Virus record (IMG/VR): IMGVR_UViG_3300043773_000401
Span: 1-64,000 of that record
DNA length: 64,000 nucleotides
From: a virus
Direction: 5' to 3' (one strand)
Both the position numbers and the translations under genes were made by a program. This document shows, piece after piece, positions 1-64,000 of the stretch. The notes under the pieces are model-generated. The model did no database searches and was not told the DNA's origin. It saw only the letters and a program-made list of their open reading frames with translations. Position 1 is the stretch's first letter. Each line of letters starts with the position of its first letter.

Positions 1-1064
1 TGCATACCACAAGTAGTAACTTCTAAATAACTTGTATTATCTGGAGTAAAGTCTACCCTAGTATTAACAGTTATGTTTACATTAGAAAAGGTATATGTGT
101 AATAACCAGATACTAGTGTCCAACTAGCTGCAGTTAATGTTTGACCTGTAAGTCTAACTATAGAAGCTCCACCACCACCAGAATATTGTGGGATATTCAA
201 TGTACTACCTATTAACGTGGCAGCACCACTTGTTCCTGTAGTAGTAAGTGTTAATGCATCTTGTTTGCTATTAAAAGTGTTCCAATCTGTAGAAGATAAA
301 TATCCATCTTGAACAGCTCCTGATTGTGGCATACTTAAGTTAGGTGCAGTACCTCCTGTAGAAGCCATAGGTGCTGATGCTGTTACTGCAGTTACTGTTC
401 CACCACTAGATGGACTAGAGTTAGTTATTGTAAAGTTAGGGTAAGTACCAGTTATACCAATACCAGTTCCTGCTGTTAAAGCAACAGTCTGATCAGGAAG
501 AGTATTTTGTAATGTAAAACTAGGATATGTTCCTGTTACTGCTAGTCCAGAACCTGTAGTTCCTAAACTTACAACTTGATCTGGTGCTGTATTAGTAACA
601 GTAAATGTGCCAGATGTAGTTATAGGTCCTGGAGGAGATACACTTATACCAGTTCCTGCATCTACATCTATAGATGTTACAGTTCCTCCACTTGAAGGAG
701 ATGTATTACTAATGGTAAAATTAGGATATGTACCTGCAACTCCAATACCTGTACCAGCAGTTAGTGCTACTGTTTGATCTGGTAAAGTATTAGTAACTAT
801 ATTACCAGCTAAACTAATTCCTATTCCTGCAGTTAATCCGTCTTGCTTACTATTAAAGGTAGTCCAGTCAACTGCCGATAAATACCCGGAAGTTGCTCCT
901 GTTGCTTGAGTAATAGATATATCTGGTGTTGCTCCACCTGTAGAAGATAAAGGAGTAGTGGCAGTAACTGATGTAACTCCCCCACCACCTGATCCAGGTA
1001 GTAGTATCCCCCCGGTCAAGTAAGCTTTTTTTATTTTACCAGCTGAGTCAATTATTAAGACCAT
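1..1064 (-). CDS. Repeat-rich tail fibre-like structural protein, 3' end beyond the window (partial)
   Basis: Reading the minus strand from the ATG at 1062-1064, the frame stays open to the left edge, so about 354 residues are visible and the C-terminus is missing. The start overlaps the end of the upstream gene by 10 bases. The sequence is rich in Gly, Thr, Ser and Val and is built from repeated blocks: SGGTVT-type strands, PDQTVALTAGTGIG-type blocks, and two copies of GYLSxxDWxTFNSKQD. The DWNTFNSKQ element is a familiar beta-rich motif in phage fibre and appendage proteins, where it precedes receptor-binding regions. Role in host adhesion is inferred from composition and from its place in the late strand; there is no direct evidence for the receptor. 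Confidence 0.7.
   Translation of the reverse strand, partial: MVLIIDSAGKIKKAYLTGGILLPGSGGGGVTSVTATTPLSSTGGATPDISITQATGATSGYLSAVDWTTFNSKQDGLTAGIGISLAGNIVTNTLPDQTVALTAGTGIGVAGTYPNFTISNTSPSSGGTVTSIDVDAGTGISVSPPGPITTSGTFTVTNTAPDQVVSLGTTGSGLAVTGTYPSFTLQNTLPDQTVALTAGTGIGITGTYPNFTITNSSPSSGGTVTAVTASAPMASTGGTAPNLSMPQSGAVQDGYLSSTDWNTFNSKQDALTLTTTGTSGAATLIGSTLNIPQYSGGGGASIVRLTGQTLTAASWTLVSGYYTYTFSNVNITVNTRVDFTPDNTSYLEVTTCGM
240..980 (-). repeat. Internal tandem-like repeats of the fibre gene
   Basis: Two diverged copies of a block ending in GYLSxxDWxTFNSKQD are coded at about 838-980 and 255-398. Two copies of a PDQTVALTAGTGIG...GTYPNFTI block are coded at about 685-790 and 395-500, with a third, more diverged copy at about 495-585. 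The copies differ at many synonymous and replacement sites, so they are old protein-level repeats and not recent DNA duplications. Confidence 0.7.
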
Positions 1065-1369
1065 GTTCCTACTATACTAATATCACAGGGTGCTGAAACA
1101 ACAACATTATAAAAGTCATTAGGTTTAAGTACTCTTAGGGTAGTATCATATAACTTATCCCCGGCAGCTAAACTTTCCCTAAGAATAACAGTACTAACAC
1201 TATTCCTTATAATAGATACTTCTACTGTACATGCTAATGCTGGATTAACAGGAACAAATGAAGCATTAGCTATATTAGCATCTTCATAGTTAACATCACC
1301 TACTAGAGATGGTGTACTAAATGCATAGTTAGTTGCTACCTGTTGATATTTAGAAAATGTACCTGCCAT
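1055..1369 (-). CDS. Hypothetical late protein, 104 aa
   Basis: No family recognised. The 104-residue product starts MAGTFSKYQQ and is predicted beta-rich, with alternating Val/Ile/Thr stretches and few charges, which suits a small virion or tail accessory protein. It lies between the fibre-like gene (10-base overlap downstream) and another small gene (1-base overlap upstream), in the same late minus-strand operon as the metallophosphoesterase. Structural role is inferred only from that context. Confidence 0.6.
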   Translation of the reverse strand: MAGTFSKYQQVATNYAFSTPSLVGDVNYEDANIANASFVPVNPALACTVEVSIIRNSVSTVILRESLAAGDKLYDTTLRVLKPNDFYNVVVSAPCDISIVGTWS

Positions 1370-1665
1370 TAGTCTACATCTTTTTCTATGGTAGCATCCT
1401 TAGTAAGTAATACCATCAATTCATAATAAGGTATCCTTACTATAACTTCAGTACCAGAGTTTAATACTATAACTGAGAAATCTTCAGGGACTAATTTCTT
1501 AGGACCTGTATATGTATTAGACAACACTATATTTCTCATATCTGGTATGTCTAGGTCACATGCTTCTCTAACCATGAATATACTATTCATATTTAAGTTG
1601 ATTTTACATTGTACTAGGTATGAGTTATCATACTCTTCAAAAAATATAAGTGTGTCAGTAATCAT
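1369..1665 (-). CDS. Hypothetical late protein, 98 aa
   Basis: No family recognised. A 98-residue acidic protein (many Asp/Glu) with beta-strand-like segments, starting MITDTLIFFE. Its stop shares one base with the next start downstream, and one base separates it from the metallophosphoesterase stop upstream, so it is translationally coupled within the late operon. A virion or assembly role is possible but nothing in the sequence proves it. Confidence 0.6.
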   Translation of the reverse strand: MITDTLIFFEEYDNSYLVQCKINLNMNSIFMVREACDLDIPDMRNIVLSNTYTGPKKLVPEDFSVIVLNSGTEVIVRIPYYELMVLLTKDATIEKDVD

Positions 1666-1666
1666 A

Positions 1667-2551
1667 CTATCCTTCTATTAAAGTTATCTCAAATTTAGGA
1701 AATCTTCCTTTCTTTTCATTAGTCCCTATAGAAAATTTTATCCAGGCACCACCTAAAGACGGAGCATTAAATCCTTTACTAACTTCCCACTGACTATCTT
1801 TACTATCTTTAAATGTAGACAACTGGATATGAGCTTGATCCTTAACTGTGTAGTTCATGTCAGCATTAAGAGATTTCTTAGTCCTATATACTACCCACTT
1901 CTGGTGAATATGACCATACACATATATATCAGCATCTATCATAGTCTGAGTCCGGCTAGTATTGATTACCCCCATAGTCACCGGAGCATTTCCCCCTAGT
2001 CCATGATTCCTATACATAAGTAAAGAAGCAGCCCCTTTAGTAATTTCTCCAGCACTAGTAAGCTGTTCAAACTGAAACTTAATAAACCCATCATATTGCT
2101 GATGTTGGATATTACTTCCGGTCTCTCTGTTTAACTCCTTGATAAGTTGCTTAGTCAGGTTACGTTCATGTCTCTGATTAACAGACTGCTCATGATTACC
2201 TTCACCTAGTATAGCAATGTTCTTAGCATAAGGCTTAAGAAAATCTACAGAGTCTTCTATAACAAGATCAAAGTAATTACCAAACTGAAACTCAGGCTTA
2301 ATATCTCCTTTAGTAGATCTTTTATCATACTTACCTCCCATCACATCAAACCAATCTCCATTATCTATAATAATAGCATTTCTTTCTACTGCCTGATCTA
2401 GTATTTCTTTAAGCTTTCGGGTATTACACTTCTTATTATCCTTGTGTACGTCAGAAGTAAGAAGCACCCACTGTGACCATTCTTTAGTATTCTTAAAAGG
2501 AACCCTAATAATTACACCATCATTCTTGGTCTCCCATGTCGGTTTTGCCAT
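1667..2551 (-). CDS. Calcineurin-like metallophosphoesterase
   Basis: A metal-dependent phosphoesterase of 294 residues. The two-metal signature is complete in order: SDVHKD (D34, H36), GDWFD (D66), GNHE (N119, H120, E121), an isolated catalytic His region near 180, and GHIH near 215. Length matches single-domain members of the calcineurin-like family, which hydrolyse phosphodiesters in nucleic acids, nucleotides or proteins; the substrate here cannot be told. It is the first gene of the visible late minus-strand run and faces the divergent control region. In phages such enzymes are found among both nucleic-acid processing and tail-associated genes. Confidence 0.88.
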   Translation of the reverse strand: MAKPTWETKNDGVIIRVPFKNTKEWSQWVLLTSDVHKDNKKCNTRKLKEILDQAVERNAIIIDNGDWFDVMGGKYDKRSTKGDIKPEFQFGNYFDLVIEDSVDFLKPYAKNIAILGEGNHEQSVNQRHERNLTKQLIKELNRETGSNIQHQQYDGFIKFQFEQLTSAGEITKGAASLLMYRNHGLGGNAPVTMGVINTSRTQTMIDADIYVYGHIHQKWVVYRTKKSLNADMNYTVKDQAHIQLSTFKDSKDSQWEVSKGFNAPSLGGAWIKFSIGTNEKKGRFPKFEITLIEG

Positions 2552-2935
2552 AAATAATAATATCTACTGCTAATATACAACATCCCTAGATAACTACCAA
2601 ATCTGAATGTTAATAAAGTGTTAGTAAGGGGTATAGGAATTATATATGTAGTAAAAAGAGAAGGGGTGGTAATTAACAACCCCCAGCAAAAAAATTCAGA
2701 GGGGGCTACCCCCATGGTTGTGGAGAGAGAGCAAGGGGTGGGTGGGGGTGTTGTAGAAAAAAAGCATGCTTGGCAAAGAAGATGTGTGTGATGTGAGAAG
2801 AAGAAGTGTGGTGTGCAGCAGGCAGGCAAGCAGAAGAAGTAGAAAGAGAGGAGCAAGCAGAGCAAGGGAAGATGTATATAGAATACTATACTATATATTA
2901 TATATACTATACCCGTTTGATTACTTAATACACAT
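2552..2935. other. Divergent intergenic control region with purine-skewed tract
   Basis: This stretch of 384 bases has no convincing gene. It separates the minus-strand late run from the plus-strand early run, so promoters must fire outward in both directions. From about 2690 to 2875 the plus strand is nearly all purine plus scattered T/C, with AGAAG, GAGAG and GCAAG repeats. It is followed by a run of alternating TATA at 2876-2910 that should melt easily, and then the first early promoter copy. A 184-codon minus-strand frame crosses it, but the translation is low-complexity (Cys, Phe, Leu, Ser) and is rejected as a gene. Confidence 0.6.
2911..2919 (+). promoter_or_regulatory. Early-promoter motif copy 1 (variant)
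   Basis: ACCCGTTTG, one base different from the core ACCCTTTTG seen repeatedly downstream. It lies 16 bases before the ATG of the first plus-strand gene and directly after the TATA-rich run. Called a promoter because of recurrence at constant distance from start codons. Confidence 0.5.
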
Positions 2936-3190
2936 ATGAAGAAACCAGAATTGCTTTTAATTCCTGTTGTATCATTTATAATAGGGATAGGATTAGGTGC
3001 AGGTGCTATGTTAGGTAGGTCATCTGCAGCACAAGTAACTACCAATGATGGTGTATGGACATTCATTGGAGATACTAATAACGGGGCTGAATGGAGAGTT
3101 ACTGATGATCAAGATAGTACATCAGTAGTTCATATATACCATAACGGCAAACTAGCAACATGGGTAGGGGAACCATGTAATTGCTATTAA
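2936..3190 (+). CDS. Small membrane-anchored early protein, 84 aa
   Basis: First gene of the plus strand. Residues about 5-27 form one hydrophobic helix rich in Ile, Val and Gly (MKKPELLLIPVVSFIIGIG), which would act as a signal anchor. The remainder is a short soluble domain that ends in a Cys pair (PCNCY) and would face the periplasm. No family recognised. As the first early cassette it may alter the host envelope, for example superinfection exclusion, but that is only a guess from topology. It is followed by its own terminator at 3254. Confidence 0.65.
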   Translation: MKKPELLLIPVVSFIIGIGLGAGAMLGRSSAAQVTTNDGVWTFIGDTNNGAEWRVTDDQDSTSVVHIYHNGKLATWVGEPCNCY

Positions 3191-3253
3191 CTTATCTTCC
3201 CTTATATGTAATTCACATCAATAGTGCTAGGCAGCAATCCTGGTCGCAACTTA

Positions 3254-3283
3254 CAGAGCTAAACAATAATGCTCTGTTTTTTT
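3254..3283 (+). terminator. Intrinsic terminator after cassette 1
   Basis: Stem CAGAGC (3254-3259) pairs with GCTCTG (3271-3276), followed by a run of Ts. An upstream start for the next gene at 3269 would lie inside this hairpin, which argues for the later ATG at 3323. Confidence 0.75.
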
Positions 3284-3292
3284 CTTTATAGT

Positions 3293-3303
3293 AAACCCTT
3301 TTG
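3293..3303 (+). promoter_or_regulatory. Early-promoter motif copy 2
   Basis: AAACCCTTTTG, exact, 19 bases before the ATG at 3323 and 10 bases after the preceding terminator. Confidence 0.6.
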
Positions 3304-3322
3304 TGTAAGTAATCTAATATAT

Positions 3323-3526
3323 ATGAACACACTAACAAAGAAACTAATGGTACTATTTGGTACTTTCTGTATTCCATTCTTGATAGTATGGATATCAGTT
3401 CTAATGACAGCATTTACTGTTAACTTCCGGGAAGTATTTGAGAGTCCTATCTTTTGGGGAATAACTGTAATATACTGGATAATCTGGTTCTGTTTTATAG
3501 GTTATTTAGTAGAAGATATTGAGTAA
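3323..3526 (+). CDS. Small two-helix membrane protein, 67 aa
   Basis: No family recognised. Two hydrophobic segments are visible, about residues 7-27 and 40-61, separated by a short loop (NFREVFESP), giving a two-span inner-membrane hairpin with an acidic C-terminus (VEDIE). The start at 3323 was chosen over an in-frame upstream codon at 3269 because the latter lies in a terminator and upstream of the promoter motif. It stands alone between a promoter and a terminator. Holin-like size and topology are noted, but it is far from the lysis genes. Confidence 0.65.
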   Translation: MNTLTKKLMVLFGTFCIPFLIVWISVLMTAFTVNFREVFESPIFWGITVIYWIIWFCFIGYLVEDIE

Positions 3527-3545
3527 GTGGTGTATTTAGGTTTGA

Positions 3546-3575
3546 GAGCATAGGTATATCCTGTGCTCTTTTTTT
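3546..3575 (+). terminator. Intrinsic terminator after cassette 2
   Basis: Nine-base stem GAGCATAGG (3546-3554) with CCTGTGCTC (3560-3568), one wobble pair, loop TATAT, then seven Ts. Confidence 0.85.
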
Positions 3576-3582
3576 GTGAGTT

Positions 3583-3593
3583 AAACCCTTTTG
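3583..3593 (+). promoter_or_regulatory. Early-promoter motif copy 3
   Basis: AAACCCTTTTG, exact, 18 bases before the ATG at 3612, immediately after the terminator. Confidence 0.6.
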
Positions 3594-3611
3594 AATAACT
3601 AATACATCATT

Positions 3612-3902
3612 ATGCAGAAAATTAACATCAATGGTATTGAGCAGGAAGTACTCATGTTCACACCACAAATTAATGGGCAATTGGCCATTGTCCACCTATC
3701 CGTGCTACATAAGCTAACGGATCTATTACCAAAGGCTTCATTGGATACTATTAAATTCAGAATCACAAGTACTATACAGACTTGTACCTCAATAGATGGT
3801 ATCATAGAATTCATGAAGCAAGAAATAGCCTTCCAAGAAACTGTCAACTGCATTAGGCAGGTTAATGCTGAAGAGATTAACCCACAGCCTATTAACTGGT
3901 AG
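3612..3902 (+). CDS. Hypothetical early protein, 96 aa
   Basis: No family recognised. A soluble protein with a beta-rich N-terminal third (QKININGIEQEVL), then a helical middle and a C-terminal helix ending PQPINW. Two cysteines, no signal peptide or membrane segment. It has its own motif-type promoter and terminator, so it is a monocistronic early cassette. A large frame on the opposite strand covers the same bases but has no promoter and is taken as a shadow. Confidence 0.6.
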   Translation: MQKININGIEQEVLMFTPQINGQLAIVHLSVLHKLTDLLPKASLDTIKFRITSTIQTCTSIDGIIEFMKQEIAFQETVNCIRQVNAEEINPQPINW

Positions 3903-3933
3903 AACATGTAGGGCTAACTATTAATTAACAATG

Positions 3934-3964
3934 GGGGATGGGATAAATCCTGTCCCCTTTTTTT
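3934..3964 (+). terminator. Intrinsic terminator after cassette 3
   Basis: Ten-base stem GGGGATGGGA (3934-3943) with TCCTGTCCCC (3948-3957), two wobble pairs, loop TAAA, then a T run to 3964. Confidence 0.85.
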
Positions 3965-3975
3965 GTTTGTCTATG

Positions 3976-3986
3976 AAACCCTTTTG
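3976..3986 (+). promoter_or_regulatory. Early-promoter motif copy 4
   Basis: AAACCCTTTTG, exact, 18 bases before the ATG at 4005. It decides the start: a longer frame open from 3963 would include the promoter itself. Confidence 0.6.
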
Positions 3987-4004
3987 CACACTCAAATAAA
4001 TCAT

Positions 4005-4211
4005 ATGGACACTACCACACTATTGTCAGTCATAGAACTGATAGAAAATCAGATTAGTAATCTTGAAGAAAGATTAATATCTAGGGATAAGACAGACCCT
4101 TTTATACTAGCAGAAAGAGAAGCAATCCATCAGTTAAGGTTATTAATGGACCATCTTCAATGTGAGATAGAAGGAAGACTCAACGGGTATGAAATGTATC
4201 TATCAGAGTAA
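4005..4211 (+). CDS. Small coiled-coil early protein, 68 aa
   Basis: No family recognised. Starting at MDTTTLLSVI, the protein is almost all helix with a heptad-like pattern (IELIENQISNLEERL) and many Glu, Arg and Leu, so it should form a coiled-coil dimer. No Cys, no membrane segment. Such small helical early phage proteins often bind a host enzyme, but no target can be named. Monocistronic, with its own promoter motif and a downstream hairpin. Confidence 0.6.
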   Translation: MDTTTLLSVIELIENQISNLEERLISRDKTDPFILAEREAIHQLRLLMDHLQCEIEGRLNGYEMYLSE

Positions 4212-4217
4212 AAAACA

Positions 4218-4241
4218 GAGATAGGTGTAACAGCCTATCTC
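4218..4241 (+). terminator. Hairpin after cassette 4
   Basis: Perfect eight-base stem GAGATAGG (4218-4225) with CCTATCTC (4234-4241). There is no long T run; the next promoter motif begins two bases later, so hairpin and promoter abut. Confidence 0.55.
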
Positions 4242-4242
4242 T

Positions 4243-4253
4243 TAACCCTTTTG
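4243..4253 (+). promoter_or_regulatory. Early-promoter motif copy 5
   Basis: TAACCCTTTTG, one base from the consensus at the first position, 19 bases before the ATG at 4273. Confidence 0.55.
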
Positions 4254-4272
4254 TAAATTTAATACACACTAT

Positions 4273-4545
4273 ATGGATTTAATGTATGACATGCGTAGTT
4301 TTCACTACAATAAGTTAGGAAGACAATTCCTTACTACCAATAAGAATGTTATGAAAGTAGAAGCAGTTACTAATATCTCCGGGACAGTGTTTAGTCCTAC
4401 TACTAATATAGAGATAGGTAGAGAACAGTTCTATATCTTTAATACAGATACTTATGGTAGAAGAAGATTCAGGTTACAGTGGGAAACAGATACACTAATG
4501 TACTTTGCATCAGAAGACGGTTTCTCCTGTGTAGTCTATAAGTAG
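4273..4545 (+). CDS. Hypothetical early protein, 90 aa
   Basis: No family recognised. A compact, mostly beta-strand protein with many Tyr, Phe and Arg residues (YGRRRFRLQWETDT), no signal peptide, one Cys near the end. The aromatic/basic pattern would suit a nucleic-acid or protein-binding barrel, but no motif proves it. It has its own promoter motif and ends inside a UUCG hairpin. Confidence 0.6.
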   Translation: MDLMYDMRSFHYNKLGRQFLTTNKNVMKVEAVTNISGTVFSPTTNIEIGREQFYIFNTDTYGRRRFRLQWETDTLMYFASEDGFSCVVYK

Positions 4546-4563
4546 GGCTTCGGTCCTACTTTA
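4541..4563 (+). terminator. UUCG-capped hairpin overlapping the stop codon of cassette 5
   Basis: Stem AGTAGGGC (4541-4548), loop TTCG, and GTCCTACT (4553-4560), with one wobble pair; the C(UUCG)G loop is unusually stable. The TAG stop at 4543-4545 lies in the stem. Only a short T tail follows. Confidence 0.65.
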
Positions 4564-4575
4564 TGGGCCTGTGTT

Positions 4576-4586
4576 AAACCCTTTTG
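4576..4586 (+). promoter_or_regulatory. Early-promoter motif copy 6 (drives an RNA without an ORF)
   Basis: AAACCCTTTTG, exact. No start codon with a usable frame follows; instead a structured region and a terminator follow. Confidence 0.6.
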
Positions 4587-4596
4587 TATTAGTAAG

Positions 4597-4685
4597 AGAG
4601 GTGTGACTTCGGTTATAAAGTTCAGAAGATAAGCATATTGCGGTATCTACTGTCCACATCTCTACCCTAATGGGTCTTTTTTTTT
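4597..4685 (+). ncRNA. Candidate structured small RNA of about 90 nt
   Basis: The stretch between promoter copy 6 and a strong terminator has no ORF but can fold. The outer stem pairs AGAGGTGTG (4597-4605) with CACATCTCT (4655-4663), one wobble. Inside are a small ACTT/AAGT hairpin (4606-4621) and an AGATA...TATCT hairpin with an inner GCA/TGC stem (about 4627-4647). The terminator hairpin follows without a gap. It does not match a tRNA or any ribozyme core known to me. A regulatory phage sRNA is the likely reading; the function is unknown. Confidence 0.5.
4664..4685 (+). terminator. Intrinsic terminator of the candidate small RNA
   Basis: ACCC (4664-4667), loop TAAT, GGGT (4672-4675), then C and nine Ts (4677-4685). 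Confidence 0.75.
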
Positions 4686-4736
4686 GGTACTAATCACACA
4701 CCTGTGCACAGAGTAATTCTCTCTCCCTGTATACTT

Positions 4737-4747
4737 AAACCCTTTTG
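4737..4747 (+). promoter_or_regulatory. Early-promoter motif copy 7
   Basis: AAACCCTTTTG, exact, 41 bases before the ATG at 4789. The leader contains AGATAGTTTAATT, shared with copy 8. Confidence 0.6.
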
Positions 4748-4788
4748 GTAACAGATAGTTTAATTTCATTTATTTAATTCATTTAATT

Positions 4789-5214
4789 ATGCCTCAAATT
4801 CTAAAAGCCTTTTATCTTAAGGCACAAAACAGCAAAACAGCAAAGAATGCTGACGGAACTCCAAAGACCTACTTTCACTATGTTGTAGACGGAACACCTG
4901 AACAGTTAGACCTCTATCGTGAGAGATGCTACAAGGGTATTTCTGAATGGGCACATGACCCTGAATATACAGGTGGCAAATTGTCCAATTTAGCAGGTAA
5001 TCCTATTTATCAAGATGCAGTAGCAAGCATTGATAATGTAGTAGATTTGATTATACCTGATGATGAAACCAAGCAGCCTTATATAGACTGGGATCATCAG
5101 AAGCGTATTACCTCATTAGCCAAGCAAGGTCTGATACAGATTACTACACCTACCAAGGTATCAAGGTCTGTCAGTACCAAGGTTGAAGAGACAGAAGAAC
5201 TTGACGGGCTATAA
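4789..5214 (+). CDS. Early protein, paralogue of the gene at 5538, 141 aa
   Basis: No family recognised. Its segment VVDGTPEQLDLYRERC resembles QVEGTAEELLAFRNTE in the 126-residue product of the next cassette. Both proteins end with an acidic patch and DGL (EELDGL here), and both have the same longer leader with AGTTTAATT, so they look like a diverged duplicate pair. The central part is helical and mixed-charge; there is no membrane segment or enzyme motif. The acidic tail followed by a hydrophobic end recalls ssDNA-binding protein tails, which recruit partners, but this is inference. Monocistronic with a strong terminator. Confidence 0.65.
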   Translation: MPQILKAFYLKAQNSKTAKNADGTPKTYFHYVVDGTPEQLDLYRERCYKGISEWAHDPEYTGGKLSNLAGNPIYQDAVASIDNVVDLIIPDDETKQPYIDWDHQKRITSLAKQGLIQITTPTKVSRSVSTKVEETEELDGL

Positions 5215-5224
5215 CAGCCAAAGA

Positions 5225-5257
5225 ATGCCCTGCCTAACGGTAGGGTATTTCTTTTTT
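5225..5257 (+). terminator. Intrinsic terminator after cassette 7
   Basis: Ten-base stem ATGCCCTGCC (5225-5234) with GGTAGGGTAT (5239-5248), loop TAAC, then a T-rich run to 5257. Confidence 0.85.
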
Positions 5258-5264
5258 ACAGCAG

Positions 5265-5403
5265 TGTCTCAACCCTAGAGAGACAAGGGCTCTACCGTAG
5301 AATGCGGGATACAGGGCTATAAAGGCTGTAAAATTGTCTTAGCCTTAGAGCTACAAGGCTTTGCTCAGAGAGATCCTTACCATCTTACAGTTATTGCTCT
5401 GAG
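5265..5403 (+). other. Structured non-coding stretch, possible RNA or leader
   Basis: The 323-base gap between the two paralogous genes holds no gene. It contains four consecutive stems: TGTCTC/GAGACA (5265-5285), TACAG/CTGTA (5310-5330), AGCCTT/AAGGCT (5341-5360) and CTCAGAG/CTCTGAG (5364-5403). No promoter motif precedes it after the terminator at 5225, so expression is uncertain. It could be a small RNA, a processing site or a DNA-level element. Confidence 0.35.
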
Positions 5404-5427
5404 AAAATTATAGATTTATAGTGTGTG

Positions 5428-5483
5428 CTCTCTCTGTTCTTCTCTCTCTTTCTCTTCCTCTCCCTCTCTCTCTTCTCCTACCC
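5428..5483 (+). repeat. Pyrimidine tract (CT-rich low complexity)
   Basis: Nearly uninterrupted C/T run on the plus strand, mostly CTCTCT and CTTCTC units, just before promoter copy 8. It is the strand mirror of the purine-rich tract at 2690-2875 and closes the cassette array on its right side. Confidence 0.7.
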
Positions 5484-5494
5484 AAACCCTTTTG
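5484..5494 (+). promoter_or_regulatory. Early-promoter motif copy 8
   Basis: AAACCCTTTTG, exact, 43 bases before the ATG at 5538, with GGATAGTTTAATT in the leader as in copy 7. Confidence 0.6.
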
Positions 5495-5537
5495 TAGTTG
5501 GATAGTTTAATTATAAAAGTATAAAAATCAAAGAGTT

Positions 5538-5918
5538 ATGAAAGGTTTATTTATTAATGATTACATGAAAAACAATGTTGTATACAATGTGTATCAAGTA
5601 GAAGGAACAGCTGAAGAGTTATTAGCATTTAGAAATACAGAGAGTGCTAAATCTACAGACCCAGAAACAGGCAAAGACTTGTGGTTTACTAGACAGTTTA
5701 ACGGCAATACTGTAGAACTTGCTATTAGTAAGAACAATAGAGTCTATGCTGACAATGGTGAACTACGTAGATTTGCTGATATGTGTGGTAGAATGGGTAC
5801 TGTAGGTGAACAAATGCTGATGAAAAAGATCAGTGAACTGTCTACTAAAAGACCTGTTAGAGCTATACAGAATGTAGTAGTTAATGATACTGCAGATGAT
5901 GTATTAGATGGGTTATAA
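5538..5918 (+). CDS. Early protein, paralogue of the gene at 4789, 126 aa
   Basis: No family recognised. The N-terminal half matches the 141-residue neighbour at VEGTAEELLAFRN, and the C-terminus again ends in an acidic patch plus LDGL. The middle contains a short basic helix (ELRRFADMCGRM). Both copies have a promoter motif with a leader of 41-43 bases, unlike the 16-19 of the other cassettes, so expression control was duplicated with the gene. A partner-binding role for the tail is inferred. Confidence 0.65.
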   Translation: MKGLFINDYMKNNVVYNVYQVEGTAEELLAFRNTESAKSTDPETGKDLWFTRQFNGNTVELAISKNNRVYADNGELRRFADMCGRMGTVGEQMLMKKISELSTKRPVRAIQNVVVNDTADDVLDGL

Positions 5919-5937
5919 TTTCATGTAAGTAACTGAT

Positions 5938-5974
5938 AATGAGATAGTGATACACAGACTTATCCTATCTCATT
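5938..5974 (+). terminator. Hairpin after cassette 8
   Basis: Perfect ten-base stem AATGAGATAG (5938-5947) with CTATCTCATT (5965-5974); GTCTTT follows in place of a long T run. Confidence 0.65.
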
Positions 5975-6029
5975 GTCTTTACTAACTCACAACTTTTTTA
6001 ACTATTCAAAATAACTATACTATAATACT

Positions 6030-6269
6030 ATGGCTAAAGAATACTGGATACAGAGAGATGGTACTAAGATAGATATAGACTCTATGTCTCTTAGTCATCT
6101 TAGAAATACATTAAAGATGCTTGTTAGAAATGCTAACTATAAAAAACCTAAAGAAAGTCTTAAGTCTAAGATAGAACTTAAAGGTGATATGGCTTTAGAG
6201 TTTAATAACTCTTTCCCGGAAGATGAATATGATAACCTATTAGATGATGATGTATATGGATACTATTAA
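6030..6269 (+). CDS. Hypothetical protein, 79 aa
   Basis: No family recognised. The N-terminus is mixed-charge helix (SLSHLRNTLKMLVRNANYKK) and the C-terminus strongly acidic and aromatic (DEYDNLLDDDVYGYY). No promoter motif of the early type is seen; it may be read from an AT-rich leader at 5990-6029. It overlaps the next gene by 14 bases, so the two are a translationally coupled pair. Confidence 0.6.
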   Translation: MAKEYWIQRDGTKIDIDSMSLSHLRNTLKMLVRNANYKKPKESLKSKIELKGDMALEFNNSFPEDEYDNLLDDDVYGYY

Positions 6270-6465
6270 ATATGAGAGTGAAGATGAATACTATCAGAGA
6301 GTATGGACTATTAGACAAGAGAGACTTGAAGAATCCGGGTTGCCTGAATGGGTACTTGAGATGTATCAAGGTAGATATTCTGTAGAAATAGTTAAAGATC
6401 CTTTTGATACAGAACATCCTACACACTTTATAGGGGAACAAGATTTAGATATCTTACCCTTTTGA
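6256..6465 (+). CDS. Hypothetical protein, 69 aa
   Basis: No family recognised. Acidic and aromatic, starting MDTIKYESEDEYY; in-frame ATGs lie slightly upstream (6244-6250), but 6256 gives the smaller overlap with the preceding gene. It ends LDILPF, an acidic then hydrophobic C-terminus close to the bacterial SSB tail (DDxPF), which could bind SSB-interacting proteins by mimicry; this is inference. The last codons overlap a copy of ACCCTTTTG. Confidence 0.55.
   Translation: MDTIKYESEDEYYQRVWTIRQERLEESGLPEWVLEMYQGRYSVEIVKDPFDTEHPTHFIGEQDLDILPF
6456..6464 (+). promoter_or_regulatory. Possible early-promoter motif remnant
   Basis: ACCCTTTTG, overlapping the stop of the preceding gene. It is followed by ATG GCT AAG TAA (6476-6487) and then a terminator at 6485. 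There is no real gene in the unit, so it looks like an emptied cassette or a very short leader RNA. Confidence 0.3.
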
Positions 6466-6484
6466 TGCTGATAATATGGCTAAG

Positions 6485-6521
6485 TAACCCTGACTCATTG
6501 TAGTTAGGGTTATTTTTTTTT
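6485..6521 (+). terminator. Intrinsic terminator
   Basis: TAACCCT (6485-6491) pairs with AGGGTTA (6506-6512), with extra ACT/AGT pairing inside, then nine Ts. Confidence 0.85.
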
Positions 6522-6526
6522 GTGAA

Positions 6527-6653
6527 AACCAATTACATCTTATGAATATTGGTTACAGATTTATAAATTGATGATTTTTAATTATCCTATATCTGCAGGC
6601 ACACTCGTTCTTTTTATAATCCGAATTAACATTCAAGTCCTGCAGGTATTAGG
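6527..6653 (+). other. Intergenic region with two inverted repeats
   Basis: No gene in 6466-6691. AACCAAT (6527-6533) can pair with ATTGGTT (6548-6554). A larger inverted repeat pairs CTGCAGG (6593-6599) with CCTGCAG (6639-6645), extended by CCTA/TAGG outside it. The enclosed 39 bases include ATTCAAGTCC, which looks like a T-arm but has no matching stem, so a tRNA is not called. It may be the structured leader of the next gene. Confidence 0.35.
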
Positions 6654-6691
6654 GTATCTTAAGTAGTATAAACCAAATAAATATATAAATT

Positions 6692-7846
6692 ATGATTAGA
6701 GAAGTAATTTCACAGGGAAGTAAAACTAATGTTGAAGAATTGTTATCCCTACCATTTAAAGCAGGTAAGATTAAGTACTATCAAAGTGGTACAGCAGGTT
6801 ATAGAACAGTATCCTTTTATATGGATGATGATAAACTATGTATATCTGATAGGCATACACAAGTTTATATGGGTACTAAGAGTCTATATACTAAAAGTAA
6901 AGATTCTTTAGGATTTACCTTTGACTTTAAGACTAAGAAAGTAAAGAACTGGTTTGGTAAGTATTTAATGATAGATAACAATATGGTTAAAACTATTAGT
7001 AAGCATTACCGGGATATTGAGTGGGCATGTGATAATATGTCCTTATCCTTAATATCTTTTAAGCCAGCATTGTTTGCTAAAGTTCTTACCGGGAAGATTA
7101 CAAATCCCAGAGATCTTATAAAGCACTATCTTAAGTATCATGTTAAAGTTAATGTATCTCCAGAGTTACTATATCAGGCATATGCACAAAAGAATTTACA
7201 GTATAATGAAGTGATTGATATACTTCATAAACTTAAGTATCTTAAGAATCTTGACCATGCTCTTATAGATTACAGAAACTCTAACCTCAGAGATTTTGTT
7301 ACTGCCATCTTTGGTGCTGAAAAGTCTTCTATAAGTTATGATGCTCTTCATCTTGCTAAAATGCTTGACTATAAGGTAGATCATACTTGGTCTCAAAATA
7401 GATTAAAGGAAGAGCATGATAAATGGACTAAGGAAGTAATGCAGATAGAACTTGAGTCTTTAAAAGATGAAGTACTTGATTACCCGAAAGAAGTTTTATT
7501 ACAGGATGCTAACTTTAAGTTTAGTATAGTTAATAGTAAGAAAGACTTATTTCAGATAGGTAAGCATGAACATCATTGTATCTATACTAACTATTGGAAT
7601 AGAATCAAGGACAAAGAATATTTCTGTCTTCATGGTTATTATAATGATAAGAACTATACCATAGGCATACAAAAGGCATGGAATAGTGATGATTATGTAA
7701 TAGACCAGATTCAAAGCAAATATAATGGTGGTGCTCCTGATGAGTTGAAAGAATTTATGTATGAGACTATGAAACATCATGTCATGCAGGATTATTTCAA
7801 AAAGATTGCTAAGAAGCAACCTATTATGGTACCAAAGTTATGGTAA
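6692..7846 (+). CDS. PcfJ-like protein, 384 aa
   Basis: The C-terminal third resembles PcfJ-like proteins (PF14284), a conjugation/phage-associated family of unknown biochemical role: a FQIGKHEHHCIYTNYWNRI core (about 285-305), then an aromatic beta segment (YFCLHGYYNDKNYTIGIQ) and a C-terminal IDQIQSKYNGGAP stretch, matching the family pattern of a conserved HC.Y element followed by IxQxxGxxN. The first 270 residues are helical and lack clear motifs. It is a stand-alone gene with a structured leader and its own terminator. Confidence in the family is moderate; the His-Cys pair might bind metal. Confidence 0.5.
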   Translation: MIREVISQGSKTNVEELLSLPFKAGKIKYYQSGTAGYRTVSFYMDDDKLCISDRHTQVYMGTKSLYTKSKDSLGFTFDFKTKKVKNWFGKYLMIDNNMVKTISKHYRDIEWACDNMSLSLISFKPALFAKVLTGKITNPRDLIKHYLKYHVKVNVSPELLYQAYAQKNLQYNEVIDILHKLKYLKNLDHALIDYRNSNLRDFVTAIFGAEKSSISYDALHLAKMLDYKVDHTWSQNRLKEEHDKWTKEVMQIELESLKDEVLDYPKEVLLQDANFKFSIVNSKKDLFQIGKHEHHCIYTNYWNRIKDKEYFCLHGYYNDKNYTIGIQKAWNSDDYVIDQIQSKYNGGAPDELKEFMYETMKHHVMQDYFKKIAKKQPIMVPKLW

Positions 7847-7860
7847 CAGTTTAAAACAAC

Positions 7861-7885
7861 AGGTGGGTGAAAGTCCCACCTTTTT
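7861..7885 (+). terminator. Intrinsic terminator
   Basis: Perfect AGGTGGG (7861-7867) with CCCACCT (7875-7881), then Ts to 7885. Confidence 0.85.
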
Positions 7886-7915
7886 CATATTTATTAATCA
7901 TTAAACCTTAAAATT

Positions 7916-8191
7916 ATGGCAAGGCCAAAGAAAAAAAGTGTTGGTAGACCACGTAAAACTGCTAAGAAGATTGAACCTACAATTGATGTTAATGTTATTA
8001 ATGAACAGATACAGACAATTACAGGTCAGACATCATTGAACCACATGGTTATAACATTAGATGATCTACATGGTAAAATGCAATTCCATCTCAAGATGGT
8101 AAAAGAGCATGCCGGTGAGATCACAGATGCTGATATAACCTATTGTCAGAATCTCATTACAAGAATACTCATAAACAAATTTAACCTATGA
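7916..8191 (+). CDS. AT-hook-like small basic protein, 91 aa
   Basis: The N-terminus ARPKKKSVGRPRKTAKK carries two RP(K/R) elements including GRPRK, the core of the AT-hook, which binds the minor groove of AT-rich DNA. The rest is helical (DDLHGKMQFHLKMVKEH) and probably dimerises. Basic hook plus helical domain suggests a nucleoid-like or transcriptional modulator. It begins a three-gene run joined by ATGA overlaps. Confidence 0.6.
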   Translation: MARPKKKSVGRPRKTAKKIEPTIDVNVINEQIQTITGQTSLNHMVITLDDLHGKMQFHLKMVKEHAGEITDADITYCQNLITRILINKFNL

Positions 8192-8574
8192 GAAAGTATT
8201 GGTTAATGGTTGTTACCTTAGTGCTTGGGTGGACATTGTCTGCCCAGGCCCAAAAGGTCTTAGAGTATACGTTTACTAGAAACTATCAGATTATGGAAGA
8301 TAATAGTTTACGGGATATGAGAACTGAAAAGAATACATACTATAGAATTGCTATATCTGATGACTATAATCATTTATCTTTCTATTGTCCTTCAGAAGAT
8401 ATTTACTTTTATAGCCCGGTGTTTAAATCTTACAAGTCTGATGATGGTGAGTCTCTATACCTTCATGTTAAGCCTGAAGATAAAACTTACATGTTTGTAA
8501 TTAATAGGACTGGAGTAACTAATATGTTCTTTGAATATAAGGGTATGATATTATGTAAAAGTTTTATAGAATGA
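8188..8574 (+). CDS. Exported protein with signal peptide, 128 aa
   Basis: A classical Sec signal peptide: basic MRK, hydrophobic core WLMVVTLVLGW, and an AQA cleavage site near residue 22. The mature part is beta-rich with many Tyr and Asp and no recognised family. It would reach the periplasm or outer membrane of the Gram-negative host. It overlaps both neighbours by four bases, so it is co-translated with an AT-hook protein and an unknown cytoplasmic protein. A role in superinfection exclusion or envelope change is possible. The product of the gene at 16184 has the same layout. Confidence 0.6.
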   Translation: MRKYWLMVVTLVLGWTLSAQAQKVLEYTFTRNYQIMEDNSLRDMRTEKNTYYRIAISDDYNHLSFYCPSEDIYFYSPVFKSYKSDDGESLYLHVKPEDKTYMFVINRTGVTNMFFEYKGMILCKSFIE

Positions 8575-9029
8575 AAAGTATAAGAGTGGATATAGATTTA
8601 AGTGTTATAGAGCAGCAACTTGCTGAGATTATTAAGAATGGTGATCCTGTTAGTGGAAGTAAACTGGCTAATCTTATTATATCTGGTTTTCATGGAGTTC
8701 CTAATGGTTATGTTACTTTGTTTCAAGCCATGAATGGATTTTATCCTAAACCATTATATAAGGTAGGTCAGGATATATATGTACATAAAGATGGATTATC
8801 TTCTTGGAAGTTCAATATTAAAGAGATGGAAGATCAAGGGATGTTTATCAAAGGTGATTACATTAAAGGTTCGGTGACAGCATTTCAACCTATGCAGTAT
8901 AATCAATATTCTGTTAAGTTAGAAGCAATTAATTCATCAGGTGATAAGAGAGTTTATGAAACAGATGTAAATGCTGAACAAATAAGTAGTGTATTAAATG
9001 ATGATGTTACACCTTTACCAGAACTTTAA
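8571..9029 (+). CDS. Hypothetical protein, 152 aa
   Basis: No family recognised. An N-terminal helix (DLSVIEQQLAEIIKNG) is followed by a beta-rich region with YKVGQDIYVHKDGLSSWKF, which looks like a small barrel with a KOW- or SH3-like start, then FQPMQYNQYSVKLEAI and an acidic end. No signal peptide. It is the third gene of the ATGA-coupled run. Confidence 0.55.
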   Translation: MKSIRVDIDLSVIEQQLAEIIKNGDPVSGSKLANLIISGFHGVPNGYVTLFQAMNGFYPKPLYKVGQDIYVHKDGLSSWKFNIKEMEDQGMFIKGDYIKGSVTAFQPMQYNQYSVKLEAINSSGDKRVYETDVNAEQISSVLNDDVTPLPEL

Positions 9030-9030
9030 T

Positions 9031-9117
9031 ATGAAAGATTCAGTTAAGAATGCTGCCTATTTTATTGCTGCATGGTTGATACTAGTGGGTATAGGACTAT
9101 TGGCTTTAGCCATATAG
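9031..9117 (+). CDS. Very small membrane peptide, 28 aa
   Basis: ATG one base after the preceding stop. The product is a short polar start (MKDSVKN) followed by a single hydrophobic helix of about 20 residues with GIGLLALAI at the end. A single-span micropeptide of this type may regulate a membrane partner. Support is adjacency and clean hydrophobic composition; it is too short for a family call. Confidence 0.4.
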   Translation: MKDSVKNAAYFIAAWLILVGIGLLALAI

Positions 9118-9162
9118 TGCCATAAAAGTAAAAACAACATGCTCATAATATTTGGTTATTTC

Positions 9163-9170
9163 TATCTTTG
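9163..9170 (+). promoter_or_regulatory. Bacteroidota-type -7 element
   Basis: TATCTTTG fits TAnnTTTG, the primary-sigma -7 element of Bacteroidota. Transcription would begin about 9177, giving a leader of about 12 bases before the ATG at 9189. No good -33 TTTG is seen at the usual distance. Confidence 0.5.
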
Positions 9171-9188
9171 TATATATGTGTATATTTA

Positions 9189-9479
9189 ATGCTGTATCAA
9201 TTACCCAACGGAAGAACTGTCTATCTAACGGTTGAAGAATTCTTAGATCTGACAAAAGAAGAAGAACAATACTTAATCAGTATAGGTTATGGTGAAGTTA
9301 TCACTGATCCATGGTATGCTTCCCATTTATCCAAAGGTGAAATAAAGAATACAGACAATGATGATGATCTTGATATCACATACACAGAAGAAGATTTATC
9401 CAACTGTATAGATACTTCAGATGATTTCCTTGATGATCTACCAGATCTGAGTGATCTACTGGAGAACGCCCCAGAATAG
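9189..9479 (+). CDS. Acidic hypothetical protein, 96 aa
   Basis: No family recognised. The start MLYQLPNGRTVYL was chosen because an in-frame TTG at 9168 falls inside the promoter element. The C-terminal half is extremely acidic (NDDDLDITYTEEDLS, then DDFLDDLPDLSDLL), with repeated D-D-L units. Such tails can mimic DNA or bind SSB-like partners. Monocistronic. Confidence 0.6.
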   Translation: MLYQLPNGRTVYLTVEEFLDLTKEEEQYLISIGYGEVITDPWYASHLSKGEIKNTDNDDDLDITYTEEDLSNCIDTSDDFLDDLPDLSDLLENAPE

Positions 9480-9578
9480 TAATTTTAGTTTATTAATTTA
9501 TTCTCTTTGATGAAAGAACCACATCACTGAGATGTTTATCTATTGGTTCATATTGTATAATTGTTTAATTTTTATGTT

Positions 9579-10031
9579 ATGTCAAAAAGTGTAGTAGTTT
9601 TAGGAGAAGTAGGTAAGTCGCCTATTAATGTATCAGAGTCTAACTCAGAATTTGGGTATATCTTGGTACAACAGAAGAGAACATGGGTAGATAATACTGG
9701 ATGGGTAAGATCCAGAAATGTTACAGCACAAATACCGGGTGCAGTATCTGATTTAGAAGCTTTAGGTTATGAAAGTGGTATGGAAATTTCAGGAACTATT
9801 GTAGTTGTGGATTCCTTGACACCATTTAATACCCGTGAGCCACAGCGTGATCATAAACTTGCTGGTAAAACAGGTATTGTATGCTGTTTAGATGGTCAAC
9901 CTATTTATAGGAAGAATATCTATAAGCAAGACCCAAATGCTTTAGATCAGAAGATTCAGCACAATAACAATGAAGATATCCGTGCTGGTATTGTGAAGGC
10001 TAAGGCAGAAGATGAGAGTTTTTCTTTGTAG
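9579..10031 (+). CDS. Possible single-stranded DNA-binding (OB-fold) protein, 150 aa
   Basis: Starting at MSKSVVVLGE, the protein shows strand-like segments typical of an OB fold: GYILVQQKRTW, SRNVTAQIPG, SGMEISGTIVVVDSLTPF. It ends with a charged linker and an acidic-hydrophobic tail (EDESFSL) as in SSBs. The GYILVQQ and G-x-x-x-x-G-x-I-x-V pattern supports it, but no exact SSB signature is visible. An in-frame TTG at 9561 was rejected as start. It is a stand-alone unit with its own terminator, as expected for an abundant DNA-binding protein. Alternative: another small beta-barrel protein. Confidence 0.4.
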   Translation: MSKSVVVLGEVGKSPINVSESNSEFGYILVQQKRTWVDNTGWVRSRNVTAQIPGAVSDLEALGYESGMEISGTIVVVDSLTPFNTREPQRDHKLAGKTGIVCCLDGQPIYRKNIYKQDPNALDQKIQHNNNEDIRAGIVKAKAEDESFSL

Positions 10032-10054
10032 TTTTTCATGGTTTAAAGATGATG

Positions 10055-10076
10055 AAGGGAGTGTAACAGCTCCCTT
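10055..10076 (+). terminator. Intrinsic terminator
   Basis: AAGGGAG (10055-10061) pairs with CTCCCTT (10070-10076), followed by an AT-rich, T-dominated stretch. Confidence 0.75.
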
Positions 10077-10105
10077 TATTATTTTAATTTATTAAATTTA
10101 TTTTT

Positions 10106-10510
10106 ATGTATAAAATTAAAACTGTAGATCCTGTTATATCTGATAACTATGTTTTCAGTAAAACACAGAATGAAATGTACAAGAAAGTCCTATGTGGACT
10201 TAACGGTATAGATGAGGGCACACTGAAAAGTATGACTCAAGAAGATAAAAGAGCCATTAAGAAAAGGCACAGTAAAGCACAGTATGTGCTGAATGTATGG
10301 AAGCAAGAGTTATCTGCCGAGATTGTTAATAATCTGGTGAAAACTTTGTTTCCAAAGAGCAGATTTTTTGCTGATTGTTTTGGTACTTACACAGATCCTT
10401 CTTACTTTAACACTTTGCAATTTAAGGACTTAGGTATATCCAAGGTTCAGATTGTGAATAAGTTAATTAAAGAAGGTTTATTACCAGAATACTTTTATCA
10501 GATAAAATGA
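10106..10510 (+). CDS. Hypothetical protein, 134 aa
   Basis: No family recognised. Basic and helical, with a KRAIKKRHSKAQYVLNVWKQ segment that could contact nucleic acid and a C-terminal FKDLGISKVQIVNKLIKEGLLP resembling a small helix-turn-helix. It overlaps the HNH gene by four bases and heads the nuclease-helicase-ClpS-RNase H operon. Confidence 0.55.
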   Translation: MYKIKTVDPVISDNYVFSKTQNEMYKKVLCGLNGIDEGTLKSMTQEDKRAIKKRHSKAQYVLNVWKQELSAEIVNNLVKTLFPKSRFFADCFGTYTDPSYFNTLQFKDLGISKVQIVNKLIKEGLLPEYFYQIK

Positions 10511-10932
10511 AGCTGAAAGAATGTTATAGTTGCCATAAAGAGACAGTGATTTGGAAGAATCACAATGGGAAGAAGTATTGCAAAGCTTGCTGGGGTTGCC
10601 ATCCTGAGAGTAAGGTTACACAAAAACCAAAGAAGCAGTACACTATTCCCAAGGTCTCTGGCAAAAAAGCAAAACTAGATAGACTCTATACCACTATGCG
10701 TAAGAAGTTCTTAGATTTGTATCCTATATGTCAGGCTAATCTAGATTGTTGCAGTACTAAAGCTACTGATATACATCATAAAGCTGGTAGAGGTAAGTTC
10801 TATTTAGATACCACTACCTGGATTGCAGTATGTAGAGAATGCCATACATGGATAGAATTAAATAGTGAAAAAGCAAAAGAATTAGGATTAAGTATAAGTA
10901 GATTAACAAAAGAATCAAATGAAGAAAACTAA
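10507..10932 (+). CDS. HNH-type zinc protein (NinG-like nuclease), 141 aa
   Basis: The N-terminus has a zinc ribbon (C6-x2-C9 and C25-x2-C28). The C-terminal part has an HNH/ninG-like core: a Cys cluster at 75-82, IHHKAGRG (H90, H91), and CRECHTWIE (C109, C112, H113). This arrangement is typical of recombination-associated HNH nucleases that process branched DNA, as with lambda NinG. A basic linker joins the two. It overlaps the SF2 helicase start by 14 bases, so the two probably act together in DNA processing. It is unlike the homing-type HNH at 13994. Confidence 0.7.
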   Translation: MKLKECYSCHKETVIWKNHNGKKYCKACWGCHPESKVTQKPKKQYTIPKVSGKKAKLDRLYTTMRKKFLDLYPICQANLDCCSTKATDIHHKAGRGKFYLDTTTWIAVCRECHTWIELNSEKAKELGLSISRLTKESNEEN

Positions 10933-12019
10933 AGATGAAATACAGCAAGATGCTCTTGAGTATATTAAGAAGAAAACCAGGATAGGTATTGCTGTAAGTA
11001 TGGGTGTTGGTAAAACTCTTATAGGTTTAAAGCATTTTGATTATCTTACTGAAGGTATATTCCTGGATCATGTAAAATTACTGGTTGTAGCACCTAAGAG
11101 ATCTATATTTAAGAGTTGGAAAGATGATGCTAAAACTTTTAACTTAGAACACATTCTTAACCGGATAGAGTTTACTACATATCTTAGTCTACCAAAGTTA
11201 GACCTTAGTAATTACTATGCTATATGTCTTGATGAGTGTCATAGTCTTAAAGATACTCACGATGATGGTCTACGTAACTATAAAGGTTTTATCCTTGGTA
11301 TGACGGGAACCCCACCTAAGTCAGGTAGTTCAGAGAAAGGTATGATGGTTGCAAAGTATTGTCCTATAGACTATTATTATATTACTGATAATGCTATAGA
11401 AGATAAGATATTAAACAACTATCAGATATATGTACATTCTATACCTTTAAGTGGTGCAAGAAACATAGAAGTTAAAACCAAGAATGGTGGTAAGTTCTAT
11501 AGGTCTGAAAAAGAAACTTATAAGTACTGGACAGATAGAATAGAAAACTCTAGTAGTAAAAAGGATCTACAGATCTGCCGGGTTATGAGAATGAAAGCCA
11601 TGATGGAGTTTAAGTCTAAGGAACAAGTAGCTACTAATATCTTATCTAACTCAGAAAACAAGTGTATACTATTTGCTAATACACAAGACCAGGCAGATAG
11701 ATTATGTGAGTTTAGTTATCATAGTGGTAATTCAAGTTCAGAAAATAACTTAGAAGACTTTAAACAAGGAACTATTAAACAACTATCTTGTGTGTTACAG
11801 CTTAATGAAGGTGTTAATATACCTAATCTTAAGGAAGGTATTATAATGCATAGTTATGGTAATGAACGTAAACTTGCTCAAAGGATTGGTAGATTGTTAA
11901 GATTGAATCCTGAAGATACAGCAATAGTTCATATATTGTGCTTTAAAAATACGGTAGATACATTGTGGGTTACTAATGCTTTAGAAGATTTTGATGACAA
12001 TAAAATAATATGGTTATGA
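10919..12019 (+). CDS. Superfamily 2 DEAD/DEAH-box helicase, 366 aa
   Basis: An ATP-dependent nucleic-acid translocase with an ordered set of SF2 motifs: Walker A GVGKT (29-33), motif Ia LLVVAPKR (54-61), motif II DECH (105-108), motif III TGTP (129-132), a second RecA lobe with CILFANTQDQAD, EGVN (motif V), and QRIGRLLR (motif VI, about 321-328). The length is compact, with no extra accessory domain. SNF2/UvsW-like helicases of this size are frequent in crAss-like phages, where they may resolve replication or recombination intermediates. It is flanked by an HNH nuclease and ATGA-coupled to the next gene. Confidence 0.85.
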   Translation: MKKTKDEIQQDALEYIKKKTRIGIAVSMGVGKTLIGLKHFDYLTEGIFLDHVKLLVVAPKRSIFKSWKDDAKTFNLEHILNRIEFTTYLSLPKLDLSNYYAICLDECHSLKDTHDDGLRNYKGFILGMTGTPPKSGSSEKGMMVAKYCPIDYYYITDNAIEDKILNNYQIYVHSIPLSGARNIEVKTKNGGKFYRSEKETYKYWTDRIENSSSKKDLQICRVMRMKAMMEFKSKEQVATNILSNSENKCILFANTQDQADRLCEFSYHSGNSSSENNLEDFKQGTIKQLSCVLQLNEGVNIPNLKEGIIMHSYGNERKLAQRIGRLLRLNPEDTAIVHILCFKNTVDTLWVTNALEDFDDNKIIWL

Positions 12020-12249
12020 ATGCAAGAAGTATATCAAGAGACATTATAGATCATTTTGAAGGTGCATGTCGTGTATGTGACATAAAAGATATAGAGAATG
12101 AAGTATTTAACACTCTAGGAGATGATACTTCTATATCTGACTATAACTTAGTTATGGAATATGTACTAGATGGTCTAGACTTATGTGATAATTGTAAAGA
12201 AGAAGATATCTATGACAACTATGAAGATGAGTACCAAGACAGAGATTGA
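12016..12249 (+). CDS. Small CxxC zinc-binding-type protein, 77 aa
   Basis: The start at 12016 makes a four-base ATGA overlap with the helicase. Two Cys pairs (CRVCD near residue 18 and LCDNC near 58) can bind one zinc. The rest is acidic, with a very acidic C-terminus (EEDIYDNYEDEYQ). No family recognised. It lies between the helicase and ClpS and overlaps ClpS by 23 bases. Confidence 0.55.
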   Translation: MNARSISRDIIDHFEGACRVCDIKDIENEVFNTLGDDTSISDYNLVMEYVLDGLDLCDNCKEEDIYDNYEDEYQDRD

Positions 12250-12496
12250 GTCAGCAATAGATGAATTGCTTGAACCTGCTAAATGTATAGTGTTATACAA
12301 TGATGATGTAAATACATTCTTTCATGTAATGATGTGTTTAATAGTATATTGTGAGCATGAACAAGAACAAGCAGAACAAGCTACTTTAATAGTACATAAT
12401 AATGGTAAGTGTGCAGTTAAAACTGGCTCCTTTGATGAACTAAAACCTAGATGTGAAGCCCTATTAGAAAATGGATTAACAGCAAAAATAGAATGA
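12227..12496 (+). CDS. clpS: ClpS-like Clp protease adaptor, 89 aa
   Basis: ClpS delivers N-end-rule substrates to ClpAP and blocks other ClpA substrates. Family signatures are clear: LYNDDVNTF (23-31), with the Asn-Asp pair that binds the substrate amino terminus, and the QATLIVHNNGKCAVKTG segment (51-67) with the conserved His57. The end (LLENGLTAKIE) also fits. It resembles Bacteroidota-type ClpS, so it was probably taken from a host lineage. An 18-residue variable N-terminal extension, which in ClpS enters ClpA, is present. Start chosen at MSTKTEIE (12227); in-frame upstream Met codons would only lengthen the overlap. A phage copy could redirect host proteolysis. No clpA is in the window. 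Confidence 0.85.
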   Translation: MSTKTEIESAIDELLEPAKCIVLYNDDVNTFFHVMMCLIVYCEHEQEQAEQATLIVHNNGKCAVKTGSFDELKPRCEALLENGLTAKIE

Positions 12497-12924
12497 AAAT
12501 AGTAGAGATTTACACAGATGGTAGTTGCACTCCCAATCCAGGTCCAGGTACCTGTGCTTATGCAATAATAGAGAAAGATACTGTAGTTAGACAAGAGATC
12601 TTTTCTTCTGAAGATGCAACAAATAATATCATGGAGATGACTGCTGTAGTGAAAGCCTTGGAGTATTGTCTTAGACATCATAAAGACTCAAGGATTTATA
12701 TTCATACAGATAGTCAGTATATACAACTGGGGATATCAGAATGGCTTCCTAAATGGAAAGCTAATAACTGGAAGACTTCTGCTAAGAAACCAGTGTCAAA
12801 TAAAGAGTTATGGAATCAGATAGATGATCTTAATTCACAGCTTAAAGTTAGTTTCCAATGGGTTAGAGGTCACTCTGACAACAAGTGGAACAACTATGTA
12901 GATAAATTATGTAAAACCAAATAA
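12493..12924 (+). CDS. rnhA: Ribonuclease HI, 143 aa
   Basis: Cleaves RNA in RNA-DNA hybrids, for example Okazaki primers. The complete metal-binding set is visible: D9 in YTDGSC, E48 in NNIMEMTA, D73 in HTDSQY and D137 in NNYVDKL, with the flexible His at RGHSDN (H127). Length and spacing match Escherichia coli RNase HI, including the basic handle region (KWKANNWKTSAKKPVSN). The usual N-x-x-A-D near the end is NNYVD here, a mild change. It is ATGA-coupled to clpS. Confidence 0.92.
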   Translation: MKIVEIYTDGSCTPNPGPGTCAYAIIEKDTVVRQEIFSSEDATNNIMEMTAVVKALEYCLRHHKDSRIYIHTDSQYIQLGISEWLPKWKANNWKTSAKKPVSNKELWNQIDDLNSQLKVSFQWVRGHSDNKWNNYVDKLCKTK

Positions 12925-12932
12925 AGCAGAGT

Positions 12933-13319
12933 ATGACACAGTCCTTTAAAAGAGTAGAAAAAAGAATGCATAGCATTCAGAAACATTTAATTAATTCACC
13001 TGAGAAGAGTTATTACTTATTATCTCGTAATGTAGGTGGTAATTCTAGATTATACAAGTGGTTGAAAGATAATGGCATCACCAAGAAAGGTCACAATGGA
13101 TTTATTATATGGAGTCCTGCAGTTCCTGTATCTGGTGTGTTAATCAACAAGTATCTAGAGTATAACAGACAAGCAACAGAAGCATCCAAAGCATCTTCTA
13201 ATAAGGTACCTACTAAGAAGGTGACAAGAACTAGAAAGTCAAAGAAGACAACAACTCCCACTAAAGAGTGGTCTAGAGAAGTAAGTTTATTCTGGGGTCT
13301 AATAAAGTTTAAGATATGA
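12933..13319 (+). CDS. Hypothetical basic protein, 128 aa
   Basis: No family recognised. Residues 1-75 look like a small globular domain (LISRN-like core, LYKWLKDNGITKKGHNGFIIW). Then comes a Lys/Thr/Ser-rich disordered linker (about 90-115, with TRTRKSKKTTTPTK) and a short hydrophobic end. The basic tail suggests nucleic-acid binding. ATGA overlap with the AlkB-like gene. Confidence 0.55.
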   Translation: MTQSFKRVEKRMHSIQKHLINSPEKSYYLLSRNVGGNSRLYKWLKDNGITKKGHNGFIIWSPAVPVSGVLINKYLEYNRQATEASKASSNKVPTKKVTRTRKSKKTTTPTKEWSREVSLFWGLIKFKI

Positions 13320-13780
13320 AACTAGAACTTATTCCTAACTATGTAGATGCTGCATTTGAACAAGAAGTTCTTAAGCTGGTACCTAAGATAGATAAGAAGA
13401 ATTCTAATGGAGTTAATCAGACATTAAGGTGGGGTTCTAATAATGGACCCTACCGAGTGTCTAACATATCTACAGATATACCAGAGATATTCTTACCTTT
13501 TAAGGATAAGTTTGAGTTTAACATGGTAGGTATCAATGAGTATCATCCTGGTCAATTAATAGACTGGCATATAGATCATGTATCAGGTGGAGAACAGATA
13601 AGATTAATTAGTTTACTATCTGAAGCAGATCTAAAGTTTAAAAGGGATAATCATATAGTATCTTATACATTACCTAGATATTCATATTGTATGTTTGAAG
13701 GAGAACTAAGATGGGGATATAAGCATAGTCTTTATGCTCCTGAATATAGAGTGTCTGTAGTATTTAGAAATATAATTTAA
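13316..13780 (+). CDS. AlkB-like 2-oxoglutarate/Fe(II) dioxygenase, 154 aa
   Basis: The facial triad is visible: H85-x-D87 in IDWHIDH and H137 in YKHSLY, with R145 after it binding 2-oxoglutarate (EYRVSVVFR). NEYHPGQ before the triad matches the NxYxxG element of AlkB relatives. These enzymes oxidatively remove alkyl groups from nucleic acid bases; some phage and plant virus members protect viral genomes, others modify nucleic acids. Substrate unknown. The protein is shorter than E. coli AlkB (about 216) and lacks much of the N-terminal nucleotide-recognition lid. Confidence 0.75.
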   Translation: MKLELIPNYVDAAFEQEVLKLVPKIDKKNSNGVNQTLRWGSNNGPYRVSNISTDIPEIFLPFKDKFEFNMVGINEYHPGQLIDWHIDHVSGGEQIRLISLLSEADLKFKRDNHIVSYTLPRYSYCMFEGELRWGYKHSLYAPEYRVSVVFRNII

Positions 13781-13785
13781 AGGTT

Positions 13786-13901
13786 AGTCCTGTGGCGGAA
13801 TGGTAGACGCAATAGATGGTTATAGCACTATGGGTAAAAAAGTACACTGAGTGTGGTCACTATAATGACAGCCCTTACAGGTTCAAATCCTTGTCCTGAC
13901 G
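13786..13901 (+). tRNA. tRNA-like element with Leu-type D arm, atypical or degenerate
   Basis: GGCGGAATGGTAGACGC (13794-13810) is the standard D arm of bacterial tRNA-Leu, and GGTTCAAATCC (13880-13890) is a T arm. The unit is about 116 bases, longer than the usual 85-90. A stem ATAG-A-TG/CACTAT around loop GTTATAG can serve as anticodon arm; the loop has T33 and would read UAU. The long variable region has its own hairpins (ACAC/GTGT and GTCA/TGAC). The 5' acceptor (GTCCTGT) does not pair well with the 3' side (TCCTGAC), and the T stem has mismatches. It could be a decayed tRNA, a tRNA interrupted by a mobile element, or a tRNA mimic. Confidence 0.4.
13886..13900 (+). repeat. Direct repeat, left copy (tRNA 3' end)
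   Basis: AATCCTTGTCCTGAC, matched by AATCCTGTCCTGAC at 14400-14413, one base shorter. The pair flanks the homing-type HNH gene. Confidence 0.6.
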
Positions 13902-13915
13902 GAGTAAGTAGGTAG

Positions 13916-13945
13916 AGAGAATAGAAATATTCTCTTTATCTTTTG
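13916..13945 (+). terminator. Intrinsic terminator after the tRNA-like element
   Basis: Perfect AGAGAATA (13916-13923), loop GAAA, TATTCTCT (13928-13935), then TTATCTTTT. Confidence 0.8.
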
Positions 13946-13973
13946 CTTTTTAAATAAAAGGTTCGTATATTTG
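13942..13973 (+). promoter_or_regulatory. Bacteroidota-type promoter of the HNH gene
   Basis: TTTG at 13942-13945 and TATATTTG at 13966-13973 are separated by 20 bases, as in the -33/-7 promoter of Bacteroidota. Transcription would begin near 13980, 14 bases before the ATG at 13994. Confidence 0.65.
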
Positions 13974-13993
13974 TGACTACAAAACATAAGTGT

Positions 13994-14401
13994 ATGGAAA
14001 GATTTTTTGACAAGATAAATAAAACAGAAAAGTGCTGGTTATGGACTGCTGGAAGTAGAGGTAAAACTGGTTATGGAGCTTTTAAACTAAATGGTAAAGT
14101 CATAGATGCTCATAGAGTTTCTTATGAATTACATAAAGGAGAAATACCAAAAAATATGTATGTATGTCATACTTGTGATAACAGAAAATGTGTTAATCCT
14201 GAACATTTATTTTTAGGAACAGCTAAAGATAATCATCAAGATGCTGTTGATAAAGGTAGAGTTATATTAGGATGGAATACTGAAAAATTAAAAAAACATC
14301 CTAGTAGAGGTGCTTATTTAAGAGGCTGCAGATGTGAAGAATGTAAAGCTATCAATAATATGATGGTTAAAAGATATAGGGACAGATTAAAGAGTAAATA
14401 A
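13994..14401 (+). CDS. HNH homing-type endonuclease, 135 aa
   Basis: Typical free-standing phage HNH endonuclease. The HNH core is [20 protein letters not shown] (about 57-76), with C58, H59, C61, C66, N68 and H71, followed by the [10 protein letters not shown] helix. A C-terminal GCRCEECK zinc pair region follows, also common in this group. An in-frame GTG at 13973 overlaps the promoter, so ATG 13994 is preferred. It has its own promoter, and imperfect direct repeats derived from the neighbouring tRNA-like 3' end flank it (13886 and 14400), suggesting insertion as a selfish element. It interrupts an otherwise compact operon. Confidence 0.85.
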
Positions 14402-14413
14402 TCCTGTCCTGAC
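14400..14413 (+). repeat. Direct repeat, right copy
   Basis: AATCCTGTCCTGAC, starting in the HNH stop codon and followed by CAC. See the left copy at 13886. Confidence 0.6.
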
Positions 14414-14428
14414 CACTAAAATAAAGTT

Positions 14429-14629
14429 ATGTATAAAAGATTTAAACTAACAAAGAAGTACTACTTAACATTTCATGTGTTTCCTAAAACAGCTAAGGAA
14501 GTATCTACAGTATATCATACTGGTATAAGAAAGTGGATGACTGATGATAGTTATAACCATTCTATTGTATTAGGGACATTTAGGATAATATTTAGTATTG
14601 AAAATCAATTATTTAATACAAGCATATGA
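14429..14629 (+). CDS. Hypothetical protein, 66 aa
   Basis: No family recognised. A small basic beta-rich protein (FKLTKKYYLTFHVFPK at the start). It begins the run of small accessory genes after the HNH insertion and overlaps the next gene by four bases. Confidence 0.5.
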   Translation: MYKRFKLTKKYYLTFHVFPKTAKEVSTVYHTGIRKWMTDDSYNHSIVLGTFRIIFSIENQLFNTSI

Positions 14630-14826
14630 TAAAATTTGATAGATATAAAGATAATCTAAGACAATTAGATGACAGTATATACTCTTATAATACAGAGGTA
14701 GCACATATAGATGATACACATAGGAGAGTTTATGAACTAGGTTACTGGAGTAGAACTACCCGGAAACATGTGAGCTATGTAGCTGATCACTATGGTTATG
14801 AGTTAGTTAAATATCTAGAAGAATAA
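14626..14826 (+). CDS. Hypothetical protein, 66 aa
   Basis: A small protein with IDDTHRRVYELGYWSRTTRKHVSY in the middle and VADHYGYELVKYLEE at the end. The TRKHxxYxAxxYG pattern looks familiar from small orphan proteins of Bacteroidota phages; no function is known to me. Four-base overlap upstream, two-base gap downstream. Confidence 0.55.
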   Translation: MIKFDRYKDNLRQLDDSIYSYNTEVAHIDDTHRRVYELGYWSRTTRKHVSYVADHYGYELVKYLEE

Positions 14827-14828
14827 CT

Positions 14829-15071
14829 ATGATACCAGCAAAAGAAAAAGCATTAGAATTATTTATTACATATAGATATGCATTATCAATACCTAATGCA
14901 CCATTAGGTGAACATAAGGATCAAATAGCAAAAGTATTTGCATTAATAGTAGTAAATGAGATAATTGAAGAGTTATCAGGAATGTGGTGTCATTATGGTA
15001 ATATAGAATCTCAAATAGAAGAAAGACAGAGTTATTGGTTAGAAGTTAAACAAGAAATAGAAAAGCTATGA
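14829..15071 (+). CDS. Small helical phage protein, 80 aa
   Basis: All-helical. FALIVVNEIIEEL in the centre and YWLEVKQEIEKL at the end resemble a widespread small orphan family of Bacteroidota phages (ALIAVDEII ... YWQEVKxEIEKL). Function unknown. ATGA overlap with the next gene. Confidence 0.55.
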   Translation: MIPAKEKALELFITYRYALSIPNAPLGEHKDQIAKVFALIVVNEIIEELSGMWCHYGNIESQIEERQSYWLEVKQEIEKL

Positions 15072-15454
15072 ATAAAGAATTTATATCTTATGAACAAGCC
15101 CTAGCATTAAAAGAACTAGGGTTTGATGAAGAATGTTTAGGATGGTATCCTAATAATGCGGCAGCCTTATCATTAGATGGTGTTTATATTGGTAAACCTT
15201 CTATAGGTAGTTATAAACTACTTGCTTATGCACCACTTAAACAACAAGTATTTAGATGGTTCAGAGATGAACATGACTTATTTGGGAATATAGATTTACA
15301 CGTTTCTACTCCTGCTCATTGGTATGTTAGAATAGATAATATGACAGATAATGATTACTTGTATCATTCTGAAGATGAGGACTTAAAATGGTTTACTTAT
15401 GAAGAAGCAGAATCAGCAGCTATTGATAAACTTATAGAACTAGTTAAAGCATGA
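15068..15454 (+). CDS. Conserved phage hypothetical protein, 128 aa
   Basis: Starts EFISYEQALALKELGFDEEC, continues with a PLKQQVFRWFRDEHDLF element and ends FTYEEAESAAIDKLIELVK. From memory this three-block layout is common in Bacteroidota phages and prophages, always without a known function. The ends suggest two helices around a beta sheet. ATGA-coupled on both sides. Confidence 0.65.
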   Translation: MNKEFISYEQALALKELGFDEECLGWYPNNAAALSLDGVYIGKPSIGSYKLLAYAPLKQQVFRWFRDEHDLFGNIDLHVSTPAHWYVRIDNMTDNDYLYHSEDEDLKWFTYEEAESAAIDKLIELVKA

Positions 15455-15681
15455 GTAAGCTAAGAATTATCCAGGAAAAAATAAAATTTAAGGATCCTAT
15501 CTATAAGGTACAGGTAAAAAAATGGTATGGATGGAGAACAGAACAAGATATAAATATAACACCTGGTGGTGGTGTATCTTATTATGACATGACCTTTAAG
15601 ACTATTGAAGAAGCTGAACATTATATAATTTATTTTTATTCTAAATCAACAATTAGTGTAGTAAAAACTTTTAACTTATGA
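15451..15681 (+). CDS. Small conserved phage protein, 76 aa
   Basis: A short beta-rich protein with YKVQVKKWYGWRT followed by TFKTIEEAEHYIIYF. The IEEAExxI helix after a beta hairpin is a common orphan layout in this phage group. Function unknown. ATGA-coupled. Confidence 0.55.
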   Translation: MSKLRIIQEKIKFKDPIYKVQVKKWYGWRTEQDINITPGGGVSYYDMTFKTIEEAEHYIIYFYSKSTISVVKTFNL

Positions 15682-15956
15682 AACAGACAGAATATATAGA
15701 ATTAACATTTGGAGAACAACTTGTTGGATTATCTCATAATCCTTCAGGTAATGAAAATGTACTAAAAGCAAAAAAGCTATGTGCAGAGCTTGCTGACTTA
15801 TTAAATGATACTTATAATAATCCTTATAATTATAATGAAAATAAGAATATAGCACCTGGATACAATGACCCTTTAAAAGAAACTTTATTTCAACATGCTA
15901 TAGGAGAAATACTTAATGCACAGATGAATGTAGTAAAGGTATTAACTTTTGAATAA
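15678..15956 (+). CDS. Acb2/Tad1 hairpin-domain-like small protein, 92 aa
   Basis: The N-terminus FGEQLVGLSHNPSGNENV and the C-terminus IGEILNAQMNVVKVLTFE fit the pattern of small phage proteins with the Acb2/Tad1-type helical hairpin (fNPSG..V..K...A.L.D, then A...I..AqM..VKxLT). Acb2 sponges cyclic oligonucleotides of CBASS, and Tad1 sponges Thoeris signals. Between the two helices is an Asn/Tyr-rich loop (about 45-60), longer than usual. The family call is from memory of the pattern and ligand residues are not identifiable, so an anti-defence role is a hypothesis. It sits among small orphan genes. Confidence 0.45.
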   Translation: MKQTEYIELTFGEQLVGLSHNPSGNENVLKAKKLCAELADLLNDTYNNPYNYNENKNIAPGYNDPLKETLFQHAIGEILNAQMNVVKVLTFE

Positions 15957-15960
15957 TAAT

Positions 15961-16173
15961 ATGAAACAAACAGCAGTACAGTTTTTAATAGAATATATGA
16001 CTGAAAACTTCTATTTAACAGATCAGTCATTAGAACAGTTTGATATAGCTAAAGAAATGCATAAAGAGCAGATCATGGATGCTTATGGTCAAGGTGTAGC
16101 TGATGAAGCAGGAGAAATACTTGATGCTACAAAAGATGCAGTAGATTATTATAGAAGAACTTATAACAAATAA
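15961..16173 (+). CDS. Small helical protein, 70 aa
   Basis: Start MKQTAVQFLIEYM, chosen over an in-frame TTG at 15949. Helical, with a KEMHKEQIMDAYGQG element and a tyrosine-rich end (DYYRRTYNK). The layout resembles the 80-residue protein at 14829 (helix, HK(D/E)QI, helix), so the two may be distant relatives. Function unknown. Confidence 0.5.
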   Translation: MKQTAVQFLIEYMTENFYLTDQSLEQFDIAKEMHKEQIMDAYGQGVADEAGEILDATKDAVDYYRRTYNK

Positions 16174-16183
16174 ATTAAAACCA

Positions 16184-16555
16184 ATGAAAAAGTTACTATT
16201 TTTAGCAATGTTCCTATATGGAACGGTATATGCACAGAGAACTATTACCTGTGATGCAATCAGATTTTATACAAAAGCTCCGGGTCAATCATCTTATACA
16301 TATGATGGGACATTAGATAAGCTTACTATGTTCTTTGTACCAGAACCTTTTAATTACATAGAACTGATTACTACAAACGGTATTACCAGATATGATGTTA
16401 TGGATACTATTGTATCAGGATCATCAGTATTTTATACAGTAATGAATAAGGAAAGTAGAAATGTATATGATGTTACCTTAACTGATATACAGGTAGTTTT
16501 CTTCAATGTAGAAGATGGTGCAGATAAAATGATGTCGTTTAAAATTAAAGATTAA
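16184..16555 (+). CDS. Exported protein with signal peptide, 123 aa
   Basis: Signal peptide MKKLLFLAMFLYGTVYA with cleavage after VYA (about residue 17). The mature domain is beta-rich, with TRYDVMDTIVSGSSVFYTV and an acidic end. It has the same size and layout as the exported protein at 8188 (signal peptide then about 105 mostly beta residues), though the identity is too low to call homology by eye. Expected in the periplasm; role unknown. Confidence 0.6.
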   Translation: MKKLLFLAMFLYGTVYAQRTITCDAIRFYTKAPGQSSYTYDGTLDKLTMFFVPEPFNYIELITTNGITRYDVMDTIVSGSSVFYTVMNKESRNVYDVTLTDIQVVFFNVEDGADKMMSFKIKD

Positions 16556-16559
16556 AGTT

Positions 16560-16826
16560 ATGACAGAAAAAGATATTATAAACTTAGGTTTTAAGAAACA
16601 TCTAGTACAAGCAGATGAAAGTGGTGATAAACCATATTACTTTTATGAGTATGACATTTTTACAAGTAAAGGTGAATACACTTATTGTGCATTACTTACA
16701 CCGGCAAATGATGAAGTTAAAGATGAAGACGGTTGGACTGTAATTATCTTTGATTATGATCTTAAAGTAGATAATGTTCAGGATGTTAAAGACTTAATCC
16801 GAATTCTTGAAAAAGCAGCAGGATGA
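16560..16826 (+). CDS. Small conserved phage protein, 88 aa
   Basis: Starts MTEKDIINLGFK, with QADESGDKPYYFYEYDI. This N-terminal pattern is common in orphan proteins of Bacteroidota phages. Acidic, alpha-beta, no motif of known function. ATGA overlap with the next gene. Confidence 0.55.
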   Translation: MTEKDIINLGFKKHLVQADESGDKPYYFYEYDIFTSKGEYTYCALLTPANDEVKDEDGWTVIIFDYDLKVDNVQDVKDLIRILEKAAG

Positions 16827-17419
16827 AATACAATTTAATTAAAACAGATGACTATCTACTTGTTGTAGATGATTCAGAGATTAAAGAAGGAGATTATTGC
16901 ACTACATATTTGAATATTATTGATGTAGGAAAAATTCATAATTCATACACTATTTTTCATCCAACAACCAAAGAACATCTAAATGACTTGAAGTCTTGTA
17001 AAAAAGTCATAACCCATTTACCACTAAACAATTCTCCTATACTTGAAGGTGTAGATTTATTACCACCATTAGAAGATGATGTTGAGAAGTTGGCTTGGGA
17101 ATTATTTGGCAATGATTATAATGCAAGAGCAAGATACAAAGATGGCTACAACAAAGCCAAAGAGAAGTATAGATTCACAGAGGAGGATATTGCCAAAGCA
17201 ATAACTTATGGTTGGGATTTAAGTCATTATCATAGACTTAATACTGAAGAAAAGTTATTAAAAATGCAAAGAGATTTTATTAAATCTTTATCACAACCAA
17301 AGATGCCTATTGCTTTTGAAGTAGATGAGGATTACTATGGTGGAGAAGTAAAATGGAAGATAAACACCACAACTAATTCAGATGGTAAGAAAGTATGGGT
17401 AGGTAAATACATTTATTAA
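16823..17419 (+). CDS. Conserved phage hypothetical protein, 198 aa
   Basis: Starts MKYNLIKTDDYLLVVDDSEIKEGD. A beta-rich first half ends in PLNNSPILEGVDLLPPLEDD, and a helical segment contains YKDGYNKAKEKYRFTEEDI. The layout is one I recognise from many Bacteroidota phages without a known function; the N-terminal part looks like a small barrel and the GYNKA helix may mediate assembly. ATGA-coupled to the preceding gene. Confidence 0.65.
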   Translation: MKYNLIKTDDYLLVVDDSEIKEGDYCTTYLNIIDVGKIHNSYTIFHPTTKEHLNDLKSCKKVITHLPLNNSPILEGVDLLPPLEDDVEKLAWELFGNDYNARARYKDGYNKAKEKYRFTEEDIAKAITYGWDLSHYHRLNTEEKLLKMQRDFIKSLSQPKMPIAFEVDEDYYGGEVKWKINTTTNSDGKKVWVGKYIY

Positions 17420-17421
17420 TT

Positions 17422-17745
17422 ATGAAACAGATAACTAAGAAGCTAATTAAAGCTAAACATTTATTCTGGATATACTTCTACAAGGTTATGAGTAAACTAG
17501 TAGGTATGGAAAGATGTAAAAAAAGAGAACCTCTTAAACCTATGGGTATAGGTAAGAGTATTTATCCACCTGATTATACTCCAATTCAGAAAAGAACTTT
17601 TAGTGATGGTACAGAAGAATACTTTATTCCTGTAGATGCACAAAAGAGAATGGATGAAGCATGGAAGAAGATGGGTATAGACTTAATTAACCCAGAAGGT
17701 ACATCAATGATTACTAAAATTAAAAAGGATGACAAAGAGATATAG
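17422..17745 (+). CDS. Hypothetical basic protein, 107 aa
   Basis: No family recognised. A basic N-terminus (MKQITKKLIKAKHLF) contains a short hydrophobic stretch that may touch the membrane, followed by Pro-rich and charged regions (PPDYTPIQKRTFSDGTEEYFIP). It overlaps the next gene by 17 bases. Confidence 0.5.
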   Translation: MKQITKKLIKAKHLFWIYFYKVMSKLVGMERCKKREPLKPMGIGKSIYPPDYTPIQKRTFSDGTEEYFIPVDAQKRMDEAWKKMGIDLINPEGTSMITKIKKDDKEI

Positions 17746-18049
17746 AAGCACTGGTTTTGTATTAGGAAATTACTGGGGAGGAGGACAAGGTTCCTATCCC
17801 GCAAGAAAGTTTGAAGCAGATACTAAAGAAGAGTTGTTAAGAATGAATCTTGAAGCTCTTGCAGATGGTAGTTTAGATTCTGGTATGGGTTATGAAAAAC
17901 TACTAGGTGCTGCACTAGAGATATGTACTATTACCACATTAGATGTAGAAGGTAAAGAGTTTGTGAATAAAGAATATGAAGATAAAGTTATAGGTGATAT
18001 GACTGAAGAACAGACAGATTTCTTATTAGAACAGTTATATTTATCTTAG
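17729..18049 (+). CDS. Conserved phage hypothetical protein, 106 aa
   Basis: Starts with GFVLGNYWGGGQGSYPARKF, followed by TKEELLRMNLEALADGSLDSGMGYEKLLGA. This pair of elements looks familiar from Bacteroidota phages. Alpha-beta, acidic C-terminus. Function unknown. Confidence 0.6.
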   Translation: MTKRYRSTGFVLGNYWGGGQGSYPARKFEADTKEELLRMNLEALADGSLDSGMGYEKLLGAALEICTITTLDVEGKEFVNKEYEDKVIGDMTEEQTDFLLEQLYLS

Positions 18050-18055
18050 AAATTA

Positions 18056-18063
18056 TATCTTTG
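18056..18063 (+). promoter_or_regulatory. Bacteroidota-type -7 element
   Basis: TATCTTTG fits TAnnTTTG; transcription would begin near 18070, nine bases before the ATG at 18079. The -33 element is weak. Confidence 0.5.
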
Positions 18064-18078
18064 TAAAAAATCAATATC

Positions 18079-18306
18079 ATGACTGGTACATTACACGCAT
18101 TAGATTCTAAAATAATAGTAAAAACTGTAGAACCTTTTACTTTTGAGATTGTAAGTTATCCCTTACATCCATTAGAAACTGGACATCTAGCTCTTAATGG
18201 AGTAAATGGTGTTCCTGTAGAGTTCCAAGTAATAGAGCTAGAAGGAATTAAATTTGCTACTCTAAATGAAAGATCTGCTCAGGTATACTATAAAGTGGGT
18301 AGCTGA
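18079..18306 (+). CDS. Hypothetical protein, 75 aa
   Basis: No family recognised. A beta-rich small protein with LHPLETGHLALNGVNGVPVEF. It starts just after a host-type promoter, so it leads the group that includes the lysis genes, and overlaps the membrane-protein gene by 41 bases. Confidence 0.55.
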   Translation: MTGTLHALDSKIIVKTVEPFTFEIVSYPLHPLETGHLALNGVNGVPVEFQVIELEGIKFATLNERSAQVYYKVGS

Positions 18307-18457
18307 GAACTTATCTATTCCTTTCTGGATAGTAGGTCATGTTCATCTTTCCCTCAATGTTTACAATGATATCCATGAGCTTATAGCTTCTGTTGGCATG
18401 AATGTTATAGTGGCTATAGGCTTCTGGTTAGGTTATAAAGATTCTAAAAATAAATGA
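18266..18457 (+). CDS. Small membrane protein, possible holin, 63 aa
   Basis: Two hydrophobic segments are visible (about 18-32 around IPFWIVGHVHLSL, and 40-56 around SVGMNVIVAIGFWLGY), with a charged C-terminus (KDSKNK). Small size, two spans and a basic tail near a muramidase with a signal peptide suit a holin or pinholin. No sequence family recognised. Confidence 0.5.
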   Translation: MKDLLRYTIKWVAENLSIPFWIVGHVHLSLNVYNDIHELIASVGMNVIVAIGFWLGYKDSKNK

Positions 18458-18458
18458 T

Positions 18459-18638
18459 ATGAATAAAGAATTAAATACAATATTACTAGCAGCAATAATA
18501 ATTTATTTATTTGTTGGTGAGTTTTTATCTTTTCTATTCTGGTTTGAGTATGCTCAGACACATGGATTCTTTAATACTTTATTTATAGGATTCTTTGTAT
18601 CACAATTTAAAGGTCTTTTCTGGCCCTTTTTTATTTAA
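18459..18638 (+). CDS. Small membrane protein, possible holin partner, 59 aa
   Basis: ATG two bases after the preceding stop. The product is very hydrophobic: AAIIIYLFVGEFLSFLFWF then FNTLFIGFFVSQFKGLFWPFF, two membrane helices with a short polar loop (EYAQTHG). It lies between another small membrane protein and the lysis enzyme, so holin/antiholin is a fair inference. Confidence 0.5.
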   Translation: MNKELNTILLAAIIIYLFVGEFLSFLFWFEYAQTHGFFNTLFIGFFVSQFKGLFWPFFI

Positions 18639-18658
18639 AAATAGTTATCTTTATAATT

Positions 18659-18916
18659 ATGAAAATTGAAAAGAAGGCTAAAAAGTTAATAGATTCATGG
18701 TATAAGTTAACCAAGAACTATGATATGGCATTGCATTGTGCATTGTGGGAAGCAGAGTATAATATGCATCTAGCTCCTTGTAAAGTTAAGGCTGTCTTAG
18801 TTGTTAAGCATCTAAGAGAGTTATTGTCTAACCAAACAAATAGTAATGAGAAAATGTATACTACTGATATCACTCCTTTCCCTTTCTTCTCCGGTATTTC
18901 TTCAACCAAGTCATAA
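18659..18916 (+). CDS. Hypothetical protein, 85 aa
   Basis: No family recognised. A helical, basic N-terminal part (KKAKKLIDSWYKL) and a helical centre (AVLVVKHLRELLS), with a low-complexity end that overlaps the muramidase start by 71 bases. The TATCTTTA at 18646 is close to a host -7 element but overlaps the start. Confidence 0.45.
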   Translation: MKIEKKAKKLIDSWYKLTKNYDMALHCALWEAEYNMHLAPCKVKAVLVVKHLRELLSNQTNSNEKMYTTDITPFPFFSGISSTKS

Positions 18917-19274
18917 GGAAGTTTATACTGAACTTCTTAAGCACAATATCTTAAACCCCTTTGTAGTTTTACAGCAATGTATAGCTGAAACAGGGTGTGG
19001 TAGTCAAGGTGTAGGCAAGACTAAAAATAACTTATTTGGTTTTAAAAATAAATCAGGTTATAAACATTATAAGAACTGGAAAGAATCTGTAAAAGACTAT
19101 GCTATATGGCAGTGTAAATGGTATGATAAACATCTTCAAGAGAAACATACACCATATGATGAGTGTGATTATTACCACTTTCTATGGACCTATGGATATG
19201 TAGATGGGATATCATGTTCAAGCAGAAGCATGAAGTATGTAGAGTATATCAAAAAAATGAGACCAAGAATATGA
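18846..19274 (+). CDS. Secreted glucosaminidase/muramidase endolysin, 142 aa
   Basis: A signal peptide (MRKCILLISLLSLSSPVFL) targets it to the periplasm without needing a holin for transport. The mature part is a FlgJ/glucosaminidase-type peptidoglycan hydrolase: CIAETGCGS with the probable catalytic Glu48, KNNLFGFKN, and WKESVKDYAIWQ. This family cleaves the glycan backbone. Length is close to the minimal catalytic domain, with no cell-wall-binding module. It ends in ATGA with the next gene. Confidence 0.8.
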   Translation: MRKCILLISLLSLSSPVFLQPSHKEVYTELLKHNILNPFVVLQQCIAETGCGSQGVGKTKNNLFGFKNKSGYKHYKNWKESVKDYAIWQCKWYDKHLQEKHTPYDECDYYHFLWTYGYVDGISCSSRSMKYVEYIKKMRPRI

Positions 19275-19645
19275 AACCATTAATTACTGTAGAGCTTATT
19301 AGAACTGAGAATGGTCTAGAGCTTGCAACAAACACAGATCAGATTGAGTATGATATGTTTGTAAAGAGTATCCCTATGGGTACTAAGATACAACAGACTT
19401 TAGAGATTGCTAAAGATGATCATAGTTATGCTCAAATAAGTAAATTACATGCTGGTATTAGAGAATTAGCAGCAGAAACCGGATCTACATTTGAAGAAAT
19501 GAAAGATCAAGTAAAGCTTAGAGCTGGTTTAGTTACTCCAGATGGAACACCTAAATCATTTGCTAAGTGTTCAAAGGATGAACTATCTCAGGCTATTCAG
19601 ACTTTGATTCGGTTGGGGGAGTTTGTTGGGCTGTCCCTGTATTAG
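19271..19645 (+). CDS. Hypothetical protein, weakly NinB-like, 124 aa
   Basis: Start chosen at ATG 19271 (ATGA overlap with the endolysin stop); a longer frame would overlap the endolysin by 91 bases. The C-terminal pattern FAKCSKDELSQAIQTLIRLGEFVG has a faint likeness to the helical end of lambda NinB-type recombination proteins, but the support is weak. Its 3' end converges with a minus-strand gene and overlaps it by 53 bases. Confidence 0.5.
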   Translation: MKPLITVELIRTENGLELATNTDQIEYDMFVKSIPMGTKIQQTLEIAKDDHSYAQISKLHAGIRELAAETGSTFEEMKDQVKLRAGLVTPDGTPKSFAKCSKDELSQAIQTLIRLGEFVGLSLY

Positions 19646-19910
19646 TAATAGTAATCTTCTTAGTTTTCTTTTGCTCAACAGCAGCTTGAGAAAGCATACC
19701 AGAAATATAGAGAAGGGTCTCCATGTGATATTCAATAGAGTTTTCTTTGATATCCTTGCCTTCTCTGACTTTCTTGGATATTTCAATAAGCTTAACAGGG
19801 TCTGTTTCTTTAAGACCAGATAAGGCTAATTGATTTAGTCTCATGAAGACTGCACCACTAAGAGTTACTGTTATTTCTGATTCAGGATCAACTGCATCAT
19901 ATTCTTGCAT
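19593..19910 (-). CDS. Convergent minus-strand hypothetical protein, 105 aa
   Basis: The only credible minus-strand gene inside the long plus-strand block. It reads MQEYDAVDPESEITVTLSGAVF..., an acidic start, a helical centre (RLNQLALSGLKETDPVKLIEISK) and a disordered Thr/Gln/Pro end. It fills a stretch with no plus-strand gene (19646-19932) and has a TATATTTG element just upstream on its own strand. No family recognised. It could regulate the divergent DnaA-like gene or be a late gene. Confidence 0.55.
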   Translation of the reverse strand: MQEYDAVDPESEITVTLSGAVFMRLNQLALSGLKETDPVKLIEISKKVREGKDIKENSIEYHMETLLYISGMLSQAAVEQKKTKKITITNTGTAQQTPPTESKSE

Positions 19911-19925
19911 AGTACAAAATTTTTA

Positions 19926-19933
19926 CAAATATA
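19926..19933 (-). promoter_or_regulatory. Bacteroidota-type -7 element for the minus-strand gene
   Basis: The minus strand reads TATATTTG here, fitting TAnnTTTG, and lies 15 bases upstream of the minus-strand ATG. It touches the ATG of the divergent plus-strand gene at 19933. Confidence 0.45.
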
Positions 19934-20478
19934 TGAAAAATAAGAAAAAAACCATAGAGGATATAGATTCAGACATGGCTGGATTAAAGAGAAAGCTTTC
20001 TTTACTTAGTAAAACTGTAGTCAATCTTAAAGCAGAGCTTGACCTATTGAAAGGACAGAAGTCTAAGATGGTACTAGCAACTCTAGAAGATCTTAAAAGA
20101 AAAAATATAGTAGCATATACTATTGAAGATGTGAGAGAAGCTGCTAATGATTGGCTAAGAGCAATAGGAGAAACTGAACTAGTACAATCTGAGAGTAGAA
20201 GACTAAACATAAAGATAGCTAGGCATGTGTCTTGGATAATACTAAGAGATATGGGATATTCTACAATTGCAATTGGTGAAGCATATAATAATAATCACTC
20301 AACTGTTGTAGTAGCAGTGACTAGAGCTAGAGAGTTAGTAAGTATTAATGATATAACATATGTTAATGCTTATAAAGGTATAAAACAAATATTAGAAGTA
20401 TATTATGGTGACGGAGATAAACATACAGCAGATAAGGGAGAAGGTATATCAAAACTTAAAGAGTCATGGGTGGCATAA
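19933..20478 (+). CDS. DnaA domain IV-like DNA-binding protein, 181 aa
   Basis: Start at MKNKKKTIED, after the minus-strand promoter. Residues about 15-50 are a coiled coil (LKRKLSLLSKTVVNLKAEL). The C-terminal 100 residues match the DnaA domain IV helix-turn-helix: SRRLNIKIARHVSWIILRDM, then GYSTIAIGEAYNNNHSTVVVAV, where NNHSTV corresponds to the GRDHSTV signature that reads DnaA boxes. No AAA+ domain is present. In crAss-like phages DnaA-C-type proteins are associated with replication initiation, so it could bind the phage origin or compete with host DnaA. It overlaps the UDG gene by 74 bases. Confidence 0.75.
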   Translation: MKNKKKTIEDIDSDMAGLKRKLSLLSKTVVNLKAELDLLKGQKSKMVLATLEDLKRKNIVAYTIEDVREAANDWLRAIGETELVQSESRRLNIKIARHVSWIILRDMGYSTIAIGEAYNNNHSTVVVAVTRARELVSINDITYVNAYKGIKQILEVYYGDGDKHTADKGEGISKLKESWVA

Positions 20479-21115
20479 TGCACTTAAAGGATTTGTACTA
20501 AGTGATGATTTTGATAAGATTATTCTCCAGTTAGTAGATGAAGCAAATGATAATAAGAGATTTACTCCACCTCTTAAGTATGCATTTAAAGCTTTTGAAG
20601 CATGTGACTTTGATAAACTCAGAGTAGTTATTATAGGACAAGACCCTTACCCGCAGCTAGGAGTAGCAGATGGTATAGCATTCTCATGTAGTTTAACTAA
20701 TGATCCACAGCCTTCATTGAAATATATCTTTAAAGATATTGAGAAGAATCTCTATCCAGATGGTTATGTGTGGGATCCTAATTTAGAAAGATGGGCTGAT
20801 CAAGGTGTATTATTACTTAATACTGCATTGACTACTACAATAAATAAACCAGGTACTCATCAGAATATCTGGAAAACATTTATTGTATACTTACTAGACT
20901 ATCTAGCATGGAATAATCCAGGGTTGGTATATGTATTTATGGGTAAGAAAGCACAAGAATATATGGCATTGATACCAGATAATGTTCATAAGTTAACTTG
21001 CTCACATCCAGCTAGTGCCGCATATAATAATCTAGAAGAATGGGATTCAGGAAATATATTCAAGAGAATTAATGATATTTGCATAAGTATAAATGGTAAT
21101 CCAATAAACTGGTAA
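20405..21115 (+). CDS. ung: Uracil-DNA glycosylase, family 1
   Basis: Removes uracil from DNA to start base excision repair. Motifs: VIIGQDPYP (75-82) with catalytic Asp80, FSCSLTNDPQPSLKYIFKDI, VLLLNTALTT, and HPASAAY (201-207) in place of HPSPLS. Length (236) is normal for Ung. The start at 20405 overlaps the upstream gene by 74 bases, but no other Met is available before the HNAL core, and homologues need this N-terminal part. Phage Ung implies a thymine DNA genome and protection from dUTP misincorporation. Confidence 0.9.
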   Translation: MVTEINIQQIREKVYQNLKSHGWHNALKGFVLSDDFDKIILQLVDEANDNKRFTPPLKYAFKAFEACDFDKLRVVIIGQDPYPQLGVADGIAFSCSLTNDPQPSLKYIFKDIEKNLYPDGYVWDPNLERWADQGVLLLNTALTTTINKPGTHQNIWKTFIVYLLDYLAWNNPGLVYVFMGKKAQEYMALIPDNVHKLTCSHPASAAYNNLEEWDSGNIFKRINDICISINGNPINW

Positions 21116-21116
21116 C

Positions 21117-21704
21117 ATGGAACAGATATATAAGATACTACTAGCAAATAACATAACTCCAAATGAGTTATTTCTGATGTGGATGATTAAAAATGGTAAG
21201 CCTCTTACTAAAATGAATACTCACTTAGAGGTAAGAAATTTGCAGAACAATGAATTACTACAACCAGAGAGTGTAGTGCTCACTGAGAAAGCAAATTTCA
21301 TACTAAGTGAAGTAGAACAGATGGTTAAGAAGACAGTAACTAAGATACCAGAGCAAATATCATCAGATGATATAGATGCTAGAATTAAAACTTATCTGTC
21401 TATATGGCCACAAAGAGTATTACCAAGTGGTAAACCTGCTAGAGTATCAGCTAAAGTTATTAAAGATAGTTTTAAATGGTTCTTTACTAACTATGATTAT
21501 TCATGGCAGGTTATTCTTGCAGCTACCCAGATGTATATTGATAAACAAGAGAATGATAACTACCGGGCTTGCAGAACATCACAGTATTTTATAGTAAAGA
21601 CTACACCAGAAAAGATTAAGGAATCTGTACTGGCAGATTATTGTGAATTAGTTCTAGCAGGAGGGGATGAAGACTTGCCATATTTCAGAGAAAAAGTAGT
21701 TTAA
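21117..21704 (+). CDS. Hypothetical replication-region protein, 195 aa
   Basis: No family recognised. The first 60 residues look like a small helical domain (ELFLMWMIKNGKPLTKM). A middle helical linker and a conserved-looking C-terminal half (WPQRVLPSGKPARVSAKVIKDSFKWF, then YRACRTSQYFIVK) follow. It lies two bases after ung and just before the helicase, so it could be a helicase loader or primosome component; this is inference from position. Confidence 0.5.
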   Translation: MEQIYKILLANNITPNELFLMWMIKNGKPLTKMNTHLEVRNLQNNELLQPESVVLTEKANFILSEVEQMVKKTVTKIPEQISSDDIDARIKTYLSIWPQRVLPSGKPARVSAKVIKDSFKWFFTNYDYSWQVILAATQMYIDKQENDNYRACRTSQYFIVKTTPEKIKESVLADYCELVLAGGDEDLPYFREKVV

Positions 21705-21708
21705 TAAA

Positions 21709-21739
21709 TTTGTTTTTTCCATGTATATGGCTATCTTTG
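21709..21739 (+). promoter_or_regulatory. Bacteroidota-type promoter of the replication operon
   Basis: TTTG at 21709-21712 and TATCTTTG at 21732-21739 are 19 bases apart, the standard -33/-7 spacing. Start of transcription is expected near 21746, ahead of the ATG at 21760. One of the clearest host promoters in the window. Confidence 0.75.
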
Positions 21740-21759
21740 TATATTAAGTCAAAAAACAC

Positions 21760-22743
21760 ATGAGTTTAAAGCAAGTCTCAGAAAGAGATGTATGGGTAAA
21801 TACACTCAAGTATATCCAAAAGAGAAAGAAAGGTGAGGTTAAAAGTATCAAGACTCCCTGGTCTAAGTTTAATGATGCAACACTAGATGGTTTAGAGCTC
21901 AATTCAATGATTGTAATTGCAGCAAGACCAGGTACAGGTAAAACTTTTATTAAAGATCAACTAATCAATGAAGCTATTACTATTAATAAGGATATCCCTT
22001 TTAATGTACTAGAGTTTCAGTTTGAGATGGTTGATAAAGCAGCTAAGTCAAGAGAGCTTAGCTTTGCACTAGGATTAAACTACAAGAAGATTAATAGTGT
22101 AGGATCTCCATTATCAGATGCTGAATATGAGAGATGTAAAGACTATGCTAAGAGTAGGATTAGTTCTATAAATAGAAAGTATGTATTTGAACCTTGTACT
22201 GTCAATGAGATTAAAGAAGAAGTAGAGCACTGGTTTGAGGCTAATGCTAGAGAAGAAAATGGTGAGAAGGTATATGTACCTGGTATCATTACTCTAGATC
22301 ACTCATTCTTAGTGAAGCTAGCTCCATATGAGAAAGATAAGATGGAGACTCTATATAATCTAGGTGAGGTTATTACACAGACTAAGAGAAAGTATCCTGC
22401 AATATGGATTGTGCTTAGCCAGCTTAACAGAAATGTAGATAAGCCAGAGAGAAGTGAAGAAGGAAAGATAGGTAACTATATTCTAGACTCAGATATCTTT
22501 GGTGCAGATGCCTTGGTTCAACATGCAGATCTTGTAGTAGGTTTTAACAGACCTTCTAAAAGAAACATTAGAATCTATGGACCAGATAAGTTTATAATTG
22601 AGAGTGACAATATACTCGTTGCTCACTTCTTAAAGGTAAGATTTGGTGATACCCGTATAAGCTTTTTCAGGGCAGACTTTGAGAATCTCAGAATACATGA
22701 GATAGAGCCCCCACCAAGACAAGAGAAAATTTCACTTAAATAA
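21760..22743 (+). CDS. DnaB-type replicative helicase, 327 aa
   Basis: RecA-fold helicase core. Walker A is ARPGTGKT (55-62); the helicase motif around LEFQFEMVDKAAKSRELSF matches H1a of DnaB; Walker B is IITLDHSF (near 175-182); QLNRNVDKP (near 220) is the sensor/H3 element; HADLVVGFNRP follows. The N-terminal collar domain of full DnaB is absent (327 against about 450), as in short phage DnaB-like ATPases. It would unwind DNA at the fork with the primase at 24820. It starts an operon with its own host-type promoter. Confidence 0.85.
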   Translation: MSLKQVSERDVWVNTLKYIQKRKKGEVKSIKTPWSKFNDATLDGLELNSMIVIAARPGTGKTFIKDQLINEAITINKDIPFNVLEFQFEMVDKAAKSRELSFALGLNYKKINSVGSPLSDAEYERCKDYAKSRISSINRKYVFEPCTVNEIKEEVEHWFEANAREENGEKVYVPGIITLDHSFLVKLAPYEKDKMETLYNLGEVITQTKRKYPAIWIVLSQLNRNVDKPERSEEGKIGNYILDSDIFGADALVQHADLVVGFNRPSKRNIRIYGPDKFIIESDNILVAHFLKVRFGDTRISFFRADFENLRIHEIEPPPRQEKISLK

Positions 22744-22750
22744 ATAGAGT

Positions 22751-23299
22751 ATGTTAAAAACAAAAGAAGTAGGTCTAACTGCAGAACAAAAGAAGATAAA
22801 GTTAGCCGAGCTTAAGCGTTTTCATCAGACTAAGTTTGATGTACTAGGAGTTAAAGACCCCTTGTTCATACCAAAGATGGCTTACAAGCCTACTGGTAAG
22901 GATGATAAGGTAGTTAGTTTCTTCCCTAGTGAGCTTAAGAAAGGGCAAGACATTTATACTGAGTTTGTCAGCAGAGAGTATGACCCAGAAGATCTTCCAG
23001 AAAGAAGATTATGGAAATGGAGATACAATCCATATTGGGAAACTGAGTATGAAACAGTACAACATGATGCCCAAGGTAATGTAAGGTATCTAATACCTGT
23101 ACTAGAGTTGTTTCCTGTAGGACTGAATATTATACCTGCAGAGACAGCACAGATGAAAATGTTTGATAATTTAGTAGATTCAACAGATGGTGTTAATGCA
23201 CCTATTACAGAAATGACAATACTGGATTTTGCAGCTATTATGCTTAAGCAACCAGTAAGTAGTAAAGAATGGTTAAATAATATAATAAGAGGTAAATGA
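22751..23299 (+). CDS. Hypothetical recombination-region protein, 182 aa
   Basis: No family recognised. It starts with a basic helix (AEQKKIKLAELKRFHQTKF), has an aromatic central part (RRLWKWRYNPYWETEYETV) and an acidic C-terminus. It overlaps the Sak4-like gene by four bases and follows the helicase by eight, so it belongs to the replication/recombination operon. Confidence 0.55.
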   Translation: MLKTKEVGLTAEQKKIKLAELKRFHQTKFDVLGVKDPLFIPKMAYKPTGKDDKVVSFFPSELKKGQDIYTEFVSREYDPEDLPERRLWKWRYNPYWETEYETVQHDAQGNVRYLIPVLELFPVGLNIIPAETAQMKMFDNLVDSTDGVNAPITEMTILDFAAIMLKQPVSSKEWLNNIIRGK

Positions 23300-24048
23300 G
23301 TAAGATAACACTTCCAACAGGTATAGAACCTGCATCAATTAAAAGTCCTAAGAACTTAATAATCTTTTCTAAGCCTAAGGTAGGTAAGACTACATTACTG
23401 GCAGGATTAGACAATTGTTTGTTGCTAGATTTAGAACAAGGTTCAGACTATGTTGCTGCAATGAAAATCCAGGCTAACTCTGTAGATGAAATTAAGGAAA
23501 TTGGTAAAGCTATCAAAGAAGCTAACTATCCTTATAAGTATATTGCAGTTGATACTATAACAGCACTAGAAGAAATTTGTGTAGGCTATGCTGAAGAATT
23601 ATATTCTAAGAGCTCTATGGGTATGAATTGGTTTAAATCTGGAGGTGGTAAAGAAAAGTATGGTAGTATCCTTAACATGCCTAATGGTGCAGGGTATCCA
23701 TGGCTTAGAGATGCCTTTGTTAAAGTAGTTAACTATATCAGGACTTGGGCTCCTCATATAATTTTACTTGGTCACATTAAAGATGTCCAGTTAGATAAAG
23801 CAGGTGCAGAATTTAACACAATGGATTTGGATTTGACAGGAAAAATTAAGAGAATTGCAAGCTCAAAGTCTGATGCTATTGGTTACCTATACAGAAAAGG
23901 TAATAAAAACATCCTTAGTTTCAAGACTTCTGATGAAGTAGCATGTGGTGCAAGACCAGATCACTTAAAGAATCAGGAGATTGTTATCTCTGAGGTTGAA
24001 GAAAATGGTAATATAAAAGTATATTGGGACAAAGTATTTATTGATTAA
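23296..24048 (+). CDS. Sak4-like RecA-fold ATPase, 250 aa
   Basis: AAA_24-type phage nucleotide-binding protein (Sak4 group). Walker A SKPKVGKTT (25-33), LLLDLEQGSDYV after it, Walker B YKYIAVDTITALEE (about 80-93), and HIILLGHIKD with the His sensor. Sak4 proteins are minimal Rad51/RecA-like ATPases that assist SSB-dependent annealing in phage recombination. The next gene codes for a probable ssDNA-binding partner, the classical Sak4 neighbourhood. ATGA overlap with the previous gene. Confidence 0.8.
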   Translation: MSKITLPTGIEPASIKSPKNLIIFSKPKVGKTTLLAGLDNCLLLDLEQGSDYVAAMKIQANSVDEIKEIGKAIKEANYPYKYIAVDTITALEEICVGYAEELYSKSSMGMNWFKSGGGKEKYGSILNMPNGAGYPWLRDAFVKVVNYIRTWAPHIILLGHIKDVQLDKAGAEFNTMDLDLTGKIKRIASSKSDAIGYLYRKGNKNILSFKTSDEVACGARPDHLKNQEIVISEVEENGNIKVYWDKVFID

Positions 24049-24061
24049 ATTTTAAATAGTT

Positions 24062-24766
24062 ATGATTAACACATTAGATGTAAATGTAGAGTTAGGTTCA
24101 GGTGGTGGACCGAGTAAAGTATTAGAATATGGTAACCATGAAGTTACTGTAGTAAAAGTAATATTAGATGAAAATAGGTTTCAACCAGATTCTTATTTCC
24201 TAAAGTTTATTGTAGAAGGCCCAGATATGGGAGATGATTTCCAAGGTTTACTATTTGATAAGAATGATCCTAGTCTAGGAAGACACCGTGGTCAAGTAGG
24301 ATGGGTTAAAGCTAATCAATATGCTTTTGCAGATAAGAATGAAGGTGGTTTAGTAATTAAAAGAGATCAAGAGATCTTGAAATATATTAAATTGCTTGCA
24401 CTAGAATGTGAAGCAGGTGATTGGTTTATTGCACAAAATGGTAAGCATAGCACTATCCAGGAGTTTATCCAAGCAGTAAATGAATCTAAGTTCTTTAAAG
24501 ATAAACCACTTAGAGTTTGTATTGGTTCTAGAAGGTATGAGAGCAAAGGTTATATGAATAATGACTTGTTCTTAACCAGATGGACTAAGAAGAATAAACC
24601 ATTTGAGTCTGTATCTGTACCAGCAAGTGAGTCTATGATTCCTGTATTTAATGAAACAGAACATGTCTATACTAAGAAAGAAAAAGAAGTTTCTGGATTC
24701 AGCAGTGATGGAAGAGTAGAAGAGAAGAAAGTAAGCACCAAGTCTGGTGATGATTTTGACCTGTAA
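24062..24766 (+). CDS. Probable ssDNA-binding protein, 234 aa
   Basis: Located directly after the Sak4-like gene. The N-terminal half looks like an OB-fold-type binder (KVLEYGNHEVTVVKVILDE, SYFLKFIVEGPDMG). The C-terminus is a flexible charged linker ending GDDFDL, a typical acidic SSB-type tail. Such a protein with Sak4 would form a recombination pair. No exact family motif is visible, so position and tail carry the call. Confidence 0.55.
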   Translation: MINTLDVNVELGSGGGPSKVLEYGNHEVTVVKVILDENRFQPDSYFLKFIVEGPDMGDDFQGLLFDKNDPSLGRHRGQVGWVKANQYAFADKNEGGLVIKRDQEILKYIKLLALECEAGDWFIAQNGKHSTIQEFIQAVNESKFFKDKPLRVCIGSRRYESKGYMNNDLFLTRWTKKNKPFESVSVPASESMIPVFNETEHVYTKKEKEVSGFSSDGRVEEKKVSTKSGDDFDL

Positions 24767-24782
24767 TATTTATTATAATCAG

Positions 24783-24808
24783 GGGGAGTAAGAGATTGCT
24801 CCCCTTTA
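24783..24808 (+). terminator. Intrinsic terminator
   Basis: GGGGAG (24783-24788) pairs with CTCCCC (24799-24804), then TTTATT. A frame opening at 24796 inside it is not used; the primase start is 24820. Confidence 0.75.
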
Positions 24809-24819
24809 TTATTTGTACT

Positions 24820-25791
24820 ATGATCTATACTAGCAATGTCATACTATCAACTGATGAAATACCATCTACATGGATATTTGAGTACTATGCTCAATTACCA
24901 TATAAACTGGTAGGACAGTCAGCAAAGATTAAATCAATCTTTAACCCGAAAGATACAAACCCATCTCTAGTATTCTATGTAAAAGATGGTCAGTATAAGT
25001 TTAGAGATTTTTCAGCAGATATATCTGGTAATAAAGTATCCTTTGTAAAGAAACTACTAGAGAAGCAACTAAATAGAGAGATACCAATTAAAGATATTGA
25101 ATGTAAAATTATAGCAGACTATGTAGAGTATCTAGAAAATCATGATCATGAAGATATAAAGCTAGTAGAAGAAGAAAAGTGGAAGATTGTAGATTACAAA
25201 ACTAGAAGCTGGTACATGTATGATGCTAAGTACTGGACTGAATATGGTATAGGTTCTGATGTACTAGAGTTCTTTAATGTCAAGCCTCTGAAGAGTATTA
25301 TTATGAATAGAGGAATTGAGTATCTAGAAATATCTAGAGTCATGAGCTATGCATATACTCAGAAAGATGGCAGTATATACAAATTATATGTACCACTAGA
25401 TAATAAAGAGAAAAGATTCAAGAACTTTAATTCTAAGTATATCCAGGGTATGGATCAACTAAGTTATTCTAAACCTAATCTGGTTATATGCTCATCACTA
25501 AAAGATGCTATGGCTCTATATAGTTTTGGACTAGATCTAGATGTAATTGCACCAAACTCAGAAACTACTTTGATCTCACCAAGTATAATGGATACTCTAA
25601 AGAGTAGCTATCAAAGAATATGTATCTTATTTGACAATGATGATACCGGTAGAGCAGCTACAGCTAAATACCAAAAGAAGTATAATACTGAGTCTCTATA
25701 CCTACCCATAGAGAAAGATATATCAGATGCTGTAAAAGCACATGGTAGAGATACAATTAAACAAGAATTTATTAAAATTTTCAACACATGA
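24820..25791 (+). CDS. DnaG-type DNA primase (TOPRIM), 323 aa
   Basis: Makes RNA primers for DNA synthesis. The N-terminal region (IFNPKDTNPSLVFYVKDGQYKFRDF) matches the DNA-binding CHC2-like core of phage primases, but no CHC2 zinc cysteines are visible. The TOPRIM domain shows LVICSSLKDAMALYSFG (about 220-238), with Ser in place of the usual Glu, as in several phage primases, then SxE and LFDNDDTGRAA (about 271-281) with the metal Asp residues. Start at MIYTSNV, after the terminator. It precedes a GIY-YIG gene by an ATGA overlap. Confidence 0.8.
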   Translation: MIYTSNVILSTDEIPSTWIFEYYAQLPYKLVGQSAKIKSIFNPKDTNPSLVFYVKDGQYKFRDFSADISGNKVSFVKKLLEKQLNREIPIKDIECKIIADYVEYLENHDHEDIKLVEEEKWKIVDYKTRSWYMYDAKYWTEYGIGSDVLEFFNVKPLKSIIMNRGIEYLEISRVMSYAYTQKDGSIYKLYVPLDNKEKRFKNFNSKYIQGMDQLSYSKPNLVICSSLKDAMALYSFGLDLDVIAPNSETTLISPSIMDTLKSSYQRICILFDNDDTGRAATAKYQKKYNTESLYLPIEKDISDAVKAHGRDTIKQEFIKIFNT

Positions 25792-26219
25792 GTTGGATAT
25801 ATAACAGAGTGGAGTTTACTCCCGAGATGATTCCTGATGGAGCTATTGGCTTTGTATACTTAATGAGTGCCATTGTAGATGGTAAGTCAGTACTATACAT
25901 AGGCAAGAAGAACTTTTATACTGAGAAAAAGACTAAGCTTAAGAAGACTGAAAAACCAAATGACAAGAGGATGAAAGATTATAAGCTGGTCAAGAAATTA
26001 AACTATCAAAACTATTTCAGCAGCAATGATGTTCTTAAAGAAGCTCACAAGAAAGGAATTCAAATTAAACGGGAGATACTCCATATCTGTTATTCTAAGA
26101 CAGAACTTACTTACATGGAGACTAAACTCCAGTTTGTATATGGAGTACTAGAAAACTCAGATTACTTAAATGGTAACATACTAGGTAAATTTTATAAGCA
26201 AAATGGTAAATTGGGATGA
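25788..26219 (+). CDS. GIY-YIG-type endonuclease (SegE-like), 143 aa
   Basis: Nuclease core with GFVYLM (21-26) and YIGKKNF (37-43), the two strands of the GIY-YIG motif. A basic stretch (KKTKLKKTEKPNDKRM), YQNYFSSND, then a catalytic-type ELTYMETKLQF and a terminal N (ILGKF preceded by LNGN) follow, as in T4 SegE-like proteins. It could be a homing nuclease, or a DNA-processing enzyme that shares the primase operon (ATGA overlap). Confidence 0.75.
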   Translation: MSWIYNRVEFTPEMIPDGAIGFVYLMSAIVDGKSVLYIGKKNFYTEKKTKLKKTEKPNDKRMKDYKLVKKLNYQNYFSSNDVLKEAHKKGIQIKREILHICYSKTELTYMETKLQFVYGVLENSDYLNGNILGKFYKQNGKLG

Positions 26220-26541
26220 TTTAAAAATCAATCTCTGTACATACTTATACATCCATCAAGACATAGCCTACAATACTGTAGAGTTTCATTTTAATGTAAA
26301 TACTAATTATTATAATGAGCCATATATTTCTGTGGTTTCAGTATATCCTGGTTATATGTCTGATTCTAAAACTACAGGATACATAGTAGATATTTTAATA
26401 GACTATATGAAATACTCAGATGATGAGATAAATAAAGGCTATGTAATGATTGATAAAGACGGTAATGTTGAGATATGGTTGTTTCAGGAAGATAAAAAAC
26501 AAAAAGTAAAATCTTTTAATATAAAAGAATATGGTACATAA
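26203..26541 (+). CDS. Hypothetical protein, 112 aa
   Basis: No family recognised. Beta-rich with many Tyr (YNTVEFHFNVNTNYYNEPYIS), then a DGNVEIWLF strand. It overlaps both neighbours and heads the group that leads into the MoxR/VWA module. Confidence 0.5.
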   Translation: MVNWDDLKINLCTYLYIHQDIAYNTVEFHFNVNTNYYNEPYISVVSVYPGYMSDSKTTGYIVDILIDYMKYSDDEINKGYVMIDKDGNVEIWLFQEDKKQKVKSFNIKEYGT

Positions 26542-26863
26542 TGCAATGATACTAGAACTATTAGATCTAGGTGCTGTAAAAGCAGTAATAAATTACTCTG
26601 GAGGTGGAGATTCTGGAGCTGTAGATGAAGTAGAATTTCGTGATGCTAATGATAATGTTCTAAAACTAGATGATAGACGTGAAGAAATAGAAGATATGGT
26701 ATATCCTTTATTAAATACACTAGAAGACTGGTGGAATAATGAAGGAGGATATGGACTAATGGTTCTTGATCTAAGAACAGGTGAGTATCATATTGAGAAC
26801 ACTATCTATATCCAACATACTGAAGAGTTTACACATACTGGAACTTTAGAATTAAAAGAATGA
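26531..26863 (+). CDS. DUF6878-like hypothetical protein, 110 aa
   Basis: Contains VINYSGGGDSGAVDEVEF near the start, DWWNNEGGYGLMVLDLRTGEYHI and TGTLELKE at the end. The GGGDSG...DEV, then GGYG layout matches small proteins found beside VWA/MoxR genes (DUF6878-type by my recollection). It forms an ATGA-coupled pair with the DUF6915-like gene. Role in the module unknown. Confidence 0.55.
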   Translation: MVHNAMILELLDLGAVKAVINYSGGGDSGAVDEVEFRDANDNVLKLDDRREEIEDMVYPLLNTLEDWWNNEGGYGLMVLDLRTGEYHIENTIYIQHTEEFTHTGTLELKE

Positions 26864-27231
26864 GTCATCCTGTAGAGCATGCTAAATCCTCTGTAAGAAA
26901 ATGGGGAGGATCTGTAGAAGATTACCTACCAATACATGAATGGTTTGATGAAACCAAATCTTGGTATGGACATAGTTTACATAGGATGTTTAGACATCAC
27001 TCAGAAGGAATATTTGAGTGTGAAAGAGTATTTGGTAAATACATTATCAATTCAGTAGGTAAGAGAATATACACTAGGTATGTAGGAGAACAGCATGTAA
27101 AAGAAGATTGCTATAACTATATACCTTCTGCTAAAGAATGGATATTGAATATGAATAATCCAACAGAATGGATGCTAAGAACTATTAAAATAGAAAAAGA
27201 AAATGACAAAGACCAAACTAACACCAACTGA
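26860..27231 (+). CDS. DUF6915-like protein, 123 aa
   Basis: A His-rich conserved order: HPVEHAKSSVRKWGG, EDYLPIHEWFDETKSW, HRMFRHHSEGIFECERVFG, NSVGKRIYTRYVGEQHVKED, and IPSAKEWI. This fits the DUF6915 pattern (H..HA...., HH.EGI., EQHV.ED) from memory. The invariant His and Glu residues could bind metal. It stands between a DUF6878-like gene and the VWA protein. Confidence 0.6.
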   Translation: MSHPVEHAKSSVRKWGGSVEDYLPIHEWFDETKSWYGHSLHRMFRHHSEGIFECERVFGKYIINSVGKRIYTRYVGEQHVKEDCYNYIPSAKEWILNMNNPTEWMLRTIKIEKENDKDQTNTN

Positions 27232-27607
27232 TTATCATAGTATGGTTAACTTGCTTAACTCTACAGATAAAGAAAATACTACAGTAGTATTATCTATACT
27301 AGAAAATCTAGATTTTACTGCTAACTTACCGTATATATTACTTTTGTTAAAGAGAATGAACAGACAAGATAGGGAAAAGATAGATGAGTATTCTAATCTT
27401 TGGAAGAATCTAAATAACATAGGTATTCAAACCAGTAATCCTATTAGAATGGCATTAATATTTCAGAAGATAAAACATCATGTAGATAGAGAAGCTGTAG
27501 AGTTTGTAATGAATGAAGGCTTTATTAATGATGTATTAAAGCATTTACAAGACTGGGGATTTGATTTCATAGATGAAGTAGATATAACTTTAAAACTTAG
27601 AGAATGA
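27203..27607 (+). CDS. Hypothetical protein with the S-x-D-x-x-N domain, 134 aa
   Basis: A helical protein with the segment LLNSTDKENTTVVLSILENLDF followed by leucine-rich helices. The same arrangement occurs in the two 354-residue proteins downstream (FKSYDESNHKIAQEILYN and FDSEDPSNHVVAMEIMAN), so all three share a domain that looks like a HEAT-type or helical scaffold. The family is not recognised. ATGA-coupled to the VWA gene. Confidence 0.55.
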   Translation: MTKTKLTPTDYHSMVNLLNSTDKENTTVVLSILENLDFTANLPYILLLLKRMNRQDREKIDEYSNLWKNLNNIGIQTSNPIRMALIFQKIKHHVDREAVEFVMNEGFINDVLKHLQDWGFDFIDEVDITLKLRE

Positions 27608-28782
27608 ATCTAAATGAGAATCTAGCAAAGGTCAGTAAAGATCTTATGCTTAAAGAGCCCTTCTATGGTTTATATCTATTGATGCTGAATAAGCATTGGT
27701 CAGATAAAGTACCAACAGCAGGTGTGTATATGAAAGGTATTAACTATCAAATTGATATTAATGCTGAGTTCTGGAATAGTCTAGAACACAACCATAAGAT
27801 AGGTCTTCTAAAGCATGAGCTATTGCATATTGCATTCTTTCATTTACTTAGAAGAGATGAGTTTCCAAATAAACAACTAGCTAATATTGCCATGGACTTG
27901 GAGATTAACCAGTATATAGATAGCCAGTATCTACCAGAAGGTGGTATGACACTTGAATTGTTTAAGGATCTTAATCTAGAACCAAAGAAAGGTACAAGAT
28001 ATTATTATGATAAGCTTCAACAAGAAGTAGATAATAATCAAAAGATTCAGAAGATCCTGCAAGCTATGGGTGATGGAGAGGCTAGAGATGGAGATGGTAC
28101 TCTAGTTCCTAACCACGACTGGGAAGCATTTGATGAGTTATCTGATGCTGAGAAGAAATTACTTGGTAGTCAGACAGACTTTCACTTAAAGCAACTAGCA
28201 GATGCTATGAGTAAAGGTAGAGGTACTATACCAGGAGAGCTATCTGATTATATTGCTAAACTTCTTAATCCTGAACCTGCTAAGTTTGATTGGAAAGGTT
28301 ATCTTAGAAGATTTGCAGGTGGATCTATTAAAGTATATACTAAGAAACTTAGAAGAAAGATAAACAGGAGATATGAAGAGAATCCTGGTTTGAAGATTAA
28401 ACCAAAGAGACATGTCCTTGTAGCAATAGATACTTCTGGTTCTGTAAGCAATGATGAGCTTGTAGAATTCATGAATGAGATACATCATATACATAAAACA
28501 GGATCTGATATTACAGTAGTACAGTGTGATACAGCCATTAGTAGTATATTACCCTATAAACCAAATTGTGATATTACAATTAAAGGTAGAGGAGGAACTG
28601 ATTTTGATCCGGTAATTGAGTATTTTAATGCTAACTTAAATAAATATACATGTCTTATTTATCTGACTGATGGTGAAGCACCAGCACCAGATCCTAAGCC
28701 TAAAGGTAAGACATTGTGGGCACTATCTAGTATTTCAAAAGAGGTAGATCATCTACCAGGAGTTACAATTAAATTAAATTAA
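27604..28782 (+). CDS. VWA-domain protein with N-terminal metallopeptidase-like domain (DUF2201-type), 392 aa
   Basis: The N-terminal domain has KHELLHIAFFH (H71-E72-x-x-H75), a zincin-type motif, followed by NIAMDLEINQYI. The C-terminal domain is von Willebrand A-like: VAIDTSGSVS (about 273-282; D-x-S-x-S MIDAS), T in GGTDF and a later TDG. This is the organisation of DUF2201-type VWA proteins that act with a MoxR AAA+ ATPase, encoded next (eight-base gap). Such pairs are thought to remodel or insert cofactors into target complexes. The target here is unknown. Confidence 0.8.
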   Translation: MNLNENLAKVSKDLMLKEPFYGLYLLMLNKHWSDKVPTAGVYMKGINYQIDINAEFWNSLEHNHKIGLLKHELLHIAFFHLLRRDEFPNKQLANIAMDLEINQYIDSQYLPEGGMTLELFKDLNLEPKKGTRYYYDKLQQEVDNNQKIQKILQAMGDGEARDGDGTLVPNHDWEAFDELSDAEKKLLGSQTDFHLKQLADAMSKGRGTIPGELSDYIAKLLNPEPAKFDWKGYLRRFAGGSIKVYTKKLRRKINRRYEENPGLKIKPKRHVLVAIDTSGSVSNDELVEFMNEIHHIHKTGSDITVVQCDTAISSILPYKPNCDITIKGRGGTDFDPVIEYFNANLNKYTCLIYLTDGEAPAPDPKPKGKTLWALSSISKEVDHLPGVTIKLN

Positions 28783-28789
28783 ACACATT

Positions 28790-29965
28790 ATGGCACAAGT
28801 AAATTTGAACATTGACGAACTAAAGACATTCTTTGGACACATTGTAAAGAATAATCAGCACATACAAGCAGAAGGTAAAGTACCTGTTGCAGTAAATATA
28901 GAAGGTGAAGCGGGTATTGGTAAGACTAGTAGTATATTACAGCTCTCTAAGGAGTTGAACATGAGTATGGTTAAGTTATCTTTATCTCAGATAGAGGAGA
29001 TAGGTGACTTAGTGGGTTTTCCAGTTAAGGAGTTTGAGATGATTAAGGAAGATGGTACTACTGCTTGGGTTCAAGAATCTACTATGCCTATGTACATACA
29101 AAGTAAGTACAAGCCAACTGGAGAAAAGAGAATGACACATGCTGCTCCTGAGTGGATTCAGGGTAAGGAAGAAGGTGGGTTCTTGATCTTAGATGACTAT
29201 ACTCGTGCTGATCAAAGATTCATGCAGGCATGTATGGAGATCATAGATCGTCAAGAATATATCTCTTGGAAGTTACCTAAGAACTGGCATGTTATCTTAA
29301 CTTCTAATCCAGATAATGGTAACTATCTTGTTACTAGCTTGGATGATGCTCAGAAGACTAGGTTTATTACAGTAAATCTAACATTTGATATTGATTGCTG
29401 GGCTCGTTGGGCTGAGTCTGCTAATATAGATTCTAGATGTATTAACTTCTTATTGATGCATCCAGATCTAGTTACAGAGAAGACTAATGCTAGGAGTATT
29501 ACTACATTCTTTAACTCAATTAGTTCTATACCAGATTTCCAGGAGAATCTACCATTGATCCAAATGATTGGTGAAGGTTCTGTAGGAGCTGAGTTCAGTA
29601 CTATGTTTACTATGTTTATCAATAATAGATTGGATAAAATGATACATCCTAAGGATATCATTAATAATCCAAACTGGGCATATGTAAAAGGTGAGTTGCT
29701 AAACTCTATTGGTAAAGATGATTCTTATCGTGCAGACATTGCTAGTGTGATGACTACTAGAACTATCAACTATGCATTGAATTATGCAGAAAAGAATACT
29801 GTAGATCAGAAGATCATTGATAGAATCATAGCTCTTACTACAGATGAAGATGTATTTACTAATGATCTTAAGTATTATATTATCAAGGGTATTGTAAATG
29901 GTAACAAGACTAAGTTTACCAAGCTTATGATGAACCCTGAAGTTGTGAAAATGGCAGTAAAATAA
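28790..29965 (+). CDS. MoxR-type AAA+ ATPase, 391 aa
   Basis: Walker A GEAGIGKTSS (39-48), Walker B GGFLILDDYTRAD (about 129-141), sensor 1 LTSNPDNGNY (near 170) and an arginine finger region (AQKTRFITVNL). A conserved IGDLVGFP near 79 and WIQGKEEG suit the MoxR group. The C-terminal half is helical without known domains. It follows the VWA gene and, with it, forms a typical chaperone pair. Its 391 residues exceed the family's common 310-330. Confidence 0.85.
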   Translation: MAQVNLNIDELKTFFGHIVKNNQHIQAEGKVPVAVNIEGEAGIGKTSSILQLSKELNMSMVKLSLSQIEEIGDLVGFPVKEFEMIKEDGTTAWVQESTMPMYIQSKYKPTGEKRMTHAAPEWIQGKEEGGFLILDDYTRADQRFMQACMEIIDRQEYISWKLPKNWHVILTSNPDNGNYLVTSLDDAQKTRFITVNLTFDIDCWARWAESANIDSRCINFLLMHPDLVTEKTNARSITTFFNSISSIPDFQENLPLIQMIGEGSVGAEFSTMFTMFINNRLDKMIHPKDIINNPNWAYVKGELLNSIGKDDSYRADIASVMTTRTINYALNYAEKNTVDQKIIDRIIALTTDEDVFTNDLKYYIIKGIVNGNKTKFTKLMMNPEVVKMAVK

Positions 29966-29971
29966 TAGCCT

Positions 29972-31036
29972 ATGGGATTATATTTATTTCCCACTGTAGA
30001 TATGACAAAGATGGCAAAGCTTCGTTTCTTACGGGCTTTGCCTTATCTACATAGTGGTAATAGTAGTAATAGTTTAACTTTATTGTTTGTTGCAGATAAA
30101 ATTGAGAATGTTAAAAAGATAGAAGACATTTTCACAGGAACAAAAGGTACAATAAAGAAAGGAGATAAAGTTTATATTTTACCAGCATGTAAGATACCGG
30201 GATATAAACTAAAAGAATATGCTAAAACAGTAGGAGCTACAATCACTAGTAACTATGAAAAAGCTACAGTAATAGTTGGAACATCTGGATACAGAGGTAG
30301 ATCAGAGTTTAGAGATACTCCTATAAAGTCTATGGTTACTAACTTTGGATATTATATTAAAGAGTTTAAAACTGAAAATCTTCGTACTTATATAGAAAAT
30401 AATAAAGTACTAAAAGAGTTATCAATCATAGGACATAACCTAGATGAGTATGAATCTTTTGTTACTAATATGAGATTCCAGGATAGCTTAATGGGGGATC
30501 ATGCATTTGCAATTACACCACTAGGAGCAGATATACTATACAATATCTTTGCTAATAAAGTAACAGTGATATCAGAAGATGAACTAGTTAAAGATATAGC
30601 TCCAACTGGTATACTTACAGATGAGATGGTAGCATCACTAAAAGAAATGTTTAAATCTTATGATGAATCTAATCACAAAATAGCTCAAGAGATTTTGTAT
30701 AACTGTGATGTAGAGAATTCTATTTATAATATCTATAAGTTAGTAAGAGACGTTGGTGTCTGGAAGCTTATGGATAATAGAAATAAGAATGCTAAACTAT
30801 TTGCAGAGAGATGTAGTATTTATAAATTACAGGATGCAGATGCATATAAGATTATTAAACTCTTAAATGAAAATTATCCTGAACAGCTGACAACAGAAGT
30901 ATTCAATGAATTACTAGCAGGTGCAGCTAAAAGATATATGAGACATATAACTGACTCAGAAATATTTACAGTAGAGGTAAAACTATCTGATAAGTTTAAC
31001 AAGTTTAACCCAGAATTCACTTTTAAAATTCCTTAG
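29972..31036 (+). CDS. Hypothetical protein of the MoxR/VWA module, paralogue A, 354 aa
   Basis: No known family. The stretch about 70-110 (VYILPACKIPGYKLKEYAKTVGATI...ATVIVG) resembles a BRCT-like or Rossmann-like element, because short beta strands flank a YAKTVGA helix end. From about 210 a helical part contains the S-x-D-x-x-N domain. It lines up over its whole length with the next gene, which is also 354 residues, so they are an old duplication. It probably serves as an adaptor or substrate of the MoxR/VWA pair. Confidence 0.6.
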   Translation: MGLYLFPTVDMTKMAKLRFLRALPYLHSGNSSNSLTLLFVADKIENVKKIEDIFTGTKGTIKKGDKVYILPACKIPGYKLKEYAKTVGATITSNYEKATVIVGTSGYRGRSEFRDTPIKSMVTNFGYYIKEFKTENLRTYIENNKVLKELSIIGHNLDEYESFVTNMRFQDSLMGDHAFAITPLGADILYNIFANKVTVISEDELVKDIAPTGILTDEMVASLKEMFKSYDESNHKIAQEILYNCDVENSIYNIYKLVRDVGVWKLMDNRNKNAKLFAERCSIYKLQDADAYKIIKLLNENYPEQLTTEVFNELLAGAAKRYMRHITDSEIFTVEVKLSDKFNKFNPEFTFKIP

Positions 31037-31037
31037 T

Positions 31038-32102
31038 ATGTTTAAAGAAATGTTTTATTTAACTCAAGTAACTTCAACAAGTAATACACTTGTACTTGAT
31101 AAGTATATGGTTAATGATTTTAAAGTAGAGTATGATAGTGATGGTGATTTAGAACCTGACACATCAGAATTAAATAGAAATAATATTAACTTTAAAAAAG
31201 AAATAGATATTAATAGTATTAAAACTATTTATCTTAGTTCTCATTGTGGTGCTCCTAGAGTTAAAGTTAGAGAGTGGGCAGAGAAGAATAATATAAAACT
31301 AGTAAGAGATGCTAGTAAAGCAGATGCTTGTTTCTATTCAGAAAAAGATTATGATTGTGCAAGTAGATTATATTGTCAGGTTTTGAGTAAACAATTACTT
31401 ATTAAACTACTCACTAGTTCAGTAAATAAACATAGTAATACTATAGAAATTATTAGAACTATTCAGAACATGCATGATGTAGAATACTTCTTTACTAATA
31501 GAACTGTGTTTTATAATAATCCATTACTAGTAAACGGTAAAGAATCTAAAACCTGGACTTGTCAATATGTATATGACCAAGATGCTTATGAATCTGTAAG
31601 TCATTTACTAATTGCTGATAATATTTATCATGTAGATGTACTAAATAAATTTATTAACAATGGTGTGGTGATAAATAGAGAAATGTATAATTCACTATGC
31701 TTAATGTTTGATAGTGAGGATCCTAGTAATCATGTGGTTGCTATGGAGATTATGGCAAATTCTGATTTTGAGAAAAGTGCACTATATTTGTACAGGTTAT
31801 TCATGCATTATGTTAATAATAAAATTTATAATAGAAAGGAAAGAAACCATGTAAACTTTAAGAATTTAGTAAAGTGGATGAATAAAGGTACATATCATGA
31901 AGATGATACAGCTGAATTCTTAATTGAAAAAGGTTTGTTTACTCAGTCTGTGGCAGATGAATTACTAGGAATATTTAAAGAGGATAAAGATAGATATATG
32001 ACAATGAACTCTCTTACTTTTACTGATATAGATTTTACTGATGATATAAAGAGTAAGATAATTCTAGATCCTGTAGTAGAAGAAAAATTAGAACAACTAT
32101 GA
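31038..32102 (+). CDS. Hypothetical protein of the MoxR/VWA module, paralogue B, 354 aa
   Basis: Parallel to the preceding gene: IKTIYLSSHCGAPRVKVREWAEKNNI corresponds to VYILPACKIPGYKLKEYAKTVGA, and LMFDSEDPSNHVVAMEIMAN to MFKSYDESNHKIAQEIL. The N-terminal 60 residues are longer and more acidic (DSDGDLEPDTSELN). Identity is low, so the duplication is old and roles may have diverged. It overlaps the nuclease by four bases. Confidence 0.6.
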   Translation: MFKEMFYLTQVTSTSNTLVLDKYMVNDFKVEYDSDGDLEPDTSELNRNNINFKKEIDINSIKTIYLSSHCGAPRVKVREWAEKNNIKLVRDASKADACFYSEKDYDCASRLYCQVLSKQLLIKLLTSSVNKHSNTIEIIRTIQNMHDVEYFFTNRTVFYNNPLLVNGKESKTWTCQYVYDQDAYESVSHLLIADNIYHVDVLNKFINNGVVINREMYNSLCLMFDSEDPSNHVVAMEIMANSDFEKSALYLYRLFMHYVNNKIYNRKERNHVNFKNLVKWMNKGTYHEDDTAEFLIEKGLFTQSVADELLGIFKEDKDRYMTMNSLTFTDIDFTDDIKSKIILDPVVEEKLEQL

Positions 32103-33166
32103 TAAACACAGAAGTTAATGCTATTAGACTAGAAGAAGAATTTTATGGTAGGTATCACTACTTTAGTTATTCAGCAATTAACAGACTGTTATTCTCACCT
32201 AAGTTATTTTACAATCACTATATTCTTGGTGAAAGAGAAGATAAATTAGAATCTCATTTGATAGAGGGCAAGGTTATCCATTGCCTTCTATTAGATAGAG
32301 ATAAGTTTGAAGAGCAGTTTGCATTGTCACCGGATAAACTTCCAACTGATAGTGTGAAGACTGTAATAGATAGAGTATATAACTATCATATGCAGCAAGT
32401 TAAAGAAGGCTTCTCAGTAGAGACTGCCACATTAGATTATTATGCAGATATAATTTTACAGACTCTAGTAGAAGTAAACTTGCATCAAGCATTAACAGAT
32501 GATAAGAAAGCAGATAAAGAAGGGGTCCAAAAGACCGGAGACCAAAAGAGATTAGAGAAAGTTATAACAGATCAAACAGCTAGTTACTTTGAGTTCTTAA
32601 AGATAAAAGAAAAGAGAGACATAATAGATCAAGCAACGTATAATAAATGTATGGATATTGTTTCTATACTGGAGCAAGATCCTAAAGTAAGAATGTTACT
32701 GAATCTTGATGATGATGGGAGAACTACATTTAATGAGTATCCATTATCCTTTGAATCTAAAGCTCACGGTTTTGGGTTTAAAGGTATAGTAGATAATTTC
32801 TCTATAGACTTTGCTCACCGCAAGATTTATATTAATGACCTAAAGACATCTGCCAAGTCAATTGATAAGTTTCCTGAAAGTGTAGAATATTACAAGTACA
32901 ATCTCCAAGCTATTATGTATGTCAGATTAGTATCATGGTATATAGAGAATCATTTTGGTATTGATGTAGATGGTACATGGACTATAGACTTACATTTTGT
33001 AGTAATAGATCCGTACAAGCAGGTCTATGCTTACAAAGTATCTGATGATACTATGGTTAGATGGTTAGATGAGTTCTCTGATGTACTTAAGAAGGTTCAG
33101 TGGCATTATGACAACAGAAGATATGACTTACCCTATAGTTTAGCTGTTGATAACTTAACACTGTAA
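32099..33166 (+). CDS. PD-(D/E)XK nuclease, RecB/Cas4-like exonuclease, 355 aa
   Basis: Early FSYSAINRLLFSPKLFYNHYI matches the entry helix of RecB-like phage nucleases, followed by SHLIEGKVIHCLL (the E/H region). The catalytic core is FKGIVDNFSID (Asp about 231), INDLKTSAKS (D-x-K about 246-248) and YNLQAIMYVRL (Q-x-x-x-Y about 267-272). Family members are 5'-3' exonucleases or recombination nucleases, and with Sak4 and the SSB-like gene would form a recombination set. ATGA overlap with the preceding module. Confidence 0.8.
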   Translation: MINTEVNAIRLEEEFYGRYHYFSYSAINRLLFSPKLFYNHYILGEREDKLESHLIEGKVIHCLLLDRDKFEEQFALSPDKLPTDSVKTVIDRVYNYHMQQVKEGFSVETATLDYYADIILQTLVEVNLHQALTDDKKADKEGVQKTGDQKRLEKVITDQTASYFEFLKIKEKRDIIDQATYNKCMDIVSILEQDPKVRMLLNLDDDGRTTFNEYPLSFESKAHGFGFKGIVDNFSIDFAHRKIYINDLKTSAKSIDKFPESVEYYKYNLQAIMYVRLVSWYIENHFGIDVDGTWTIDLHFVVIDPYKQVYAYKVSDDTMVRWLDEFSDVLKKVQWHYDNRRYDLPYSLAVDNLTL

Positions 33167-33173
33167 ATACCAT

Positions 33174-33743
33174 ATGAGCAAAATTAAGGACTTATATCGG
33201 AACTATTTTCAAAAGTCTAGGATATTTTTATATCCAGCATTAGACATAAAGAAGGGTAATAGTGTTACTCCTATTGAAACCTATATATCTTGGAAAGGAT
33301 ATGTAGAACAAACAGACCGGAGGTTAATCTGTCTCTATCATCTAAGAAATGATGTAGAATATAGAACCTTTGAGAAATCCAAGTTACTAAAGAGTAGTTT
33401 ATTTGAAGACTTTAGAGAAGTAGAGGGTGGTAAAGGAGTGTATATATTTAACTATGACATGTATAGTAAAGACTGGCAGCATTTTCTGAATGGTGAGTAT
33501 TCTAAATTTAGTTTCCCACTAAAGAAGAAGATCAGAGACTTTATAGGCTCAGCATCTAGTAACTCTGTATATGTAGATAGTTATTTGTATCCTGAGAAGT
33601 ATTATAGAATATATGCAGATATACTTGGTGTAGATGAAGATACTCTTAGATCTACTGGGCAATTATGTGATAAACCAGATTTTAACAAAGAATTGTTAGA
33701 AATATCTGTAAAAGATTTGCAAATAAATAAAATTATCACTTAA
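33174..33743 (+). CDS. Hypothetical protein, 189 aa
   Basis: No family recognised. Basic and aromatic, starting MSKIKDLYRNYFQKSRIFLYPAL; an internal FNYDMYSKDWQHFLNGEYSKF, and a helical end (LLEISVKDLQINKI). It follows the exonuclease by seven bases, in the same operon. Confidence 0.55.
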   Translation: MSKIKDLYRNYFQKSRIFLYPALDIKKGNSVTPIETYISWKGYVEQTDRRLICLYHLRNDVEYRTFEKSKLLKSSLFEDFREVEGGKGVYIFNYDMYSKDWQHFLNGEYSKFSFPLKKKIRDFIGSASSNSVYVDSYLYPEKYYRIYADILGVDEDTLRSTGQLCDKPDFNKELLEISVKDLQINKIIT

Positions 33744-33748
33744 ATTTG
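33716..33748 (+). promoter_or_regulatory. Bacteroidota-type promoter
   Basis: TTTG at 33716-33719 and TAAATTTG at 33741-33748, 21 bases apart. Transcription would begin near 33755, 17 bases before the ATG at 33772. It lies in the end of the preceding gene. Confidence 0.65.
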
Positions 33749-33771
33749 TGCTCTATTAAAAACCAAAGTAT

Positions 33772-34170
33772 ATGAATTCAATGATGTTAGTATCTGGTAC
33801 ATTCCAGAACATCCCAACTTTTAGAATGATCCCATTAACTAAAGAGTGTCCATATGTAGAGGCATACTATAATCCTATGTATAATGTACTAGGTATTGTA
33901 TCTCTAAATAAGAAAGCAGCTTTACATCTTACTAATAAGTTAGATGATAATGGAGATCCTATATTGAGAAAGGATTTTAAAGCTAGAGAAGAACAGAAGC
34001 AATCTCCTTATAAACAACACAAGGTTACCTTGGAAAACTATGAAGAATTCTTTATTACAAATAGAGATGAGATCAAGTGGTTTATTGAGAAGTTTGCAGC
34101 TAACATGAATGAATTTGACTATAGTAAATATCTTACTAGTATTGCAGCAGAAGAAGTTCCTGCTCCATAA
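33772..34170 (+). CDS. Hypothetical protein, 132 aa
   Basis: No family recognised. Starts MNSMMLVSGTFQNIPTFRMIPLTKECPY; includes YYNPMYNVLGIVS and NRDEIKWFIEKFAANMNEF. Has its own host-type promoter and a terminator with a GAAA loop, so it is monocistronic and may be abundant. The C-terminus is AAEEVPAP. Confidence 0.6.
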   Translation: MNSMMLVSGTFQNIPTFRMIPLTKECPYVEAYYNPMYNVLGIVSLNKKAALHLTNKLDDNGDPILRKDFKAREEQKQSPYKQHKVTLENYEEFFITNRDEIKWFIEKFAANMNEFDYSKYLTSIAAEEVPAP

Positions 34171-34207
34171 CTGGTATTAAATTAATGTGTTTGGCGACTG
34201 ATAACTA

Positions 34208-34230
34208 GGGGGTAGAAATATCCCCTTTTT
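34208..34230 (+). terminator. Intrinsic terminator with GAAA loop
   Basis: GGGGGTA (34208-34214), loop GAAA, TATCCCC (34219-34225, one wobble), then five Ts. Confidence 0.85.
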
Positions 34231-34272
34231 ATTTAATTATAACGGGGAGACAGCTTAACTGAATAAAACATT

Positions 34273-36267
34273 ATGGAGAAAAAGTCACATTGGGTAATGG
34301 ACTATGAGACTTTATTGAATTGCTTTGTAGCTGTATTTGAGCACTATAAAGAAGATGAGATAAAGATATTTGTAGTATCCAGACTAAGAAATGATATAAA
34401 GGAGCTATACAAGTTCCTAGAAAGAAACAAGGCTAATAGAGAGTATCACATATCTTTCAATGGTTTAGGATTTGACTCACAGATAACTGAGTTTATACTA
34501 AATAACAAGAAGAGTTTTATAGAAGGTGATCCTCAATATATTGCCAACATGATCCATGAGAAAGCTAATGAGATAATATCATCTCAAGAACGTGGAGAAT
34601 TTTTAGAGTTTAGTGAAGGCAAGCTTAGCATCCCACAGATTGATGTATTTAAACTTAATCACTGGGATAATCCAGCAAAGAGATCTAGTCTAAAGTGGAT
34701 ACAATATAGTATGGATTGGTATAATATTCAAGAGATGCCTATCCATCATAGTAGTTATATAGATAAAATGAAAGATCTAGAAACTATTATTGGTTATTGT
34801 ATTAATGATGTTAGGTCTACTAAACAGATATATAACCTATCAAAAGATTTGGTAGGACTTAGAAAAGCATTAACAGAACAATACAATCTTAAACTTTATA
34901 GTGCATCTGAACCAAGGATAGCTAAAGAGATATTCCTGGAGTTGTTATGTAGAGATCTTAAACTTCCTAAGTATGATGTAAGACAATACAGAACTAATAG
35001 AAGCAAGATAAAAGTAAAAGATATAATATTACCTTATATAAAATTTAGAACCCCGGAGTTTCAGAGTATCCTAGAAAACTTTAACAAGTTAGTTATTGAT
35101 CCACAGAATACTAAGGGAGGATTCAAGTATTCAATTACTCACAAGAAAGTAAGAACTGATTTTGGTCTAGGTGGTGTTCATGGTGCAAAGGAAGCAGGAG
35201 AATATGCAGCAAGTGAAGATATGATAATCATGACTTCAGATGTTACTAGCTTCTATCCTAACCTAGCTATTAGAAATAAATGGGCTCCAGCACACTTATC
35301 TAAAGATGTATTTTGTCAGTTGTATGAATGGTTCTTTGAGGAAAGAAAAAAGATACCCAAGAAAGATCCAAGAAATTATGTATACAAGATTATATTGAAT
35401 TCAACTTATGGTTTGAGCAATGACCGTAATAGTTTTCTATATGATCCAGAGTTTACAATGAAGATTACCATTAATGGTCAATTGAGTCTGATGATGTTGT
35501 ATGAGATGTTGTCTACAGGTATCCCAGAGTCTAAGCCTTTGATGCAGAATACAGATGGTCTAGAGATGATAATCCCAAGACAGTACAAAGAGAAGTATCT
35601 AGAGATATGCAAAGAGTGGGAAGATATGACTCAGCTACAATTAGAGCATGATGAGTATCAGAAACTATTCTTAGCAGATGTGAATAATTATATTGCTGTA
35701 AATAACTACAAGGAAGTATCTAAAGAAGTGTATGAGGAAGTAAAATCTAGCAGCCCTCATTATCTATTCAAGGAAGAATCTAGTAAATATTTCTATGCAG
35801 CTACTAAATGTAAAGGTAGATTTGAGTTTCATGGTCTGCCGTTACACAAGAATAAAAGCTATCTAGTAATTAGAAAAGCAGTATATAACTATTTTGTTCA
35901 TAGTATAGCTCCTACAGATTATCTAGAACAGAATAGAAATATTTATGATTATTGTGCTGGTGTAAAAATAAAAGGAGACTGGCACTTTCAAAGTATATGT
36001 TACAAGAATGGCAAGCTTATAGAGCAGGATCTACAGAACATCTTAAGATATTATATATCTGATAATGGATGTAAGATTCTTAAGAAGCACAAAACTGATA
36101 ATAGAGTTATCCAATTAGAAAGTGGTAACTGGTTACAGACAGTGTTTAATACTCTAGAGAAGAAGCCATGGGAAGAATATCATATTAATCTTGATTACTA
36201 TATGAAAGAGATTAATAAGGAGATTCACAATATCACAATTAGTAAAAATCAATTAAAATTATTTTAG
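34273..36267 (+). CDS. Family B DNA polymerase, 664 aa
   Basis: Replicative polymerase with both active sites. Exonuclease: MDYETL (D10, E12), SFNGLGFDS (N63, D68), YCINDVRST (about 175-183). Polymerase: motif A SDVTSFYPNLAI (about 322), motif B KIILNSTYGL (about 370), motif C QNTDGLEMI (about 424), where the usual DTD is NTD. Length is on the short side, as in phage group B polymerases. The C-terminus NQLKLF is a classical bacterial beta-clamp-binding motif, so the polymerase probably uses the host sliding clamp. It starts after a strong terminator. Confidence 0.92.
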   Translation: MEKKSHWVMDYETLLNCFVAVFEHYKEDEIKIFVVSRLRNDIKELYKFLERNKANREYHISFNGLGFDSQITEFILNNKKSFIEGDPQYIANMIHEKANEIISSQERGEFLEFSEGKLSIPQIDVFKLNHWDNPAKRSSLKWIQYSMDWYNIQEMPIHHSSYIDKMKDLETIIGYCINDVRSTKQIYNLSKDLVGLRKALTEQYNLKLYSASEPRIAKEIFLELLCRDLKLPKYDVRQYRTNRSKIKVKDIILPYIKFRTPEFQSILENFNKLVIDPQNTKGGFKYSITHKKVRTDFGLGGVHGAKEAGEYAASEDMIIMTSDVTSFYPNLAIRNKWAPAHLSKDVFCQLYEWFFEERKKIPKKDPRNYVYKIILNSTYGLSNDRNSFLYDPEFTMKITINGQLSLMMLYEMLSTGIPESKPLMQNTDGLEMIIPRQYKEKYLEICKEWEDMTQLQLEHDEYQKLFLADVNNYIAVNNYKEVSKEVYEEVKSSSPHYLFKEESSKYFYAATKCKGRFEFHGLPLHKNKSYLVIRKAVYNYFVHSIAPTDYLEQNRNIYDYCAGVKIKGDWHFQSICYKNGKLIEQDLQNILRYYISDNGCKILKKHKTDNRVIQLESGNWLQTVFNTLEKKPWEEYHINLDYYMKEINKEIHNITISKNQLKLF

Positions 36268-36268
36268 T

Positions 36269-37114
36269 ATGCCAACAAAAATTGGATGGTCAACAAGGGG
36301 ATATATAGAAAGTATCCCCTTACCTAATCATGGTAGCACTTATACAGTAATACCACACAAAGACGTAATAGAAAAAGTATATGAGACATTTGCTGCTAAT
36401 AACTTAGTAGTAGAGAAAGAACTTTACCGTGTAACACTTAATGGTAATGTAGCTTCTGCAGTATATCATTTAAAGTCAGATTTAATAGATGATCCAGAGT
36501 TAGGTTTAATCTTCTTCTGGCTTAATAGTTATGATAAGTCTAGAGCATTTACATGTTCAGTAGGAGCATATAATAAAAATAAAGATGTGTATTATATCAA
36601 AGGAGATATATCATCTTGGGTTAGAAGACACAGAGGTGAAGCTGATAAAGAGTATGGTCTAAATATAACTAATCAGATAGACATAGCTAATGATTACTTC
36701 ACTGCAATTATTAAGGACAGAAATAGCATGATGCGGGTAAAAGTATCTGAAAAGGATATTGCTCATATTATGGGAGAAGCTTACTTTACTCATGAAATAT
36801 TATCTACTGATCAAGCAACAGGATTTATTAATTTAAGTAAAGATAAGAATTCTATCTTTAATAAAACAGAAACTTTGTGGGAATTATATACTAAGATTAG
36901 TTTCTGTATAAAGTCCTCACACCCAAGTAAATGGTTCAATAATCAGTGTAACTTACATGATTTAGTAATGACAAATTATTGTAAATTATCAACAAATGAT
37001 GATCAACTTCCAGGTCAATTATCTATATTTGATGTGATTGAGGATACTACTGAGTTAGTTCCTGAATTAGAAACTCAAAAAGATTATTTTGATTTAACTG
37101 ATTATGGCCTTTAA
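36269..37114 (+). CDS. Hypothetical protein, DUF932-like, with clamp-binding motif, 281 aa
   Basis: The layout (YTVIPHKDVIEKVYETFAANN, FFWLNSYDKSRAFTCSVGAYN, GDISSWVRRHRGEAD) suggests the DUF932-type phage/plasmid family, which has an N-S-x-D-x-S-x-x-F element followed by a short strand; support is moderate. Near the end PGQLSIFDVI contains QLSIF, a good beta-clamp-binding pentapeptide, two genes after the same type of motif closes the polymerase. It ends DLTDYGL. It overlaps the next gene by 11 bases. Confidence 0.5.
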   Translation: MPTKIGWSTRGYIESIPLPNHGSTYTVIPHKDVIEKVYETFAANNLVVEKELYRVTLNGNVASAVYHLKSDLIDDPELGLIFFWLNSYDKSRAFTCSVGAYNKNKDVYYIKGDISSWVRRHRGEADKEYGLNITNQIDIANDYFTAIIKDRNSMMRVKVSEKDIAHIMGEAYFTHEILSTDQATGFINLSKDKNSIFNKTETLWELYTKISFCIKSSHPSKWFNNQCNLHDLVMTNYCKLSTNDDQLPGQLSIFDVIEDTTELVPELETQKDYFDLTDYGL

Positions 37115-37403
37115 AACAGGACAATTAATAGTATGTGTAGATGATAGCATTCCTCCTACTGCAGTTCTTAATAGCTTTAGTAGCTGGATTAAGAAGAATG
37201 CTATCTATACAGTAAGAGAGTTTAAGTTTATGTCTCTATTAGGAGAGTATGCAGTATACTTAAAAGAGATAGAAAATGATCCAATCTATATTGAGCAACT
37301 AGGTACTAAAGTAGAGCCCGGTTACAGAGCATCTAGATTTAGACCTTTAGAGGAAATACTACAAGAAGATTTGGATGTTATAGAACAAGAAGTATCTTTG
37401 TAA
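37104..37403 (+). CDS. Hypothetical protein, 99 aa
   Basis: Beta-rich small protein starting AFKTGQLIVCVDDS, with WIKKNAIYTVREF and YRASRFRPLEEI. The layout resembles small SH3-like orphan proteins of phages. An acidic end (EDLDVIEQEVSL). Function unknown. The promoter of the next gene lies in its 3' end. Confidence 0.55.
   Translation: MAFKTGQLIVCVDDSIPPTAVLNSFSSWIKKNAIYTVREFKFMSLLGEYAVYLKEIENDPIYIEQLGTKVEPGYRASRFRPLEEILQEDLDVIEQEVSL
37370..37400 (+). promoter_or_regulatory. Bacteroidota-type promoter of the dNMP kinase
   Basis: TTTG at 37370-37373 and TATCTTTG at 37393-37400, 19 bases apart. The ATG is 15 bases after. Confidence 0.7.
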
Positions 37404-37415
37404 AAACTAACAAAA

Positions 37416-38057
37416 ATGATAATAGGTTTAAGTGGCAGAATGGGTTCTGGTAAGGACACAGCTGCAGTAATTATGATGAAGCTACTCTATGATTTAAACA
37501 ATGAAGAGTGGCACAACAAGAAGTTTGCTAACAAGTTAAAGTTAGTAACGGCTATCTTAACAGGAACTCCTTTACACTATCTAGAGAGTCAAGAGATCAA
37601 AGCTATGGAGATGCCAGATTGCTGGGACTATAACTATGATCTTATTGATCATGATAATCAACAGATTATAGGTAGAGGTATAGTAAAACTAGAAGATAGA
37701 AGAAAGAAATATACTTATAGAGAGTTCTTACAAAGAGTAGGAACAGAAGCTATGAGAAATGGTATTCATCAGAATGTGTGGGTTAATGCCTTGTTTGCAG
37801 ATTATGATGAGGAAGAAAATAAAAGTAAGTGGATTATCTCTGATGTAAGATTCAAGAATGAAGCTGAAGCTGTAAAGCAACTAGGAGGTATTATTATCCG
37901 TATAGAAAGAGATCTACCAGAAGTAGAGAATAGCAATCATCCTTCAGAGCATGACTTAGATAACTGGGAGTTTGACTATACAGTTACTAATAATGGTACT
38001 AAAGATGAACTAGCTGAGAAATTAAAAGAGATCTTGTTACAAGCAAAGATTCTATAA
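37416..38057 (+). CDS. Deoxynucleoside monophosphate kinase, 213 aa
   Basis: Phosphorylates dNMPs for DNA synthesis. P-loop GLSGRMGSGKDT (4-15); REFLQRVGTEAMRNGIHQNVWVNAL (substrate region, about 108-130); WIISDVRFKNEAEAV (about 140-154), the signature of T4 gene 1-type kinases; EHDLDNW near 185. Length is normal. It has its own promoter and is the last plus-strand gene, ending before the terminator at 38081. Confidence 0.85.
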   Translation: MIIGLSGRMGSGKDTAAVIMMKLLYDLNNEEWHNKKFANKLKLVTAILTGTPLHYLESQEIKAMEMPDCWDYNYDLIDHDNQQIIGRGIVKLEDRRKKYTYREFLQRVGTEAMRNGIHQNVWVNALFADYDEEENKSKWIISDVRFKNEAEAVKQLGGIIIRIERDLPEVENSNHPSEHDLDNWEFDYTVTNNGTKDELAEKLKEILLQAKIL

Positions 38058-38080
38058 TAATTGTTCGTGTGTTTGGATTA

Positions 38081-38107
38081 AAGGGTAGGTTTTGATAGCC
38101 TACCCTT
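38081..38107. terminator. Convergent (two-way) terminator
   Basis: Perfect nine-base stem AAGGGTAGG (38081-38089) with CCTACCCTT (38099-38107). A T run follows on the plus strand; on the minus strand AAAAAAGGG precedes and TTTAATCC follows, weaker. It separates the plus-strand block from the giant genes. Confidence 0.85.
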
Positions 38108-38115
38108 TTTTCTTT

Positions 38116-41100
38116 TTATCTATTTCTTATAGATGTAATAGTTTTAAGATATTCTTCTGGAGATAGTGTACTACCTGTAAATCCATAAGTAGATAATATA
38201 TCTTTTAGAACTTTAGGTGAACCTTCTTTCTGCCATTCATATGGTCCAACATCTCTTTTATAGAATGCTCTTTCATCACCTGTAGCTAATCTATAAAGAT
38301 CTGTAATTGCATCTGACCATTTTTCTACTGTAGCACCTATTGCAATTGATTCTAACTTTGCCATGTTTAATAATTCTCTTCTTCCTAGTATAGGATTAAA
38401 GAGTTCATTCTCACTTCTTACCTGGATCATCATAAGTAGTGCATGGTTTTCTAACCATCCTTTTAAGTTAAACTCATATCTGTCATCTTCAGGAGCAAAT
38501 AAAAACGGCATAGGTCCACTCTTTTCTCTAAGCTTTCTGTATCTGTCTTCATCATCTGGGTCATAACCAAATAAGAATGGTAATAAAGCAATCATACCAT
38601 ATAGAGTAAACATCTCTACAAACATTCTAAAGGTAAGTAGTTTTTCTCTAGTATCCATCATGTGTCTATACTGACCTTGAGTTCTTATTAGTCGGTATAT
38701 ATTTCTCATACCTTCTAAGTACCATCCCATATCTGTATCAGTAGCTGCTACATTATATCTAGGCATTGGATCCCATACATTACCTCTAAACTGAAAACGT
38801 GACATTAATATTCTTGTGATGAATCTCTTTAAGAAGGCAACAAATCTGTATAGTAGATATCTTTGAGCATCTGGGTTTTCAAATGCAGAGTTACCACCAG
38901 CTACTTTATTCTGTACATCATGCATTCTATTAATGAAGGTTTTATATTTCGTACCACCAATACCCCATTCTTTATCTATACCATCTCTTAATTTGATTTG
39001 GTTTTTATCATCTAGTACCCAAGCCTCCATGTATGGTATCATTTTCTTTACCCCATTCTCAGTAATCTCTACCATTTGACCATACATCATAGCACCATAT
39101 ACTGATAGAGCAGACTGAAGTTCTAACCACTTTCTTGTATTAAGAAGAACACCTTGATAGTTCATTACATCTTTTAGTAATGTTCTAGTTATTCTCTCAT
39201 CCATTTTACTTTCATATCTACCCTGAGATGGATCAAATATTTCTACCTTCTGAAGTTCTAAACTATGTGGACCACGGTTATAAATATTCATGGATAGCTG
39301 TAACATGGTCTTAGAAGCCCATGCATTACCCTTAGCTAGATCTTTTGTGTTATAGTATTTACCACCAACACCTTCTAAGAATGCTTGGTATTGAGCTCCA
39401 AAGTTATTCTTTAATGCAGAAGGTACGTTAAGTGCAAAGAATCCCATACTAGCTCTTCTGAATAAGAAGTCAGAGAACTTATTTAATCCCTGCCATTCTG
39501 CAGTAGGACCAGCTTGTAATACTCCTTCAAATTCTCTTTCAAATAAGTTATCTATTACTTTAGCTCTCAGGTTCTCTCCTTTCTTGTTTAAGAATACCAT
39601 ACGTCCTAGATTTTTAAAAGCACTTTTGTAGAACCTGGACATATCTTTATTTTTCTTAGGAGCATTAGTGTTAGGATCTTTAACTGCTTCTTGTATACCT
39701 TTAGCAAAAGGAAGCATCTTAAGTTTAACCTTATGTTTTTCTCCAGAGAGCATGTATCTCATCACACTATTAATAACATTTAGAGATACTATTTCATGAT
39801 CAATATAGTTCTTACCATCTATAGGTACACGGGTATCATTTTCATCAAACATATCCATGTTAGTCATTACTACCTCATCTTCAAAGTTCTGACCATTTAA
39901 GTAGCCATCTTTGGTAGCCGTGAATATATTTTTGATAGACTCCCATATATTCTTAACTGTCTTTCTAGTACCATTTAATTGGAATGTTTCTAGTGATCCC
40001 ATTCTATATCTAGGTACATCCAAGTATAGTTTTGCATTTAAGCTTAATCCTTCCTGGTACTTTAGATAGAAGTCAGTAAGTTTCTGTAAAGCTTCAAAGT
40101 AATTTCTTTTTGAAGGATCTTCTTTAAGCTCATAATACTTCTCATTGATATATCTTAGATGTTCATTAGGATCAGATGGATCAAATTCTTCAGGATAAGC
40201 TTGTCTATAAGCTATCATGTCTTCTTTATTCTTAGGAAGCCATTGACCTCTGTTATCTATAGTTTTATAGACAGTTCTTTCAGTATTAGCATATGCTTCA
40301 TTCTCTACTCTTTTCTTAAACTTAAGACTAGGAACTCTATAGATAGTTTGTTCTACACCATTCTCATCTAAGATAACAGTAGATTCTTTATATTTATTAT
40401 CAGTAGGTTCAGTATAACTATAAGCATTTCTTCTTACTACTTGTTTTTTATATCCTTTAGATTTCTTATCATACTTTCTAGCAACTCTATGAGTCTTATT
40501 AAACCATGCTCTCAGATTTTCATTACCTGGTAATTGTATAAATGATAATTGTTTACCTTCACTTTCATATCTAGGAGTAATGATAGCTTTTTCAAAAGCA
40601 TCTAACAATCCTTTTTCATAAAGCTTATCTACATCTGTAATAGTTTCACCTAGATCATTAGTAAAGATTTCATATAAAATAGTTCTTAACTGGAATGGTT
40701 GACTAGGATCATCTTGTATGTTCTTTAACTGAGCAGCAAATTGATTTAGATAATAGTTACTTGGTTTAATAGTTTCTAAATCTTCAAGTTCTTTAAATAA
40801 AGATTCTAAAGCTAGTTTTTCTTCATCAGTTAAACCATTTTTAGCTTGACCAGAGTCTTTAAAGTCTTGCATTTTTTGTTCATACATCTCTAGTCTTTCT
40901 ATCTCTTCATCTGTTAGAAGAGCAGATGACATTTGATTTAGATCATAATAATCTCTAGCTTCTGCTTTAGTAAGACCATTACTTGTCAGCTTCTCATCTT
41001 TAAGTTTTTCTAACTGATCTTCAATTTGATTTAACTCTTCTAGTGCTTCAGGACTAAGAGAATCTAGATTAAGCTGTCTGTTATCATCTCTATTACCAGA

Positions 41101-44100
41101 AATAATGTTTGCTCTTCTCCTATATAAGTCAGATATTTCTTTATCTACATCACTAGGTATATTAATCTTATCAGTAAGAATTTTAATAGCATTTAAGATT
41201 CTATTCTTTTCAGCATAGAACTCTTCTTTAATTTTTACTACACTATTAGCTCTTAACCATTGTTCTTTCTTAATATCAAATTGTTCTTTAGTAATCTTAC
41301 CAGAATTTAATTCATAGGTAAGTTTCTCTAGGAAGCTAGAAAAGGCAGCTTGGAATGCACCAGGACGGTCTACATATTTATAGTATTGTCTGGATTTAGT
41401 TCTATATTCAATAAGTCTTTCTGCTATCTTAAGATCTGCACCTTTTTTATCAGTACCATCTGGATATGTAAGAGAGAATAACTGATTGTATTGATCCCAT
41501 GCATCCTCTATAGTTTTCATTTCTACAAAGTCATTAGGATCATCTACTTTCTGAGATAGACTATTAATATTGTTAAGAGCTTCATCTTTAAGTCTCTTAG
41601 CTTCTTGACCAATAGAGTCCTGGAAGAGTTTATTTAAGTCATAGATTTCTCTAGCAAAAGGCTCATAGAAGTATTTTCTTTGCCACTTCTCAAACTCAGC
41701 TTCCATCTTTCTATATGTGCTATAGTCTCCTCTACTTTTAGCTTTTAGTTTTTCTTCTTCTAGTTTATTCTCCCATTCTTTAAGATCATGTCTCCAGTTT
41801 TTATTAGCATTTAAGAAAGTATGTACTTTTCTTTTTTGAAATACTCCTTTCTCATCTACAAAACCATCATCATCTAAGAATGTAAGTATATTACCTAGCT
41901 CTCTAATATTATTAGGGTTGAAGCCTAACTTCTCTAAGATAGGTAGCATCTCAGTAGCAAACTCATTATAGTATCTCTGAGCATTGTTAAGAGCATCTAT
42001 ATAGTTATCTTTGATATACTTTGCTAATCCAAATACTGTAGGATCTTGATTATACATATATCCTTCTAAGTATGAGTTTAAGAAGTTAGCATCATTTAAC
42101 TCACCACCTAGTAGCTTTTTAATTTTATCTTTAATCTGACCATTAGCATCTTTAAGAGTTATATTTGCATACTCATCTTCATAGCTCTTTATTAACCATG
42201 CAGGTTGATTAGTTGACTTAGCAAGATCTATTAGTCTTTTGTATTTCTCATCTATAGCCTCTTGTATAGGACCAAGGATTTCTTCATAGGTTTCAGAAGT
42301 AGTTTCAGTAACTATTTCATTAACTCTTTCTTTAATTCTTCCTACCTTTTCCCCAATTCTAATAACTAAATCATATGTAGCATTCTTATCACTGAGTCTT
42401 TTAGTTACACCATCTACAGTGTACTCAGCATTTCTCATGACTTCTTTTAGTTCAGTAATCATGTTTTCCCAGCTCATAATGATTTTGTTATAGTTCATTA
42501 TCTTAGCAAGGGTATCTTTATTATCTACTGAATCAAAGTCTGTATTAAAATAATTATCCAGCTTCTCTGCCATTATCTCAATCTGGACAAGAGTATTGAT
42601 AACTGCATCTGCTCGGTTCTTAGCTTGTGTTACATCATTTTCTATTTCTTCTAGTTTATCTTCTAGAAGGTTCTGATACTTAGATAAGTTCTTAGTAATA
42701 ATACTATACTGAGCTTCACCAAACTGATCTCTGAATAATTTTGCAATCTCTTTATAGTCTTTATTAAATCTTAACTCTTGAATATGTCTTCTAGTTCTTT
42801 CATATACAATGTTAGCTGCTTGTTGTGCAGTACTGTTCTTAGTTCTTCTATCTACTAACCGGGTAAGTTCTTCTACTTCCTGCTCAGTATTTTTAAAGAA
42901 CATAGCTTCAGTATCTGTTTCTGCAGTAAGCTGGGATAGAGCAAATCTATTACCTTCAACTAACATGTTAGCTAGTGTATCTAGTGAAGTATCTACATCT
43001 AGTGTAGAAACATTTACTTTACCAAATAACTGTCTAAGCATTTTCTTTATAGCTGCCAAGATATCTTTGATTACTTTAGCAAAGCCTTTTTCAATAGGTG
43101 CATTCTGACTTTTAAGGGTTGCCATCCTTCCTAATGCAGTCACTATTACTTCCTCCATAAATGCTGGAGTACCTTCTACTAATTCTTGATATTCAGTCTT
43201 TACATAATCTATAATATCTGGGCTATTAGCTTCTAGACTATCATATAAGTTTTCAAATAACTGTGGGTTACCTTTTCTAATAGCTCTTACTAGTGGGTGA
43301 GAAAACTCATGGAATACCATTTCCATAGTTAGTCTTTCTCCTACAAAGAATACAGTATCACCATAGTAGAAAGCTGGTTCACCATTATACTTATCACCAA
43401 GCATTTGCTTAGCTCTTTCAGCTGTAACTAGTTCATAGTTAACACCTAGGTTAACCATTAACATTTCAGCAAGCTGGGTTAAGTTAGCTGTAGCATTAGC
43501 ATTGTCTACTACTTCTGCAGTTTTAACTGATGTTTCACCAACATCTGGGTTATTACTTCTTTCTGGATTGGTAATTAAAGCTACTTCTTCTATACTTTCC
43601 ACTACTTGATTAGCTTGTTCAAGTTTAGATAATATTACATCTCCTGTTTTATCTTTTTTATTATCTTCTTGATCTCTTCTATATCTTTCTTCGGCAGTTT
43701 GTCTTGTTGATACATCATCAACATCCCTTTGAATATCCCTAGAAGTGTCTCTTTTGACTTCGTCTCCTTCGAAGCTTTCTGATAAATTTCTTGTATTGGA
43801 CTTGTCATATTCTATTTTAAGTTTTACAAATGTATCAAAATGTTTTTTATAAACAGATCTAAATAATCCTTCATATAAAGCATACTTACCAGTGCCATAT
43901 ATTTTACCATATAATATACCTAAAGCAGTTGTAAAATTAGCTCCTTCACCACTTACTGTAGTATGATTAATTTCATGAATTGTTACATGAAGAGCTACGC
44001 CAACTGCTTCTTCTAAAGATTTAACATCAAATGCTAAAGGATTAACAAATATAGCATTAATTATTTTTCTAATATGTATTCCTGCATATTGTTTATCTAT

Positions 44101-45852
44101 AGATACACCAGCAAAAAACTTTTCATCTATAGATTTTAATTTTTTATATTCATATCCTAATTCATTACCAGCAAATCTTACCATGTCTAGTACTACAGAT
44201 CCAAAGTCAGAAAAGAATTCTGCAGCACCTGGAGTATTTAAGTAATCAACATTTGTATTATTATGATATTGTGGAAGAGCCGGATTAAAATCAGTAGTTA
44301 CAATAGCTTCTACTGCTTCTATTTCTTTTTCAGCTTTAAAAGATGTATCATAATCTTTTTCAGTACTTACTTCTAATTTTCCTGTTTCTGCATTTTTTAC
44401 ACCCTTTTCTGATATTATGAGTTTAATTACTTTTCTTACTTCTTCTTCTGCTGATTCTAAACCTTTTTCTATTCTCCTTCTTTTATTTTCCTCTATAGTT
44501 TTTTCTACATCAGCATAAAGTTTAGATCTTTCTTCTGGTGTAAGTACTTTATTAGGATCTACTTTTGGTAAACCTGTGATATTACTAAAAACAGCTTTTG
44601 CATCTTTTTCTGCTTCTCCACTTGCATACTTCTTTAAGTAATTATTTAATGCTTTTATATCATTTTTAACTGTATTTTTGAAGCCTTCTCTTTGATTATT
44701 AAAAGGATATTGTTCTGATGTGGATGCTACAGATGGTTTAATATTTACAACTATATCATAGGGAATATTTTCCCAATCTCTAAAACTAAAAGATGTTTCA
44801 AACTGATATATTCCTGAAGATAATATTTTATGACTAGGGTATTCTTTTTTTTCAGTACTCATGTAAAGATCAGCAGTACCCCATGAAAATTCTAATTTAG
44901 AAAATAATGGAGGTAGTACTTCTTCAGTTATATTTTTACCTAGTGGAAGAACTTTAGTATTTGTTTTATCTCCTTTAACCCAAGTAAAGTTAACATTAAG
45001 ATCACCTATTAAAGGTTTATCTAATATATCAAATCTTTCATATGGTGTTGATGAATACTCTCCTGGAAAATCAATAGATCTTTTTACTCCTTCTGCTGTA
45101 GTATATGATTCTGGTATTTTTACTTCAACAAAACTACCATTAGGTTCTGTTGTTTGTTCTGTTGTAATTAAAAAATCATCATTATAAAGTTGTATAGCTG
45201 TAGCATTGATAGATGTTTTAATACCATCTCTTATTGTAACTACTCTAACATATTCTGAACCAAGTAAAAATTGTACTTTTGCTAATCCAAATCCACCACT
45301 TCTTTCTGAAACATCAAGACCTTCTTTATTAGTTCCACCTATAGATAAAAATGCATTTTTAACAATGTCAGGTGTCATACCTATACCATCATCTTGAATA
45401 GATATTGTCCTGTTATTATAATCTACTGTAATATTGAGATTCCCAGTTGTTGTATTTCCAGTAATATTCATTCTTGCCTTAATTGCATCAAAACTATTTT
45501 GTAATAATTCTTTTATAGCAACTTGGGCTAATGGTTTATTATACATAGTTGGACCTAAAAGCATTAATAACTGTTGTTTATTAACTCCTATAGATCCTTT
45601 TTCAGATTGCATTAACTCTCCAGTAAGACCACCTAATTTTGATATATCTTGTATTTGAGGTTTTGCAAAAGCTATAACCTCTGGCATTTTTGTAAGTACC
45701 TTAGCTACAACATCTTCTGGGTTTCTAAAAGTACCATACTCTAGATAATCTCTTTTTGCTTCAAATTCTGCAGTAATAACACCAGCATCCTTAAGTGCTT
45801 GAACTATAGCTATATAGTCTGGGTTAGATGTATTTATACAATCTCTTCTCAT
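38116..45852 (-). CDS. Giant virion-type protein with GHKL ATPase and zincin-like domains, about 2,578 aa
   Basis: Start at 45852 forms TAATG with the stop of the RNA polymerase gene; an in-frame ATG 18 bases upstream is possible. Residues about 60-230 are a GHKL (Hsp90/MutL/MORC-type) ATPase: N box ELLQNSFDA (115-123), DDGIGM (154-159), GGFGLA (186-191). Two HExxH zincin-type motifs follow: TIHEINH (near 627) and FHEFSHP (near 849). The middle is long coiled coil. Near residue 2,420 there is one hydrophobic helix (GMIALLPFLFGY). Like other crAss-like giant proteins, it is probably packaged and ejected; the enzymatic targets are unknown. It is the last gene of the transcript. Confidence 0.75.
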   Translation of the reverse strand: MRRDCINTSNPDYIAIVQALKDAGVITAEFEAKRDYLEYGTFRNPEDVVAKVLTKMPEVIAFAKPQIQDISKLGGLTGELMQSEKGSIGVNKQQLLMLLGPTMYNKPLAQVAIKELLQNSFDAIKARMNITGNTTTGNLNITVDYNNRTISIQDDGIGMTPDIVKNAFLSIGGTNKEGLDVSERSGGFGLAKVQFLLGSEYVRVVTIRDGIKTSINATAIQLYNDDFLITTEQTTEPNGSFVEVKIPESYTTAEGVKRSIDFPGEYSSTPYERFDILDKPLIGDLNVNFTWVKGDKTNTKVLPLGKNITEEVLPPLFSKLEFSWGTADLYMSTEKKEYPSHKILSSGIYQFETSFSFRDWENIPYDIVVNIKPSVASTSEQYPFNNQREGFKNTVKNDIKALNNYLKKYASGEAEKDAKAVFSNITGLPKVDPNKVLTPEERSKLYADVEKTIEENKRRRIEKGLESAEEEVRKVIKLIISEKGVKNAETGKLEVSTEKDYDTSFKAEKEIEAVEAIVTTDFNPALPQYHNNTNVDYLNTPGAAEFFSDFGSVVLDMVRFAGNELGYEYKKLKSIDEKFFAGVSIDKQYAGIHIRKIINAIFVNPLAFDVKSLEEAVGVALHVTIHEINHTTVSGEGANFTTALGILYGKIYGTGKYALYEGLFRSVYKKHFDTFVKLKIEYDKSNTRNLSESFEGDEVKRDTSRDIQRDVDDVSTRQTAEERYRRDQEDNKKDKTGDVILSKLEQANQVVESIEEVALITNPERSNNPDVGETSVKTAEVVDNANATANLTQLAEMLMVNLGVNYELVTAERAKQMLGDKYNGEPAFYYGDTVFFVGERLTMEMVFHEFSHPLVRAIRKGNPQLFENLYDSLEANSPDIIDYVKTEYQELVEGTPAFMEEVIVTALGRMATLKSQNAPIEKGFAKVIKDILAAIKKMLRQLFGKVNVSTLDVDTSLDTLANMLVEGNRFALSQLTAETDTEAMFFKNTEQEVEELTRLVDRRTKNSTAQQAANIVYERTRRHIQELRFNKDYKEIAKLFRDQFGEAQYSIITKNLSKYQNLLEDKLEEIENDVTQAKNRADAVINTLVQIEIMAEKLDNYFNTDFDSVDNKDTLAKIMNYNKIIMSWENMITELKEVMRNAEYTVDGVTKRLSDKNATYDLVIRIGEKVGRIKERVNEIVTETTSETYEEILGPIQEAIDEKYKRLIDLAKSTNQPAWLIKSYEDEYANITLKDANGQIKDKIKKLLGGELNDANFLNSYLEGYMYNQDPTVFGLAKYIKDNYIDALNNAQRYYNEFATEMLPILEKLGFNPNNIRELGNILTFLDDDGFVDEKGVFQKRKVHTFLNANKNWRHDLKEWENKLEEEKLKAKSRGDYSTYRKMEAEFEKWQRKYFYEPFAREIYDLNKLFQDSIGQEAKRLKDEALNNINSLSQKVDDPNDFVEMKTIEDAWDQYNQLFSLTYPDGTDKKGADLKIAERLIEYRTKSRQYYKYVDRPGAFQAAFSSFLEKLTYELNSGKITKEQFDIKKEQWLRANSVVKIKEEFYAEKNRILNAIKILTDKINIPSDVDKEISDLYRRRANIISGNRDDNRQLNLDSLSPEALEELNQIEDQLEKLKDEKLTSNGLTKAEARDYYDLNQMSSALLTDEEIERLEMYEQKMQDFKDSGQAKNGLTDEEKLALESLFKELEDLETIKPSNYYLNQFAAQLKNIQDDPSQPFQLRTILYEIFTNDLGETITDVDKLYEKGLLDAFEKAIITPRYESEGKQLSFIQLPGNENLRAWFNKTHRVARKYDKKSKGYKKQVVRRNAYSYTEPTDNKYKESTVILDENGVEQTIYRVPSLKFKKRVENEAYANTERTVYKTIDNRGQWLPKNKEDMIAYRQAYPEEFDPSDPNEHLRYINEKYYELKEDPSKRNYFEALQKLTDFYLKYQEGLSLNAKLYLDVPRYRMGSLETFQLNGTRKTVKNIWESIKNIFTATKDGYLNGQNFEDEVVMTNMDMFDENDTRVPIDGKNYIDHEIVSLNVINSVMRYMLSGEKHKVKLKMLPFAKGIQEAVKDPNTNAPKKNKDMSRFYKSAFKNLGRMVFLNKKGENLRAKVIDNLFEREFEGVLQAGPTAEWQGLNKFSDFLFRRASMGFFALNVPSALKNNFGAQYQAFLEGVGGKYYNTKDLAKGNAWASKTMLQLSMNIYNRGPHSLELQKVEIFDPSQGRYESKMDERITRTLLKDVMNYQGVLLNTRKWLELQSALSVYGAMMYGQMVEITENGVKKMIPYMEAWVLDDKNQIKLRDGIDKEWGIGGTKYKTFINRMHDVQNKVAGGNSAFENPDAQRYLLYRFVAFLKRFITRILMSRFQFRGNVWDPMPRYNVAATDTDMGWYLEGMRNIYRLIRTQGQYRHMMDTREKLLTFRMFVEMFTLYGMIALLPFLFGYDPDDEDRYRKLREKSGPMPFLFAPEDDRYEFNLKGWLENHALLMMIQVRSENELFNPILGRRELLNMAKLESIAIGATVEKWSDAITDLYRLATGDERAFYKRDVGPYEWQKEGSPKVLKDILSTYGFTGSTLSPEEYLKTITSIRNR

Positions 45853-48800
45853 TATAGACCTGTTAAACATTTAATTATATAATCTGCCACGTCTTGGTCA
45901 GTAACCTCTATAGGGGGCTGAGCCATTGCTTTTTCCTCACCACTAAGATAATATCCTGGGTTAACATATCCAAAAGATTCGTATAGTCTTTTTGATATAT
46001 GTGTAAACAACTCTCTGTTATACTTATTAGGTGAGTCTTTAAGATAAGTGCCGTACCCTTCTGGGTTTAGATTAACTACTGCTCCTGCTTTGTTTAGGTT
46101 TACTAACTTATCTATATCCTCATCAATTAATCCTTTAGCTTTTTCTAATGATTCGGTACTAGATATCTTATAAGAGTATGCTGGTAAACTAACTTCTTCT
46201 ATTATAGGAGTTTCAGTTACAGTTACATCTGTAAATTCTGATACATCTGATAAATCTTTTTCTGGTTTATAAAGTTTAGATACATCAAATCCTAATTCAG
46301 CCAACCTTTGTTCATTCTCAGAACCTTTTTCAAGATTTGTTCCAATACTTAATAAACCTTTCTTAAATTGAGTACGGTCTATTCTTCTACCACTTGTTAA
46401 GTCCTCTATATTACCTGTTGACTCAATTAAATAGAATTTAAGATTATGACCAGGTATGATAACTTTGTAACCTACTTCATCTTCAGCTTCACGTCTTATT
46501 AAATTTCCATCATTATCTACTATTTCTCTACTTAAAGATATTTTTTCAGGGATAGGACTTATTACATAGCTTGGTACACGACCTTGAATAAATACTTGTT
46601 GGTCACGTTTTGTATTATAAGATGTCCATAGTTCTTCTGCTTTTTTCTGAAGCTCTTGTTTTTTTTCTTTAATCTCTGGAGTTATTTCAAATACTCCACC
46701 TGTTAATATTTCAATTTTTTCTCCTTTACCTTCATTATTAACAAAATAAGTATATTCTTTTTCTCCACTAAGTAATACTACTCTATAACCTAATTTAGTT
46801 TTACTAAATGATTTAAGTTCAAGTTCTGATTCTGAATCACTTTTAACAAAGTAAACTTCAATATCATCACCTTTTTCAAATAGTCTTGTATTTTCTCTTA
46901 GGTTTGTTAGTTCATTTATTGTACTATTAAGTTCTTCTATTGTATCTTTTAAAGATAATTCTTTAACTGGAGTTGTTATAACTGGTTTCTTTGCACCTGG
47001 TTTTTTAGAAAGTTCAGCTAGTTGTTCAGATTGAGTAAGACCTCTTAATGTTCTTAGTCCTAATAAATTAGCTTTAGATAGTTTAGTCCAGTTTTTAGGA
47101 TCTACTAGTGTATTATCCCATTGACCTTCAGGTCTAGCTTTAGATGTAGGTACTACTGATGAGTTTACTAAGTAATAGTTATTTACATTAGCTGATATAG
47201 CTTTAGCAGTTTCTACTGCTTTGTTTGGATCAAAATAGAATAAGTTTACATTATTCTTTCCTGGGATCGGAGTAGTTTGTACTTCTGCAGTTACTATTGC
47301 TGTAGGTTGATCTAGTCCTCTTAGAATAGATGCTGCCTGTTGACCAAAGATTCTATAGTCTCTTAAACGGTCTCTCTTTTCAATGTTAGTATATGCATTA
47401 ACTCTATTAAACTTATCAAAGTATAGCTTTAACATTTCTTCATTTAGATTCTTAGAGTAGAATGCTATAGGTTTCTCTAGTATTTTATCAATAGCTTCAG
47501 TAGGAACAATACTATTAAGTGAGAATCTAGATGCATTGTTTAACCCAGCCTGTAAGAAAGAGTATATAGGAAGCATTGTAAATACATCACTAATAAACTT
47601 ATTAGCTGCTGGATCATTAGGTACTTTAACTACTGTTGGATCTGAAAGCTTAATAATATTATTGTTGTATTTATTCTTTTCATCTTGATCTAGTGAAGCC
47701 TTGTTGATCATTATGTTCTTTATTCTTGAAGCTTCATCTCTACCAGGACCCCAGTTAGACTCAATTACATTAAGTACACTGTATGTATCTGCTAGTTCAG
47801 GATAGTTTTGTTTAATGTAGTTTAACTTGTTAGCTAATGCATGACGGCTATAGAACATGAAGTTCACATTACCTATGTTTTCTAAAGCTTTATTTCTTAA
47901 GAATACTTCATAGCCGGTAGCTAATGCTTCTTCTTGAGATCTACCAGTAGCAACTAAATCATCTACAATAATCTTATATTCAATACTTTTGTATGTACCT
48001 TCAGAATATAGTGAGTCAATAGATGGATAAATGCTTCTTAGTACTTCTCTCTCCATTACAAACTTAACATACTCTTCACTAGTAGTAATATAGTTAGCAG
48101 GGATTGTAGCTAGATTAATAGCAAGTTCTCTTTGTGTACCATCTGTTTCATCTTGCACTGTATATTTATAGTCAGCTGACTTAATATATGCTTTAGATTG
48201 AAACTCATTAACTAGCTTAGCTCTGTTTACATAAAGAACATTATCTTTTACAAATGCACCATACTGAAGATAAGGAGCATCTTTAATTGTAACATCATAA
48301 GATAGAGCTCTACTCTTATATTCCTTACCAGTAGTATTAGTATTAAGAATGGTGTTCTGAAATACAAATAACATGAAGTCATTAACAAAGTTATCCATGT
48401 AGCTCTCAACTGTAGGGAAATAACTAGAATCAACTTTATTATAAATAGTAGGATCAGCCATCTTTTTCTTTATGAAAGTCTCCATAGTTTCACTTCTCCT
48501 AAGCTTGAATAATCTAGTTACTAAAGCTCTTAATGCATCTTCAGCATTAAATGGAGATACAGGGCTATCACTTATGATTCTTTCAATAGGTCTTTGTGGT
48601 AATCTTCCACTAGCTAATAATTTCTCTATCTTAATATCTCTATTGTATAATTCAAATATTGATCCAATGTTGATAACATCAAAGTCAGTATTAGCAGATA
48701 CTTTTCTTACTGCTTCAGACATCTCCTGGATTTGTAAGTAATGCATTAAGAACATCATCTGTTGGTTAAGAACCTTATTCTTATCTGCTTTTATTTTTTC

Positions 48801-51800
48801 TTTCCAGTTATCTTCATTCTCACCTCTTTCAGTAGCTGTATCTTTAATAGTCTGTAAAAGGTTATTATTATCAAACATCTCTGCCCAGTTCTCATCCATA
48901 GAGAACATAGCTTGACCTTCATTACCTAGTGCTAGCCAATACTGTGGAGTACGTAATGACTCCATATATTGGTTGTATTTATTATTTACAGTTTTTCTGA
49001 AGATCTCTTCATTTTCATTATCTTGTATATCAATAAAACTATCTCTAAGAATATCTAGTATCTCTTTTCTTTCAGGACTAGCATAAGTAGTATTAAGTAG
49101 ATTCTGTAATAATGATACAAAGTCTCTTCCTTCACTAGCTAGAGTTCTATTAAATACATTTTTGTATATACCCTTATTCATTAGGTATGAAAATGCATTT
49201 TGATTTACTTGAGATATATTTCTAGGTATAAACTGATCTGGTACAATTGTTCTAGCATATGGACCAGTTAGAAGATCTTTAGTTCTAGTATACTCTCTGA
49301 TAAGTGGTTGTGATACAAAGTATATAGCGGTCTTTAAGTCTACACCTGCCTGTACTAAAAATAGAATAACAGGAGATACTTTTTTGTTACCTTGTAAGTA
49401 ATAGATGTAAGGATTCTTTGCAGCATCTACCCATCCATTCATAAGCTGAGATATCTGTTCTGCAATATTTCTTTCAAAGTTAGCATCAAATATTCCTGCT
49501 AATGATATTGCAGGTTGTCCATCAACCATGATAGAATTATAAGCAGGCATTAAAAGTCTTTGAGTGTAGCTAGATTTACCAGATGCACTTTGTCCAACAG
49601 GTAGTAAATACATGCCTGATGAGTTAAACTGTACATTAGTAACATTATTCTTAGCACCAATACCTAATGTTTCTTTACTTACAGAGTTTACTTCTCTCAT
49701 GTGATAGTTCACATCTGGTTCAATAATCTTAGTAGGTATAATACCTTTCTTGGCAGGCTTAGAGAACACAGTGCTCTTACTATTGAAGTTACCCATTACA
49801 AACATCTGAAGACCATCTTTCTCATCTTCAGCAAGTGGTTGTGTATAGTAAGTATCATTAGGAGTAATAAGCTTAGTATAACTATCTTTGCTAAGAAGAA
49901 TTTCTCTCATAGCTTTAATCAAGTCATTCTGTATACCATTATAAGAATACTGATCAATCTTAGTTCTTACTTCTTCTAGTGAATCTAAGATTGGTTTTCT
50001 TGCAGCTGTCCAGGCATCTAATATATTGTTATAGTCTTTAGAACCCGTAACAATTGATTTAATAAACTTACCTTGACTAGTAATATAATCTTCAGTAAGA
50101 CTAATTAGGCTTTCATGAATACTATCTAATTCTTCATCAGTACTAGCTGTAAGTCCTCTAGTAATCAATTGCTTTTTACTGTCTTTGAATTCTTTTCTGA
50201 ATTCTTTTATCTTAGCTTTATCTTCAGGAGTGAATACATAATCAAACTTCTTAAGCTGCTCATTAAAGTCTTCATCAACTTTATCTAGTTTAGCTTTAAG
50301 ATCTTCTCTAGATTTTTGTAGGTCATCTATAGACTCAGTAATATCAACATCTTCAACTAACTTAGGAGCTCCTTTTTCCATTCTATAAGAAGGCATAAGG
50401 ATTGTAAGTTTATCAATATCAAAGTCACCACCTGATTTAGCAACTATCTCTGATGGTAGAATAATAATGTTACCTGCAGATTCTGGTAAGAACTCATATA
50501 CTTCCATAACATCCATCTGAGCAAAACCTTGAACAGGAATACGTACTCCTAATAGAGTAATCATATCTCTATTTTCTTTTAACCAGTCTTCTTGTTTAAT
50601 AAGAATATTGAGAGCTTTGAATGTAGATACATTATTTTCTTCAGCATATTTTATTACGGATGGAAGCTTAAGTAACTTCTTAAAGCTGCCAGTTAAAGCA
50701 ACTTTAATTTTCATAGCTGCTGTAGTGCCATCTTCTTTAGAGTAGTAATATGGTAAGTCATTAGTACCGGTTGTACCTTTCCATTTATTATACTCTTCTT
50801 CTGTAGGTTTACGGAATCCAGATCTTTTAAGTTCTGTAGGTTCATATCCAGAAGATGCTACTTGGATAAGAGCTTCACCATGAAGTTTAGGTTTAACTAA
50901 TCTCTTCATGATTAAAGATGCTATTGCATTTTCTATTTCAGTAGCTTGTAAAGATGCAGATAGATCACGTTGAATACCATTACCATCTGTTGTAGCTGCA
51001 ATATAGTTTACAATGTGATTAGGAAGACCTTTATTATCTAAGTGTCTTCTTATCTTAGTTACAAACTTTTCAAAATTACCATCTTTAATATCATATACTT
51101 TTTTACCATTCTCATATGAGATAGTAAAGCCAAATTCTTCAGCAAGATTCTTTTCTAATCTGGCAGCTAATTTGTTAAGTACTTTTAGATAGTTACTGTA
51201 TAATTTATATTTTTCAAACTTAAGTTTTTCATTCTCTGCTAAAGCTTCCCATTCATCTATTGTACCAGTATATCCAACAGGTACACCATTCTCCATCAAA
51301 CCTAATGGTATTAACTTCTTAAGCTGTGTAGATAAAGTTACTTTACCTTTAAACTCACTACCAGTTTCTAACTGATGTTTAAAATACTGAGGATAAACTG
51401 GATTTACTGTAAACTTATAATCAACATTAATAGTAGCTAATTGAGTTGTTTCAGTATCATAGAATTTATCATAAGCTGGTTTACCATTTTCAGTTCTAGA
51501 AGTAATAGATACCATCTTAGAACCAGATATATATGTAGAGTAGTGAACATTCTGTTCTACCATTCTATTATGGAATGATTCTAACTTAGTTCCTTTTATT
51601 ACTGCAGGGTTAAGTGGTGTTAGTGAGAACTTATGAAATCCAAATACTGGGAAACCTTCTGTTGCTAATGGTCCCCACATCTGCATTTTAAGTGTTGGGA
51701 AGAAGTAATTAAATGTCTTAGTATCTACATTCTTACCTGATAAGATAAGATCATATATACGTTGATGAGATGGTGTCCAGATACCAAGACCTTCCATAAC

Positions 51801-54800
51801 TATTCTTATACCTGGGAATGAGATATAACCTTGACCATCAGCCTCATTCATTTCTTCATAGTTCTTAAGATCTCTTTCAGCTCTTCTTTTAGCTTCCTCT
51901 AGCTCAATACCTTGTTCTAAACTTTCTTTTAGTTTAGCAGCATACATTGTATCATAGTAGATAGATCTTACATTAACATCTTCTACAATAGCTGTATTTA
52001 TAACACCATTATATGTTGGAATTGCTGCAGGTCTATTACCAGTAAATACAGGAGAATTTATATAACTTCCAATAACATTCTTATGAACATTGATATAAGT
52101 TTCAAAACCAGGATCTGTTCTCATGAAGTTTCCAGTAGACTGAATACCTGTGTTTCTTTTATGAAACTCATTCTTAGAATGATTATAGTTTATAAAATCA
52201 CCATAGAAGAAGAATACTGATTCTAAGTTATGTATTAATTGGTTAACATAGAAAGCATTTGCAATAGCTTGTTTATTTTCACTATCATTTGATATACCTA
52301 TTTGTTTACCAAATGATTGTGTACGGTATCTATTAAATAAAGTATTAGCAGTCTTATTAGATATACCACCCATTAACTTTGCTATGCCTGTGTTGAACAG
52401 ACTTAGTTTAGCATCAAAGTAGGTTAATAAATCCTCAGCTATTAGACCTTGTATATCAGCTCCTTTAGTTGCAAAGAATTTATCTACATCTGCTTGAGCT
52501 ACATTATTATCTTTGATAGCTTTTTTAATAGCTGCCATAGTATCTTCACTAAGCATATCTTTGAAGTCAACAAAGTCAGCACCTACTTCAGATATTCTTT
52601 GTCCACCAATAACAGCATTGTATTCAGTAAACCTACTTGGATTAGGATCATTATTAATAGCTGTCATATATATAATCCTACTAATCTCATTGTATACTTT
52701 AGGTAACATGATATTAGTTACATTATTTTTCCAGCTTAGATCAGTGTCATCAAGTTTACTTAAGAATCTAGCAGGGTGAATATAAAACTTATCAGTGACT
52801 ACAGAACCAGATAATTTATCTATATCTACATATAGTTTCTCGGGCCCTGTTCTATATGTACTAGACTTATCACCAGCTTGAAGAGTGCTAGTAAATCCTC
52901 TTTGCATGAATGTTTCTATATCAGATAAAATTCTTGTAGAGTTATCTGCACTAAAAGACTCAATACCCATTAAGAATATATCATGCTCATCAACTAATCT
53001 AGCACCAGATAAGTTCTCAATAACTAGTTTATTATCTCCTCTCTTATTACCGTTCTTCTCAAATAAGCTAGACATCCAAGTATGATTTTTTAACATTGGA
53101 TTTCTAGACTTATCTAAGTGTGACATGTGAGGCATGGCTAGTAACTGTGATAAGTTGCTTACAGCATTAACCGGGTTAATCATCATAGTAAGAGACATGT
53201 TCTGAGAGTGCACATACTGCATATTATTCTCAGCTGTCATAACCATAAAGGATACATTCTTACCAGAGAAATCATTCTCAATATTGGCTATCTCATTGAA
53301 TGCTGTATTCTCATCTCTAAATAAAGATGATGCTACATTCTTATCATTTATAAAACGGATAACATCTTTACTTCTATCTAGCTCTTTGTTATAACCTAGA
53401 GCTTTACCTAGAGCATATGCAATGTTTCTTAATTTCTTAGACTTACTTAGGGCATCTCTAACTTCTCTGCTATCTGTAAGGATTACACCAAAGTTATATA
53501 ATGTTTGGTATGCATCTTTAGTAAGAGCTTTTTCTATATCACTTACTGCAGGATATGCAGATCTTAAAGCATTAGTATTAAGGTATCTTCCTTGTGAGTC
53601 AATAACTATATAAGGATGTCCTGTAGATAAGTAGAAAGCATCATCTATTCTTCTCTTAGTCTGGAATACATTTCTACCAGATGTAGTCACTGTTGATTCA
53701 AATGTACCCTCAGCATTGTTATATGCTAGAGTAGTTCTGATAAGTTGAATATTAGTGATATTAAATGCACTTTGTACTACACTTAATAATGTTTGTTCAC
53801 TCTGATCAGGGCTATCAGGATTACCTAAATAGCTTAAGAACTGTCTTACTTTAGCTCCAAGTCTAGTTTTTTCTTTAGCCTTTTCATTTAAGCGGGTTAA
53901 GATATCTGTAAGACCTAAGTTGTCTTCAAGTAAGTTAGCAAAGTCAAACCAGTTATTACCTAGACTATCTAGTTTTTCAAAACCTAATTCATCAGTAACA
54001 ACATTACCAGATGCATCATAGTCATTAATGAAAGATAGAATCCTATTAATTTCTGGTGCTGCCATATCAGATAATGATTTCTCATTACCTCTTTTATCAT
54101 ATGTAGTACTTTCATCTTTTGATTCTTCTTCTAGACTTAGTTTCTCATCAGCTGTTAAGAACTTAGTCTTCATTATATAGTAAGGAACTACTCCTTTCTT
54201 AGAATCTGCAGGACTCTCTTCATTTTCACCAAAGTTCTTTACTGTCCAATCTAACAGATCAGCTTTATAGTTTAGAGCTTGTAGTTCTTTAACCTGGTCT
54301 ATAGTAAGTTTATCTGTATCTTTAAACTTAGTTTGTATCTCATATAATACTAAGTTACGGTTAGCTTGAAGTTCTGCTTTTACCCTTTTAAGTACTACAT
54401 TAAGAGACTCTTTATTAGATAAAAGTACAGTAGAAAACTTCTTAGTTTGACCAAGTAAGTTATAGCTAGCAACTAACTTAGCAATGATTGAGTTAATAGA
54501 TGTAACTATCTTTTCTGAATCTTCATAAGACAGTTCTTCTTTTTCATCTACACTTAGGTTCTCAATAGTCTTATTATAAACTAGAGCTGAGTTAGACTGA
54601 CGGAATGTATATTGATTTAGATTACCAACATACAAATTGTCATACATCTCTTTAACCATTGGTATAGAGTAAGGATCTATCATAACATCTTCTATGTTTG
54701 TACCATAGAATAATGCTGTTAAGAAATCCCATATCTTTTGGAACATTGATTTTCTAACTGGTGATTTAATAGTTCTCTTACCACCAGACATAGCAAACTT

Positions 54801-57185
54801 TCTAAAGTCTTCAGCTAAGAATTCACTAGGATCTACTGAAGGGAATTGTTTTCTTACTTCAGCATGTAGTGCTTCTTTCTGTGCAGGAGTTAAGAAGCTT
54901 TCTTCAAATCCATGCCATGCTTCATGATATATATCTGTATAGTCTGATCCTTTGTATAAAGTAATAGCATTAGATACCCATGATGCTACAGCATTAGGGT
55001 TACTTGTATTTACTGCATTGAATGCTTCTGTTACTGGCCACAAACTATTGAATGTAGTAGTAACAGTTTTAGCTTCACCTGTTTTAGGATCTATCTTTTT
55101 AACTGTAACTTTTTTAGTCTTAGCCCAAGCTTCAGCTGCATTAACTTTTTCTTGTAGTTCTTCTGCTGAGAGTTTTTCATTGAGAGCTTTCTGACTTCCA
55201 GTTTTATACTTAATGTTCTTTAAGATATCTAGGTCATTCTGTAAAGCTTCTACATTTAACTCTATAGGTTTTTCTTCTGCGGCTTCAGGAGTACGGATAG
55301 CTTCTACTTCTTCAGTAAGTGGTATAAATGATAAGTATCCATTAAGAGCCATTAACCTACCATTCTTAACTTCTAGTCTAGTATATGTATTAGCTTTAAC
55401 CCAATCTTTATAGGGCATAAAGTTAGATACAAGTGTTACCTGACCATCAACTGTTTTAAGTGAGAAGTCATTTACACTGATATCAGACTGAGCTAAATAT
55501 TTACCATTAAGATTTTGTATTTCTTTTACTAGTAGAGTATACTTACCATCTTTAAATAATAGACCATCAGAAGTATAAGGTTTAATAATCATAGACTTAT
55601 CTCCTGTCTTAGTAAGTACATAGTTAGTATTATCTAGTTTAAATAACATAGACATACCTTTCTTGATACCTAAGGCTTTATCCATCTTAGCATCATAGAA
55701 AGTATAACCGTCCCCGGAGAATAAACTAACATGGTTAGCTTTAATGCTAGCATCTAGTTGATTGTTTATTTCAGGATTTAGAGTAGGTAAAGAAGTTGTC
55801 TTATCAAAGCTTTCAAATACTGGAAGCTTGCTATATTGTTTAACATTTACTTCTTTAGGATATTGAAACTGTCCTTTTAGACGGTTGTATAAGATATCTC
55901 TAGTAGCAGGATCAAATCTATTATATGTAGTACCGTCTATTGTGATCTCTGTATCAGTCATGTCATCATAGTTGATACCTTCTTTTCTAGAGAATACAAA
56001 TAGGTTTAGTAATTTGATAATTGCATATGGACTTAACTGTTTACCAGTCTCATCATATACTGGAGTAGTTACTAAAGTAACAATATCATTTATCTTAGCA
56101 TCAGATAATGGTTGAGTTTGTACTTCAATAGGTTCATCCATGTATGGTACTTGGATATATACTTTACCTTCAGTGTCTGGAGTAGTAGGATTAAATACTT
56201 CTGCAATCTCTGTAAAGTAAGTTTTCTTATCTGTAAAGTTCCTAAGCCCCTTACTACCACCTATGATTTTAGATTTAACTCTTGCACCTGGGTTCTTAAG
56301 AATATGATTAATGATAAGATCTAATGTTTCTTCATCACGTTGATAAATCTCATTAGCTTCAGCCAGTGCTTGCTCAGGTGTAAGATATGGTTTATCTCTA
56401 AGAATAGTCTTAGCAAACTCTTGAGGTGTTTGTCTTTTAGTAGGATCTTGTGTTCTTACGTCAAAGAATTCTATGCGGGCAGATGGTTCAGATATATCTA
56501 CTATCTCATTATTACTATTGAAATATAAAGCATTACCATCAACATCAGTTAGTACATTTACTATTCTGTCTTCAGTACCTGCTGGCATTTCATAGTTTGG
56601 TATCTCAGATAGCATACTCATGGTTAAGTATATACCACCAGGTACAACTTCTGTCTCAGAGCTGTCATTATTAGACTTCTCTATTATACCAAGGATGTTA
56701 TTGATTACTTTGTATTTAGGATCTTCAGGATCTGTCTGTGCTCCTGTTGTAGTAAATAAATTACTAGGTCTTCTGCTTAATGGAACTCTTACTATTTTCT
56801 TGCCAATAATAGCTTGTACAGATGGGCTTTCTGGTCTTTCTGTAAATACGGGCTCATCTTTTTTAGTAGCAATGTTAAGTATCTTAGATAGAAAGTCAGG
56901 ATCTTTTTCAATCTTATCTCTTAGCTCTATAAGCTTAGCTGCATGTGGGGCAATACTATCGGATATAGTTTTATCACTAAGTAAGCTAATTAATGCAGAT
57001 GGAGTATTATAGGTATAGAATAATGCATATTGTGGATTAGTACCAAATTCTATAAAGTTATTATAGACATGTCTTAAGAATGTTTCTGGATTAGTTATCC
57101 CTACATTCTTTACAGTCTTATATATACTGTTACGTAATTTAGCTTTTATCTGAGGTAATTGTTCATCTGAAAATCCACAAAACAT
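45852..57185 (-). CDS. Virion RNA polymerase-containing giant protein, 3,777 aa
   Basis: The catalytic signature GGDFDIDKLTIL is near residue 2,250. The upstream sequence (RIPVQGFAQMDVMEVYEFLPE, GNIIILPSEIV) fits the double-psi barrel of crAss-like virion RNA polymerases such as gp47 of phage phi14:2, which transcribes early genes after injection. A lysine-bearing first barrel candidate lies near 2,120 (KPKLHGEALIQVASSG). A zincin-type HEAWH motif is near residue 756 (DIYHEAWHGFEESF). The remaining parts are helical with no known domain. At 3,777 residues it is longer than the polymerase domain needs, suggesting a polyprotein or a multi-functional ejection protein. Ends KCLTGL. Confidence 0.9.
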   Translation of the reverse strand: MFCGFSDEQLPQIKAKLRNSIYKTVKNVGITNPETFLRHVYNNFIEFGTNPQYALFYTYNTPSALISLLSDKTISDSIAPHAAKLIELRDKIEKDPDFLSKILNIATKKDEPVFTERPESPSVQAIIGKKIVRVPLSRRPSNLFTTTGAQTDPEDPKYKVINNILGIIEKSNNDSSETEVVPGGIYLTMSMLSEIPNYEMPAGTEDRIVNVLTDVDGNALYFNSNNEIVDISEPSARIEFFDVRTQDPTKRQTPQEFAKTILRDKPYLTPEQALAEANEIYQRDEETLDLIINHILKNPGARVKSKIIGGSKGLRNFTDKKTYFTEIAEVFNPTTPDTEGKVYIQVPYMDEPIEVQTQPLSDAKINDIVTLVTTPVYDETGKQLSPYAIIKLLNLFVFSRKEGINYDDMTDTEITIDGTTYNRFDPATRDILYNRLKGQFQYPKEVNVKQYSKLPVFESFDKTTSLPTLNPEINNQLDASIKANHVSLFSGDGYTFYDAKMDKALGIKKGMSMLFKLDNTNYVLTKTGDKSMIIKPYTSDGLLFKDGKYTLLVKEIQNLNGKYLAQSDISVNDFSLKTVDGQVTLVSNFMPYKDWVKANTYTRLEVKNGRLMALNGYLSFIPLTEEVEAIRTPEAAEEKPIELNVEALQNDLDILKNIKYKTGSQKALNEKLSAEELQEKVNAAEAWAKTKKVTVKKIDPKTGEAKTVTTTFNSLWPVTEAFNAVNTSNPNAVASWVSNAITLYKGSDYTDIYHEAWHGFEESFLTPAQKEALHAEVRKQFPSVDPSEFLAEDFRKFAMSGGKRTIKSPVRKSMFQKIWDFLTALFYGTNIEDVMIDPYSIPMVKEMYDNLYVGNLNQYTFRQSNSALVYNKTIENLSVDEKEELSYEDSEKIVTSINSIIAKLVASYNLLGQTKKFSTVLLSNKESLNVVLKRVKAELQANRNLVLYEIQTKFKDTDKLTIDQVKELQALNYKADLLDWTVKNFGENEESPADSKKGVVPYYIMKTKFLTADEKLSLEEESKDESTTYDKRGNEKSLSDMAAPEINRILSFINDYDASGNVVTDELGFEKLDSLGNNWFDFANLLEDNLGLTDILTRLNEKAKEKTRLGAKVRQFLSYLGNPDSPDQSEQTLLSVVQSAFNITNIQLIRTTLAYNNAEGTFESTVTTSGRNVFQTKRRIDDAFYLSTGHPYIVIDSQGRYLNTNALRSAYPAVSDIEKALTKDAYQTLYNFGVILTDSREVRDALSKSKKLRNIAYALGKALGYNKELDRSKDVIRFINDKNVASSLFRDENTAFNEIANIENDFSGKNVSFMVMTAENNMQYVHSQNMSLTMMINPVNAVSNLSQLLAMPHMSHLDKSRNPMLKNHTWMSSLFEKNGNKRGDNKLVIENLSGARLVDEHDIFLMGIESFSADNSTRILSDIETFMQRGFTSTLQAGDKSSTYRTGPEKLYVDIDKLSGSVVTDKFYIHPARFLSKLDDTDLSWKNNVTNIMLPKVYNEISRIIYMTAINNDPNPSRFTEYNAVIGGQRISEVGADFVDFKDMLSEDTMAAIKKAIKDNNVAQADVDKFFATKGADIQGLIAEDLLTYFDAKLSLFNTGIAKLMGGISNKTANTLFNRYRTQSFGKQIGISNDSENKQAIANAFYVNQLIHNLESVFFFYGDFINYNHSKNEFHKRNTGIQSTGNFMRTDPGFETYINVHKNVIGSYINSPVFTGNRPAAIPTYNGVINTAIVEDVNVRSIYYDTMYAAKLKESLEQGIELEEAKRRAERDLKNYEEMNEADGQGYISFPGIRIVMEGLGIWTPSHQRIYDLILSGKNVDTKTFNYFFPTLKMQMWGPLATEGFPVFGFHKFSLTPLNPAVIKGTKLESFHNRMVEQNVHYSTYISGSKMVSITSRTENGKPAYDKFYDTETTQLATINVDYKFTVNPVYPQYFKHQLETGSEFKGKVTLSTQLKKLIPLGLMENGVPVGYTGTIDEWEALAENEKLKFEKYKLYSNYLKVLNKLAARLEKNLAEEFGFTISYENGKKVYDIKDGNFEKFVTKIRRHLDNKGLPNHIVNYIAATTDGNGIQRDLSASLQATEIENAIASLIMKRLVKPKLHGEALIQVASSGYEPTELKRSGFRKPTEEEYNKWKGTTGTNDLPYYYSKEDGTTAAMKIKVALTGSFKKLLKLPSVIKYAEENNVSTFKALNILIKQEDWLKENRDMITLLGVRIPVQGFAQMDVMEVYEFLPESAGNIIILPSEIVAKSGGDFDIDKLTILMPSYRMEKGAPKLVEDVDITESIDDLQKSREDLKAKLDKVDEDFNEQLKKFDYVFTPEDKAKIKEFRKEFKDSKKQLITRGLTASTDEELDSIHESLISLTEDYITSQGKFIKSIVTGSKDYNNILDAWTAARKPILDSLEEVRTKIDQYSYNGIQNDLIKAMREILLSKDSYTKLITPNDTYYTQPLAEDEKDGLQMFVMGNFNSKSTVFSKPAKKGIIPTKIIEPDVNYHMREVNSVSKETLGIGAKNNVTNVQFNSSGMYLLPVGQSASGKSSYTQRLLMPAYNSIMVDGQPAISLAGIFDANFERNIAEQISQLMNGWVDAAKNPYIYYLQGNKKVSPVILFLVQAGVDLKTAIYFVSQPLIREYTRTKDLLTGPYARTIVPDQFIPRNISQVNQNAFSYLMNKGIYKNVFNRTLASEGRDFVSLLQNLLNTTYASPERKEILDILRDSFIDIQDNENEEIFRKTVNNKYNQYMESLRTPQYWLALGNEGQAMFSMDENWAEMFDNNNLLQTIKDTATERGENEDNWKEKIKADKNKVLNQQMMFLMHYLQIQEMSEAVRKVSANTDFDVINIGSIFELYNRDIKIEKLLASGRLPQRPIERIISDSPVSPFNAEDALRALVTRLFKLRRSETMETFIKKKMADPTIYNKVDSSYFPTVESYMDNFVNDFMLFVFQNTILNTNTTGKEYKSRALSYDVTIKDAPYLQYGAFVKDNVLYVNRAKLVNEFQSKAYIKSADYKYTVQDETDGTQRELAINLATIPANYITTSEEYVKFVMEREVLRSIYPSIDSLYSEGTYKSIEYKIIVDDLVATGRSQEEALATGYEVFLRNKALENIGNVNFMFYSRHALANKLNYIKQNYPELADTYSVLNVIESNWGPGRDEASRIKNIMINKASLDQDEKNKYNNNIIKLSDPTVVKVPNDPAANKFISDVFTMLPIYSFLQAGLNNASRFSLNSIVPTEAIDKILEKPIAFYSKNLNEEMLKLYFDKFNRVNAYTNIEKRDRLRDYRIFGQQAASILRGLDQPTAIVTAEVQTTPIPGKNNVNLFYFDPNKAVETAKAISANVNNYYLVNSSVVPTSKARPEGQWDNTLVDPKNWTKLSKANLLGLRTLRGLTQSEQLAELSKKPGAKKPVITTPVKELSLKDTIEELNSTINELTNLRENTRLFEKGDDIEVYFVKSDSESELELKSFSKTKLGYRVVLLSGEKEYTYFVNNEGKGEKIEILTGGVFEITPEIKEKKQELQKKAEELWTSYNTKRDQQVFIQGRVPSYVISPIPEKISLSREIVDNDGNLIRREAEDEVGYKVIIPGHNLKFYLIESTGNIEDLTSGRRIDRTQFKKGLLSIGTNLEKGSENEQRLAELGFDVSKLYKPEKDLSDVSEFTDVTVTETPIIEEVSLPAYSYKISSTESLEKAKGLIDEDIDKLVNLNKAGAVVNLNPEGYGTYLKDSPNKYNRELFTHISKRLYESFGYVNPGYYLSGEEKAMAQPPIEVTDQDVADYIIKCLTGL

Positions 57186-57202
57186 ATTCTATAGTATTTT
57201 AA

Positions 57203-60200
57203 TTATAAACCACAATCACTTGGTAGATCAGAGTCATCTGGATCAGCTGGTCCATTAGGGAAGTCTGAATCATCTTTTGATATACCATCTTTAGTTTCTG
57301 AATCAAATTTAATATTTTTTCCTGAAGCTTGCTTCATTTTAGTCTCAATTAATTCAGAAAGAAACTTAGTATCTATTGTTACCATATTTTTTGCTCTTTC
57401 CGCAATGTATTCAGCAACCTTATCTTTTATCTCTGTAAGTTTAGCAATATCACCTTCGGCTTCTCTTACTTGTTTAGCAAAGTCAAGTATCATTTGAGAG
57501 TCAGCTTTACTAACTTGCATAGCCTCAGTAACTTCTGCTTGACCAGTTAATACATTAGCTAGGTTATTAGAGCTTGCTACACCACCTATTCTAATTACTT
57601 TTTGTTTTTTAGTAGGTACAAATACTGATTCAGCTGCTCTATATTTTGCTAGTGTACTAGTAATTTCTTCTGGAGTGTTACCTCTAACAGCCATATGATT
57701 CATAAAGTCTTGATCTTCAGAAGATATAAACAATACATCTAGAGCTTTCTTATATGTAGGAGTATCTATAAAAGCATATGTTCCTGTAAGTATGATCTTA
57801 TCTGGGTTATCTGCTTTAAGTTCTTTCATTTTACGGAATGCTTCAGAATAGAAGGTCTTGTTCTTAAGTGCACCAGTGGCAAGTCTATCATAGATAGCTT
57901 TACCTATATTATTTCTTTCTAGGTCAGTAAGTACATCTCCTGTTTGTTCTTCTATCAAGTCAGCTAGTACTTGATCCATATCTATAATAAGACCAGGGAA
58001 CATTCTTCCTAGTGTAGTTTTACCAGTACCCGGAGTAGCATATATAATTTTACCTATATACTCTGGCTTAATAGCTACTTCAGTTGTACCTTGAGTACCA
58101 GTTACTGGCTTAGTTTCTAAAGCATCTAGTTCTGCATCATATTTAGCATTGATTTTATTAATTACTTCTTGTTCTGTTTTAGCTTCTATTTTTTCTACAA
58201 TATTCCAATTAGTAACTCCATCAAAACTTGGAGGATAATATAACATAGCATATCCTGTAATACGTTTTGCACCTGTTTTAACATCTGTTTTTGTTTGAGG
58301 AACTACTTTACTTAAACTTCTTTTTTGTCTTAATTTAATACTTTCTTTTAATGTTTCTATTTCAGCTTTTTTATCTTGTATATCAGTAGTAGGAGTAACA
58401 GGTACTGGTCCTTTATTATATATTTCTAGGATCTGATCACTAGTAAGTGCTGTTACCTGTTCTGCTGTAAGACCATAAGCTTCTGGAGATTTCTCAAGTG
58501 CTAGTCTAGCTTCTACTACTATTGGGGTTTCTGTAACCTCTGTAACTTCTGGTTTAGGTATACCAAGTATTTGGAAGATATCTCTTGAGCTATCTATAAT
58601 AATAGTCTTATCATCAGCTTTATCAGGATTAGAACTTCTTTTAACAGATGTATAAGATCTAGTTTTAATATCAAATGTAGCTTCTAAAGGAAGTACTAAT
58701 ATTCTTTTAACTTCTATACCTGTTCTTTGCTTAAGTAATTCTCTATATGCATTAAGTTGTATCTCATCAGCTTTAGTCTTATCAGGAGTGTTAAATCTGT
58801 TTACTCCTTCTTCTGTAGTTTTAAGGTCAATGATAAATACTTCTCCCTCACTATTTACTGCAAGCATGTCTATAGTACCAGCTCTCTTACCTTTAATCTC
58901 ACCATATAATGTAGGTACATTAGTAAGAAGTACAAATCCTTTTTTCTTTAATGTAACACGGATATCTTTAAGTACTACATATAGTTGTTTATAAAACTCT
59001 GGTGTTGTATTAAGGTTAGAGAAGTCTTCTCTTGTTTCAGGATTAGATGAATTTCTTTTTTGCTCTAATAATTCCATAGCTTTTCTATAGAATTGATCTA
59101 GAGATGTAATAGTAGAATCTGGATCTAAGTATTCTCTAAGAAGGTCATCTATATGTGTACCTCTAGCAGTAGCTGCTTTAAGTTTGTTGGCTGTACCTTT
59201 GAACTCTGGTTTAAGATCTGATACTCTACCATACTCATTATCATCTTCATCAACATATACACTTTTAACTTTACCATCAGCATCTGTTATAGTTTTAAGT
59301 TGTAAAGGTTTGCTAGTAAGAGGTAGTAATCTTTTCTTTATATCCATCATGATAACACTTCTCTTTGTAGCTACTTCTGAGCTAGGTTCAAAGATCATAT
59401 TATCAATAATTGTATTCTGGTCTTCTTCAGGCATTTTAGATATCTGGTCTTCAGAATATCCTAGATCTTTTAGAAGTTCTACTTTCTCAGCTGGGGTCAG
59501 AGAAAGAATCTCACCTGGTGTAGGTTCTTCCATCTTCTGAGTTCTTAATGCATATCTTTGTAAAAGAGGTGGGATATTAGGAGAGCTCTTATAAAACTCT
59601 ACATAATCTGAAGCTCCATTTGCCATTGCTTCTGCCTGCATCTCTGCAAGTAGATCATTAGGTAAAGTATCAAACTCTTCATTCTTAATAGCATTGGTAA
59701 GATTTTCTACAGATGTTACATCTAGTTTAGTTACTATTCCACCGGGAGATGGAGCAGCAAATATTCTAGAACTAATAATATCTACAGCTTCTTTTACTAA
59801 AGAGCCATCTATATCACCTCTTATTAATTCTCTTAGTACTTGTTTAAATGCATCAAATAGTTCTTGGAATAAAGATTTATATGCAGGCTTAGTACTTTTA
59901 ATTAATGCTAGTAATGCTTGGAATCTAGGATTAGTCATAGCCTCCGTCATAAACTCTTCAGGAGTAGACAATCCTAATGGTTTTATCTGATATAATGCAG
60001 CATATTTTTCTTTGTTTTCTTCTAAGGCAAACCAGTTATTAGCATTCTCAAACATTCTATCAATCTCTTCTTTAAAAGCAGAGTCTTTAGAATATTCTGT
60101 AGTTAATATAGATTTAAGAACTTCACGGATAATAACTCTCTCCATAGGAGTATTAGCATTATTAAATTCTGCTGCTCCATATCTTAAGTCTATTTGTATA

Positions 60201-63200
60201 CCAGTTGCAACTCCTGTAGTTCCTGGTTGTGTTAATCCAGTAACAAAGTTTACAGTTGTATCTGGTCTTACTATAGGTATAAGTAGTCTTGCAAGTAATG
60301 CTTCTCCTTCTGTAGCTTGTGGACTAGCTAGTATTGCAGCTAGTACATCCTTAGCACTTTTAGCAGTAGATACTTTAGGGTCAACACCAAATGTAGCAGC
60401 TAACTGAGCTAGAGTTCTGGTATCTGAAGCATCTTTTGTAGCAAAACTTTCATCAAATTCACCAGCAGGTCTTCTTTCAATAATAGTCTTTTGCATTAAA
60501 GGTCTGCCTATTTCACGTTCATGTTCAGCAATAAGCTCTAATGCTTTATTATATTTTTCAATTATAGCAGGATCATTAGATGCAGCATTTACTTCTACAT
60601 AATCACCTTTATCTATATCTGCTGGTATTAGTAAAAACTTAGGCATTCTACCTGCTCTGAAGTCAGCTACACTATCTGGGTCTAAGAACATTCCATTATC
60701 AAATAGTTTCTGGAAAAATTTATTAGTAGATAGTATCTTTTTAAATTCTAAGTAGCCTTCTTTAAGATATGTTTTACGATTAGCAGCTACATCTTTTAAT
60801 ATGTTAGATAGTCTTTCTACATGCTCAGCAAAGTTTCTAGGATTAGATAAAATGTTTACTGCCGTTACAGCAGACCTTTGATCTTGTTTAAGAGCATAGA
60901 AGTCAATTAGTTTTTGTAAGCTTTCTTCTAGGTTATCATCTAGTAATGACTCATCTTCTTTAGCTGCCAATTCTTTCATGTAACCAAAGTAAGCTTCTTT
61001 TAAATTGGCTACTGAGTTATTAAGAAGCTCATTATCTTTTTCTGTTTCATAGTCTAAGAATTCTTCTCTTGTCATAGAAAGAATCTTATCATATTCTTGA
61101 GTCTGCTCAGTTAGTCTTTGCTCTAATGCACTAATATAGCTTTTATTAGCTTCAATAGCATCTTCTATTTCTTTTCTTTTAACTGGATCAGTTTCTGTTT
61201 CTAAGTCTACTTCTAACTCATCAATTATAAGATTAGCTTGATCTATATCCTGAGTAATTTCTTTTGATGTAGTTTCTCTTTGTTCAGATAGTTTTGTTCT
61301 GAATTCTTCATCTGTTTTATATTTCTCAGATAATTCAGCAGCACGGGTATCTTTTGATTCTAATCTAGCTCTTATATCAGATAGTGATTTGATAGAGTTA
61401 TACATTTTAGATAATCTATCATACTTAGCTTGTTTTTCTTTAGCTTGTTTTTTCTGTTCAGCTGTAGCTTCCTTAGATGAATAAGCACTTATCTCTGAAG
61501 ATAGAATACCTAGTTCATTAGATATGAAACCTAAATCAAAAAGAATACTTACATCGGTAGCTTTAATTTTTTTACCACCAGGACTAGCAACTACTTCATT
61601 AAGCATTGTTTCCATCCTATCAGCTATTCTTTCAATATTATAGTTATTGAATGTAAAGTGTAATCTAGCTATATCATATGCTCTTCCTGTTATATTATCT
61701 TTAGGAAAATCATATCTACCATATTTGTTATTAAAGTAGTTCCAGTTACTTATATACTTCTCAGCATTAGTAATAGTATTTTCTAATCTTTTTCTAACAT
61801 TAGCACCATCTTCTTGTTCTGGTTTTGCTTCAATTGCTTGTAAGAGTTCATCATCAGTTAGATCTCTTAAACTTTTGAGCTGATCTAAGATTATATCTGC
61901 TTTATCATTAGCTAGTAATGTATGTATATGAAGTGCAAGAGAAGCATCTTTACCATCATGGAATCTTTTTGCATCACCTAGTTCTGCAGCTGTCTGCATT
62001 TCTAATGCTAGATTCCTTTGTTCTAAAGCATTCTGTTCTATAAGAGAGAAGATCTCTTGAGGTGTTGAGCCACTCTTTTGCATCTCAACAGCATTCATTG
62101 CTTCTATAAGATTATCTAAAGCTTTATCTCTAGCTTCTTTTTCTTTCTTAAGAGCTTCTTTGTTTTGTATTTCTACTCCTAAAATCTTATCAGGTCCATA
62201 CTTTTGATAAATAGAAACAGGTGCTTCAAAAACTACTTTTTGAGTAACTTGTGATAAACCACCCATTAATAAACCAGATAGGAATACATCTAATCCTTGT
62301 GCAGACATTTGACTTTCTACACCAGCACCAAATGCTTTTAACATAATTTCTTTATTACCAGCTAGCTGAGGATTCTTGTATATAGATGAGTAGTAATCTT
62401 TTATTGCTACTGATACTCCTTCTTGATAAAGTTCTTGTACACCCTCAATATAATTAGCTGCACCATATCTTAATAGTCCACCAGTTCCAGCTAATCCAGC
62501 TTGTTTATAAAAAGCTCTTTTAGTTAAAAGTCCTAATCCTCTTTCATATGCTTTATAGGCATCAGTACCTAGTTTTTTCCAATCATTATTTTTAAGAATT
62601 ATTTTACCAGCTGTTTGTAATCTAGTAAAGTTAAATCCTTTTAATGCTTTATCTAATACAAGCTTATTGCTATATAAGATAGCAGGTATATTGGCTAGTG
62701 TTGTTTTATCACCAGCAGTCTTAGCATTTTGATATATTTCTTTTGCAGCATCACTTTCAGCATCTGGTATTCTTCCATTCTGTTGATAGTATTCATGCAT
62801 GAGTTTATCAAACTGATCTTTTTGTACAAATCCACCTTCTAGTTTAGCTTCATCAAAAGCAGCATTAATCATCCTCATATCTCTATAGAATGCACCAAAG
62901 CCTTTTCTTAACATTGCTGCATCAGATAGTTTATCTACATGTTTTAGTTGATTAAAACCTCTTATATAATCTGTTGTTTGTTCTAAAGGGTTAAAAAAGT
63001 CTAGAGCAGCTCTACCAGCTCCTGCTCCAAATGCTTTAGCTCCTGCAAAAAAGTTTCTAGCAGTAGATACATCTCTAAGAGTATGTACAGTTTGTTTTAA
63101 GGACTTAACTCCTTTTACATAATCTAATACTTTAGATATTTCATTACCTAATCTAAATACATTTTGTCCAGTTTTAGCTGCTGCAAATCCACTAGCTCCA

Positions 63201-63934
63201 CCACCAGTAGCAAAAGACACACCCATTAAAGCTACTTCTTCAAGAAGTATTTCTGTTAATATACCAGCTGTATATGCAAAGTTACCTACTAAGTTAGTAA
63301 AGAAAGCACCTGTCCCTCCTCTTGATGAGTTAGCTATGGACATTGCTTTTTCCATCTTCTCAGCATTTTTGATATCACCAGCTAAACTATAGTCTCCCCA
63401 GTTTTCAAAGTTACCTACAATTGCATCTTGCCATAGGGTACCCCATTGACCAGTCATTCTAGAAAAATCATCTGCCCAGCTAGAGTTAGCATTATATAAT
63501 GATTCATTATCTCTGAATGGTGAAAAGCCAAGTTCTTTAAACTTTGGATGATGATAATATCTATTATAATTCAAACCATACATTGAGCCATTAAAGCTTA
63601 TTGGTTTGAAAGCTGCCATCTCATCTTGATAAGCAGCACCATTTCTTAACTTATCTGCAAATAAAGATACACGTTTATCAGCAGGCATATTTAATGATCT
63701 AGCTGGATTAGGACCAGTCATTACATTACCTGATAAATAATTTTGAATATTTACTGATTTCTCAAACCCATTTGGTACAGCATTTTTTAATGCAGAGGTA
63801 AGAGCATAAGTATTTTTCTCATTTTCATATTGCTGATTAAACTCACTAGTTACATCCTGAACTATCTTAGTAGCTTCATCCTTATTTTTGTAATATGAAT
63901 TCCAGTCAAAATTTTGTAAAGGATTTTCTGGCAT
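57203..63934 (-). CDS. Giant protein with PD-(D/E)XK and P-loop domains, 2,243 aa
   Basis: Directly upstream of the RNA polymerase gene (17-base gap). A hydrophobic helical segment is near 215-250 (GILTEILLEEVALMGVSF). A zincin-like region with IIREVLKSIL at about 1,260 lacks the metal histidines. A PD-(D/E)XK nuclease core is at about 1,680-1,720: GTIDMLAV, VFIIDLKTT, IQLNAYREL. A P-loop kinase/NTPase follows at about 1,965-2,080: ATPGTGKTTLGRMF, LIIDMD, and NPDKIILTGT. Long coiled coils lie between. The C-terminus is acidic and ends DCGL. Probably ejected with the DNA; the nuclease and kinase could act on host nucleic acids or be structural remnants. Confidence 0.75.
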   Translation of the reverse strand: MPENPLQNFDWNSYYKNKDEATKIVQDVTSEFNQQYENEKNTYALTSALKNAVPNGFEKSVNIQNYLSGNVMTGPNPARSLNMPADKRVSLFADKLRNGAAYQDEMAAFKPISFNGSMYGLNYNRYYHHPKFKELGFSPFRDNESLYNANSSWADDFSRMTGQWGTLWQDAIVGNFENWGDYSLAGDIKNAEKMEKAMSIANSSRGGTGAFFTNLVGNFAYTAGILTEILLEEVALMGVSFATGGGASGFAAAKTGQNVFRLGNEISKVLDYVKGVKSLKQTVHTLRDVSTARNFFAGAKAFGAGAGRAALDFFNPLEQTTDYIRGFNQLKHVDKLSDAAMLRKGFGAFYRDMRMINAAFDEAKLEGGFVQKDQFDKLMHEYYQQNGRIPDAESDAAKEIYQNAKTAGDKTTLANIPAILYSNKLVLDKALKGFNFTRLQTAGKIILKNNDWKKLGTDAYKAYERGLGLLTKRAFYKQAGLAGTGGLLRYGAANYIEGVQELYQEGVSVAIKDYYSSIYKNPQLAGNKEIMLKAFGAGVESQMSAQGLDVFLSGLLMGGLSQVTQKVVFEAPVSIYQKYGPDKILGVEIQNKEALKKEKEARDKALDNLIEAMNAVEMQKSGSTPQEIFSLIEQNALEQRNLALEMQTAAELGDAKRFHDGKDASLALHIHTLLANDKADIILDQLKSLRDLTDDELLQAIEAKPEQEDGANVRKRLENTITNAEKYISNWNYFNNKYGRYDFPKDNITGRAYDIARLHFTFNNYNIERIADRMETMLNEVVASPGGKKIKATDVSILFDLGFISNELGILSSEISAYSSKEATAEQKKQAKEKQAKYDRLSKMYNSIKSLSDIRARLESKDTRAAELSEKYKTDEEFRTKLSEQRETTSKEITQDIDQANLIIDELEVDLETETDPVKRKEIEDAIEANKSYISALEQRLTEQTQEYDKILSMTREEFLDYETEKDNELLNNSVANLKEAYFGYMKELAAKEDESLLDDNLEESLQKLIDFYALKQDQRSAVTAVNILSNPRNFAEHVERLSNILKDVAANRKTYLKEGYLEFKKILSTNKFFQKLFDNGMFLDPDSVADFRAGRMPKFLLIPADIDKGDYVEVNAASNDPAIIEKYNKALELIAEHEREIGRPLMQKTIIERRPAGEFDESFATKDASDTRTLAQLAATFGVDPKVSTAKSAKDVLAAILASPQATEGEALLARLLIPIVRPDTTVNFVTGLTQPGTTGVATGIQIDLRYGAAEFNNANTPMERVIIREVLKSILTTEYSKDSAFKEEIDRMFENANNWFALEENKEKYAALYQIKPLGLSTPEEFMTEAMTNPRFQALLALIKSTKPAYKSLFQELFDAFKQVLRELIRGDIDGSLVKEAVDIISSRIFAAPSPGGIVTKLDVTSVENLTNAIKNEEFDTLPNDLLAEMQAEAMANGASDYVEFYKSSPNIPPLLQRYALRTQKMEEPTPGEILSLTPAEKVELLKDLGYSEDQISKMPEEDQNTIIDNMIFEPSSEVATKRSVIMMDIKKRLLPLTSKPLQLKTITDADGKVKSVYVDEDDNEYGRVSDLKPEFKGTANKLKAATARGTHIDDLLREYLDPDSTITSLDQFYRKAMELLEQKRNSSNPETREDFSNLNTTPEFYKQLYVVLKDIRVTLKKKGFVLLTNVPTLYGEIKGKRAGTIDMLAVNSEGEVFIIDLKTTEEGVNRFNTPDKTKADEIQLNAYRELLKQRTGIEVKRILVLPLEATFDIKTRSYTSVKRSSNPDKADDKTIIIDSSRDIFQILGIPKPEVTEVTETPIVVEARLALEKSPEAYGLTAEQVTALTSDQILEIYNKGPVPVTPTTDIQDKKAEIETLKESIKLRQKRSLSKVVPQTKTDVKTGAKRITGYAMLYYPPSFDGVTNWNIVEKIEAKTEQEVINKINAKYDAELDALETKPVTGTQGTTEVAIKPEYIGKIIYATPGTGKTTLGRMFPGLIIDMDQVLADLIEEQTGDVLTDLERNNIGKAIYDRLATGALKNKTFYSEAFRKMKELKADNPDKIILTGTYAFIDTPTYKKALDVLFISSEDQDFMNHMAVRGNTPEEITSTLAKYRAAESVFVPTKKQKVIRIGGVASSNNLANVLTGQAEVTEAMQVSKADSQMILDFAKQVREAEGDIAKLTEIKDKVAEYIAERAKNMVTIDTKFLSELIETKMKQASGKNIKFDSETKDGISKDDSDFPNGPADPDDSDLPSDCGL

Positions 63935-63936
63935 GA

Positions 63937-64000
63937 TTACTTATTTAAGTATTGGTTTATATCATATGAAACATTCTTATTATTTCTAAGAGCCATCTTA
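63937..64000 (-). CDS. 3' end of an upstream late gene (partial)
   Basis: On the minus strand the last codons read ...MALRNNKNVSYDINQYLNK followed by TAA (63937-63939), two bases before the ATG of the 2,243-residue protein. The frame is open to the window edge, so it continues beyond, or begins at the ATG at 63994-63996 as a tiny peptide. Too short to identify; a structural or assembly gene is expected here. Confidence 0.5.
   Translation of the reverse strand, partial: KMALRNNKNVSYDINQYLNK

Follow-up and report, generated by a model that had tools for sequence, protein, structure and literature searches.

What does a MoxR-type ATPase paired with a vWA protein do among the replication genes of a phage, and what are the proteins encoded around it? 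Both questions are raised by the window analysed here, a stretch of 64,000 nucleotides from the IMG/VR virus record IMGVR_UViG_3300043773_000401, which carries such a pair together with DUF6878 and DUF6915 genes, a 134-residue protein (p134) and two 354-residue paralogues (p354a and p354b). The original prediction for this DNA held that a phage set of this kind had not been described, but the core pair is already known from two groups of phages. In N4-like phages, gp24 and gp25 are core genes and, in N4, are expressed as middle genes (PMC4193335), and a MoxR-vWA pair with an N-terminal metallopeptidase is found in the group 2.2 jumbo phages, for which a role in virion assembly was proposed (Iyer et al. 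2021, PMC7824862). What is new is the crAss-like setting, the constant location with primase on one side and DNA polymerase on the other, and the p134 and p354 partners.

The phage and its replication block

The phage is crAss-like. A tblastn search with the portal protein hit crAss-like genomes for the most part, led by Leptolyngbya phage Lbo-JY46 at 34% and followed by csAssE-Sib and Cellulophaga phi17:2; together with matches to portal, terminase and head PHROGs, this identifies a portal, terminase and capsid of crAss type. The DnaB, primase, AAA ATPase, PDDEXK, PolB and UDG types of the crAss-like replication block (Yutin et al. 2021, PMC7886860) are also present here, whereas MoxR, vWA, p134 and p354 fall outside the block as described there. 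The vWA family was not detected in seven reference crAss-like genomes, so it is no replication factor of crAss-like phages at large; p354 was not found in the seven genomes either.

All of the open reading frames named in the original prediction lie where it placed them, and the DUF6878-like and DUF6915-like genes were borne out by Pfam (E 2e-10 and 2e-40). The genes form a tight operon at 26531-32102, in which neighbours overlap or are at most 7 nt apart (Table 1). The module had been drawn from 26203, and this holds from 26531 onward; the ORF at 26203-26541 was rejected as a member since it is seen in only 2 near-identical contigs, which sets the module start at 26531. A sigma-70 promoter scan did no better than chance.

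Table 1. Features of the MoxR-vWA module and its surroundings in the window
Feature	Position	Strand	Evidence
Upstream context: DnaB-like helicase, 182-aa protein, Sak4-like AAA_24 ATPase, 234-aa protein with SSB-like tail, Toprim primase, GIY-YIG protein	21760..26219	+	Order kept in relatives
DUF6878 protein, 110 aa, usual opening gene of the module	26531..26863	+	Pfam DUF6878 E 2.2e-10; homologues in 75/80 MoxR-anchored loci, same position
DUF6915 protein, 123 aa	26860..27231	+	Pfam DUF6915 E 1.7e-40; present in 74/80 MoxR-anchored loci
p134, the shared helical domain on its own (S-x-D-x-x-N element)	27203..27607	+	HHalign to p354 C-terminal half; 5' of vWA in 73/73 vWA-anchored loci
Zincin-vWA protein (DUF2201_N + DUF2201), related to N4 gp25	27604..28782	+	Pfam, phrog_1314; 525 cultured phage records
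Zinc-site codons HELLHIAFFH (vWA residues 71-80)	27814..27843	+	Invariant residues across six phage lineages
MIDAS motif DTSGS (vWA residues 276-280), completed by T332 and D356	28429..28443	+	D276, S278, S280, T332, D356 invariant
MoxR-type AAA+ ATPase, related to N4 gp24	28790..29965	+	phrog_1297 'ATPase' E 7e-36
MoxR Walker A GEAGIGKT (residues 39-46)	28904..28927	+	In 19/19 non-redundant homologues
MoxR Walker B FLILDD (residues 131-136)	29180..29197	+	In 19/19 non-redundant homologues
p354a: alpha/beta N-terminal part and C-terminal shared helical domain (30602-30997)	29972..31036	+	HHalign
p354b, paralogue of p354a; shared domain 31659-32054	31038..32102	+	HHalign; AlphaFold2 model
Downstream context: PDDEXK exonuclease, two small proteins, DNA polymerase	32099..36267	+	Order kept in relatives

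Conserved motifs and interrupted codons

The assignment of the vWA protein to the DUF2201 type was confirmed (DUF2201 E 3e-19, DUF2201_N E 5e-17), and the HELLH reported in it is present and lengthens to HExxHxxxxH. An N-terminal zincin, whose HExxH is present in 30/30 sequences, is combined in one protein with a complete MIDAS (DxSGS, GGT and TDG all intact). Both sites are invariant in 13 sequences that include five other phage lineages; around the zinc site the invariant residues are H71, E72, H75 and H80 together with N94, A96, D98 and N102. The MoxR assignment also stood, on phrog_1297, although Pfam gave only a weak AAA_5 match below the cut-off (E 9e-4). The top PDB sequence match of this ATPase was midasin (E 2.9e-5), and Walker A, Walker B and sensor 1 all occur in 19/19 non-redundant homologues.

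MoxR is the best-conserved protein of the cassette, with a median identity of 70.4% compared to 62.2% for PolB and 48.9% for DnaB. Relatives of the DUF6915 protein have a median identity of 69%, and p134 and p354 are the least conserved at 28-30%, against 49-62% for replisome proteins. Full alignments of the p134 and p354 families lacked conserved stretches that could serve for a collection scan.

In relatives, insertions of about 1 kb with homing-endonuclease-like ORFs interrupt the P-loop and Walker B region of MoxR and the HExxH and MIDAS codons of vWA. The insertion points include HEL|LH in the vWA zinc site, GEAGI|GKT in the MoxR Walker A and DDYTRA|D directly after Walker B; DnaB had no insertions of this kind. 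Rfam identified four of them as group I introns, all in MoxR: two in L160 and one each in L167 and L217. The remaining insertions scanned had no Rfam match. Inteins were rejected because the inserts contain many in-frame stops. Shorter in-frame MoxR insertions (L173-L176, L213, L218 and others) are extra protein segments rather than introns. The top conservation within a replication operon, the dedicated partners and the catalytic-codon introns of relatives together argue that the MoxR-vWA pair is essential and catalytic.

The p134 and p354 proteins

That p134, p354a and p354b share a domain proved correct. By HHalign, p134 aligns with the C-terminal half of p354b (E 5e-13) and of p354a (E 9e-9), and the two p354 proteins align with each other (E 6e-30). 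The domain occurs exactly three times in the genome, always within the module. The proposed S-x-D-x-x-N ... A-x-x-I-(L/M) element holds overall, except that its conserved A is V in p134 of the window; many relatives have A at this position.

The p354 family had no significant match in PDB, Pfam or PHROGs, and matched only proteins of uncultured phage genomes in BFVD (one crAss-like, two podoviral). For the N-terminal part, a weak BRCT_2 match was seen in 2/25 members (best E 0.026), and Foldseek placed p354 near the BRCT domain of PARP1 with a probability of 0.84 but an E of 0.37. A p354b relative in L036 gave a predicted model with a mean pLDDT of 88; a PDB fold search with the better p354 model returned no significant match.

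Acidic p354 tails with an aromatic tip (DDFEWF) make up 49/99 distinct tails as opposed to 28/360 in the background, and tails of this type in relatives resemble SSB tails. They are absent from p354a and p354b of the window, which have FTFKIP and EEKLEQL; this lack of an aromatic tip sits less well with an action at the replisome.

Synteny and relatives in other phages

Hundreds of IMG/VR contigs, from a large group of uncultured crAss-like phages, share the synteny of the module, MoxR being found in at least 541, and the order Toprim-GIY-DUF6878-DUF6915-p134-vWA-MoxR-p354-PDDEXK-x-x-PolB is nearly constant across loci. The unit of MoxR and vWA with three domain-sharing partners in the replication region, as originally proposed, is kept in many genomes. 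Its genes co-occur elsewhere, as the original prediction required: MoxR adjoins p354 in 69/69 p354-anchored loci, and among vWA-anchored loci p134 lies upstream in 73/73 and MoxR is present in 51/54. Loci differ in whether they have one or two copies of p354. Among host or cellular sequences, two genome-contig scans turned up no relative.

By tblastn, the vWA protein is matched in 525 cultured phage records. Homologues of the pair lie close together in LUZ7, MTATph1, phiFa, AD45 and AR9 (vWA profile E 5e-25 to 6e-52; ATPase profile E 1e-12 to 3e-4), and no p134 or p354 was detected near the core pair in the five other phage lineages. This last result would suit p134 and p354 being replication proteins in their own right, with nothing but the operon in common with the pair. 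We consider this very unlikely, as proteins with the p134 domain flank vWA-MoxR in essentially every locus of the module and occur nowhere else in the genome.

As in the window, N4-like phages (Schitoviridae) encode a MoxR-type ATPase and a zincin-vWA protein in the vicinity of genes for helicase and DNA polymerase, and the vWA protein of LUZ7 is 28% identical to ours over 95%. The N4-like phages differ in that the ATPase gene comes first, with an extra small gene between the pair in LUZ7, and in having no detectable p134, p354, DUF6878 or DUF6915 in the neighbourhood. The group 2.2 jumbo phages and g028/g029 of AR9/PBS1 have the same two proteins, with vWA fused to the N-terminal metallopeptidase; there, however, the genomes are jumbo, the proposed role is in the virion, and neither p134 nor p354 was detected near the AR9 pair. 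The cellular RavA-ViaA, CbbQ-CbbO and midasin systems provide the model of an AAA+ ring with a MIDAS-bearing part that remodels a protein complex. They are distant in sequence, and here the partner has a zincin domain and the genes form a phage operon.

Proposed role of the module

Both the published proposal for the jumbo phage pair (PMC7824862) and a comparison with the MoxR-vWA of Acidianus two-tailed virus would make the module a virion-assembly chaperone and peptidase, and some of the genes close to gp24/gp25 in one N4-like phage do code for virion proteins (PMC4193335). The module, however, lies in the plus-strand replication block, apart from the minus-strand structural block. The pairs of MTATph1, LUZ7 and phiFa are near helicase or replication genes, the AR9 pair sits behind an annotated early promoter, and both this promoter and the N4 middle class precede assembly. 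Where the module lies, and when homologous pairs are reported to be expressed, speak more for replication or host takeover than for virion assembly, which we judge unlikely for this module.

With respect to host takeover, the machine might unfold or cut a host protein, such as a polymerase inhibitor, a defence protein or a component of the host replisome, and the fast-evolving p134 and p354 would be its target-recognition arms. The divergence of these proteins beside the most conserved MoxR, the variable copy number of p354, the early or middle timing of the AR9 and N4 pairs and the apparently intact zincin site are all consistent with this, and evolution of p134 and p354 faster than that of replisome proteins could suit a host target. 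Strict synteny among replication genes is, however, unusual for accessory counter-defence genes, and the core pair belongs to the N4-like core set over different hosts. The suggested tie to vWA-MoxR-associated conflict systems (PMC7159879) was not upheld, as 0/7 proteins had a PADLOC match and the p354 family has no effector domain or likeness to known effectors. We regard a host target as a lesser possibility, and somewhat doubtful.

The reading that we prefer, with slightly less than even confidence, is an essential, perhaps proteolytic MoxR-vWA remodelling machine that acts at the replisome early or in the middle of infection, with p134 and p354 as adaptors or clients. Position within an operon bears on function only indirectly. 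Intact catalytic motifs, strict synteny, a shared domain, a conservation gradient and catalytic-codon insertions in relatives can be read directly from the genes; the mechanism that follows is a proposal. MoxR would form an ATP-driven ring, on which the vWA protein may sit and grip its target through the metal-bound MIDAS site, and the zincin domain could cleave either that target or a partner that is processed. The helical domain common to p134 and p354 is a putative protein-binding domain, by which these proteins might serve as target adaptors or else be the remodelled clients. As adaptors, they would recruit the machine to the replication complex of the phage.

More speculatively, and in our opinion somewhat doubtful, the MoxR-vWA-zincin pair could be a general replisome-remodelling machine of N4-like, jumbo and crAss-like phages, with p134/p354 a new adaptor family that tethers it by the helical domain and, in many relatives, by an SSB-like tail. 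N4-like phages have the MoxR-vWA pair among their core genes although its function there is a blank, and many other phages carry it too; the module described here offers concrete partners and residues for tests. A role at the replisome, if true, would explain the function of N4 gp24/gp25 and be a rival to the published proposal of virion assembly.

Genome setting

The IMG/VR record from which the window (bases 1-64000) is taken is 114,817 bp long. Its portal protein resembles those of crAss-like phages, with cyanophage Lbo-JY46 as the top match (34% over 84%), and a structural block on the - strand has PHROG matches for terminase, portal and head proteins. The + strand block around the module, which contains a DnaB-like helicase, Sak4-like AAA_24 ATPase, Toprim primase, PDDEXK exonuclease, DNA polymerase, UDG and dNMP kinase, is similar to the published replication block of crAss-like phages (PMC7886860). 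Where a crAss transcription block is expected, the - strand carries three giant ORFs. Most starts in the cassette have no clear Shine-Dalgarno sequence but do have A-rich upstream regions, a combination usual in Bacteroidota hosts. The DNA polymerase ends in NQLKLF (QLSLF or QLTLF in relatives), a match to the known bacterial sliding-clamp-binding motif, and the polymerase may work with the host clamp. Next to the Sak4-like ATPase lies an unassigned protein of 234 aa, possibly one that binds single-strand DNA; its acidic-hydrophobic tail (DFDL, DFEL, DFSLD) is conserved.

Coordinates of the features discussed
Feature	Genome	Position	Strand
Cassette	window	21760-36269	
234-aa protein	window	24062-24766	
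Module	window	26531-32102	+
DNA polymerase	window	34273-36267	
Giant ORFs (2584, 3777 and 2243 aa)	window	38116-63934	-
DUF6915 and Ro-like genes	Streptomyces phage Daubenski (L164)	2907-5393	

Core proteins and known counterparts

All ORFs of the original prediction are present as given. DUF6878, DUF6915 and DUF2201/DUF2201_N scored above Pfam cut-offs; the MoxR ATPase was assigned by phrog_1297, with AAA_5 below the Pfam cut-off and midasin as top PDB sequence match. Thirteen vWA proteins, drawn from the window's phage clade and from phages of Moorella, Bacillus, Alteromonas, Pseudomonas and Thermus, all keep HExxHxxxxH, NxAxDxxxN and the MIDAS residues without change. The name 'HNH endonuclease', given to this zincin-vWA family in phrog_1314 (PHROGs) and many GenBank records, finds no support in these residues and is apparently a propagated mislabel. 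In Daubenski, a DUF6915 gene lies three genes downstream of one for a 'Ro-like RNA-binding protein', a family that carries vWA domains, and this proximity may be due to chance.

A complete set of this kind was not known to have been described in a phage, but the core pair is not new: the vWA protein is encoded in 525 cultured phage records, gp24/gp25 are core genes of N4-like phages (PMC4193335), and MoxR-vWA pairs are on record from jumbo phages, where they were proposed to act in virion assembly (PMC7824862). Such a role is less likely here, as module position and the timing of homologous pairs speak against it. Neither vWA (two positive controls recovered) nor p354 (positive controls for vWA only) was found in seven reference crAss-like genomes, and a full-text search for 'crAss-like' and 'MoxR', with most subscription journals outside its coverage, found no paper.

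Linkage and the shared domain

IMG/VR scans anchored on MoxR, p354 and vWA matched 541, 433 and 561 contigs, respectively, and the best 80 of each were examined. The predicted coupling of the module genes recurred in other genomes under all three anchors, in a gene order close to constant. Where upstream sequence sufficed, MoxR adjoins p354 in 69/69 p354-anchored loci (best 80 of 433) and p134 adjoins vWA in 73/73 vWA-anchored loci (best 80 of 561); MoxR is directly downstream of vWA in 51 of 54 vWA-anchored loci (best 80 of 561), the other 3 being insertions or contig ends. Because the contigs are mutually related and partly identical across scans, these counts show that the genes stay linked within a single phage group and do not represent separate events.

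Profile-profile alignment bore out the domain predicted to be common to p134, p354a and p354b. A p134 profile built from 28 sequences aligned, over most of its length, with the C-terminal half of two p354-type profiles (E 5e-13 and 9e-9), and the p354 types aligned mutually over 287 columns (E 6e-30). Against the genome, the shared-domain profile found three sites, all within the module; relatives carry one or two p354 copies. The model of the window's p354b was partial (mean pLDDT 70), while that of a relative (L036), from 65 sequences, was good (mean pLDDT 88), with an alpha/beta N-terminal and a helical C-terminal part. The p354 models gave no significant match to solved structures; BRCT-like signals were weak, and matches in a viral structure library were proteins of uncultured phages. 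Many p354 proteins have an acidic C-terminus with an aromatic tip (e.g. DDFEWF), a tip not found in the window's own p354a or p354b.

Conservation and insertions

Median identities to the window over 29 full-cassette loci, retrieved via MoxR and hence biased toward MoxR-similar loci, were highest for MoxR (70.4), DUF6915 (69.0) and AAA_24 (67.1), followed by PolB (62.2), the GIY-YIG protein (61.9), vWA (59.1) and DnaB (48.9), then PDDEXK (44.6), Toprim (41.5) and DUF6878 (34.4). The lowest, p134 (30.5), p354a (28.1) and p354b (27.6), may be lower still, since phmmer could miss weak homologues. Given this fast evolution of p134 and p354, the proposed machine may instead act on a host target.

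By tblastn, inserts of ~1 kb split MoxR in 19 contigs at three sites: between GEAGI and GKT of the P-loop, at residue 73, and directly past Walker B, between DDYTRA and D. Loci of relatives with such inserts in catalytic codons of MoxR include L160, L146, L130, L217, L167, L195 and L163, with two in a single gene in L160 and L146. Those in vWA (L107, L139, L154, L127), likewise in catalytic codons, lie between HEL and LH and between GRGG and TDF. PolB showed one ~1-kb interruption, and none was seen in DnaB or DUF6915; the loci are centred on the module, with PolB sampled in 140 and DnaB in 125, versus 221. The window's MoxR and vWA are uninterrupted. The inserts contain in-frame stops and ORFs reading, by eye, as GIY-YIG-like or LAGLIDADG-like; Rfam recognised two group I introns in L160 and one each in L167 and L217, with no match in the other scanned inserts. 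Homing introns prefer conserved codons of essential genes, which supports strong constraint on the MoxR and vWA catalytic sites. Separately, L213, L218, L220, L222, L229, L232 and L173-L176 have in-frame, highly charged extra segments of ~70-100 residues around MoxR residues 61-124.

Proposed function

MoxR rings work with MIDAS-bearing partners, as in RavA-ViaA, CbbQ-CbbO and midasin. A MoxR-vWA machine that would remodel targets during replication is the best fit to the catalytic motifs, the constant position in the operon, the gradient of conservation and the early or middle expression of homologous pairs; p134 and p354 would serve it as adaptors or be remodelled by it as clients.
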